A DNA stretch of 31,144 bases from a virus: IMG/VR virus record IMGVR_UViG_3300033571_003874, positions 1 through 31,144 of that record; one strand, given 5' to 3'. Position numbers and translations under genes: made by a program. The notes under the pieces were generated by a model. The model was not told where the DNA came from. It did no database searches and saw nothing but the letters and a program-made list of their open reading frames with translations. Of the stretch, positions 1-31,144 are shown in pieces. Positions within the stretch are counted from its first letter, which is position 1. Every line of letters begins with the position of its first letter.

Positions 1-976
1 AGTTCTCACCGAAGGGGGTATGCGGGGTAGGCAGGGGGACGAAGAAGGCGAAGGGCTTGCGCTTGACCTTCTCAACCTCAAGGATCGTGTCACCGGCCAT
101 CAGGACGCGGTGAAGCTCCTCGATGCCCTTCCCATCGTAATCCAGGGACAGGTAGCACTCGTACAGGTCCACGTAGACCTTGTGGGGGTTCACATCACGA
201 GCGAGGCGGTAGCTGCTCTGGAACGGAGCAAAGCGATCCTCTTTCTCGTCATCGCCATCAGCAGGCTCTTTACTCTCGCTGATGTCTTCCACGGTAGCAC
301 GGTCGTAGCCCTGCTTCAGGAGCCAGCCCTTAGTCACCCTGGTCTGGTGGATCAGGTCCGCCTTCTCAATGCACGGGGCATCAGGAGAGACTAGGACCTC
401 CTCAAGGGGAACCGGAGCAACCTTGATGCAGCGGTAGCCCTTCCTGCGGCCCTTGCCGCTGATAAGCTGCCCTTCCTGCTCAATCTCGGTCGGTTCAATC
501 CCGTCCTCCATGAGCATAGCGAACTCATCTTCGGTCAGGTTGTCGAACCGCTCCTCCTCACCAGCCTCATTCTCTACCCAGACCTTGACCACACCATAGC
601 GGCTGGTCAGACCATCCGTGAGAACGTCATAGGCAATCCTGGGACCGGCATTGCGGCGGAAATAGACGTAGGAACAGTAGTCGGTCGCCTGCTCGGCCAG
701 GGGGACATCATCAGGCCCCGTGGGGGCAAACTGGACGATGCGTTGGTGGGCCGAGAACGCCTCTAGAATCTGCGCTCGCATCGAATCCACGGAGTCATAG
801 ACATCCATAGAGACGTACTTGCTGTTACCAGCATGAGTAGGCTTTGGCAGTTCTCCACGGTAGTACTTCATGACCTCTTTACGCTCTGAAGCCAGCTTGC
901 TTTCAGAGAAGGTGTTGGAAGTGTGGAGGAGGCGCTGGACCGCGACAACAAGCTCGTCGTCGGTCATCTTGCTCAA
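1..976 (-). CDS. Portal protein, C-terminus cut by window edge
   Basis: The leftward frame is open from 976 to the window edge (about 325 residues visible). The N-terminal portion contains SERKEVMKYYRGELPKP followed by SKYVSMDVYDSVD, the typical start of the P22/N4-type podoviral portal family, which forms the dodecameric ring through which DNA is packaged and ejected. The middle has an acidic stretch (VENEAGEEERF, ADGDDEKEDRF). I chose a TTG start at 974-976 because a GGAG sequence lies seven bases upstream; the next in-frame ATG at 965-967 would be 16 bases from it. It is the last visible gene of the late operon, after the large terminase, with a family-1 operator filling the 30-base gap between them. 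The family assignment is by recalled sequence resemblance and gene order; the rest of the protein lies outside. Confidence 0.8.
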   Translation of the reverse strand, partial: MSKMTDDELVVAVQRLLHTSNTFSESKLASERKEVMKYYRGELPKPTHAGNSKYVSMDVYDSVDSMRAQILEAFSAHQRIVQFAPTGPDDVPLAEQATDYCSYVYFRRNAGPRIAYDVLTDGLTSRYGVVKVWVENEAGEEERFDNLTEDEFAMLMEDGIEPTEIEQEGQLISGKGRRKGYRCIKVAPVPLEEVLVSPDAPCIEKADLIHQTRVTKGWLLKQGYDRATVEDISESKEPADGDDEKEDRFAPFQSSYRLARDVNPHKVYVDLYECYLSLDYDGKGIEELHRVLMAGDTILEVEKVKRKPFAFFVPLPTPHTPFGEN

Positions 977-988
977 ATCAGTTCTCCT

Positions 989-1002
989 TTAACGCCCGTT
1001 AA
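989..1002. promoter_or_regulatory. Family-1 operator-like dyad, copy 1
   Basis: TTAACGCCCGTTAA: perfect TTAACG/CGTTAA arms around CC. It fills the gap between terL and the portal gene and overlaps the ribosome-binding region of the portal. Confidence 0.75.
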
Positions 1003-1005
1003 TGA

Positions 1006-2616
1006 TCAGAGGGCTTCAACGTAATAGTCATCAGTCACCGAAATTGGGACTATGATGCCTTCATGGATGTGATTAGCGATTGCAAGGGACATCACGCAGT
1101 CATCGTGACATCCAGCATCATGCTCTAGCTTGCCAGTTTCAGTGACCACGAAGGTCATTAGCTCTCGGATGGTGGTCTTATCGTTTAGTTCAATCTCTCC
1201 ATCTCTGAGAGCAGCCCGTAGATCATCAATGACCATTGGACGTGACTTAGCGGTAGTCTTGAAGCCTAGGCTGATAGTCTCTTTGTCCGTGATCTTATCT
1301 TCGATCACGTCAAGGTGGACATTAGGATAGCTCAGGTACTTGTATAGGTTGTTGACTGTCAGGAGGCCGTGGTTGTTGGACTCGACGGCAATCTTAGCGA
1401 AATTATAGAGCTTACCTAGGTGATACAGGACGTAGGCAAAGTAGTCGGGATGATACTGACCACGCCAGACAGCCGCCTGACGCCTCTTGGAGTCTAGGAC
1501 TTGGGCAACCGACCAGTCACCATTCTGGACGCCCATGGCCACGTCAGCACCGATGTAATAGGTGTCGCCTGGGTCAATGGGGCGGTAGATCAGAAGCTCA
1601 CCACGGGGGTTCTCCTCCCACTCCATCTTCTCCCAATTTACCATATGGTCGCCCTGTAGAGCCATCCGGGAGTGAACGTCAGGGACAGCCTGAAGGCGGG
1701 CGTTGAGAGACTTGAGGTTGAACACCGGCCTACCAGAGGTCAGGAAGGCGTCATCTAGGATGGTGGGATATTCCTGATTCCATTGGTCGATGCCCGTCTG
1801 GGCGATCTTCCTGCGGCGGAACTGAAGCTGGTCGTTATCGAGGTCCCACTTCTCAGCAAGCTCCTGTTCTTCAGGGGTCCGCTCAAAGTTCTCAGGAGCC
1901 TCTACCCTGTAGCTATCATCCCAGAACCAGGGGAGGAAGCAGACATCATATCCGTTCTCACCCCTAAGGGCGCCCTGGGTCATCTCATAGAAGGGGCCTG
2001 TCACACCATTAGCCGTGGACTCAATGAAGACAGCAGTACCAGGGACATCAGGGATAGCCTGAAGGATGCCCGCTAGGTTCTCCTTAGCGAACCCAGGAGG
2101 CCACCAAGCCATCTCCGATAGGTGAGCAGTCGTGATCGTCTCACCACGGGCCACCGCCTCACCACCAGCCGTAGCAACCATGTAGGCGCTGTCCAGCTTG
2201 TCGAACACTAGCTCGGAGCGAGAGGAGTACTTGGTGTGGGGTCTGAGAATCTCAGGGACGTTCTCATGGAACCGCTTGGTCATATCAAACAGGGCGCGGG
2301 TTGACTCAGACTTATGAGTGACCACCAGGGCCTTCTGAGCGTTTCTCTGAGATACCCACCAGTACATCCATCCGCCTACAAAGGTGGACAGACCTAGCTG
2401 ACGTGCCTTGGGAATGATGATACGTACCCGTCCTGTAGAGCTAAGCTGCCTCTGGATCATCTCTAGGAGGTAGCTCTGGGCCTTATTAGGCTTGAACGGG
2501 ATGACCTCTGCTGTCTTGGTTCTGATCTTTAGAGCGCGGGGAGCGTAGTACTCAAAGTCATCCTTCAGGCGTTTCCGCACCTGTAGGATTTTCGATTGCT
2601 TCTCTTGCTCGTTCAT
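1006..2616 (-). CDS. terL: Terminase large subunit
   Basis: A 536-residue packaging motor: ATP-driven DNA translocation into the prohead plus cleavage of the concatemer. The ATPase domain shows a Walker-A-like KARQLGLST at residues 70-78 and a Walker-B-like HLSEMAW with Glu168. The C-terminal RNase H-fold nuclease region shows IGADVAMG (first acidic residue), IAVESNNHG and a final HDDCVMSLAIA. The length is normal for the family. It overlaps the upstream terminase small-subunit candidate by 59 bases, which suggests translational coupling, and is followed by the portal gene. ATG at 2616 is preceded by a weak GAGAG. The family is clear; the packaging type (cos, pac or direct terminal repeats) cannot be read from the window. 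Confidence 0.93.
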   Translation of the reverse strand: MNEQEKQSKILQVRKRLKDDFEYYAPRALKIRTKTAEVIPFKPNKAQSYLLEMIQRQLSSTGRVRIIIPKARQLGLSTFVGGWMYWWVSQRNAQKALVVTHKSESTRALFDMTKRFHENVPEILRPHTKYSSRSELVFDKLDSAYMVATAGGEAVARGETITTAHLSEMAWWPPGFAKENLAGILQAIPDVPGTAVFIESTANGVTGPFYEMTQGALRGENGYDVCFLPWFWDDSYRVEAPENFERTPEEQELAEKWDLDNDQLQFRRRKIAQTGIDQWNQEYPTILDDAFLTSGRPVFNLKSLNARLQAVPDVHSRMALQGDHMVNWEKMEWEENPRGELLIYRPIDPGDTYYIGADVAMGVQNGDWSVAQVLDSKRRQAAVWRGQYHPDYFAYVLYHLGKLYNFAKIAVESNNHGLLTVNNLYKYLSYPNVHLDVIEDKITDKETISLGFKTTAKSRPMVIDDLRAALRDGEIELNDKTTIRELMTFVVTETGKLEHDAGCHDDCVMSLAIANHIHEGIIVPISVTDDYYVEAL

Positions 2617-3268
2617 CTCTCAGTCGCTTGGGAATGTAGTTACCCTTCTCATCAATCCAGCCGAGGGCTTTGTAGCGTTCCCTCTTGGCCTTCTCGACAG
2701 CAGTACGACTACCCTGACCTGGGGCCTTCTTATGGACCTTCTCGACAGTGATCGTGGGCATCTCCTCCTCAGCCAACTGAAGCAGGAAGTCTTCTGCCTT
2801 CATGGTCACGTTGACCGACTGATTGAGGCTGGGGGCCTTGCTGTAGGTGTACTCAGCCAGGGTCTTCAGGGCATTGACCATCTGGCCTTGATTAAGGGAA
2901 CCGCTTCGGACGAGGACTTCCAGCATCCACAAAGGGTTCATCTCTAGGCCGGTCCTGGCCTGAAGGTCAGGGGCGAGGAACTTCGGGTTCTTAGCCGCTT
3001 CCTCTGCCGCCTTGGACGCTTCATCCAACCGGACTTGCATCTCCTGTTTAGTCATACCGCCTTTGTATTTCGTTTTACCTAAGCCGCCTGCGGGACGCCC
3101 TTGGGCGATCCACGTATGGACTAGCTCAGATGTTATGCTTCCGGGGGCGCCCGCGAGGGCGAACTTGGGCTTTGGTTTGGGTGGCTCCGGGGCTGGTTTC
3201 TCGAACCACTCCGTTATCAGGCGTCCCGTTCGGTCCACTTGCGGGGGCCGAGGATGGAATTGACTCAT
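2558..3268 (-). CDS. Probable terminase small subunit
   Basis: About 236 residues from ATG at 3268; a GTG at 3307 would add 13 residues, but its leading sequence looks unnatural. The centre (EMNPLWMLEVLVRSG, then NALKTLAEYTYSKAPSL) resembles the 'P-L-x-x-M-L ... AA-x-x-A-x-Y-x-H/S-K-x-P' helical segment seen in phage small terminase proteins, which bind the packaging site and recruit the large subunit. The N-terminus is Pro/Lys-rich and the C-terminus is basic (EKAKRERYKALGW, KRLRDERARE). Its position directly upstream of terL, overlapping it by 59 bases, supports the call. The start shares 143 bases with the preceding 102-residue gene in another frame. No ideal Shine-Dalgarno is visible at the ATG, so reinitiation from the overlapping gene is likely. 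Function inferred mostly from position. Confidence 0.6.
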   Translation of the reverse strand: MSQFHPRPPQVDRTGRLITEWFEKPAPEPPKPKPKFALAGAPGSITSELVHTWIAQGRPAGGLGKTKYKGGMTKQEMQVRLDEASKAAEEAAKNPKFLAPDLQARTGLEMNPLWMLEVLVRSGSLNQGQMVNALKTLAEYTYSKAPSLNQSVNVTMKAEDFLLQLAEEEMPTITVEKVHKKAPGQGSRTAVEKAKRERYKALGWIDEKGNYIPKRLRDERAREAIENPTGAETPEG

Positions 3269-3434
3269 AACGGTCCATAATCTTGATGAGGGTTTCAAAC
3301 TCCTCACCCCTCACTAGGGGAGGAGGGAAGTAGGCCTTCAATGCGTTAAAAAGGGAACGCCTATCGTCATCTGGGCTGGTGAGCCTGATGACAGCATCAA
3401 CTGCCAGCAAGGCGTCCTTGAATTGGGAGGACAT
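3126..3434 (-). CDS. Small protein with C-terminal AT-hook motif
   Basis: A 102-residue protein of unknown family. The first 55 residues look helical; a Ser/Pro/Gly-rich linker follows; the C-terminus ends in RPRGRPRKHNI, which contains the RGRPRK core of an AT-hook, a peptide that binds the minor groove of AT-rich DNA. The ATG at 3434 is three bases from a family-1 dyad, the same geometry as the tail gene starting at 14506. The last 143 bases overlap the next gene in another frame. Its place between the giant virion protein and the terminase candidate suggests a DNA-packaging or DNA-binding role, but this is inference. It could also be the true small terminase. Confidence 0.65.
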   Translation of the reverse strand: MSSQFKDALLAVDAVIRLTSPDDDRRSLFNALKAYFPPPLVRGEEFETLIKIMDRYESIPSSAPASGPNGTPDNGVVRETSPGATQTKAQVRPRGRPRKHNI

Positions 3435-3436
3435 CT

Positions 3437-3450
3437 TTAATGCCTGTTAA
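3437..3450. promoter_or_regulatory. Family-1 operator-like dyad, copy 2
   Basis: TTAATGCCTGTTAA, extended by AAAGG on one side. It lies directly upstream of the ATG of the AT-hook gene, in the gap after the giant virion protein gene. It is identical in core to the copy at 14509. Confidence 0.7.
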
Positions 3451-3501
3451 AGGTAGGCGGGGGCCAGAGTCGTCTTTCGACTTCCCTGAAGCCCCACGCC
3501 A

Positions 3502-6500
3502 TTAGCTTACTGCGGTTCGGATTTGCTTGGGATCAATGTTCCCAGCCTTACCCTTGGCAGGGATGACAATGAGGTTCCGAAGCTCAGCACGAGCCTCAGT
3601 CTCAATCGTCTTGTCCTGCTTCCTGGGCGAGTTAGCCTTGATCAGAGCCTTACGCTGCTCAAGCAGCATATCGTAGTCGGCCTGATACATCGCACCGATG
3701 ATCGGCCCCTTGGGGACCGCAGGACGGTGTTCTTCCGGCTTCAGGATCGGGATACCGTTCAGCTTCACCATCTGCTCAAACGGGTTGGGCATATCGACAA
3801 GCTCGGTCATGACACCAAGGACGTTATCAAGCCCGTTCTGAGCCTCCGAGGGATGGAACCCATGGGAGTCGTGGATCGGGTTGTAGTATTTGACGCCAGA
3901 ACGCTTAGCAGCCTCACGGAGGATGTAGGCATCGTGGGCGTGGGTGAAGTTTGCACTCAGCCCTCGTCCAGCCTCAGTCTTCTCAGAAACCACCGGCAGC
4001 ATGGTAGTGAAGTCACCCTTGGCGCCAGGAATCTTGAACTCCATCGCGTCATACTTAGCGACTTCATCCGACTGATAGCTGAAGACGATGCCATCAGGAG
4101 TCTGGTACTTGAGAGGACGATTACCGTTATCCCGACCCCACTCAGCGACATTCCTGAAGAAGTTCATGGCCCTGCGTAGGTTGGGGTACATGGACTCCAC
4201 GTTCTTGCGAACGGCAGAGGTCAGAGTGGTGGAGAAGGAGCGCAGAACAGGGTAGTCCATCGCCATCTTCTCAGTGGTGAAGGTGCCTGTAGTTCTCCAC
4301 TCGCCAGTCATATTATTGATCTGCTGCAAGGCCCACTGAGTACCGTCCTTGGCAACCCGGTACTTACGGTCGTCAAAGGCGAACTCGGTCCCTCCTGAGG
4401 TCTTCTTAACGTCCTTCCTAGACTGCTCAAAGAAGGCCGGATTGATCAAGGAGTAGTCCTTGACCAGCTTGCTGAGGACGCTATTGGAGGCGCCGCCAAT
4501 GGTGCTGTCATAGACGTACGTGGACACGCTGTTCTTGATGACATTACGCAGCCAACCCTTACCCTCATCCGTCTTGATGGCTTCACCAAGCTCAAACATC
4601 AGGCTGGTCTGGACCGCATTCACGGCAGGCTCCACGTAGATGTCAGCCGTACGCCGATCAGCAGGATCAACGCTAAGCTCGCTTGGGCGAGGCATCATAG
4701 AGGTTGCCTGAAGAACCGAAGGATCACTCAGGAATGCACCCATAAGCTGAAAGCTGTTGTTGTTAGCATCGAACTGAGCCACAGCATCAGTCTTCCAGTT
4801 GGCTGCAATGTCTGCCTGGACTTCAGGATTCTGAAGCAGCTTGGAAGGGTTCTTCTCCTTAGTCTTGGAGCGAGCCTTGGCAAACTCCACCATAGCCTTC
4901 GTATCAAGAGCCACGGCAATGGTCTGAAGCGGCCCCTCTTGGAACAGAGCTTCAATCTCAGCCACGTACTTGCCGTCCTTGGGGAACGGGTTCTCAGCCA
5001 GCTTCAGCAGCGTCGGGACGGCATCAAGGTAAGCCTTGACCCTATCATTCGTGCTGGCCTTGCCGTCAGGACCAACGAGATTGCCCCAGGACTGCCAGAG
5101 GAGCTTAAGCCCGTCCTGGCCAGGAGCAGCCTTATAGTTGGCCCTGGTCATAGCCTTCATGAAGTCGCCGCCCTGCGTGAAGGCAGAGGAGTTCCTCATG
5201 TACACTCGGCCACGGCTATCAGCATGAGCCTCTTGGTAGAGGATACCGTCCTTGAGGGTCGGAAGCTGCTCATCAAGGATTGCGAAGGCTCGGACACCAG
5301 ACTCATCAGCCCGCTTCCCTGCGCTGTTCTTGGGGTTCAGCGCATCTTCCACGGCTACGTTGTTGGTATCGCCAAGCTGTCCTTTGATCAGGTCGAACAG
5401 GCCGGTATTCAGGCCGGTGCCCATGTTCCTCATGTAGTTGAGGAAGTCGATCAGAGGAGTGGCCTGGGCCTTCTGCTCAGGACTGAACCCGTCGATGCCA
5501 GGAGAGATACCAGTCTGATACTTGTTCATCCCAGACAGAGGAGCCGGGGGAGTAGAGGCGTCAGGAATCTTTCCAACCCGATCATGGGCCTTAGCGATTT
5601 CCAGAAGCGAGTAAAAGCCCGTTTCTTTGTTGAACCGTAGCTGGATGTCCGACAGAGGCTTCTTGCTCTGACTCTTGACCTGACGACCATCCTTCTCGAA
5701 AGGCTTCACCTTAGGGGTGAAGACCGTCCCCTCCTTCTGAAGGTCCAGAATAGCCTGAGCCACCACAGGGGCAGCCTCAGCCTGTTCCAGCCCATAGCGG
5801 CCTGCATAGGCGTTGCTAAGGCTCAGGAAGGTGTGGAACTCGGTACCAGAGGACAGGATCAGGGCCTTCACCCTGTTCGTGATGCCTCCCTGGTTCTCAA
5901 AGGAAGCAATCGCAGATTCAACCTCGCCATACCTGGGAGCAAGCTCCTTGGCTCTGGCAAGCTGGACCTTCTCCTTGGCAACCTTAGCGACGATCCCACG
6001 GGCACGTTTCACGGTCCCACTCAGGACCTCCTTCACCTTCTTATCAAGGCTAGTAGGCTTTGGCGGGGCAGGGGGCGGAGTGGTGGGAGAAGTGGTAAGG
6101 TCCTTACCTTCCTCTACAGGGTCCTTGGTATCTTCATTGGTAGCAGCTTCAACGGTCGGGGCCGGGGCAGCCTTGGGGGCAGCTTCAGCCGTAGCAACGA
6201 CGCTCACGGTCGGGACAGTCTTAGCCAAGGCCGAAGCCAGGGCAGTCATAGCCTTGATCGCGGCAGCCAGGTCAGGATCGCTAGAGGTCTTCTGAGGAGC
6301 GGAGGCAGCCTCTTTTGCAGAGGGCTTATCGTCACCAGCTTCCACCAGATTACCGGCAATGCGCTGCGCAGTATCGTAGAACCCCGCCATAGCAGGGTCA
6401 TCGGCCATGCCTAGGTCACTCAGGGTTTCCATGTAGGCATCGAACATCGCCTCACGGTCAGACTTCAGCTTATCGCGGGAGTCCATCCGTTCCAGAGGAA

Positions 6501-8994
6501 TGATGACGCTATTGGCCTGGGCAATGCTCCAACCGGACTTCAGGAGACGGTTGCGAAGCTCCTGACGAACTTGCTGGGCAGACGTGCCCTTGGCATAGCG
6601 GTAGGAGCCACGGTTGGTGTAGGCCCCTGGGTCAGGGAGCGCGTCGTTGTCACCATTGAGCCACGCCACTTCAGAAGCCAGTAGCTCAGGAGACACACCC
6701 CAACGCTCGCCGCCAGGGACGGACCCTTCACGGGCGTTAAGGGTCTGAGTCTCAGCCTTTACAGTCCTGTATGCAGGCTCTCCGTCGAGAGTCCAGCCAT
6801 TCTTACGCTCAGCGTCGATACTCACGGCAAAGGGGTCGCCTTGTTCGTCATCGACGATAGCCATTTTACCGTTGTTAAGGACTTCAATGACTTTATAGGA
6901 GTTGCCGCTGTTGCCTTTCCAGACTTGACCGACCTTGTAGATTTCTTCTCGGGTCGTGGCCCCTTGGTTCACTTCAGCCTTGGCAGCCTCGACCTCCTCA
7001 TTGGACTTCGCAGCTTCCTCAGCCAGAGCAGCCTGCATGACATCATCAGCCTGGGCCTTGCTCAGCTTTCGCTCGGCAAGAGCCTGAGCAATCTCCATGA
7101 GACGACCACGGATGTTGCTCTGGTTGATCTTGTTGAGAGTCAGGACATCAGCGTACTTGGCAGATGCCTGGGTAATCGTGAGACGGCCAGCGGCAATCTC
7201 ATTGTTCAGGCGAGCAAGCTCGACACGCATCGTATCAAGCTGACCCCGAGTGATCTGGTTGGCTCGGGCAGCAGCCATACGCTCCTGAGCAGCCTGACGG
7301 CGTTCCTGAGTAGCTGCCAGGGATTCAGCCGCCTGGGCGTTACGAGCAGACTTCGCAGCCCGGTTCTCGTCACCCATCTCGGCGTTCTTCAGACGCTCCT
7401 CGTCGGCCTTCATACGAGCCAGGATAGAGGTAGCCTTAGCCTTGGCCTTAAGCTGCTCGCCAGTGATCGCCTCACCAGTCTGAGTGGCGTAAAGCTCAGC
7501 AGCGTTATTCCAGTACTGTTCATCAGCCTTGGACTGCTTAGCATCAGCAACGCGATCCAGGGCACGATCACCAGTGAACGGGGCGGGAGTCTGATCCTCA
7601 GCCGACCGGACGAAGTTATCGACCGGGCTGTACAGGCCAAGGCCACGCTCAATGGCACCAGCAGCCTTGTTCACAAGGATGCCACCACCAAGGGCAGCTA
7701 CGTTACCAATGCCGCCGATGGCCCTCTGGAAGGCCGAGGCATTACGTTCAGTAGGATCAAGGAATCGAGTGACCCGGCTAAGGGGTCCATAGGTAGCATT
7801 AGGCTGAAGGAATCGGTTCAGCTTGGAACGCTGACGGATGATGGAGGCAAGCTCCTGACCCTCAGCGGTATCGCCAAAAAGCTGTTGGAAGCGGTTGAAA
7901 TCTTCAGCGGACGGGTTGGTGTCCTGGCGGTTCAGACCCTTTCGGGTAAAGACAGCCAGGGTCTTCTCAGCATCCTGAGGATCGTCCATGGTCCGCGCCA
8001 GCTTGGCCAAGGCTGCCTGAGCGAGGCGCCCTTCAGCCAGAAGCTCAGCCTGAGTGTCCTGAATGGCCTGCATAGCGCCGCCATACTTGTCACCGCGTCC
8101 ACGGAGGTTCAGGTCAAGCTCGTTACCCTCAGGATCAGTCTGGTTCCTGATACGCCCCGCAAGGCGGATGTCATCGTCATCAGAGACTTCCTTAGGCGCA
8201 GGCTCAGGGCGGTTCTGGAAACGCTCTACGAGGCGGCTGGGGACAGCTACAGAGGTACCAGTACCGGCGCCGATCAGACCCTCACCGATGGCCTGCTTAG
8301 GGCTGATGTCCAGGCCCTTATCAGTGGCAGCAGTTTCACCAGTCTGCTCCACCACGCTCTGACCGGCCTCAGTGGCAAACTCTTTACCCACACGCCCGAA
8401 GACGCCGCCAGGGCTAAGGAGCTTACCGAGGCCGATAGACTCAAGGGCGCCTGAGGCGCCAGCCGTAGCGATGGCCCAAGCCCAATCGGTCTTGTCAGGG
8501 GTATCCCTACCACTGTTCTTAGCTCGCTCTACGGCAATCGGGCCAACAAGCTGGTAAGCCTGGGTGAGGGCGGGGCCAGCAAAGGCACCAGCGGCGGCAC
8601 CAGCAGCGGTGCCTACACCGGGGACCACGCTACCAATACCGGCACCAAGAGCCGCGCCAGAGCCACGGGCGGCTAGACTCTGACCAAGCTGCGGGAACTG
8701 TTCTACAACCGCCTCAGCAAAGGAGGACCAGCCGAAGCCTTCACCATCCTTGTTGATAAATCGTTCGCCGGGGGACTGGTAGCCCTGGGGGACCGAAGGC
8801 TGGGCGCTGCGTAGTGCCCCGGCCACACCGGGCATACCAAGCTGCTCAGAGGTTACTGCACTCTGTTCAAGGATGTTTCGGGCACCAGACCGGAGGGCAT
8901 TAGCCCCCCGATCCAGAAGACCACCTTGAGGCTGCTGAGGTTGACCAGCGAGGCTATCAAGGTCAACGAGGCTGTCGAGGTCAATCTCAGCCAT
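3502..8994 (-). CDS. Giant virion protein with C-terminal single-subunit RNA polymerase domain (N4 vRNAP-like)
   Basis: An 1830-residue protein in the late/structural operon, between the terminase genes and two ejection-type proteins. Residues 105-150 are Gly/Ala-rich and hydrophobic, a second such segment lies near 428-455, and residues about 500-700 are Ala/Glu/Lys-rich helices, typical of internal virion proteins ejected with the DNA. A Pro/Ala/Thr linker occupies about 905-985. After it come the motifs of T7-superfamily RNA polymerases, in order and at T7-like spacing: DSRGR (Asp1259-Arg1263), motif A FDANNNSFQLMGA (Asp1409), motif B RNVIKNSVSTYVYD (Arg1483, Lys1487, Tyr1495; the R+4 and R+12 spacing of T7 Arg627/Lys631/Tyr639), and motif C IHDSHGFHP (Asp1709). 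The roughly 845-residue C-terminal part is the size of a whole T7 polymerase. The best parallel is the N4 virion RNA polymerase, which is far longer and has its polymerase in the middle. All catalytic residues are present, so I infer an active enzyme. It could instead be a degenerate domain kept for structure. Confidence 0.82.
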   Translation of the reverse strand: MAEIDLDSLVDLDSLAGQPQQPQGGLLDRGANALRSGARNILEQSAVTSEQLGMPGVAGALRSAQPSVPQGYQSPGERFINKDGEGFGWSSFAEAVVEQFPQLGQSLAARGSGAALGAGIGSVVPGVGTAAGAAAGAFAGPALTQAYQLVGPIAVERAKNSGRDTPDKTDWAWAIATAGASGALESIGLGKLLSPGGVFGRVGKEFATEAGQSVVEQTGETAATDKGLDISPKQAIGEGLIGAGTGTSVAVPSRLVERFQNRPEPAPKEVSDDDDIRLAGRIRNQTDPEGNELDLNLRGRGDKYGGAMQAIQDTQAELLAEGRLAQAALAKLARTMDDPQDAEKTLAVFTRKGLNRQDTNPSAEDFNRFQQLFGDTAEGQELASIIRQRSKLNRFLQPNATYGPLSRVTRFLDPTERNASAFQRAIGGIGNVAALGGGILVNKAAGAIERGLGLYSPVDNFVRSAEDQTPAPFTGDRALDRVADAKQSKADEQYWNNAAELYATQTGEAITGEQLKAKAKATSILARMKADEERLKNAEMGDENRAAKSARNAQAAESLAATQERRQAAQERMAAARANQITRGQLDTMRVELARLNNEIAAGRLTITQASAKYADVLTLNKINQSNIRGRLMEIAQALAERKLSKAQADDVMQAALAEEAAKSNEEVEAAKAEVNQGATTREEIYKVGQVWKGNSGNSYKVIEVLNNGKMAIVDDEQGDPFAVSIDAERKNGWTLDGEPAYRTVKAETQTLNAREGSVPGGERWGVSPELLASEVAWLNGDNDALPDPGAYTNRGSYRYAKGTSAQQVRQELRNRLLKSGWSIAQANSVIIPLERMDSRDKLKSDREAMFDAYMETLSDLGMADDPAMAGFYDTAQRIAGNLVEAGDDKPSAKEAASAPQKTSSDPDLAAAIKAMTALASALAKTVPTVSVVATAEAAPKAAPAPTVEAATNEDTKDPVEEGKDLTTSPTTPPPAPPKPTSLDKKVKEVLSGTVKRARGIVAKVAKEKVQLARAKELAPRYGEVESAIASFENQGGITNRVKALILSSGTEFHTFLSLSNAYAGRYGLEQAEAAPVVAQAILDLQKEGTVFTPKVKPFEKDGRQVKSQSKKPLSDIQLRFNKETGFYSLLEIAKAHDRVGKIPDASTPPAPLSGMNKYQTGISPGIDGFSPEQKAQATPLIDFLNYMRNMGTGLNTGLFDLIKGQLGDTNNVAVEDALNPKNSAGKRADESGVRAFAILDEQLPTLKDGILYQEAHADSRGRVYMRNSSAFTQGGDFMKAMTRANYKAAPGQDGLKLLWQSWGNLVGPDGKASTNDRVKAYLDAVPTLLKLAENPFPKDGKYVAEIEALFQEGPLQTIAVALDTKAMVEFAKARSKTKEKNPSKLLQNPEVQADIAANWKTDAVAQFDANNNSFQLMGAFLSDPSVLQATSMMPRPSELSVDPADRRTADIYVEPAVNAVQTSLMFELGEAIKTDEGKGWLRNVIKNSVSTYVYDSTIGGASNSVLSKLVKDYSLINPAFFEQSRKDVKKTSGGTEFAFDDRKYRVAKDGTQWALQQINNMTGEWRTTGTFTTEKMAMDYPVLRSFSTTLTSAVRKNVESMYPNLRRAMNFFRNVAEWGRDNGNRPLKYQTPDGIVFSYQSDEVAKYDAMEFKIPGAKGDFTTMLPVVSEKTEAGRGLSANFTHAHDAYILREAAKRSGVKYYNPIHDSHGFHPSEAQNGLDNVLGVMTELVDMPNPFEQMVKLNGIPILKPEEHRPAVPKGPIIGAMYQADYDMLLEQRKALIKANSPRKQDKTIETEARAELRNLIVIPAKGKAGNIDPKQIRTAVS
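6727..6740. promoter_or_regulatory. Degenerate family-1 dyad inside the giant virion gene
   Basis: TTCACGGGCGTTAA: one perfect CGTTAA arm and a damaged other arm, flanked by ACCC and GGGT. It is read in a different frame from the other intragenic copies, so it may be a chance match. Confidence 0.35.
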
Positions 8995-9005
8995 TAATTA
9001 CTCCA

Positions 9006-11195
9006 TTATTGAGAGCGAGAGGCAGCGAGTTGCTTCCACTCCTTACCTGATTTCACGGTGCCATTGGGACTGGCGTAATACTTATTGTCGTCCATGGAGG
9101 ACGGGTCAATGCGGCCTTGGACCTTGATAGGAGCCTGCTGAGAGCCTTCAGTACCACCGCCTGTAGAGCCTGTAGAAGCCCCAGGAGACGGCTGAGAAGT
9201 CTGACCGATGTAGGCGTCACCCACAGGCGTAAACCGCTCAGGGAGGCTCCTACGGCCCCCTGCAAGGTCGCCAAGATAGGCAGCACCAGGACCAGCACCA
9301 GCGATGATCGGGAGAAGGGACTGAGCGCGGATGGAGCTACGACGCTGCACCATGTCAGGCGACTCACCGAAGCGAGGCATGAACATGCTTGCATAACGCT
9401 GCCACTCGTCCGCGTTGATCTGGGCGCCAGATTCACGGCGAGCCACGGCGTTGATGTAAGCCAGGGCAGAGACGGCGTATTCCTTCTGATCGTCAGGGAT
9501 AGCGAGGTTGGCGATCTGGGTAGGACTAATAGGCCCCTTGCTGGCAATCCATTCGCTGACTGCGGTCGTCAGCTTAGTAGGATCAAAGCCGGGCTTACCT
9601 TCCAGAGCCATCAGCCTACGCTGAGCCATGACGCCATTCAGACCGAAGCCGTAGTTCTTGCCGTCAGACTCCCGCTTGAACTCAAAGACAGGGACATCCA
9701 CGCCGCCAATGTTGGTGACTGCAACGGCGTTGGTGATGTCACCAGCACCGCGCTCGGCACTCTCGTTCTCACCCAAGCCAGCAAAGCGCATGTCGCGCGT
9801 ACCAGTGACTTGAATGGCAGGAACCCAGCGACCATCAGCGTTCTGCATGAGGGGTTCGCCATTGACCATGCGGCCAATACCGACACGCTCACGACGATTG
9901 GAGCCTTCGCCTTCCCACCAGCGGACGTTGATGCCTCGACCGTACTTGGTCTGATCCAGAGCATCCTTCTCACGGGAGAGGGCACCATAGCCAGACATCA
10001 AGGAGCGATCACGGGCACCGGCCTCAGTACGACGCTGATTGAGATACTCAGCCGTCAGCTTACCGCCAGCAGCCAGACCTTCAGGGATGTTCTTACCGGA
10101 CAGGATGCCAGTCCCCATGCGGAACATGATTTCCCCCAGGTCCAGACCACGGCCTCGCTCATCCTCAATCTGAGAGAGAAGAGACTGAAGACGTTCCCTG
10201 TAGGGATTCACAGGCTCCCCGGTTTCGGCGGGCCTCTGGGAATCAGGGGTCTGATTAGGAGTTCCCTCTTTAACGCCCGTTAAAGCTCCGGCCTGACCAA
10301 CGCCAAACCTAGATCGCATCTGCTGGACAGCATCAGCGACCGTACGGACGTTGCCTTGCTCATCCTTGAAGATGTTCCCGTTCTGAGCGATGGCCTGCTG
10401 AGAGACTACCGTGGAGACGGGTGCATTGGGGTTCGTAGCTGCTGCCTGGGCCATCTTGGAGAACCCATCGACACCAAGGAAGTGCATCCCAAGGAGCGTC
10501 TCATTGCTCCACGGAACGCCACGACGCTGAGCCTCACCCTGGTAGTACCGGGTGGACAGGTCCATGGCCTTATCCTGCACCTGAGGGTTCCGTTTGAACT
10601 CCTCCCAATCGGGAAGCCCTTCCTGCGGGAACATCGTCCTCAGAGTGGCATAGTGACCGGGGGTGATCTGATAGCGGCCAAAGGCGCCAGAGCCAGCACC
10701 ATTGGGCGTGAAGTATGGGTCGCCTCTGACTGCACCAGTTTCAAACCTAGACACCACCGAACGGGCATCGCTGAACGGATCGGTAGGAGTAGCAAAGGCT
10801 TGCTGTACCGGGGAAGACCCAGGAGGGACTGGACGAGAGCTTACTTCTTGCGCTTGAACAGGCTGCGGAGACGCCTGGGGAGGAACCGGCGGAACGACAC
10901 TCGGGAGAGGAGTTTCCGTAGGCTCGGTAGGTGGGGGAGAAGCCGGGGAGCGATCCTGAGGAGCGACTCCAAGACCCTCTGGAACGCCGGGAGGCGGGGG
11001 GATAGGCGTGAAGATAGGGTTGGAAACACCCTGCGGAACAGGAGCCGGATTGGATGGTACGGCTGGCTGAGGAGCGACAGGAGCAGGGTTATATAGTGGA
11101 TTAAACGGGATTGAGAGGGAGCCTGCGGCGGGACCATCTTCAGCCTCCGGTATAGGTTCATAGCGCCCCGTAAGGGGATTGATAAAATAGTTCAT
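9006..11195 (-). CDS. Internal virion/ejection protein with lysozyme-like domain
   Basis: About 729 residues from ATG at 11195, preceded by AGAGGTGG; a GTG two codons earlier is less likely. Residues 24-140 are a long Pro-rich linker. Residues about 142-250 look like a lysozyme/lytic-transglycosylase fold: SRFETGAVRGDP with candidate catalytic Glu152, then SGAFGRYQITP (171-178), the Gly-x-x-Gln signature after the catalytic glutamate, then a helical end (LLGMHFLGVDGF). Such domains in podoviral ejection proteins cut peptidoglycan so the genome can pass. The remaining 480 residues are Gly/Asn-rich and not recognised. It lies between the 363-residue ejection-type protein and the giant polymerase-like protein, consistent with a three-protein ejection set like T7 gp14/15/16. 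The enzyme class is inferred from motifs only. Confidence 0.72.
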   Translation of the reverse strand: MNYFINPLTGRYEPIPEAEDGPAAGSLSIPFNPLYNPAPVAPQPAVPSNPAPVPQGVSNPIFTPIPPPPGVPEGLGVAPQDRSPASPPPTEPTETPLPSVVPPVPPQASPQPVQAQEVSSRPVPPGSSPVQQAFATPTDPFSDARSVVSRFETGAVRGDPYFTPNGAGSGAFGRYQITPGHYATLRTMFPQEGLPDWEEFKRNPQVQDKAMDLSTRYYQGEAQRRGVPWSNETLLGMHFLGVDGFSKMAQAAATNPNAPVSTVVSQQAIAQNGNIFKDEQGNVRTVADAVQQMRSRFGVGQAGALTGVKEGTPNQTPDSQRPAETGEPVNPYRERLQSLLSQIEDERGRGLDLGEIMFRMGTGILSGKNIPEGLAAGGKLTAEYLNQRRTEAGARDRSLMSGYGALSREKDALDQTKYGRGINVRWWEGEGSNRRERVGIGRMVNGEPLMQNADGRWVPAIQVTGTRDMRFAGLGENESAERGAGDITNAVAVTNIGGVDVPVFEFKRESDGKNYGFGLNGVMAQRRLMALEGKPGFDPTKLTTAVSEWIASKGPISPTQIANLAIPDDQKEYAVSALAYINAVARRESGAQINADEWQRYASMFMPRFGESPDMVQRRSSIRAQSLLPIIAGAGPGAAYLGDLAGGRRSLPERFTPVGDAYIGQTSQPSPGASTGSTGGGTEGSQQAPIKVQGRIDPSSMDDNKYYASPNGTVKSGKEWKQLAASRSQ
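10270..10283. promoter_or_regulatory. Family-1 operator-like dyad, copy 3 (intragenic)
   Basis: TTAACGCCCGTTAA with CT before and AG after, inside the coding region of the lysozyme-like virion protein. In that leftward gene it reads Leu-Thr-Gly-Val-Lys. Confidence 0.7.
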
Positions 11196-11204
11196 GACCA
11201 CCTC

Positions 11205-12296
11205 TTACCAGAGCCCACCAATAGTGAACGGATCAAGGTTGGCAGACTTAAGAGGAGCAGAACCCCATCCACCGAACGGGTCGTAACCAGCCATACGAGC
11301 AAGGCCGAACATCTGGGCACCAGCACCAAGACCTCCCTGCACACCAGCAGCGATAGGATTGCGGTTCTGGAAGGTGGTGGATTCTACGTTGTTCCCAAAC
11401 TGCTGACCGCCAACGATCTTCATGTATCGGGCAGCCAAATCCATATCAGCCGTACGGGCGTACTCGTTACCCTGAATAGCGTTGTCCAGTTCTGCCTGAG
11501 CAAGCGCCCTCTGCTGATTGCCTACGTCAAGCTGGCCCTGGATGCCTGCATTCTGAGCCGCAAGACCGCCAGTGATAAGATCAGCGCCAACCTTAGTAGC
11601 ACCAAGGCTCTGGTTATTGGCTGCCAGGGCCGCGCTCATGCCTGTGGTGTTCTGCTGATTGGCAAGACCCAGGCCGGTGTTGAACAGGTTCCCACGGACG
11701 CCAGAGGCGATGTCCGCAGCACGGTCCTGGGCGGCATTCGTCAGCAGGGCCTCAGTCACACCAGCGCGGGTGCTATTCATGTTGCCAGAACCCACGGCAG
11801 AGGCGTTGTTCTGGGCTATGCCCGTCTGAAGATTACGGTTCACGTCCCTCAGCGATGCGTCAATCACACCATCGGCGTAGGGATTGTTGGCGTAAGCTCC
11901 TGCGGCAGCAATGGTACGGCCAGTGGGGTCGCTCATCGCCCGATCATAGATGGCGTTGGCGTTACCAGTGACGTTGCCGAAGTTGGCTACCCCAGACCAG
12001 CCAGAGTTGGTCAGGCCCGCCCCAGCAGCTTCAGCGGTGTTGGACCAGTTGCCCATCCGATTCCAACCACCAGTGAGGTTATCGTTCCCCCCGGCGACGA
12101 AATCACCCTTATATCTTCCTAGATTGTTGGCGTCATACCAAGCTGAATCAGCCCGTTTGAAGCCTTCATGAAGATAGGGAGCCTGATAGGACCACGGGGA
12201 ATTAGAACTGGACTGGCTCTGCCCGTCGCTAGACGACATAGCACCACCAATGGCGCTAATAGCAGAGGCGCCTAGAATTGCGGCTTCGATGCCCAT
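11205..12296 (-). CDS. Probable internal virion (DNA ejection) protein
   Basis: A 363-residue protein starting at ATG 12296 with a good AAGGAG ten bases upstream. The first 20 residues are hydrophobic (EAAILGASAISAIGGAMSS), the next part Ser/Gln-rich, and the body is Ala/Gly/Asn-rich with many NN and QN pairs (AQNNASAVGSGNMNSTRAG, LANQQNTTGMSAALAANNQ). This low-complexity, N-terminally hydrophobic design is common in podoviral ejection proteins that line the ejection channel; the family cannot be named from sequence alone. The stop codon is nine bases from the start of the lysozyme-like gene downstream, so the two are probably co-translated. No enzymatic motif is visible. Confidence 0.6.
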   Translation of the reverse strand: MGIEAAILGASAISAIGGAMSSSDGQSQSSSNSPWSYQAPYLHEGFKRADSAWYDANNLGRYKGDFVAGGNDNLTGGWNRMGNWSNTAEAAGAGLTNSGWSGVANFGNVTGNANAIYDRAMSDPTGRTIAAAGAYANNPYADGVIDASLRDVNRNLQTGIAQNNASAVGSGNMNSTRAGVTEALLTNAAQDRAADIASGVRGNLFNTGLGLANQQNTTGMSAALAANNQSLGATKVGADLITGGLAAQNAGIQGQLDVGNQQRALAQAELDNAIQGNEYARTADMDLAARYMKIVGGQQFGNNVESTTFQNRNPIAAGVQGGLGAGAQMFGLARMAGYDPFGGWGSAPLKSANLDPFTIGGLW

Positions 12297-12309
12297 TAAA
12301 TGAGACTCC

Positions 12310-12666
12310 TTAAAGCCTCACGAATACATCTAAGTACCCCTGTCCATCTAATCTGGGGTGGGTGGAGACGTACTGGAAGCGATATTTTTTGATAAACTTC
12401 AGATGCTTGGTGTCACCTGGGGTGTGAAGAATGAACACAGGCTCCCCAAGGGCGTCTATGACAGATTGAAAGTCGTGTTCAAGATGCCGCGCCCTTTGGG
12501 GAGTCCAAGGTTTGTGTATAATGACGTGACCAAAGTATCGGCCAGCGTATAGTTCTAGAGAAATCGTCCAGTCAGGCCGCTCGATTACCGGGGTCTTGCC
12601 CTGGCCATCCTTAACGCCCGTTAAAGTAGCCCTTAGTTGAGCTTGATCCAGCTTGTCCCATCCCAT
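12310..12666 (-). CDS. GNAT-like small protein (DUF2824-like / T7 gp13-like)
   Basis: A 118-residue protein. The stretch ISLELYAGRYFGHVIIHKPW followed by a helix and ALGEPVFILHTPGDTKHLKF then KYRFQYVSTHP has the strand-helix-strand order of the GNAT N-acetyltransferase core. Many podoviruses have such a short protein among their virion genes, probably helping assembly of internal proteins rather than acetylating small molecules. The acetyl-CoA loop is not clearly conserved. It overlaps the upstream 84-residue gene by 34 bases and has no clear Shine-Dalgarno, suggesting coupled translation. A family-1 dyad lies within its coding region at 12611. The function is an inference from fold resemblance. 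Confidence 0.6.
   Translation of the reverse strand: MGWDKLDQAQLRATLTGVKDGQGKTPVIERPDWTISLELYAGRYFGHVIIHKPWTPQRARHLEHDFQSVIDALGEPVFILHTPGDTKHLKFIKKYRFQYVSTHPRLDGQGYLDVFVRL
12611..12624. promoter_or_regulatory. Family-1 operator-like dyad, copy 4 (intragenic)
   Basis: TTAACGCCCGTTAA extended by AAG. It lies 40 bases inside the GNAT-like gene and near the end of the preceding gene. The gene reads Leu-Thr-Gly-Val-Lys through it. Confidence 0.7.
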
Positions 12667-12887
12667 CCGTAGAATCCATCACCGCCCCCAGGGTTCCAGG
12701 GAGCTTTGGCATAGACAACCAGGCCCTCCCTGGGGTTCTCAGGAGCAGCCTGATAGGAAGCCGAAGACCTCTCCACTAGCTCGTTGACCAGGGTAGAGAG
12801 CTTGCGTAGCTCCTGATAAACCCACATCTGAGCAGACTCAGGGCTACTTGGAGGAGAGCTTACGGTGTATCCGGTAGGCTTGCTCAT
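12633..12887 (-). CDS. Small virion-associated protein, unknown
   Basis: An 84-residue protein. The N-terminal half is Ser/Pro-rich then helical (ESAQMWVYQELRKLSTLVNEL). The C-terminal half (EGLVVYAKAPWNPGGGDGF then YGWDGTSWIKLN) is a Trp/Gly-rich beta segment seen in many small phage structural proteins encoded near tail genes. ATG at 12887 overlaps the stop of the 540-residue tail gene by four bases (ATGA), a typical coupling signal. Function unknown; a tail or head accessory role is inferred from position. Confidence 0.6.
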   Translation of the reverse strand: MSKPTGYTVSSPPSSPESAQMWVYQELRKLSTLVNELVERSSASYQAAPENPREGLVVYAKAPWNPGGGDGFYGWDGTSWIKLN

Positions 12888-14506
12888 TTGATGCTCAGCC
12901 TCCGAATATCCACGTCATAGCCAGACAGGTAATACCCACCGCCAGCAGGAAAGTTGAAGCCAGTAGAGAGGAATCTTCCGTTGGTCCGGGTATCGACCTT
13001 GTACTGAGTCTTAGGATCAAACGGGATAGGAGTCTCAAAGGAGACAACGCTATCTGGGTTCTCACTTCTACCGAAGGCTACAGAGAAGCCTGAGGACGAA
13101 TTAGCCTGAACCAGGGGGTATAGCGAGGCGATGAACTTACGAGCATCCAGGGCCATACCCAGAGACTCCAAAGTGATGCCGGATCGGGTCACGTAGCCAT
13201 TGCCTGAAAGCCCTGTGACTGACGGCTTTGAGATTTTCGGTAGGTTGGGATCATCAAGACCCAGGACCCTACTCTCAGATACGACAGTACCAGACTTGAC
13301 TGAGCTTAAGAGGACATGCCGGGTGAAGGTGTCCTCCTGTTCCGCGTAGGTGCCGCCGATGCCTTCGTAGCTGATGGATGCCGTGGCGTAGGACAGCTTG
13401 GAATCCACGTTGGCCATCGTCATCGAGGAGATGTTTGGAACGTCTAGGAAGGTCCAAGTGTCCGAGGCATAGTTATAGACAGCAGCCTCATTGCAGTAGG
13501 TGGTACCTGGGAACAGAACCTCAGAGATGGTCGTGGGGTAGCAGAAGAAGACCGAGGTAAGGGTAGGGGAGTGGAATGTGAAGCAGAACTTAGACTTGGA
13601 CTGATTGATCCTGTCAAAGATGAATCTGCGTACCCGATTGTCAGCTATGGACCGCTTGGAGATACCATCATTTACGTAGATGTCTCTCTGGCCAAATACA
13701 AAGTGCCTACCCTGGACTTCTACAAAGCAGTTGGCAGACATCACCCCATCATCAGCAAAGAGCTTCCTGAAGGAGAAGACCAGAGGAGCGCCAATGTACT
13801 CCATCAGGAAGGCTTCCCGATTGGAGTAGATGACGAACTCGTTCTTCAAAGGACCACCATCCACTAGCTGTCCAGTAGCCTCAGTGATGACATTCTCACC
13901 AGCAAGGGAGGACAGGAGGGTGGTATCCCAATCAGGGGGAGTGGACCCCGAGGAGGTAGCATTGGACCACTTGACCATCGTGGGATAGTCAGACGCCCCC
14001 TTGGTGACAGACAAGGCAATACCAAAGTCCTTGAAGGACCTGAAGGCCCTGGCCCTCCAAGAAGCATCCCAAGCAGGGACAGGCTTCATCTGAGGGGTCA
14101 AGTCATCATAGTAGTAGGGGACAAAATCAGGACGGTTGACGTAAAGGATGCCCCCAAGCAGGGTAGTCGTATAAGGCTCGTCAGAGATAGACGCAGCAGC
14201 AGCAGGATTGATATTGGTCAGAGTGTCATTGACCAGGGACCTGAATCTAAAGTCTCTGGTGCCGATGATGATAGGGTCAAACCCAGATACAGACTCAGCA
14301 GTAGCCAGGAGAACCGGGGGTTCTGCAAGGCTATCCACTGAGGCAATATTACTGATGTTCCTAAGGACGGGACCAGAGGTTACTCGATTACCCTGGAAAA
14401 GAACATTCCTCCCGTCCGACCAAGCACCTACAGGAAGGTCGAACGGGGCAAGGTCCTTGATGATCCCAAACTTCCCTAGGTCCCTGACAGGAACGGGAGA
14501 TGCCAT
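12884..14506 (-). CDS. Large tail/virion structural protein
   Basis: A 540-residue beta-rich protein. Its start (PVPVRDLGKFGIIKDLAPFDLPVG, then AWSDGRNVLFQGNRV) is characteristic of a podoviral tail protein family often annotated as structural or DNA-stabilising (P22 gp10-like). Repeated Thr/Ser-rich strands such as FVIYSNREAFLMEYIGAPL and YNYASDTWTFLDVPN suggest a beta-propeller-like body. ATG at 14506 lies three bases from a family-1 dyad, with no strong Shine-Dalgarno between, so the dyad occupies the place of the ribosome-binding site. It lies directly after the tail-collar gene, and its end overlaps the next gene. The structural class is confident; the precise position in the tail is not. 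Confidence 0.65.
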   Translation of the reverse strand: MASPVPVRDLGKFGIIKDLAPFDLPVGAWSDGRNVLFQGNRVTSGPVLRNISNIASVDSLAEPPVLLATAESVSGFDPIIIGTRDFRFRSLVNDTLTNINPAAAASISDEPYTTTLLGGILYVNRPDFVPYYYDDLTPQMKPVPAWDASWRARAFRSFKDFGIALSVTKGASDYPTMVKWSNATSSGSTPPDWDTTLLSSLAGENVITEATGQLVDGGPLKNEFVIYSNREAFLMEYIGAPLVFSFRKLFADDGVMSANCFVEVQGRHFVFGQRDIYVNDGISKRSIADNRVRRFIFDRINQSKSKFCFTFHSPTLTSVFFCYPTTISEVLFPGTTYCNEAAVYNYASDTWTFLDVPNISSMTMANVDSKLSYATASISYEGIGGTYAEQEDTFTRHVLLSSVKSGTVVSESRVLGLDDPNLPKISKPSVTGLSGNGYVTRSGITLESLGMALDARKFIASLYPLVQANSSSGFSVAFGRSENPDSVVSFETPIPFDPKTQYKVDTRTNGRFLSTGFNFPAGGGYYLSGYDVDIRRLSIK

Positions 14507-14508
14507 CT

Positions 14509-14522
14509 TTAATGCCTGTTAA
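14509..14522. promoter_or_regulatory. Family-1 operator-like dyad, copy 5
   Basis: TTAATGCCTGTTAA fills the whole gap between the tail-collar gene stop (14525) and the start codon of the large tail gene (14506). Confidence 0.7.
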
Positions 14523-14524
14523 AA

Positions 14525-15214
14525 TTAGTACTTCATGATGAACATGAGGGCGTAATACGGGGGCTGAACATTGGTCAGCGTATGGGTATGGGCACCATCA
14601 TCAGAGATAGTGTGAGAGTGGGTCTGACCCCCACCAGTACTCTGAATGGTAATACCCGTAGTGGCAGTAGACGTAGAGACGTTTGAGCCAAAGCCATTAG
14701 ACAAGCTGGCAAAGCCAGAGCCTACGGTACCACCGTTGGCATAGGTATGAGCATGGCCTGGGTCAGTCACAGTATGGGTATGAGAGGGAATCTGGTTGGT
14801 GCTGAGAGCAGTCCCACCAGTATTGGCCGTATGGTTGTGGGTACCGTTGGAGCTAGTTGTATAGCTCGTAGAACCACCAGTAGAACCCTGAGCATAAGTA
14901 GCCCCAGAAGCTACAATGAACCTATCACGGAGGTCAGGAGCTACAATGGTCCCTGCACCGTCAGTCCTAGTGAGAGTCTGACCACTACAGGCAGCAAAGC
15001 CATCAGGGATAGCACCAGCAGTAGGGGACCACATGATGATGCTGCCAATAGGCATGATCTTAGCAAAGTAGATCGGCTTGGTAGCATCAGGGAAGGTAGT
15101 CTTCAGAGTGGACTTGATCAGACGGATATGATCATCGGTCTGACTCAGGAAGTCACTGGAAGTAGGGTTGGAGGTATTCAGGTCTGAAATATGAGTGGCA
15201 GTCTCAAGGCCCAT
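14525..15214 (-). CDS. Tail-collar domain fibre protein
   Basis: A 229-residue protein with a phage tail-collar domain: PIGSIIMWSPTAGAIPDGFA at about residues 55-75, then CSGQTLTR and APDLRDRFIVASG. It is followed by a His-rich region with many H-x-H pairs (GTHNHTANT, IPSHTHTVTDPGHAHT, THSHTISDDGAHTHT), which in T4 gp12-like fibres hold metal ions along the trimer axis. The end, NVQPPYYALMFIMKY, is the usual terminus of this family. It probably forms a short tail fibre or receptor-binding tip. The ATG at 15214 has no good Shine-Dalgarno; a 9-bp perfect hairpin lies just upstream. It is short for a fibre, so it may attach to a longer protein. Confidence 0.88.
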   Translation of the reverse strand: MGLETATHISDLNTSNPTSSDFLSQTDDHIRLIKSTLKTTFPDATKPIYFAKIMPIGSIIMWSPTAGAIPDGFAACSGQTLTRTDGAGTIVAPDLRDRFIVASGATYAQGSTGGSTSYTTSSNGTHNHTANTGGTALSTNQIPSHTHTVTDPGHAHTYANGGTVGSGFASLSNGFGSNVSTSTATTGITIQSTGGGQTHSHTISDDGAHTHTLTNVQPPYYALMFIMKY

Positions 15215-15220
15215 CTACGG

Positions 15221-15269
15221 GTACTCTCTAGGTAAGTCCCAGAGAGTACTTAAGGCGTGTATAACGCCT
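15221..15269 (-). other. Two hairpins in the leader of the tail-collar gene
   Basis: GTACTCTCT at 15221-15229 pairs perfectly with AGAGAGTAC at 15241-15249 (9 bp, 11-base loop). AGGCGT at 15253-15258 pairs with ACGCCT at 15264-15269. The first hairpin ends six bases before the start codon in the leftward transcript and could affect ribosome access or mark an RNA processing site. Confidence 0.5.
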
Positions 15270-15275
15270 CGTAGG

Positions 15276-15536
15276 TCACTCTGGGCTGAAGATTGCGGAT
15301 GAAAAGGTGTCAGGGTAGCGACGGATGAAAGCATCCACGTCATACCCTGTGATGCTCTTGATGAGCTTTAGGCGAGCCGGAAGGTCGTCATTGAACAGCC
15401 CCTCCTGAAGATGGAAGGAGACTTCATCTGCGACCATAGAACCACGAGAAGGGGTGTCCTCGTTTACCTCGTCAGTACCGTCCTCGTACTTGTGGACTTC
15501 CTTGGTGAGGGTTTCGAGGATGCTGAGGAGGTCCAT
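15276..15536 (-). CDS. First gene of leftward late operon, unknown
   Basis: An 86-residue acidic protein (many Asp/Glu: KYEDGTDEVNEDTPSR) with two helical segments and a hydrophobic C-terminal patch (GYDVDAFIRRYPDTFSSAIF). The start at 15536 has TAAGGA seven bases upstream. It is the most promoter-proximal gene of the late operon. I do not recognise the family. It is separated from the tail-collar gene by 61 bases holding two hairpins. Confidence 0.6.
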   Translation of the reverse strand: MDLLSILETLTKEVHKYEDGTDEVNEDTPSRGSMVADEVSFHLQEGLFNDDLPARLKLIKSITGYDVDAFIRRYPDTFSSAIFSPE

Positions 15537-15607
15537 TGGGAGTCCTTAGGAATGCTTGGAGGGGCTGGGGATAATACTTGAGGAGGCTGAGGTAGGCAAG
15601 GGGGGTG

Positions 15608-15681
15608 CTTAGGTCAGCTTAGGTCGGAAGGGGGCTGCTTAGGTCTGCCGTGGCGTTTCCTTGACGCCCTCCCTTTAGGTC
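15608..15681. repeat. Short direct repeats of TTAGGTC
   Basis: CTTAGGTC occurs three times between 15608 and 15647, and a fourth TTAGGTC follows near 15675. Two copies are in a longer context (GGGTGCTTAGGTC and GGCTGCTTAGGTC). The function is unknown; iteron-like or protein-binding repeats are possible. Confidence 0.45.
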
Positions 15682-15786
15682 AGGCCAGGGACTCCATAGG
15701 GGAGGTATAATAATAATAATAAAAAGTCGCCGCCATTTTTTGAAGTCGCCTAATTGACCCTCCGGGGGCCATAAGCGGTATATGGA

Positions 15787-15815
15787 AAGGGCCGACTAAC
15801 TACAGAGTATCGGAC
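15787..15815 (-). promoter_or_regulatory. Weak candidate leftward phage-polymerase promoter
   Basis: Read leftward, GTCCGATACTCTGTAG matches the first 15 positions of the phage promoter consensus GTCCGGTTCTCTCTACCCTATAG at 12 positions, but the CTATAG end is replaced by unrelated bases. Its position, upstream of the late operon leader, is right for a late promoter. It may be a diverged promoter or a chance match. Confidence 0.3.
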
Positions 15816-15820
15816 GATCC

Positions 15821-15893
15821 AACCTTTAACAGGCGATAAGGTTACTCAGGCTGCACGGGCAGCAATGGGCGAACCTTATCGTCTGTTAAAGGT
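15821..15893. promoter_or_regulatory. Pair of inverted family-1 dyads flanking a hairpin
   Basis: The dyads at 15826-15839 (TTAACAGGCGATAA) and 15876-15889 (TTATCGTCTGTTAA) with their flanks form 22-bp inverted repeats (AACCTTTAAC...GATAAGGTT and its near-reverse complement). Between them lies GCTGC-ACGG-GCAGC (about 15851-15864), a small hairpin. This is the only place where two family-1 dyads are this close. It sits between the leftward late operon and the rightward early genes, so it is the best candidate for a primary operator. Confidence 0.6.
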
Positions 15894-15900
15894 ATGTGTG

Positions 15901-15931
15901 AAAAATGCCACTTTTCGGGGTGGCTTTTCTT
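15901..15931. terminator. Bidirectional intrinsic terminator
   Basis: GCCAC (15907-15911) pairs with GTGGC (15920-15924), with an A-run on the left and TTTTCTT on the right, so a U-tract follows the stem in both directions. It would separate transcripts crossing the control region. Confidence 0.55.
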
Positions 15932-15946
15932 GTGAAGGGGCGAACC

Positions 15947-16009
15947 ATGCTGGTTCTCTTGTTCGATTCGTCCGGTGCATACATCGGACGCCGCATCATC
16001 CGCCGTTAG
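15947..16009 (+). CDS. Possible 20-residue leader peptide
   Basis: ATG at 15947 is preceded by GAAGGGG six bases upstream and opens a 20-codon frame, MLVLLFDSSGAYIGRRIIRR, ending 28 bases before the next gene. A strong ribosome-binding site in front of so short a frame suggests a leader peptide or translational enhancer for the downstream gene. With 63 bases there is no statistical support for coding. Confidence 0.3.
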   Translation: MLVLLFDSSGAYIGRRIIRR

Positions 16010-16037
16010 CAACTAAACAAACTGAAGGATCAAACCA

Positions 16038-16703
16038 ATGGCTAAGACCGTGAAGACTGACACCGCTGCCGACATAGCCCCACGCATGGGCACCGCTGAG
16101 CCGCCCAAGGCAACCGCTGAAGAGAAGCTGGCGGCAATGCTGGCTGAGGCTGCGAACAATCCCGCCCTGAAGGCTGGCGAGGCTGCTGCCGCTACCCTGA
16201 ACAAGGGCAACCGTAAGACTCTTGAGGCTTGGCTCAAGGTCGGCGCTGCCATGGTCGCCATTGGCGAGATGACGAATGGCAATCCGCGTGCCATCGGCGC
16301 CGTGGTTGCCACCATGCCCGAATTTTCCTGCATCCCTTCGCCTATCCGCAGCAACGCCAAGTGGCTCTACGTTGAGCGTGAGATGGTTGAGGAGAACCTG
16401 AAGGCTGGCATCTTCAAGGGCGATCATCCGACCACGCTGCGTGAGCAGTTTAACAAGCTGAAGGCCAGCAACCAGGCCCCCAAGGAAGAGGGCGAGGAAG
16501 GCGAGGGTTCGGCTGAGGGCGGTAATGGCGCCGCCGATGATGGGAGCGAGAACATCGCCCCGGCCATCGCCATCGCCAAGGGCTACCTCGATGGGCTGGA
16601 TGAGGAGGGCCTGAGGAAGTGGACCATGGGTCTGTGCAGCCTGCTGGCTGAGAAGCCCACAACCCGGAAGCTGCTGCTGTCCGTGCTGCCCAAGGTGAAG
16701 TGA
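16038..16703 (+). CDS. Early protein of unknown function with acidic linker
   Basis: A 221-residue protein. Residues 1-60 are Ala/Lys/Glu-rich helix. Residues 60-135 contain a possible helical DNA- or protein-binding part (GNRKTLEAWLKVGAAMVAIGE, NAKWLYVEREMVEENLKAG). Residues 145-180 form a Glu/Gly/Asp-rich acidic linker. The end is a compact helical domain (GYLDGLDEEGLRKWTMGL, LLAEKPTTRKLLLSVLPKVK). It is the first real gene rightward from the control region and is closed by two terminators, so it forms its own unit. Codon use is unusually GC-rich and regular, consistent with strong expression. No known family recognised. Confidence 0.7.
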   Translation: MAKTVKTDTAADIAPRMGTAEPPKATAEEKLAAMLAEAANNPALKAGEAAAATLNKGNRKTLEAWLKVGAAMVAIGEMTNGNPRAIGAVVATMPEFSCIPSPIRSNAKWLYVEREMVEENLKAGIFKGDHPTTLREQFNKLKASNQAPKEEGEEGEGSAEGGNGAADDGSENIAPAIAIAKGYLDGLDEEGLRKWTMGLCSLLAEKPTTRKLLLSVLPKVK

Positions 16704-16709
16704 CTAAAG

Positions 16710-16737
16710 GAGGCATCCGAAAGGGTGCCTCTTTTTT
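16710..16737 (+). terminator. Intrinsic terminator
   Basis: GAGGCATCC, a GAAA loop and GGGTGCCTC form a 9-bp stem (one T-G pair), followed by six T. It ends the unit of the 221-residue gene. Confidence 0.88.
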
Positions 16738-16742
16738 CCATT

Positions 16743-16770
16743 AGGCTGTCCTGAGGGGCAGCCTTTTCTT
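16743..16770 (+). terminator. Second, tandem terminator hairpin
   Basis: AGGCTG (16743-16748) pairs with CAGCCT (16759-16764), followed by TTTCTT. It backs up the terminator just upstream and insulates the phage promoter that follows. Confidence 0.6.
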
Positions 16771-16789
16771 CTACCTAGGTCACTGATCA

Positions 16790-16818
16790 GTCCTGTCCGC
16801 TCTACCCCATAGGTAGGG
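16790..16818 (+). promoter_or_regulatory. Phage RNA-polymerase promoter 1
   Basis: GTCCTGTCCGCTCTACCCCATAG then GTAGGG. It aligns without gaps to the copies at 19040, 23957 and 30442; the 23 bases end at the likely +1 G (16812). The end resembles the T7 promoter's CTCACTATAG. It follows two terminators and precedes the DUF3574-like gene. Its match is the weakest of the four rightward copies. Confidence 0.65.
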
Positions 16819-16824
16819 CCATTC

Positions 16825-16877
16825 CCACAAGGTCTACGTGCGCGATGCGAGGGTAATCCACAAAGCCTACGTGCGCG
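16825..16877. repeat. Two 20-bp direct repeats in an early leader
   Basis: CCACAAGGTCTACGTGCGCG (16825-16844) and CCACAAAGCCTACGTGCGCG (16858-16877) differ at two positions and are spaced 33 bp apart, about three helical turns. They lie in the transcribed leader between promoter 1 and the DUF3574-like gene. They could be tandem protein-binding sites. Confidence 0.7.
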
Positions 16878-16883
16878 GGACCT

Positions 16884-16897
16884 TTGCAACCCGTTAA
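16884..16897. promoter_or_regulatory. Half-degenerate family-1 dyad (copy 8)
   Basis: TTGCAACCCGTTAA: one intact CCCGTTAAAGG arm, which also supplies the AAAGGAGG ribosome-binding site of the next gene. Confidence 0.5.
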
Positions 16898-16910
16898 AGG
16901 AGGCATACCC

Positions 16911-17342
16911 ATGTCCATCACCATCAACCCCAACGTGCTCAACCCGGTTGACTCCATCGACACCAGCCATGAGCCTGACGTGCGCGTTGTGCCCTGGCTC
17001 ACCCATGTTTCCCGCATCTACTGCGGACGGAACATCCCCAAGCAGCACGTCCACAATGACCAGTCGGCAATCGTGCGTGATGCCTCTGTGGCTGCCTTCG
17101 TTGAGAAGGTGCTGGCCGTGATGTTCCCTGATGGTTTCACCCTGCTGCATGGCGAGGGCGGTTGGAAGGATCAGGCCAGTGGGCTTCCCGTGCGCGAGAA
17201 GTCCCTGGTCATCGAACTCATGCACGGTCCTGATGAGGGCAGCCGTGATGACGTGCTTGCGGTTGCCCGTGAGTGGAAGCGTTGGTTCAGCCAGGATGCC
17301 GTGATGGTGTCCACCACTGAGGCCAGCGTGGCTTTCGTGTGA
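16911..17342 (+). CDS. DUF3574-like early protein
   Basis: A 143-residue protein starting at ATG 16911 with AAAGGAGG 11 bases upstream; a longer frame starting at 16884 lacks a ribosome-binding site. The centre, AAFVEKVLAVMFPDGFTLLH followed by GEGGWKD, then REKSLVIELMHG and a closing helix-strand (VLAVAREWKRWFSQDAVMVST), follows the pattern of DUF3574 proteins, a small alpha/beta family of unknown function found in bacteria and phages. Three His (47, 67 region and HNDQ) are present but no clear active site. It begins the small early cluster expressed from promoter 1. Confidence 0.65.
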   Translation: MSITINPNVLNPVDSIDTSHEPDVRVVPWLTHVSRIYCGRNIPKQHVHNDQSAIVRDASVAAFVEKVLAVMFPDGFTLLHGEGGWKDQASGLPVREKSLVIELMHGPDEGSRDDVLAVAREWKRWFSQDAVMVSTTEASVAFV

Positions 17343-17352
17343 CCTAAGTATC

Positions 17353-17364
17353 CAGTAGCTACGC
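17353..17364 (+). promoter_or_regulatory. Family-2 element, copy a
   Basis: CAGTAGCTACGC followed by AACAAGGAGG. It sits 27 bases before the start codon of the pentapeptide-repeat gene. Confidence 0.5.
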
Positions 17365-17379
17365 AACAAGGAGGTTTTA

Positions 17380-18000
17380 ATGGACGCTTCGCAGTTGATC
17401 CGAGTTCTTGAGGATCATTCCAAGTTTCTCAACGGTTCGGGAGGAGCTAATGCTAACCTGTCCGGGGCTAACCTGTACAAGGCTAACCTATCCGGGGCTG
17501 ACCTGTCCGAGGCTAACCTGTCCGAGGCTCACCTGCCAGGGGCTGACCTGTACATAGCTAACCTGTCTGGGGCTAACCTGTACAAGGCTAACCTATCCGG
17601 GGCTGACCTGTCCGAGGCTAACCTGTCCGAGGCTAACCTGTCTGGGGCTAACCTGTACAAGGCTGACCTGTACAAGGCTGACCTGTCCAAGGCTAGCCTA
17701 TACGGGGCTAACCTGTCCGGGGCTAACCTGTCCAAGGCTAACCTGTCCGGGGCTAACCTGTACGTAGCTAACCTGTCCGGGGCAGTTGGAGTGGTGGACG
17801 GGGGCTCGCGTAGTGATGGTTATAAGTTTGTTGGGTGGGTTAGAGAAGGCTCACTGATGATTCGTGCTGGATGCAGGAACTTCACTGTGGATCAGTACCA
17901 TCGGCATAACGCTGACCGATCTGACGAACGCCTGAAGGCTGAGACAACCGCTATTCTCAGTAACATCGAAGCACTCGCAAAGATTCGAGAACTCGTTTGA
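17380..18000 (+). CDS. Pentapeptide-repeat protein
   Basis: A 206-residue protein starting at ATG 17380 with AAGGAGG seven bases upstream. Residues about 22-137 are about 23 tandem pentapeptides of the A(N/D)Lxx type ([20 protein letters not shown] and so on), which fold as a right-handed quadrilateral beta helix. The C-terminal 65 residues ([20 protein letters not shown] and [20 protein letters not shown]) form a separate domain common in phage pentapeptide proteins. Some family members (MfpA, Qnr) mimic DNA and bind gyrase; whether this one does is unknown. The coding DNA itself is a 15-bp tandem repeat from about 17449 to 17785, so copy number probably varies between related phages. Confidence 0.88.
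17449..17785 (+). repeat. 15-bp tandem DNA repeat inside the pentapeptide gene
   Basis: Units such as GGCTAACCTGTCCGG and GGCTGACCTGTACAA follow one another almost without interruption. The third-position identity is higher than the protein needs, suggesting recent slippage or unequal recombination. Confidence 0.75.
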
Positions 18001-18010
18001 TCTGACTGTA

Positions 18011-18022
18011 CAGTAACCACTG
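18011..18022 (+). promoter_or_regulatory. Family-2 element, copy b
   Basis: CAGTAACCACTG followed by AACACAAC, in the leader of the 80-residue gene; the family-1 dyad copy 9 follows at 18033. Confidence 0.55.
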
Positions 18023-18032
18023 AACACAACCC

Positions 18033-18046
18033 TTATCACCCGTTAA
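18033..18046. promoter_or_regulatory. Family-1 operator-like dyad, copy 9
   Basis: TTATCACCCGTTAA extended by AAG, between a family-2 element and the AAAGGAGG of the next gene. Confidence 0.65.
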
Positions 18047-18067
18047 AGATCAAAGGAGGATCATCGC

Positions 18068-18310
18068 ATGGCTTCTGGTATGTCCAAGGCGAACGCTCGG
18101 CAGGGCAAGGCCAACGAAGGACGATACAAGCAGTATGCCAATGAGGCTCGGCGTGAGCGTAATGCTGTGCGCCGCCTGGACCGTCATCTCAAGGAGGTCA
18201 ACAAGCTACGCCGCAAGCGTGGTGAGCCTATCCTCACTGTGGATCAGATGCCCGGCTGCTACCGTACTGCCTATGAGCGCCGTTCTCGTGCTGCCCGTGG
18301 GCTGCGCTGA
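18068..18310 (+). CDS. Small basic protein, unknown
   Basis: An 80-residue, strongly basic protein (about one third Arg/Lys), with a Gly/Ala/Lys N-terminus and two helical basic stretches (RRERNAVRRLDRHLKEVNKL, RTAYERRSRAARGLR). The start at 18068 has AAAGGAGG eight bases upstream. It probably binds nucleic acid or an acidic partner such as the adjacent acidic 143-residue protein. No family recognised. Confidence 0.65.
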   Translation: MASGMSKANARQGKANEGRYKQYANEARRERNAVRRLDRHLKEVNKLRRKRGEPILTVDQMPGCYRTAYERRSRAARGLR

Positions 18311-18331
18311 GTCAACCACGGCCAATCCATA

Positions 18332-18343
18332 CAGTAACCACTG
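18332..18343 (+). promoter_or_regulatory. Family-2 element, copy c
   Basis: CAGTAACCACTG followed by AACAAGAGAGG, 31 bases before the start of the 143-residue gene. Identical in core to copies b and f. Confidence 0.55.
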
Positions 18344-18362
18344 AACAAGAGAGGACTGAACA

Positions 18363-18794
18363 ATGTCTCGCGAGTCTCAGGTTGCCATCACCTACCTCTA
18401 CACCGCGGCCAACAACTCGGATTACCGCATCATCGGTAGGGAAATCGCTGATTGGGTCAAGGAAGCCTTCCAGTACGACGATGAGGCCACCTTTGAGGAC
18501 GTGCTGAAGTTCGTCCAGACCATCGACTGCTCGGCCTGTCATGCGCCTAGCGGGCTGATCTACAACGCCGATATTTGGGCCAAGGTGGAGCAATGGGGCC
18601 AGGACATTGACGAGGCCCTGTATGAGTTCAAGGACGCCACCGGGGAGGACTACTGCCCCCCTGGGGACCTGAGCGTAGGTGCCCTCGTGTGGTTCGCTGT
18701 GGAGTGGGTGGGAAACACCCTGGCCACGCGCCTTGAGGATCACCTTGACGAACTCATTCGCATTCACCGTCCTGTGACCGGGGATACCGAATGA
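18363..18794 (+). CDS. Acidic early protein, unknown
   Basis: A 143-residue acidic protein (many Asp/Glu, pI clearly low) with helical segments around IIGREIADWVKEAFQYDDEA, TFEDVLKFVQTIDCSACHAP and WAKVEQWGQDIDEALYEFKD. Four Cys include CSAC, but no standard metal-binding pattern is clear. GAGAGG lies seven bases before the ATG. The stop overlaps the ATG of the 24-residue membrane peptide (ATGATG). The family is not recognised; small acidic early proteins often block host enzymes, but nothing here proves that. Confidence 0.65.
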   Translation: MSRESQVAITYLYTAANNSDYRIIGREIADWVKEAFQYDDEATFEDVLKFVQTIDCSACHAPSGLIYNADIWAKVEQWGQDIDEALYEFKDATGEDYCPPGDLSVGALVWFAVEWVGNTLATRLEDHLDELIRIHRPVTGDTE

Positions 18795-18865
18795 TGGCCA
18801 AGGAGGACTTCTACGTGTTCCTGATGGTCTGGATCGCCTTGATGGTCCTGATCATCATGCTTTAA
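18791..18865 (+). CDS. 24-residue membrane peptide
   Basis: The frame MMAKEDFYVFLMVWIALMVL then IIML overlaps the stop of the previous gene by four bases. It consists of a short charged N-terminus and one hydrophobic helix of about 18 residues. It may start at either of two adjacent ATGs (18791 or 18794). Its TAA stop lies within family-1 dyad copy 10. The consistent hydrophobic character and tight coupling suggest it is real, but the size prevents certainty. Confidence 0.5.
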   Translation: MMAKEDFYVFLMVWIALMVLIIML

Positions 18866-18875
18866 CGCCCGTTAA
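18862..18875. promoter_or_regulatory. Family-1 operator-like dyad, copy 10
   Basis: TTAACGCCCGTTAA, perfect arms, overlapping the stop codon of the membrane peptide and just upstream of a terminator. Confidence 0.75.
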
Positions 18876-18884
18876 GGGTAACTC

Positions 18885-18919
18885 AGGGGATTGTCCGAAA
18901 GGATGATCCCCTATTTTTT
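18885..18919 (+). terminator. Intrinsic terminator of the small early cluster
   Basis: AGGGGAT (18885-18891) pairs with ATCCCCT (18906-18912), with an inner GTCC-GAAA-GGA, followed by A and six T. It closes the rightward transcript that begins at promoter 1. Confidence 0.88.
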
Positions 18920-18948
18920 CTATGAGGTCCTGTGAAGTCGTCTTCCAC

Positions 18949-18977
18949 CTTATTCAATAGGGTAGAGAGAACCGGAC
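18949..18977 (-). promoter_or_regulatory. Leftward phage RNA-polymerase promoter
   Basis: Read leftward: GTCCGGTTCTCTCTACCCTATTG. It is identical over 21 bases to promoter 2 but has TTG instead of TAG at the end. It would drive transcripts leftward, antisense to the small early genes and on toward the late operon. Confidence 0.6.
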
Positions 18978-19060
18978 GAATTAGTTGGCCCTAGATAACC
19001 CCTTGATAATGTTCCGAATGAATATAGGTCAACTAACTCGTCCGGTTCTCTCTACCCTAT
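18957..19060. repeat. 34-bp inverted repeat carrying divergent phage promoters
   Basis: 18957-18990 and 19027-19060 are inverted copies with two mismatches, separated by 36 bp. Each arm contains a phage-polymerase promoter pointing outward plus an extra TTAGTTG flank, so conservation extends beyond the promoter. An AT-rich stretch (19072-19095) follows the right arm. It could be a replication origin, a cruciform or simply a divergent promoter pair. Confidence 0.85.
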
Positions 19061-19068
19061 AGATAGGG
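19040..19068 (+). promoter_or_regulatory. Phage RNA-polymerase promoter 2
   Basis: GTCCGGTTCTCTCTACCCTATAG then ATAGGG; the likely start is the G at 19062. It drives the repressor-like gene and integrase, or primes replication, as T7 promoters do at its primary origin. Confidence 0.75.
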
Positions 19069-19120
19069 TCCGAAAAAAGATTATATAAGATACTACCATA
19101 GGTCTTCTATTCGTATCGTC

Positions 19121-19132
19121 CAGTGGCTACTA
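19121..19132 (+). promoter_or_regulatory. Family-2 element, copy d
   Basis: CAGTGGCTACTA, 38 bases before the XRE gene start. One base departs from the dyad in the right arm. Confidence 0.4.
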
Positions 19133-19158
19133 TACCCTCTCCTATGGAGAGATAGGTT

Positions 19159-19494
19159 ATGGCCTTGTCACCAGAGACAGTCGAAAGAAACCTCAGGATA
19201 GGGCAGAGGATAGCCCACCAGAGGAAGACCCTAGGTATGACCCAAAGGGAACTAGCAGCCCATCTAGGACTCCCCTACTACACCTTCATTAGTCAGGTGG
19301 AGAAAGGGACTGCGACACTACCTCCGTCATTATGGAGACAGGCAGCTACAGTCCTTATGATGGACCCTTTGGACTTTTCATTGGAGTGTCTAGAAGTCAC
19401 TCAACCAGATATCTATAAGCAACTGTTTGGTAGCCTGAAGCCTAGTAGAGCCTATGCACTCTTATCATCCGTTAAAGGTAAAGATGAAGGTTAA
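19159..19494 (+). CDS. XRE-family HTH regulator (repressor-like)
   Basis: A 111-residue protein. Residues 11-65 form a Cro/C1-type helix-turn-helix: IGQRIAHQRKTLGMTQRELA then AHLGLPYYTFISQVEKG, with the recognition helix around 36-46. The rest is a short helical tail with no peptidase or dimerisation domain of the LexA type, so it would not be RecA-cleaved. It lies upstream of the integrase, spaced 15 bases, and is preceded by a family-2 element and promoter 2, so autoregulation is plausible. GGAG lies 11 bases before the ATG. The C-terminal codons contain a family-1 dyad (Leu-Ser-Ser-Val-Lys-Gly). It is the only visible candidate in the window to bind either dispersed dyad family. Confidence 0.85.
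   Translation: MALSPETVERNLRIGQRIAHQRKTLGMTQRELAAHLGLPYYTFISQVEKGTATLPPSLWRQAATVLMMDPLDFSLECLEVTQPDIYKQLFGSLKPSRAYALLSSVKGKDEG
19462..19475. promoter_or_regulatory. Family-1 operator-like dyad, copy 11 (intragenic)
   Basis: TTATCATCCGTTAA extended by AAGG, at the 3' end of the XRE gene, 35 bases before the integrase start. Reads Leu-Ser-Ser-Val-Lys-Gly. Confidence 0.6.
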
Positions 19495-19509
19495 CCCAAG
19501 GAGGACCTA

Positions 19510-20445
19510 ATGAGGAAGGACGTACGGCTCAGGGAGGCTTATGAGAGGTTCGCTAGGACCAAGCTAGAGTCATCTGATCACTACAACATCCAACGTGGGA
19601 TGATGAAACTATTTGGTATAGGGGAATGGAAGGGTAAGGTTCACTCATGGCCTCAGGAGATGATGGTCCATGAACTCCATAGTGGTATGGTCGTAGAGCT
19701 AGGAGAGCATAGGACTGCTGAGGGTCTGAAGCCTGCATCAGTCAATGCTGAGCTTAGGAACCTACGTAGGGTCTATAACTATGCCCTGAACACCATGAGG
19801 TCTAAGTTCCCTGAGGAGCCTGTGAAGTTCAAGCTGCTCAAGGCCAAGGAGAAGACTAGGTTCTTGTCTGTCTCTGAGGAGGAGAGGGTCCTAGCCTACC
19901 TTAGCAGTCGTAAGGGTCGAACCATTGAACTAGCCCATGACCTCTACATCTTCCTAGTGGACACTGGTGTACGCATCAGTGAAGCCTTGGGAGTCCGTAG
20001 GAAGGACATTGATCTAGACGATGGTACCATCCTCGTATGGAGGGACAAGACCGAAGAACCAGGGATGCCTGCGATGACCCCTAGGGTTCGTGAGGTCGTC
20101 ATGCGTAGGTTGGATGAAGGGCAGGGGCCTGAAGACCCTCTGTTCCAGAGGACCAACAGGGCTATCAAGTTCCTACGCAAGACCCTGGACTACCTCTGCA
20201 ACACCGATCCTGTCTCCCTACGTAGGCATGGGAAGGTGACGATCCATACCCTGAGGCATACCTTTGCTTCTCGGTTGGTGCTGAACGAAGTGAGCATCTA
20301 CACGGTGGCTACCCTGCTAGGCCACACGTCAACCCAAATGACCCGGCGATACTCTCACCTTGAGGCCCGTACCAAGGCCAAGGAGGCTGCGGAGATTTTG
20401 TCTGGTCTGTCCAGTGGTAACGCTACAAGGAGCAACAGGATATGA
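19510..20445 (+). CDS. int: Tyrosine recombinase / integrase
   Basis: A 311-residue site-specific recombinase. The N-terminal SAM-like DNA-binding domain covers about 1-110. The catalytic domain has Arg155 (DTGVRISEALG), Lys180 (WRDKTEEP), His246-x-x-Arg249 (HTLRHTFASRL), His272 (LLGHTS) and the nucleophile Tyr281 (MTRRYSHL), so the R-K-H-R-H-Y set is complete and the enzyme is probably active. AAGGAGG lies eight bases before the ATG. The gene shows that the phage can integrate, which is uncommon beside a T7-like core. It overlaps the next small gene by four bases. The last residues (EILSGLSS) and the DNA below them are repeated at the end of that gene. Confidence 0.95.
   Translation: MRKDVRLREAYERFARTKLESSDHYNIQRGMMKLFGIGEWKGKVHSWPQEMMVHELHSGMVVELGEHRTAEGLKPASVNAELRNLRRVYNYALNTMRSKFPEEPVKFKLLKAKEKTRFLSVSEEERVLAYLSSRKGRTIELAHDLYIFLVDTGVRISEALGVRRKDIDLDDGTILVWRDKTEEPGMPAMTPRVREVVMRRLDEGQGPEDPLFQRTNRAIKFLRKTLDYLCNTDPVSLRRHGKVTIHTLRHTFASRLVLNEVSIYTVATLLGHTSTQMTRRYSHLEARTKAKEAAEILSGLSSGNATRSNRI
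20412..20423 (+). promoter_or_regulatory. Diverged family-2 element, copy e
   Basis: CAGTGGTAACGC then TACAAGGAGC, 30 bases before the 67-residue gene. It resembles copy a (CAGTAGCTACGC then AACAAGGAGG) more than the symmetric copies. Confidence 0.4.
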
Positions 20446-20645
20446 CCGACCTAGATGCTATCCTTGCCATTGAGCAGGGGGATGAAGGACCTGAGAAGAC
20501 CTTGGAAGCCTGGGCACACCTGATCCGTTCAGGTGTCGTCTGGAAGCTCCAAGGCTTCTACCAACGGGGAGCCAGAGAACTCATAGGGGCGGGCTGGATC
20601 AGCCCCGAGGGTGAGATTTTGTCCGAACTGTCCAGTAACCACTGA
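20442..20645 (+). CDS. Small phage protein, unknown
   Basis: A 67-residue protein starting at ATG 20442, overlapping the integrase stop (ATGA), with AAGGAG 13 bases upstream. Helical N-terminus, then LEAWAHLIRSGVVWKLQGFY and GARELIGAGWISPEGEIL, a pattern I associate with a short protein family found in many phages, with no assigned function. The stop TGA lies within family-2 copy f. Bracketed by the 42-bp repeat, it may be an inserted cassette. Confidence 0.65.
   Translation: MTDLDAILAIEQGDEGPEKTLEAWAHLIRSGVVWKLQGFYQRGARELIGAGWISPEGEILSELSSNH
20633..20644 (+). promoter_or_regulatory. Family-2 element, copy f
   Basis: CAGTAACCACTG then AACTAGGAGC, 27 bases before the 139-residue gene. Confidence 0.55.
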
Positions 20646-20659
20646 ACTAGGAGCTACTC

Positions 20660-21079
20660 ATGCGTAAGACTCAGGCTGTGACCAAAGCCCAACCCAAGCC
20701 CACCCCTGCTGCACCTAAGGAGGTCTTCAGCAAGTGGGCCTTGGATCAGATGAAGCAGTTTGCGGAGAGTCTTAGGAAGGCTCCTAGGAAGAAGGGAGGC
20801 GCACGTTGCGAACGCCACTGGCGCACGCCTTGCGATATGGCTGGATGCACGGAGTTTAGCTGCGAGTGGCGGAAAGGGGCTGAGGCTGATCTTGCTGCCC
20901 TCTCCGCTGCCGGTCTGGTGGTGGTGCCGAGAGAGCCGACTGAGGCGATGCTTCAGACGTTCCACGACACCATCGTAATTCAATGCTACCCCTACAAACG
21001 CGAGGCGTCTGTGATGAATGACATCGACGTGTGGAACGCCATGATCGCCGCCGCCGCGCAGGAGGCCGCCGATGCTTGA
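20660..21079 (+). CDS. Phage accessory protein with Cys/His cluster
   Basis: A 139-residue protein. The N-terminus is Lys/Pro/Ala-rich (QAVTKAQPKPTPAAPKE). A Cys/His cluster follows (CERHWRTPCDMAGCTEFSCEW minus its last residue), possibly binding a metal. The C-terminal part, AAGLVVVPREPTEAMLQ then a helix ending in Ala-rich sequence, is a module seen at the end of many unrelated phage proteins. From about 20800 onward the DNA becomes visibly richer in GCC and GCG than the integrase before it, suggesting the 3' part came from another source. AGGAG lies eight bases before the ATG. Function unknown. Confidence 0.65.
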   Translation: MRKTQAVTKAQPKPTPAAPKEVFSKWALDQMKQFAESLRKAPRKKGGARCERHWRTPCDMAGCTEFSCEWRKGAEADLAALSAAGLVVVPREPTEAMLQTFHDTIVIQCYPYKREASVMNDIDVWNAMIAAAAQEAADA

Positions 21080-21221
21080 CGCCTGCACCCTTACCGGCTC
21101 GCAATGGGCGGATATCATCCGCACCCTGATTGGCTGCGTTGCACTCTTTGGCGTCACGGTAGCCGCCGCGTGGGCTTTCGTTCGGGTGGAGCAGGCCAAG
21201 CGGGGAGCGCCCAATGCCTGA
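21072..21221 (+). CDS. 49-residue single-pass membrane protein
   Basis: The frame begins at ATG 21072, overlapping the stop of the 139-residue gene by eight bases, with GGAGG at 21061-21065 just upstream. It encodes MLDACTLTGSQWADIIRTLI, a hydrophobic helix (GCVALFGVTVAAAWAFV) and a short basic tail (RVEQAKRGAPNA). The good ribosome-binding site, coupling and clear membrane helix support it. It could be a small inner-membrane accessory; an early-gene position makes holin unlikely. Confidence 0.6.
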   Translation: MLDACTLTGSQWADIIRTLIGCVALFGVTVAAAWAFVRVEQAKRGAPNA

Positions 21222-21248
21222 CCATATTCCCGACCTCAGCAAAAAGGA

Positions 21249-21323
21249 TGGTGCCGGGTGGGAGAATCGAACTCCCGACCTACCGATTACGAATCGGTTG
21301 CACTACCGCTGTGCTAACCCGGC
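21249..21323 (-). tRNA. tRNA-Thr (CGT anticodon)
   Basis: Read leftward it folds as a full cloverleaf: acceptor GCCGGGT/ACCCGGC, D stem GCAC/GTGC with AGCGGTA loop, anticodon stem ACCGA/TCGGT with loop TTCGTAA (anticodon CGT, reads ACG), variable AGGTC, T stem GGGAG/CTCCC with loop TTCGATT, discriminator A and an encoded CCA, followed by TCC and TTTTT. It is oriented against all neighbouring genes. It lies 804 bases after the integrase, so it may be a cargo tRNA or an attachment-site copy of a host gene. Confidence 0.93.
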
Positions 21324-21351
21324 ACACTAATCGAGTAGAGAGAGGCATATT

Positions 21352-21363
21352 CAGTAGCCACTG
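21352..21363 (+). promoter_or_regulatory. Family-2 element, copy g
   Basis: CAGTAGCCACTG followed by GATTTG, in the loop of a larger hairpin upstream of the RNA polymerase gene. Confidence 0.5.
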
Positions 21364-21458
21364 GATTTGTCTCTCTTTTACTCAATCTTTTCAATCACTT
21401 AGCCCGCCTACCCATCTCAGTCAAGAACAACGTGATCCTAATTACGAAGCTGCTGCAC

Positions 21459-21470
21459 TAGTAGCTACTG
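21459..21470 (+). promoter_or_regulatory. Family-2 element, copy h
   Basis: TAGTAGCTACTG followed by CATAGGAGC, 62 bases before the RNA polymerase start; the inner GTAGCTAC is a perfect palindrome. Confidence 0.5.
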
Positions 21471-21520
21471 CATAGGAGCGTCCCACCGGCTGATCACAGG
21501 AGCGTGAATCCGGTGTTAAA

Positions 21521-23953
21521 ATGCGACAGAATCATGCCTTCCTCTTGAGTTTCGAGACTGAATCTCCGAATACGACCGTACGTGATGAAAGGACGAAAGC
21601 CCGAATGATTCTGCCGGTTCACGTAATGGAAGCAGACGCCCTTTATGTTCAGGCTCGGTGGGAGCAGGACATGGCCACGAGTGGCTATGAACGAACCATG
21701 GAATCTGAGCAGGCCAATGCTCAGCACTCGCAATCTGCAACTATTCTCCGCAAGAAACTCCACAAGCGACTCTTAACGTCCGTTAAAGGTTACTACGAGG
21801 GGACCCTTCAGGGTTCCAACAAGGGTGTTCCTAGCGAAACCCTGCTCCCTCTCATGATGTGCAGCCCGGATCAGGTGACTGCTGCCATCACGTCCTGGCT
21901 TGTCTCCTACCCCTTCGTCGTGGGTAAGGAGGCGTCTCATCCCAGGGTCATGTCTGTAACCTCTCAGAGCGTCGTCCTTGGTAATCTCATTGTGGACACC
22001 GCCAGCTTCAATCGGGTCCTCAAGAGTGTTGAGACTTCTACCTCCTTCAAGCGGCTTATGGATCGCTCTAAGAAGTCCAGAAGTGCCAAGTACGAACTCC
22101 ACGCTCTCTACAAGGAGTGGCGTGGGGACTACTCTAGCGAAGCTGCTTTAAAGATCGGGGGTATCTGCATCGAACTCGCCCTAGGCGCCTTCCCGGACTA
22201 CCTTGAGCGTAAGCTGGTCCTGCATAGCCCTTCGGGGAAGAAGCTGGCCAACACTCATAGCGTGATCCTCAAGACACAGGCTTGGTGGGACCTGTATCAA
22301 GCCACGGCTGACACAGTAGCAATCTCCTCGCCTACCCTACTGCCTACCCTGGTTCCTCCTAAGCCTTGGAAGGAGAACGCCATTGGTGAAGCATCGGACG
22401 GAGGTTACTACTTCCTTAAGAGGCCCCTGATCAGAAACGTCTCAAAGAGTGTGAAAACGCTCTTTCAACTTTCAACACTGTCCAAGAAAGCTCTAAATCA
22501 TGCTCAAAATACACAGTGGGTACTGAATCAGCGGCTACTGGATGTTGCTCGGAAGCTCAGTGATTCCAAGTCCTGTCCAGTGATTCCCACGCTGTCCGAC
22601 AACCCCTCTACTGAGGAGGTCGGAAAGTACACGGAGTTCACAAGGACTCTGGGGGCTGCTGAGGCTGTAGCTGACAAGGAAGCCATCTACTTCCCCAAGA
22701 GCTATGACTGGCGCCTGAGGCTCTATGACATCCCGAATGACCTGAAGCCTCAGGGCAATGATTTGTCCAGGGGTCTACTCAGGTTTGCTCATGGGGTGCC
22801 TCTGACCTTTAACGGGCGTTATTGGTTGGCTGTCCACCTGGGCAATCTTCTGGGTAAGGACAAGGCTCAGTACTCTGATCGCATCAAGGCTGTAGAGGAT
22901 AGCAAGGACCTTCTTGAGAGGGTCGTAGCTGATCCTCTGAAGAACCTTGAGTGGACAGAGATGGAGGACCCTTGGCAGTTCCTAGCTGCTGCTATGGATT
23001 GGGTTGCGGTCAACTCCTCCGATAAGGCTCTGAGCTACGTTCCGGTCAGCCTGGACGGCTCCTGCTCTGGGATGCAGCACTTCTCTATGCTTACCAGGGA
23101 CCATAAGGGAGCCTTAGCCACCAACTGTACCAGCGATCCCAACATCCACGACCTCTACCTCACCGTCGCCAAGCGGGTACAATCTCGTGTGGAGTACGAT
23201 GCGGCCAGGGGTGACAAGCTGGGGCTGCTCTGGTGGGAAACCATTAGTCAGCAGAAGCTCGCTCGTGGGGTCTGCAAGAGGGCTGTCATGACCGTGCCCT
23301 ACGGGGTGACGGATCGGGGCATCACTCAGTTTATGATCGCTGACAAGCACGTTGCAACCTTCCCTAAGGAATACCGATGGACCGCCGCTACCTACATGAC
23401 CACCCTGATCAGGGCTGCCCTGGACGATACCATGTCCAATGCTAGGGCTGCTCAGGCGTACATCAACTCGGTGGCCTACAGCTTGGCTCTCAAGCAGAAG
23501 CCTCTGGCTTGGCGTACGCCTACGGGGAGTGTGATCGCTCAGGGGTACAAGAACCTGATTGAGAAGCGTGTGAAGACTCCTACGGGGACACTGACCCTCC
23601 ATGTGGAGCCTGATAACGCCACCTATGACTCCCGCAGGGCTAAGCTGGCTACGTCTCCCAATGTCATCCATAGCCTCGACGCTGCTCACCTTCAGATGGT
23701 GGTCAGTGATCTGGCTGATGCTGGCATCAATGACACGTTCCTCGTGCATGACTCCTTCGGGGTTCACGCCGAGCATGTCCCTGTCCTCAGGGATATCCTC
23801 AGGAAGAACCTTCACACGATCTACAAGGGTAACGCCTTGGAGGAGTGGAAGGCCAGCGTTGAGGAACTCTCTGGCGAGAAGCTGCCGGAAGTCCCCCAGC
23901 TTGGGGATTGGGATGTGTCCGAGGTACTGAAGGCCGAGTACCTGTTCGCCTAA
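21521..23953 (+). CDS. T7-like single-subunit DNA-dependent RNA polymerase
   Basis: An 810-residue polymerase (T7: 883). Motif A VSLDGSCSGMQHFS (Asp512), motif B RGVCKRAVMTVPYG (Arg582, Lys586, Tyr594) and motif C LVHDSFG (Asp744) are complete, and the protein ends in EYLFA like T7's DFAFA foot. The DxxGR motif is altered: YDWRLRLYD, with Leu399 where Gly is usual (Asp396, Arg400 kept). It should transcribe from the GTCCGG...CTATAG promoters in this window. The ATG at 21521 has no close ribosome-binding site; in-frame ATGs at 21605 (AAAGGA 11 bases upstream) or 21671 (GGGAG upstream) are alternatives, the last probably too short at the N-terminus. A family-1 dyad lies at 21773 and a weak one at 22809. 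Its neighbour downstream is the SSB gene, as in T7 order. Confidence 0.96.
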   Translation: MRQNHAFLLSFETESPNTTVRDERTKARMILPVHVMEADALYVQARWEQDMATSGYERTMESEQANAQHSQSATILRKKLHKRLLTSVKGYYEGTLQGSNKGVPSETLLPLMMCSPDQVTAAITSWLVSYPFVVGKEASHPRVMSVTSQSVVLGNLIVDTASFNRVLKSVETSTSFKRLMDRSKKSRSAKYELHALYKEWRGDYSSEAALKIGGICIELALGAFPDYLERKLVLHSPSGKKLANTHSVILKTQAWWDLYQATADTVAISSPTLLPTLVPPKPWKENAIGEASDGGYYFLKRPLIRNVSKSVKTLFQLSTLSKKALNHAQNTQWVLNQRLLDVARKLSDSKSCPVIPTLSDNPSTEEVGKYTEFTRTLGAAEAVADKEAIYFPKSYDWRLRLYDIPNDLKPQGNDLSRGLLRFAHGVPLTFNGRYWLAVHLGNLLGKDKAQYSDRIKAVEDSKDLLERVVADPLKNLEWTEMEDPWQFLAAAMDWVAVNSSDKALSYVPVSLDGSCSGMQHFSMLTRDHKGALATNCTSDPNIHDLYLTVAKRVQSRVEYDAARGDKLGLLWWETISQQKLARGVCKRAVMTVPYGVTDRGITQFMIADKHVATFPKEYRWTAATYMTTLIRAALDDTMSNARAAQAYINSVAYSLALKQKPLAWRTPTGSVIAQGYKNLIEKRVKTPTGTLTLHVEPDNATYDSRRAKLATSPNVIHSLDAAHLQMVVSDLADAGINDTFLVHDSFGVHAEHVPVLRDILRKNLHTIYKGNALEEWKASVEELSGEKLPEVPQLGDWDVSEVLKAEYLFA
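21773..21786. promoter_or_regulatory. Family-1 operator-like dyad, copy 12 (intragenic)
   Basis: TTAACGTCCGTTAA then AAGG, near the 5' end of the RNA polymerase gene; read Leu-Thr-Ser-Val-Lys-Gly. A repressor bound here could block elongation into the gene. Confidence 0.65.
22809..22822. promoter_or_regulatory. Weak family-1 dyad in the RNA polymerase gene
   Basis: TTAACGGGCGTTAT: one base breaks the right arm. It is read in another frame (Phe-Asn-Gly-Arg-Tyr-Trp), which a perfect site would interrupt with a stop codon. It may be coincidental. Confidence 0.35.
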
Positions 23954-23956
23954 CTT

Positions 23957-23985
23957 GTCCGGTCCACTCGACGCTATAGGTAAAG
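23957..23985 (+). promoter_or_regulatory. Phage RNA-polymerase promoter 3
   Basis: GTCCGGTCCACTCGACGCTATAG then GTAAAG; the likely start is G at 23979. CTCGACGCTATAGG is close to the T7 end CGACTCACTATAGG. It lies four bases after the polymerase stop and directly before a strong hairpin terminator. Confidence 0.75.
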
Positions 23986-23988
23986 AGA

Positions 23989-24020
23989 ACCTCCAAGGGA
24001 GCGATCCCTTGGGGGTTTTT
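23989..24020 (+). terminator. Intrinsic terminator after the RNA polymerase gene
   Basis: ACCTCCAAGGGA pairs with TCCCTTGGGGGT (12 bp with one T-G), loop GCGA, followed by a T run. It would stop host polymerase after the RNA polymerase gene, like the early terminator of T7, only about ten bases past the +1 of promoter 3. Confidence 0.85.
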
Positions 24021-24026
24021 ACGTCT

Positions 24027-24040
24027 TTATCACCTGTTAA
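24027..24040. promoter_or_regulatory. Family-1 operator-like dyad, copy 14
   Basis: TTATCACCTGTTAA then AAGATC, 22 bases before the SSB start; similar to copy 9. Confidence 0.65.
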
Positions 24041-24061
24041 AGATCAAGGACGATTACAAGA

Positions 24062-24658
24062 ATGGCTGACAAGAATAAGAAGCGTACATTCATCAAGCTG
24101 ATGACCCCGGTGGGCCGTGCTGCCTACGCTTGGCTGAGTAAGCCGGATGCTAAGTTCAATCCCGACAAGCCTAGCTACAAGCTGACCCTGATTCTCGATG
24201 AGGGTCCCGAGGCTGATGCTCTTGAGAAGAAGATCATCGAAGCCGGTAAGCAGGCTGCTGAGAAGGATGGAGTGAAGCTGAAGAAGAACTTCGGTATCCC
24301 TATCAAGCGTTACGATGACGACGACGAGGACAAGCGTAAGGACGAGTTCAAGGACAAGGTTCGGTTCTCGTTCAAGTCGCCCAAGAAGCCGCTTCAGGTG
24401 GACTCCAAGAAGAATCCCCTGCCTGCCTCCATTTTCGTAGCTTCCGGCGATGATGTCCGTGCCTCTATCTCGGTGGCTGCTTGGAGTAGCCCCTTGGGTT
24501 CGGGCCTGAGTGTTTACCTGAACGGTGTTCAGTTGGTTGCGAAGAACTCCACTGGTGGTGGGTCTTCGGACGACTTCGATGAGATTGAGGACGGCTACGT
24601 AGCCTCCTCCAACGAGGGTGAAAGTGCCGAGAGTTCAGAGGACGAAGACGACCTGTAA
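24062..24658 (+). CDS. gp2.5-like single-stranded DNA-binding protein
   Basis: A 198-residue protein with the T7 gp2.5/DUF2815 pattern: TPVGRAAYAWLSKPDAKF, then a lysine-rich OB-fold core (YKLTLILDEGPEADALEKKI, VRFSFKSPKKPLQVDSKKN), DVRASISVAAWSSPLGSGLS and YLNGVQLV. The C-terminal 30 residues are very acidic (ESAESSEDEDDL); in T7 this tail contacts DNA polymerase and helicase. The end is Leu rather than the aromatic Phe of T7. It lies between the RNA polymerase and endonuclease genes as in T7. The DNA for the acidic tail is also read, in another frame, as the start of the endonuclease gene. Confidence 0.9.
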   Translation: MADKNKKRTFIKLMTPVGRAAYAWLSKPDAKFNPDKPSYKLTLILDEGPEADALEKKIIEAGKQAAEKDGVKLKKNFGIPIKRYDDDDEDKRKDEFKDKVRFSFKSPKKPLQVDSKKNPLPASIFVASGDDVRASISVAAWSSPLGSGLSVYLNGVQLVAKNSTGGGSSDDFDEIEDGYVASSNEGESAESSEDEDDL

Positions 24659-25280
24659 GGTCTGCTTATCGCCTCTAGACCACCTACGTCCTAATGCCCG
24701 GTATTGCTCAATACCCTGTAGGAAAAAGGCATACCGGGATCGGAACCTCGAACAGTCTAGAAAGGCGGTTCGGGAAGCGAATCGGCGGCGTTATTACAGT
24801 GACCCCGATTTCAGAGAGAAGGGACTAGAGCGGACCCGCAAGTGGCGAGAGAAGCATCACTCTAAGACTGTAGATGAGATTTTGGAAAACAAGAAAGACC
24901 GCTTCCGAAAGGCGAGAGCGTTAGGTTATCGCTCTGGTCTAGAGGTAAGCGTTGCCCGTCAGCTAGAAGAAGCGGGCGTGGATGCCAAATATGAGGCTGT
25001 AAAGATTTACTACACGCCTCCTCAGAAAACTAGGACTTACACGCCGGATTGGGTTCTTCCCAATGGAGTTGTCCTAGAATCGAAGGGGTTGTTCACTTCA
25101 GCCGACCGAATGAAGCATCTCCACATTCAAGCAGAACATCCCGACCTAGACCTGAGGTTCATATTCACGAACTCTCAGAAGACCATCTCCAAGACCAGCA
25201 AAACAACCTATGCCGACTGGTGTCGTAAACACGGCTTCCAGTTCGCTGACAAGGAAGTACCGCAAGAATGGCTAATCTGA
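24624..25280 (+). CDS. Endonuclease I (T7 gp3-like) with N-terminal zinc-binding extension
   Basis: About 218 residues from GTG at 24624, which has GAGGG five bases upstream; GTG at 24618 is less likely. The C-terminal 130 residues match T7 endonuclease I, the Holliday-junction resolvase and host-DNA nuclease. The catalytic residues are Glu107 (SGLEVSV), Asp142 (YTPDWVLP), Glu152 and Lys154 (VLESKGL), with spacings 35, 10 and 2, identical to T7 Glu20, Asp55, Glu65, Lys67. T7's enzyme has no long N-terminus. Here about 90 residues precede it, with Cys11-x2-Cys14 and Cys28-x3-Cys32 (CKVC ... YCSIPC), a likely zinc finger, then a very basic helix (KKAYRDRNLEQSRKAVREAN). This suggests extra DNA targeting. 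It overlaps the SSB gene by 35 bases. Confidence 0.88.
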   Translation: MPRVQRTKTTCKVCLSPLDHLRPNARYCSIPCRKKAYRDRNLEQSRKAVREANRRRYYSDPDFREKGLERTRKWREKHHSKTVDEILENKKDRFRKARALGYRSGLEVSVARQLEEAGVDAKYEAVKIYYTPPQKTRTYTPDWVLPNGVVLESKGLFTSADRMKHLHIQAEHPDLDLRFIFTNSQKTISKTSKTTYADWCRKHGFQFADKEVPQEWLI

Positions 25281-25465
25281 TTCCTCCGCAGTTCCGAGTG
25301 CGGTTCAGCGCCCAGATCACCTATGAAGACGGGCGCTATGAGTACGTCACCAAGGACGTGACCTTCGACAACACCTTCCTTCAGCATGGCGAAATCACTG
25401 AAGCCTACATCGACTTCCTGAATGGCTGTGGCTTTGTCGTTCAGAAGGATGACCTCCTTGGCTAA
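25268..25465 (+). CDS. Small protein, unknown
   Basis: A 65-residue protein overlapping the end of the endonuclease gene by 13 bases. It looks beta-rich at first (QFRVRFSAQITYEDGRYEYV) then helical (EITEAYIDFLNGCGFVVQKD). No family recognised. AAGGA lies 13 bases before the ATG. The codon pattern agrees with its neighbours, and coupling on both sides supports that it is real. Confidence 0.6.
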   Translation: MANLIPPQFRVRFSAQITYEDGRYEYVTKDVTFDNTFLQHGEITEAYIDFLNGCGFVVQKDDLLG

Positions 25466-25664
25466 TCCTACGCAGACCGAGATTCTCCGTCTTCACTTCC
25501 GCTACAAGAATACGATCAGCCCTCTTGAGGCTCGTACCCTATACCGTATTGAGTCCCTCTCTCGTCGCATCTGTGACCTGAAGGCTCAGGGCTTCAAGTT
25601 CGTCAAGCGTCGTCTCAAGGACCTCACTGGTAAGACCTACATGGTCTATCAGTTGGCTGCCTGA
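25449..25664 (+). CDS. Winged-HTH small protein (HTH_39-like)
   Basis: About 71 residues. TQTEILRLHFRYKNTISPLE then ARTLYRIESLSRRICDLKAQ and GFKFVKRRLKDLTGKTYMVY fit the small winged-helix family often found in phages (helix 2 'SPLEA', recognition helix 'LSRRICDLKAQG', then a beta wing). It would bind DNA, possibly as a regulator. The start is uncertain: ATG at 25449 has no spaced ribosome-binding site, whereas TTG at 25458 has AAGGA eight bases upstream. It overlaps the preceding gene and is followed by a family-1 dyad and hairpin. It is a second candidate binder of the dispersed dyads. Confidence 0.7.
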   Translation: MTSLANPTQTEILRLHFRYKNTISPLEARTLYRIESLSRRICDLKAQGFKFVKRRLKDLTGKTYMVYQLAA

Positions 25665-25667
25665 TCT

Positions 25668-25681
25668 TTAACGCCTGATAA
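25668..25681. promoter_or_regulatory. Family-1 operator-like dyad, copy 15
   Basis: TTAACGCCTGATAA, three bases after the stop of the winged-HTH gene and abutting a hairpin. Confidence 0.65.
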
Positions 25682-25704
25682 GGGAGGTCTTTCGGGGCCT
25701 CCCT
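25681..25704 (+). terminator. Hairpin, possible weak terminator
   Basis: AGGGAGG (25681-25687) pairs with CCTCCCT (25698-25704), but no T run follows (ATTAGT). It may be an RNA processing or partial termination site. Confidence 0.45.
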
Positions 25705-25716
25705 ATTAGTCCAGAG

Positions 25717-26058
25717 ATGTCACGGTATTCAAAGTACAATATCACCAAAGCCGACTATGACTTGATGGTGTTCAATCAAGGTAGTCGCTGTGCGATCTGC
25801 CAAGAACACTGTGATCGTCTAGTCATTGACCATGATCATGACAATGGAAAGGTAAGATCGCTCCTCTGTACAGGGTGTAATACATTAACGGGATATATCG
25901 AAAAGCGGGGACATCATCTTGAGAGAGTCAAGGAATACATCCAGCTTCATCAAGCATCTACCATGTCCGAAGTGCAAATCATCGGATGCGAACGCGCTGT
26001 ATTCCGACGGACACGCCCATTGCTTTCATTGCAACACCTACACGCCCCCAGAGGGTGA
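25717..26058 (+). CDS. HNH endonuclease (endonuclease VII family)
   Basis: A 113-residue frame whose first 70 residues hold CAICQEHCDRLVIDHDHDNG and KVRSLLCTGCNTLTGY: two CxxC pairs for zinc and the DHDH catalytic signature of the recombination endonuclease VII family. The remaining 43 residues run over the primase zinc-finger region in another frame and look non-conserved, so the functional domain ends near 25950. No good ribosome-binding site precedes the ATG. It may be a resolvase or a free-standing homing-type nuclease inserted between gp3- and gp4-like genes, as small HNH genes often are in T7-like phages. Confidence 0.82.
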   Translation: MSRYSKYNITKADYDLMVFNQGSRCAICQEHCDRLVIDHDHDNGKVRSLLCTGCNTLTGYIEKRGHHLERVKEYIQLHQASTMSEVQIIGCERAVFRRTRPLLSLQHLHAPRG

Positions 26059-27544
26059 GTCCTTAACACCCGTTAAAGGTAAGCCAGTGTCTAACTTCAT
26101 TCAAGGCGAGTACTCAGACCTCGACAAACGAGGTATCTCAGAGAAAATCTGTAAGCAGTTCGGCTATCAGGTTGGAGAGTTCAACGGTAAGTCCTGTCAC
26201 ATCGCTCCCTTCTATGATGACAAGGGTAAGCTGACAGGTCAGAAGATTCGCCTTGGTGGTAAGAAGTTCTCTGTCATCGGTAAGGTGACGGATAGCCTCT
26301 TCGGTAAGAACCTCTGGAATGGCGGCAAGCGTATCGTCATCACTGAGGGTGAGATTGACGCCCTGAGCTATGCCGAGGCGGTCGATGGTAAGTGGCCTGT
26401 AGTCTCCATCCCCAATGGTGCCAACGGTGCCAAGAAGGCCCTGGAAGCCAACATCGAGTGGCTTGAAGGCTTCGATGAAATCATCCTGGCCTTCGACAAC
26501 GATGATCCTGGCAAGGAAGCGGCTGCTGAGTGCTACGACCTGTTCACCCCAGGTAAGGCCAAGATCGCCTCTCTCAGTCGCTACAAGGACTTCAATGAGG
26601 CTATCCAGGCTGACGACCGAGATGCGATCCTTCAAGCTGTCTGGAACGCCCGGACGATCCGCCCTGATGGTGTCATTGAGTACGACGACATCTGGGAGAA
26701 GCTCTCTGAGAACAAGCATATCGAGACTGCTGCCTACCCTTGGCACGGTCTGAACAAGGTCACTCACGGTCTTCGCAAGGGAGAACTTGTGGTTCTCACC
26801 GCAGGGACGGGCATTGGTAAGTCCGCCCTCTGCCGTGAGATTGCGTATGACCTTGCCCTGACCCAGAAGCGTAGCGTCGGTCTGATGTTCCTTGAGGAGT
26901 CTGCCCGTAGGACTGCCTTGGGGATGCTAGGGCTGCACCTGAGCAAGCCCCTACACCTTCAGACAGACTTCAATGCGAAGGACCATGAAGGGGCTTTCGA
27001 GGAGGTCTTTGGTTCCAAGCGGTTCTTTATCTTCGACAGCTTCGGCTCCATCGAAATTGAGAATCTGATCAACCGCATCCGGTACCTAGCTGTGGCCTGC
27101 AAGGTGGACTTCATCTTCCTTGACCACCTGAGTATCGTCCTGTCCGGTCTGGACATCACTGATGAGCGTAGGGCTGTGGACGTGGCTATGACCAAGCTCC
27201 GTACCCTGGTCGAGCAGACCGGAGTAGGGCTTGTAGTCGTCAGCCATCTCCGTCGCCTCCACTCCGATGAGAGTCATGAGACTGGTGCTGTACCTCAGCT
27301 AAGCCAGCTTCGGGGCAGCCACGGCATCGCTCAGCTTGCCGACATGGTACTAGCTGCCCGGCGCAACCAGCAGGCTGATGCTGAGAAGCGTAACCAGACT
27401 GAGCTTTACGTCCTGAAGAACCGCTTCAGTGGAGAGACGGGCTATGCCTGCTCTCTTGAGTTCAACGCTGAAACCTACCGCATCACCGAACGCCTTGGGG
27501 CTACCCAGGGTGACTCTTTCAACAATGAGGATGACACCCTTTGA
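25919..27544 (+). CDS. Bifunctional primase-helicase (T7 gp4-like)
   Basis: 541 residues from a TTG start at 25919; no in-frame ATG or GTG lies before the zinc finger, so this or another rare start is needed. Zinc-binding domain: Cys16, Cys19, Cys35, Cys38 (CPKC ... CFHC). TOPRIM primase: VITEGEIDALS (Glu143) and LAFDNDDPGK (Asp193/195). Helicase: Walker A GTGIGKS at 297-302 with Lys301, Walker B FIFLDH (Asp402), VVVSHLRR and the QLRGSHGIAQLADMVLAARR C-terminal motor segment. It unwinds DNA at the fork and makes primers for the phage DNA polymerase. The start overlaps the HNH gene by 140 bases. A family-1 dyad separates the zinc finger from the primase (26063). Confidence 0.95.
   Translation: MRESRNTSSFIKHLPCPKCKSSDANALYSDGHAHCFHCNTYTPPEGESLTPVKGKPVSNFIQGEYSDLDKRGISEKICKQFGYQVGEFNGKSCHIAPFYDDKGKLTGQKIRLGGKKFSVIGKVTDSLFGKNLWNGGKRIVITEGEIDALSYAEAVDGKWPVVSIPNGANGAKKALEANIEWLEGFDEIILAFDNDDPGKEAAAECYDLFTPGKAKIASLSRYKDFNEAIQADDRDAILQAVWNARTIRPDGVIEYDDIWEKLSENKHIETAAYPWHGLNKVTHGLRKGELVVLTAGTGIGKSALCREIAYDLALTQKRSVGLMFLEESARRTALGMLGLHLSKPLHLQTDFNAKDHEGAFEEVFGSKRFFIFDSFGSIEIENLINRIRYLAVACKVDFIFLDHLSIVLSGLDITDERRAVDVAMTKLRTLVEQTGVGLVVVSHLRRLHSDESHETGAVPQLSQLRGSHGIAQLADMVLAARRNQQADAEKRNQTELYVLKNRFSGETGYACSLEFNAETYRITERLGATQGDSFNNEDDTL
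26063..26076. promoter_or_regulatory. Family-1 operator-like dyad, copy 16 (intragenic)
   Basis: TTAACACCCGTTAA then AAGG. It reads Leu-Thr-Pro-Val-Lys-Gly in the flexible linker after the primase zinc finger, where extra codons would be tolerated. Confidence 0.68.
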
Positions 27545-27807
27545 GCGACGAGCCTGAAGACGATACTCAGGAGGACTTCCTGATTCCTGAGCCTGACAAC
27601 GTGGTGTGCCACTACATTTCTCACCCCGAGACTACCCATGAGGAGCGGCGGCGCGTGATCGCCATGACCTCAGCCATTGAATCCAGCACGCCCCCTGAGA
27701 AGCTGGTTCTGGTTGCCCGACAGGTCGAACTGTTCCTGTCTGGCCAGTTGGCTGTCCTTGAGACTTACGCCCCTGGTGTCAACGTCACCCCACTCCGAAA
27801 GCAGTAA
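27541..27807 (+). CDS. Small acidic protein, unknown
   Basis: An 88-residue protein from a TTG start that overlaps the primase stop (TTGA); GAGGA lies about ten bases upstream. The N-terminus is acidic (DEPEDDTQEDFLIPEPDN), followed by a helical part (TTHEERRRVIAMTSAIESS, KLVLVARQVELFLSGQLAVL). It lies between primase-helicase and DNA polymerase, where small replication accessories are common. No family recognised. Confidence 0.6.
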   Translation: MSDEPEDDTQEDFLIPEPDNVVCHYISHPETTHEERRRVIAMTSAIESSTPPEKLVLVARQVELFLSGQLAVLETYAPGVNVTPLRKQ

Positions 27808-27809
27808 CC

Positions 27810-27823
27810 TTATCGCCCGTTAA
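27810..27823. promoter_or_regulatory. Family-1 operator-like dyad, copy 17, over the DNA polymerase start
   Basis: TTATCGCCCGTTAA, whose last A is the A of the polymerase start codon. The dyad takes the place of the ribosome-binding site; no Shine-Dalgarno is visible. Confidence 0.68.
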
Positions 27824-29526
27824 TGATCTTCGCAGATGTCGAAGGCGATGACTTCCTACCTGGGCTATCTCGTATCTGGGTTCTCGTAATCGGGGACCAA
27901 ACCGGCAGGATCGCCTATGCCGATCAGAGGGGATACCCAAGCATCAAAGAGGGACTAGAGCGGCTCAAGGCTGCTCCTAAGGTCTGCTTCCACAACGGCA
28001 TGGACTACGACTTCTGGGCGATCAACAAACTCTACCCGGGCACTCTTAGGCAGGACCAGATTGTAGATAGCCTGATTCTCTGCCGTATGAAGTGGCCTGA
28101 GTCCAACCACTCTCTAGACCTCCTTGGTGAGCGTGTAGGATACGATAAGCTCCATTTCAATGACTTCTCCAAGTTCACTCCTGAGATGGTCACGTATTGT
28201 CTTCGGGATGTGGAGATTCTGCAACACTTTTGGCCAAGGATCAGTGACTACGCTGAGAAGTATTCTCAGGCAGTAGAGGCTGAACACTACGTTGGATACG
28301 TCCTGTCTAAGCAGAGGCAGCATGGGTTCAAGCTCAATGTTGCCAAAGCTCAGAAGCTAGAGCGTATCCTCCGTGGTGAGATTGTAGCAATCGAACGCCA
28401 GCTACAGTCTGTCTTCCCTCCGATCACTCACATCAGGGTGTCCGAGAAGACCGGGAAGATGCTTAGGCCCAAGGTTGAGGAGTTCAACCCAGGCAGCCGT
28501 CAGCAGATCGCTAAGCGTCTTTGGGACAAGTACAAGTGGAAGCCTGACGAAACCACTGAGACTGGTCAGCCCAAGATTGACGAAAGCACGCTGAAGGACT
28601 GCCCTGGTGGAGAAGCTAAGCTCCTCGTCCAGTACTTCCGCCTTCAGAAGATGCTTGGGCAGCTTTCAGACGGTAAGAACGGCTGGCTCAAGCTCGTTAC
28701 CAAGGAAGGCTACGTCCACGGCAGCATCAACCAGTGTGGGGCTAGGACCCACCGAATGTCTCACTTCGCTCCCAACATGGCTCAGGTCGATAAGGATGAG
28801 CGGATGCGGGATTGCTGGGAGTCAGACGATGGCGAAGTTCTAGTCGGCTGTGATGCTGACAGCTTAGAGCTTCGGATGCTGGCTCACTACCTTGCCAAGC
28901 ACGATGATGGAGAGTTCACCAAAGCACTCCTTCAGGGCCGCAAGGAAGACGGGACAGACGCCCATAGCAGGAACCAGAAGGCTGCTGACTTCTACTCCCG
29001 AGACAACGCCAAGACGCTGATCTACGCCCTCCTGTACGGGGCTGGTGACGCCAAGTTGGGTAAGATCGTGAGAGAGGACATGGCTGGTGCCGGGATCACT
29101 ACCAAAGAGTCTGACTCCAAGTTGGGTAGGGCTGTCAGGGCTAAGCTCTTAACGGGCGTTAAAGGTCTGGACAAGCTCGTGGAGACTGTGAAGCGCCTCC
29201 ACAACAAGAATGGGCATCTCCCTGGCCTGGATGGAAGACCCATCCCCTCTGCCAGTGAACATTCTGCCTTGAACACCCTGCTTCAGTCTGCTGGCGCCAT
29301 TGTCATGAAGTATGCCCTGGTCATCTTTGATAAGACCCACGGCCATCTAGTGAACTACTGCGCCAACGTCCACGACGAAGTTCAGATGAGCGTTAAGCCT
29401 GATCTGGCTGATGAGGTCGGTCGGGCGTTTGCCGACGCAATCCGAAAGGCTGGTGTCTATCTGAACGTCCGCTGCCCTCTGGCTGGTAACTATGACAAGG
29501 GAAAGACATGGGCCGAAACCCACTGA
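27823..29526 (+). CDS. T7-like DNA polymerase (family A)
   Basis: 567 residues (T7 gp5: 704). The 3'-5' exonuclease has Asp5/Glu7 (FADVEGDD), HNGMDYDFWA and Asp129 (YCLRDVEIL). The polymerase has motif A GCDADSLELRM (Asp344), motif B RDNAKTLIYALLYG (Arg393, Lys397, Tyr401; Tyr rather than Phe) and motif C VHDEVQ (Asp518/Glu519). From exo III to motif A there are 215 residues against about 301 in T7, so the thioredoxin-binding insertion of the thumb is probably missing. It replicates the phage genome with the primase-helicase and SSB. The start lacks a Shine-Dalgarno and coincides with a family-1 dyad; another dyad lies at 29149. The end overlaps the exonuclease gene. Confidence 0.95.
   Translation: MIFADVEGDDFLPGLSRIWVLVIGDQTGRIAYADQRGYPSIKEGLERLKAAPKVCFHNGMDYDFWAINKLYPGTLRQDQIVDSLILCRMKWPESNHSLDLLGERVGYDKLHFNDFSKFTPEMVTYCLRDVEILQHFWPRISDYAEKYSQAVEAEHYVGYVLSKQRQHGFKLNVAKAQKLERILRGEIVAIERQLQSVFPPITHIRVSEKTGKMLRPKVEEFNPGSRQQIAKRLWDKYKWKPDETTETGQPKIDESTLKDCPGGEAKLLVQYFRLQKMLGQLSDGKNGWLKLVTKEGYVHGSINQCGARTHRMSHFAPNMAQVDKDERMRDCWESDDGEVLVGCDADSLELRMLAHYLAKHDDGEFTKALLQGRKEDGTDAHSRNQKAADFYSRDNAKTLIYALLYGAGDAKLGKIVREDMAGAGITTKESDSKLGRAVRAKLLTGVKGLDKLVETVKRLHNKNGHLPGLDGRPIPSASEHSALNTLLQSAGAIVMKYALVIFDKTHGHLVNYCANVHDEVQMSVKPDLADEVGRAFADAIRKAGVYLNVRCPLAGNYDKGKTWAETH
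29149..29162. promoter_or_regulatory. Family-1 operator-like dyad, copy 18 (intragenic)
   Basis: TTAACGGGCGTTAA then AAGG inside the DNA polymerase gene; centre GG, so it is inverted relative to most copies. Reads Leu-Thr-Gly-Val-Lys-Gly between motifs B and C. Confidence 0.7.
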
Positions 29527-30338
29527 TGGCGCTCCTCGATGGAGACATCATTCTTTATCAAGCACTAGGAGTGACATCTGTTGATTTCGATGGGGAGCTT
29601 GTCCCGAATCTACCTGAGGCTTACAAGGCGTATGAAAGTATTGTGGAGGACTGGCATAAGCGGTCCAAAGCAAAGGACCGATGCCTCATCATCAGTTCTG
29701 ACAGTAACTTCAGGAAGTCCATATCACCCTCATACAAGGCAGCCCGAGGGCCTAAGCCCAACGGCTTTGCTGATCTTAAGTCTTGGGTGATGGACACCTA
29801 TGCCCCGACCATCTGGCCTAATATCGAAGCAGATGATGTCATGGGTATCCTCCTCACCAGGGAGAAAGGCTGTATTGCTGTCTCCATCGACAAGGACATG
29901 AAGACGGTCCCTGGCTGGCACTTCAATCCTGGTCAGGACAAGACCTTTGAAGTCCATGAAGACGAAGCCAATCTCAACTGGATGCGTCAGGTCCTTATGG
30001 GGGATGCGATTGATGGATACACTGGTATCCCTAAAGTCGGTCCTAAGCGGTCTGAGACTATCCTACCCAAGCCTGAGCCTTTACCTGTCCTGTGGCGTCT
30101 AGTTCTGGACGCCTATGAGACGGCCAAACTTGATCCAAAGTATGCAGTAGCTACTGCACGTTTAGCTTATATCCTTAGAAACGGTGACTATGACAGAGCG
30201 AGTGAAACGGTTCTCTGGACAGAACCAGAACCCTGCCGACGAGAAGAACTACCTCCTGAATACAGCAGAGCTTTACCGCCTTGCAGGCGTTCCACTTCCT
30301 CTCGACCTAGCAGCCGACCTGATGGCTCTGGGAATTGA
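29508..30338 (+). CDS. 5'-3' exonuclease (T7 gp6-like, FEN family)
   Basis: 276 residues from ATG 29508, preceded by AAGGG with good spacing; an ATG at 29526 in the TGATG junction with the polymerase stop is the alternative. Acidic active-site segments: LLDGDIILYQ (Asp11, Asp13), IISSDSNFRKS then SYKAARGPKP, IEADDVMGIL, SIDKDMKTVPG and GDAIDGYTGIPKVGPK, the helix-hairpin-helix region. It removes RNA primers and degrades host DNA in T7. The recognisable domain ends near residue 235 (ETVLWTEPEP); the remaining 40 residues (Arg/Ser/Pro-rich) run over the next gene in another frame and are probably a by-product of the overlap. Confidence 0.9.
   Translation: MGRNPLMALLDGDIILYQALGVTSVDFDGELVPNLPEAYKAYESIVEDWHKRSKAKDRCLIISSDSNFRKSISPSYKAARGPKPNGFADLKSWVMDTYAPTIWPNIEADDVMGILLTREKGCIAVSIDKDMKTVPGWHFNPGQDKTFEVHEDEANLNWMRQVLMGDAIDGYTGIPKVGPKRSETILPKPEPLPVLWRLVLDAYETAKLDPKYAVATARLAYILRNGDYDRASETVLWTEPEPCRREELPPEYSRALPPCRRSTSSRPSSRPDGSGN
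30145..30156 (+). promoter_or_regulatory. Family-2 element, copy i (perfect palindrome)
   Basis: CAGTAGCTACTG within GCAGTAGCTACTGC, a perfect 14-bp palindrome inside the exonuclease gene, 45 bases before the next start codon. It is the only family-2 copy far from the 17.3-21.5 kb cluster. Confidence 0.5.
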
Positions 30339-30381
30339 CGTTGAAGGAATCGAGTACGGGAGCGAAGACGATGAAGGATGA
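30190..30381 (+). CDS. Small acidic protein, unknown
   Basis: 63 residues from ATG 30190 (a GTG two codons earlier is possible). The sequence KNYLLNTAELYRLAGVPLPL then DLAADLMALGIDVEGIEYGS is a helical pattern with an acidic end (GSEDDEG). It lies 148 bases within the 3' end of the exonuclease frame. The coding quality here is better in this frame than in the exonuclease tail. It is coupled to the DUF3310 gene by an 11-base overlap. Function unknown. Confidence 0.6.
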   Translation: MTERVKRFSGQNQNPADEKNYLLNTAELYRLAGVPLPLDLAADLMALGIDVEGIEYGSEDDEG

Positions 30382-30769
30382 TCACGAAGACCTCAAGAGT
30401 AATCCTCCTTGGTGGGAGCAGAAGCCTAAGGGACATGAGGAGTCCGGTCCAGTTGACCCTATAGCTAATGGAAGGTGGAACTACGGAGGCATGACAGAGG
30501 AAGAACCTGTAACGCCCGTTAAAGGTGATGCTGTGTTCCGCCCCAACCACTACGCCCAATTCTGGCCTGAGCCTATCACTGTCATCAACGCTTGGAGCCT
30601 GAACTTCAACAAGGGGAATGCCGTCAAATACATTGCCAGGGCTGGCCATAAGGATGCTGAGGAGCAGGACCTTAAGAAGGCCATTCGCTATCTCGAAATC
30701 GAACTTGAGTGCATCAAGCGCCGGAAGGCGAATGGTGATGCTAAGCAAATCTGGGGAGAAACTCTGTGA
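30371..30769 (+). CDS. DUF3310 protein (T7 gp1.7-like region)
   Basis: 132 residues from ATG 30371, which has GGGAG eight bases upstream; a longer frame from 30335 lacks one. The C-terminal half, FRPNHYAQFWPEPITVINAW, NFNKGNAVKYIARAGHKDA and EEQDLKKAIRYLEIELE, is the DUF3310 signature, found in T7 gp1.7, a nucleotide kinase, and in many phage proteins of nucleotide metabolism. The N-terminal half is a variable Pro/Glu/Gly linker holding phage promoter 4 (30442) and family-1 copy 19 (30509). Its neighbour ThyX also serves nucleotide supply. Kinase activity is not proven for this shorter form. Confidence 0.85.
   Translation: MKDDHEDLKSNPPWWEQKPKGHEESGPVDPIANGRWNYGGMTEEEPVTPVKGDAVFRPNHYAQFWPEPITVINAWSLNFNKGNAVKYIARAGHKDAEEQDLKKAIRYLEIELECIKRRKANGDAKQIWGETL
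30442..30470 (+). promoter_or_regulatory. Phage RNA-polymerase promoter 4 (intragenic)
   Basis: GTCCGGTCCAGTTGACCCTATAG then CTAATG; the likely start is G at 30464. It aligns without gaps to promoters 1-3. It lies within the DUF3310 gene's variable linker and would drive the downstream ThyX region. Confidence 0.72.
30509..30522. promoter_or_regulatory. Family-1 operator-like dyad, copy 19 (intragenic)
   Basis: GTAACGCCCGTTAA then AAGG, 45 bases after the start of promoter 4. One base breaks the left arm. Reads Val-Thr-Pro-Val-Lys-Gly. It could act as a roadblock for transcripts from promoter 4. Confidence 0.6.
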
Positions 30770-31035
30770 TCATTGATCCGCTTATCAATGAGCCTATCGA
30801 GTTCTATTTCAATGAAGACGGTCTGATTGAGATTGAATATCTCAACAACGGTAACACCGATACTCTGAATCTCCTTAGCCTTGTTGATGAGCTTCTGGCT
30901 GACTTTCAGGACGACCACGGCTACGTGGCTCCCCTGAAGCGGGATCAGGTCCAAGACCTCTTTGCCGTCTCTGGACAGCTTTCGATGGCAGCCAACCGTA
31001 TCAATGATTTCGTCAGGAAGTATGCACCCCGATGA
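30766..31035 (+). CDS. Small acidic protein, unknown
   Basis: 89 residues from GTG at 30766, overlapping the DUF3310 stop (GTGA), with GGGGAG seven bases upstream. It starts with two beta-like segments (EPIEFYFNEDGLIEIEYLNN) and continues as helices (LLSLVDELLADFQDDHGYVA, SGQLSMAANRINDFVRKYAP). It overlaps the ThyX start by four bases. No known family recognised. Confidence 0.6.
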   Translation: MIIDPLINEPIEFYFNEDGLIEIEYLNNGNTDTLNLLSLVDELLADFQDDHGYVAPLKRDQVQDLFAVSGQLSMAANRINDFVRKYAPR

Positions 31036-31144
31036 GCAAGATTGAAGTGGCCGTGGTTGACTGCATGGGGTCCGACCTCAGTGTAGTCAACGCCGCCCGA
31101 GTGTCTTTCGATAAGACTAGCGACTGGAACTACTGGCGTGACGA
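31032..31144 (+). CDS. thyX: Flavin-dependent thymidylate synthase ThyX, N-terminus only
   Basis: The visible 37 residues include VAVVDCMGSDLSVVNAARVS then FDKTSDWN, the standard N-terminal segment of ThyX, which makes dTMP from dUMP using FAD and methylene-tetrahydrofolate. The ATG at 31032 overlaps the preceding stop (ATGA). The gene runs off the window. It fits the nucleotide-supply role of this end of the operon. Confidence 0.88.
   Translation, partial: MSKIEVAVVDCMGSDLSVVNAARVSFDKTSDWNYWRD

Follow-up and report, generated by a model that had tools for sequence, protein, structure and literature searches.

This phage probably injects its own RNA polymerase together with its DNA, as is suggested by a complete T7-type polymerase carried on a giant protein that is encoded among the DNA-injection genes. 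The window (the whole 31,144-nucleotide stretch of viral DNA analyzed here) encodes this protein, termed P0001, whose C-terminal ~850 residues are confirmed to be a single-subunit RNA polymerase (RNAP). The favored reading, to which a probability of roughly 0.7 is assigned, is that in P0001 an ejection protein carries a virion RNA polymerase as its C-terminal cargo, and that this protein would be packaged, ejected and catalytically active, would be specific for early genes and would then hand over to a second polymerase. The observed basis consists of the polymerase fold and motifs, their conservation, the gene's place within the ejection operon, a cysteine-free composition and the presence of a two-polymerase set in three phages. 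P0001 is laid out as follows:

3502..8994, minus strand: P0001, giant ejection protein and putative virion RNA polymerase, 1830 aa
7477..8994, minus strand: N-terminal ejection-type module, residues ~1-506 (phmmer matches to the L050 and L062 giants)
6046..6189, minus strand: Pro/Ala-rich linker, residues ~936-983 (from sequence)
3715..6057, minus strand: single-subunit RNA polymerase domain, residues ~980-1760 (PF00940, phrog_414, AlphaFold2, Foldseek)
5206..5220, minus strand: DxxGR motif, DSRGR 1259-1263 (only R1263 invariant)
4768..4770, minus strand: motif A aspartate D1409 (invariant in all rows of alignment A7; on a beta strand of the model)
4510..4548, minus strand: motif B, R1483, K1487 and Y1495 (invariant in all A7 rows; on one helix of the model)
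3865..3873, minus strand: motif C, H1708-D1709-S1710 (H and D invariant in A7; at a beta-hairpin turn of the model)

The frame runs uninterrupted on the minus strand from window position 3502 to 8994 (1830 residues, 0 stops), and a sequence scan finds within it neither a cysteine nor an HExxH motif. The original prediction had read the DSRGR, D1409, R1483/K1487/Y1495 and H1708-D1709-S1710 residues from the letters alone, and all lie at those positions in the translation; the T7-like motif B spacing of +4 and +12, the Pro/Ala linker and the C-terminal location of the polymerase (the last ~850 residues) are likewise confirmed. The identity of this part as a single-subunit polymerase, which had also been claimed to be complete, is supported by PF00940, phrog_414, the AlphaFold2 model and the Foldseek matches. 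In a Pfam scan, PF00940 matches residues 1292-1719 with 35.5 bits (E=6.9e-9; the curated cut-off is 22 bits) and, among the PHROG profiles, phrog_414 ('RNA polymerase') matches residues 1247-1747 with E=6.6e-31. By tblastn the polymerase domain matches 458 of 50,697 phage records; nearly all of the matches listed are either annotated phage RNA polymerases (the great majority, including phiKMV-like ones) or unannotated or hypothetical genes at a place where relatives of those phages have an annotated RNA polymerase. The best match of the P0001 model in a viral structure library, UniProt A0A6J5NLE6, is 55% identical over the polymerase region and is named 'DNA-directed RNA polymerase, phage-type' (uncultured Caudovirales phage); it is evidently the same kind of giant as P0001, and no study of it was found among the papers searched. 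The expectation that plain annotation would miss P0001 is refuted by the plain Pfam match and by this named relative; indeed, because Pfam, PHROG and tblastn all detect the domain, the claim that a specialised method is needed is too strong for P0001. A sequence search of the PDB with P0001 gives 0 matches, and the giants of two prophages described below (L123 and L124) go unreported by the same Pfam search that detects P0001.

The AlphaFold2 model of the polymerase domain, for which the input alignment contained 16 sequences, has a mean pLDDT of 69.8 and a pTM of 0.64; it replaced an earlier model (pLDDT 51) based on an alignment without the prophage homologues. Within the model, D1409 falls in a strand (model residues 447-451), R1483, K1487 and Y1495 share one long helix (model residues 517-536), and H1708-D1709 occupy a beta-hairpin turn (model residues 745-748/751-754); motifs A, B and C thus map to the palm and finger elements where they are expected. 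The palm/fingers arrangement, on which the original prediction had staked its fold check, is present in the model as part of a palm/fingers/thumb fold, and every one of the best 50 Foldseek matches listed against the PDB is a T7 or mitochondrial RNA polymerase (E ~1e-15, probability 1.00). The TM-scores against solved RNA polymerases, 0.39-0.45, are modest, which is attributed to a multi-domain model in which some of the chain has low confidence.

P0001 belongs to a leftward late operon ordered as tail fibre, particle protein, P0005, P0003, P0001, P0004 and terminase large subunit, and a separate polymerase gene, P0002, lies on the rightward arm:

14525..15214, minus strand: tail/tail-fibre protein near the operon head (phrog_5795, E=3e-32)
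12884..14506, minus strand: virion structural ('particle') protein, 540 aa (phrog_3287, E=4e-87)
11205..12296, minus strand: P0005, 'DNA ejection protein', 363 aa (phrog_4287, E=1e-14)
9006..11201, minus strand: P0003, 731 aa, cysteine-free, adjoining the giant; probable second ejection protein, from position and composition
2558..3307, minus strand: P0004, 249 aa, between the giant and the terminase, with L123 and L124 homologues at the same place; possible small terminase, from position
1006..2616, minus strand: terminase large subunit (phrog_2, E=3e-30), directly downstream of the ejection genes
21521..23953, plus strand: P0002, separate T7-like RNA polymerase, 810 aa (PF00940, 285.7 bits; phrog_414, E=1.7e-154)

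The PHROG matches to the terminase, the DNA ejection protein and the particle protein uphold the predicted setting among head and ejection genes. Homologues of P0005 are present in genome loci L123-L129; P0003 has no family match in profile searches, and a lytic transglycosylase-like stretch suspected within it is unsupported by profile comparison. P0001, P0003 and P0005 together contain 0 cysteines in 2924 residues, versus 63 in 5680 for the other window proteins (p=7e-15); the N4 virion RNA polymerase (vRNAP) contains 0 in 3500. The rightward arm encodes a phage integrase, an HTH regulator, P0002, a gp2.5-like SSB, an endonuclease, a primase/helicase (phrog_239, E=8e-188), a DNA polymerase and an exonuclease. 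Other features of the window are a 206-aa gene (17380-18000) with 18 overlapping copies of a 15-bp tandem repeat that encode a five-residue repeat protein; an inverted repeat (18954-19063), whose 37-nt arms are 92% complementary and separated by 36 nt, in the gap that precedes the HTH regulator gene; and a predicted minus-strand tRNA-Thr (CGT; 21249-21323) between the integrase and P0002, which is a possible attachment site.

Relatives of P0001 were reached only via neighbouring genes, namely those of the particle protein and the terminase. Against phage records, tblastn finds no match either to full-length P0001 or to one of the type II giants described below; viral contigs scanned with P0001 alone, or with just its polymerase part, yield 0 relatives; and three loci from exact motif-pattern scans were judged to be chance matches. 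The terminase large subunit has 154 viral relatives and, as a query, leads to 80 viral loci and 13 bacterial-genome loci. Two of the loci, L123 (a prophage of Xinfangfangia sp. CPCC 101601) and L124 (a prophage in a Paracoccus MAG), encode full-length P0001 homologues of 1707 and 1715 aa, respectively, at the same position, so that the whole architecture, N-terminal module and polymerase, is kept in two Rhodobacterales prophages. The polymerase part alone matches these giants with E=5e-73 and 6e-51, and the three homologues (termed here type I) are 25-31% identical; wider sampling around the Xinfangfangia host, with 397 genomes at family level and 385 at class level, gives 0 further clear type I members.

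In three-way alignments of the window, L123 and L124 proteins, R1263, D1409, R1483, K1487, Y1495, H1685, H1708, D1709 and S1710 are invariant; because 19% of the 751 shared columns are invariant, the chance that all eight tested residues (8/8; those just named, S1710 aside) would be so is ~2e-6. Likewise, the motif A aspartate, R/K/Y of motif B and HD of motif C are ordered and invariant in 16/16 rows of alignment A7. The residue after the motif B tyrosine is D or A, versus G in T7. At the DxxGR position the window reads DSRGR, L123 reads GANLR and L124 reads DDRGR, and these differences imply that this motif is under weaker constraint. Conservation of the motif residues, which had been proposed as a check, holds for the catalytic residues in both prophages but only in part for DxxGR, which is degenerate in L123.

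Just upstream of the terminase large-subunit gene, the terminase relatives encode giants in two size classes (~750-1100 and ~1580-1970 aa). Over its first ~500 residues, P0001 matches giants such as those of L050 (phmmer E 6.5e-46, query 28-506) and L062 (E 3e-38, query 29-465), in which no polymerase is recognisable; homology of P0001 to the third ejection protein (~1000 aa) in Caballeronia-type relatives was also considered and is unsupported by profile comparison. At least eight giants, termed type II (L072, L086, L099, L103, L104, L110, L114 and L115; 1599-1937 aa, no cysteine), have an HEIFH zincin motif (8/8 examined) followed by a diverged C-terminal RNA polymerase with the motifs DRLR (at DxxGR), WFDGTSSSYQL and HDAF; that of L086 matches PF00940 (E=3.8e-8) and phrog_414 (E=1.3e-9), and three longer type II contigs also encode a T7-like RNA polymerase of ~840 aa. 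In the same ejection slot, the L049 giant (3598-9519) has FtsK gamma (E 3e-18) and methyltransferase domains and the L071 giant (4542-9293) has DUF7178 (E 9e-28). A tree splits the type I and type II polymerases from the T7-like polymerases and N4 RNAPII with branch support 99/97, to be read with a long-branch warning.

Such swaps of cargo within one slot suggest that ejection proteins serve as general protein-delivery chassis. A broader reading, which covers Rhodobacterales prophages and marine metagenome phages and is held tentatively, at somewhat less than even odds, is that the third ejection protein of terminase-related phages and prophages combines a conserved N-terminal entry module with a C-terminal cargo that can be exchanged and is either missing or one of three kinds, namely a T7-type RNA polymerase (type I), a diverged RNA polymerase together with a zincin (type II), or FtsK-gamma with a methyltransferase. 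The window lineage would then represent a two-polymerase cascade in an integrase-bearing phage, possibly free of the host RNA polymerase, that comes from a T7-like lineage outside the Schitoviridae and in which the ejected polymerase acts first, followed by a T7-like polymerase with its own dispersed promoters.

P0002, which is absent from the original prediction, is likely the non-virion polymerase. Because both prophages (L123 and L124) likewise encode a separate T7-like RNA polymerase--in the L123 genome ~25 kb from the giant on the same contig--the giant is not the sole polymerase of the phage, and an N4-like division of labour between early and later transcription becomes plausible with this second enzyme. 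In these two prophages the companion polymerases (loci L138 and L140) are only 601-633 aa long and lack most of the N-terminal domain.

Two families of sites within the window are candidates for regulatory elements. TTAACGCCCGTTAA-like sites occur ~17 times (22 strand-wise matches vs 0.04 expected), at 983-1008, 3431, 12605, 14503, 15820, 18033, 18862, 19462, 21773, 24027, 26063, 27810, 29149, 30509 and elsewhere, several of them 25-40 bp upstream of gene starts on the rightward arm; in L123, L124 and L126 they do not rank among the commonest repeats. Their asymmetric form, TTAAC-N5-TTAAAGG, has T3-promoter-like spacing and agrees with the T3 promoter at 14/23 positions (the 99th percentile for random 25-mers is 12). 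This spacing and the upstream placement disfavour the idea that these dispersed palindromes are hairpin promoters for the virion polymerase and make P0002 promoters or repressor sites likelier. CAGTAACCACTGAAC, an incomplete palindrome with the core CAGT-AACC-ACTG, occurs in three perfect copies (18011-18025, 18332-18346 and 20633-20647) just upstream of rightward genes; these are candidates for operators bound by a repressor or for early promoters, which might be used by the virion polymerase. No early promoters of P0001 were identified.

Of the competing explanations, the one that survives best, though it is unlikely, is that the polymerase-fold domain is catalytically dead or only structural, having been captured as a DNA-binding plug or scaffold within the ejected complex. 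The erosion of DxxGR, seen in L123 as well as among the type II giants, is consistent with this, as are the rarity and fast evolution of the domain (25-31% identity between homologues). However, type I invariably keeps both metal-binding aspartates, R/K/Y of motif B and the histidine of motif C, type II too retains the catalytic aspartates, the motif B residues and HD, and the DxxGR glycine is lost also from the companion polymerases of all three type I phages (DWRLR in P0002, DFRTR and DFRTR in the prophages).

It is quite improbable that P0001 is instead an unpackaged, intracellular late polymerase that is expressed from the late operon and merely fused to a large N-terminal region. Fusion to another protein need not imply a virion part, but here the N-terminal module is common to polymerase-free giants of the terminase-linked ejection slot, the absence of cysteine matches the adjacent ejection proteins, and P0002 already provides a dedicated second polymerase.

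The inferred job, the order of N-terminal domain (NTD) and then polymerase, the lack of cysteine and the location beside ejection genes would also fit a truncated vRNAP of the N4 (Schitoviridae) family that was acquired from an N4-like phage. Sequence comparison makes this very improbable: N4 gp50 matches phrog_2206, the N4 vRNAP family, with E=0, whereas a scan at E<=0.01 gives no match between P0001 and this family, and HHalign relates the three-member type I family to seven Schitoviridae vRNAPs with E=0.006 and a probability of 6%, versus 2e-23 to T7-like RNA polymerases. P0001 also lacks both a C-terminal domain and the HExxH zincin. Of the predicted comparison with the N4 vRNAP, the likeness in place within the ejection operon and the differences in length (about half) and in the C-terminal position of the polymerase stand; in sequence P0001 is nearer to the T7-like polymerases; the P0001 polymerase and the N4 vRNAP may nevertheless share a very old common origin. 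Least probable of all is that the ejected polymerase mainly makes primers or pulls in DNA at entry, early expression being secondary: single-subunit RNA polymerases are able to prime replication and transcription can pull DNA into the cell (as for T7 and N4), but the phage has its own primase/helicase and nothing specific in the sequence points to such a role.

For the virion-polymerase reading, the following sequence of events is envisaged, with packaging, entry, activity and timing drawn from the genomic setting and from analogy with N4 (PMC12633501, PMC7650795) and P23-45 (PMC10770324). P0001 would be packaged in the head alongside the cysteine-free P0003 and P0005 and would exit via the tail, either before the DNA or together with it; the N-terminal half of the protein would help to build a conduit through the envelope, while its C-terminal T7-type polymerase would refold in the cytoplasm and transcribe the first-entering genes, including that of P0002, without the host RNA polymerase; P0002 would then take over transcription. 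Counting against this reading are the degenerate DxxGR of L123 and of type II (DRLR), the D or A that follows the motif B tyrosine, the low TM-scores and the lack of identified promoters.

Single-subunit virion RNA polymerases have so far been regarded as a hallmark of N4-like phages (PMC7650795; PMC5512222), which are much larger. A shorter, C-terminal version, present both in a T7-like phage with an integrase and in the prophages of named bacteria, would mean that this strategy arises or persists outside the Schitoviridae. It would also offer a smaller system for studying the threading of a folded enzyme through a tail and its subsequent refolding, and would widen the search for virion polymerases to giants labelled as hypothetical or internal virion proteins.

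Several known systems bear comparison. Wittmann et al. regard the vRNAP as a mark of N4-like phages, which have three RNA polymerase genes, with RNAPII formed by two chains, and genomes of 59-80 kb (PMC7650795); the window record is partial (31 kb), so that genome sizes are not comparable. In the N4 vRNAP a ~1000-residue NTD is followed by the polymerase (PMC12633501). Iyer et al. (2017) describe polyvalent proteins, multi-domain phage giants that are delivered into the cell, with N4-like RNA polymerase modules among their domains; they report these modules from N4-like phages only and almost always together with a metallopeptidase (PMC5512222). The StenR_269 paper proposes vRNAPs in Zobellviridae-like phages from size, helix content and absence of cysteine only (PMC10747016). 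Thermus phage P23-45 has a virion RNA polymerase fused to its tail tape measure plus a non-virion one (PMC10770324). No paper describing a C-terminal RNA polymerase on an ejection protein was found, subscription literature being outside the search.

Like N4 gp50, P0001 is a single-subunit polymerase within a cysteine-free giant of the ejection operon, with a ~1000-residue region preceding the polymerase and a second phage RNA polymerase encoded in the same genome. Unlike the N4 vRNAP (3500 aa), it has 1830 residues, a C-terminal polymerase, no C-terminal domain and no zincin (HExxH); its companion is one chain rather than a gp15/gp16 pair, two polymerase genes are found rather than three, and an integrase and a replication module of T7-like type are present in the phage. 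With T7 gp1 and the phiKMV-like polymerases (PF00940/phrog_414) it shares the fold and catalytic motifs A, B and C; unlike them, it is very diverged (~15-25% identity), is encoded by a late-operon gene, sits behind a ~960-residue ejection-protein region and is additional to the phage's ordinary T7-like polymerase. P23-45 resembles it in fusing a virion polymerase to a structural or ejected giant, provided that P0001 is indeed packaged, and in having a separate non-virion enzyme, but the P23-45 polymerases are double-psi-beta-barrel enzymes related to cellular RNA polymerases, the virion one being N-terminal in the tape measure of a long-tailed phage; that of P0001 is T7-type and C-terminal on a podovirus-type ejection protein. 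Type II giants resemble polyvalent proteins in pairing a zincin motif with an RNA polymerase; P0001, without HExxH, differs from these combinations of metallopeptidase and effector domains. The best reading of these likenesses and differences is that P0001 works in the manner of the N4 vRNAP while belonging to a separate, T7-like lineage.
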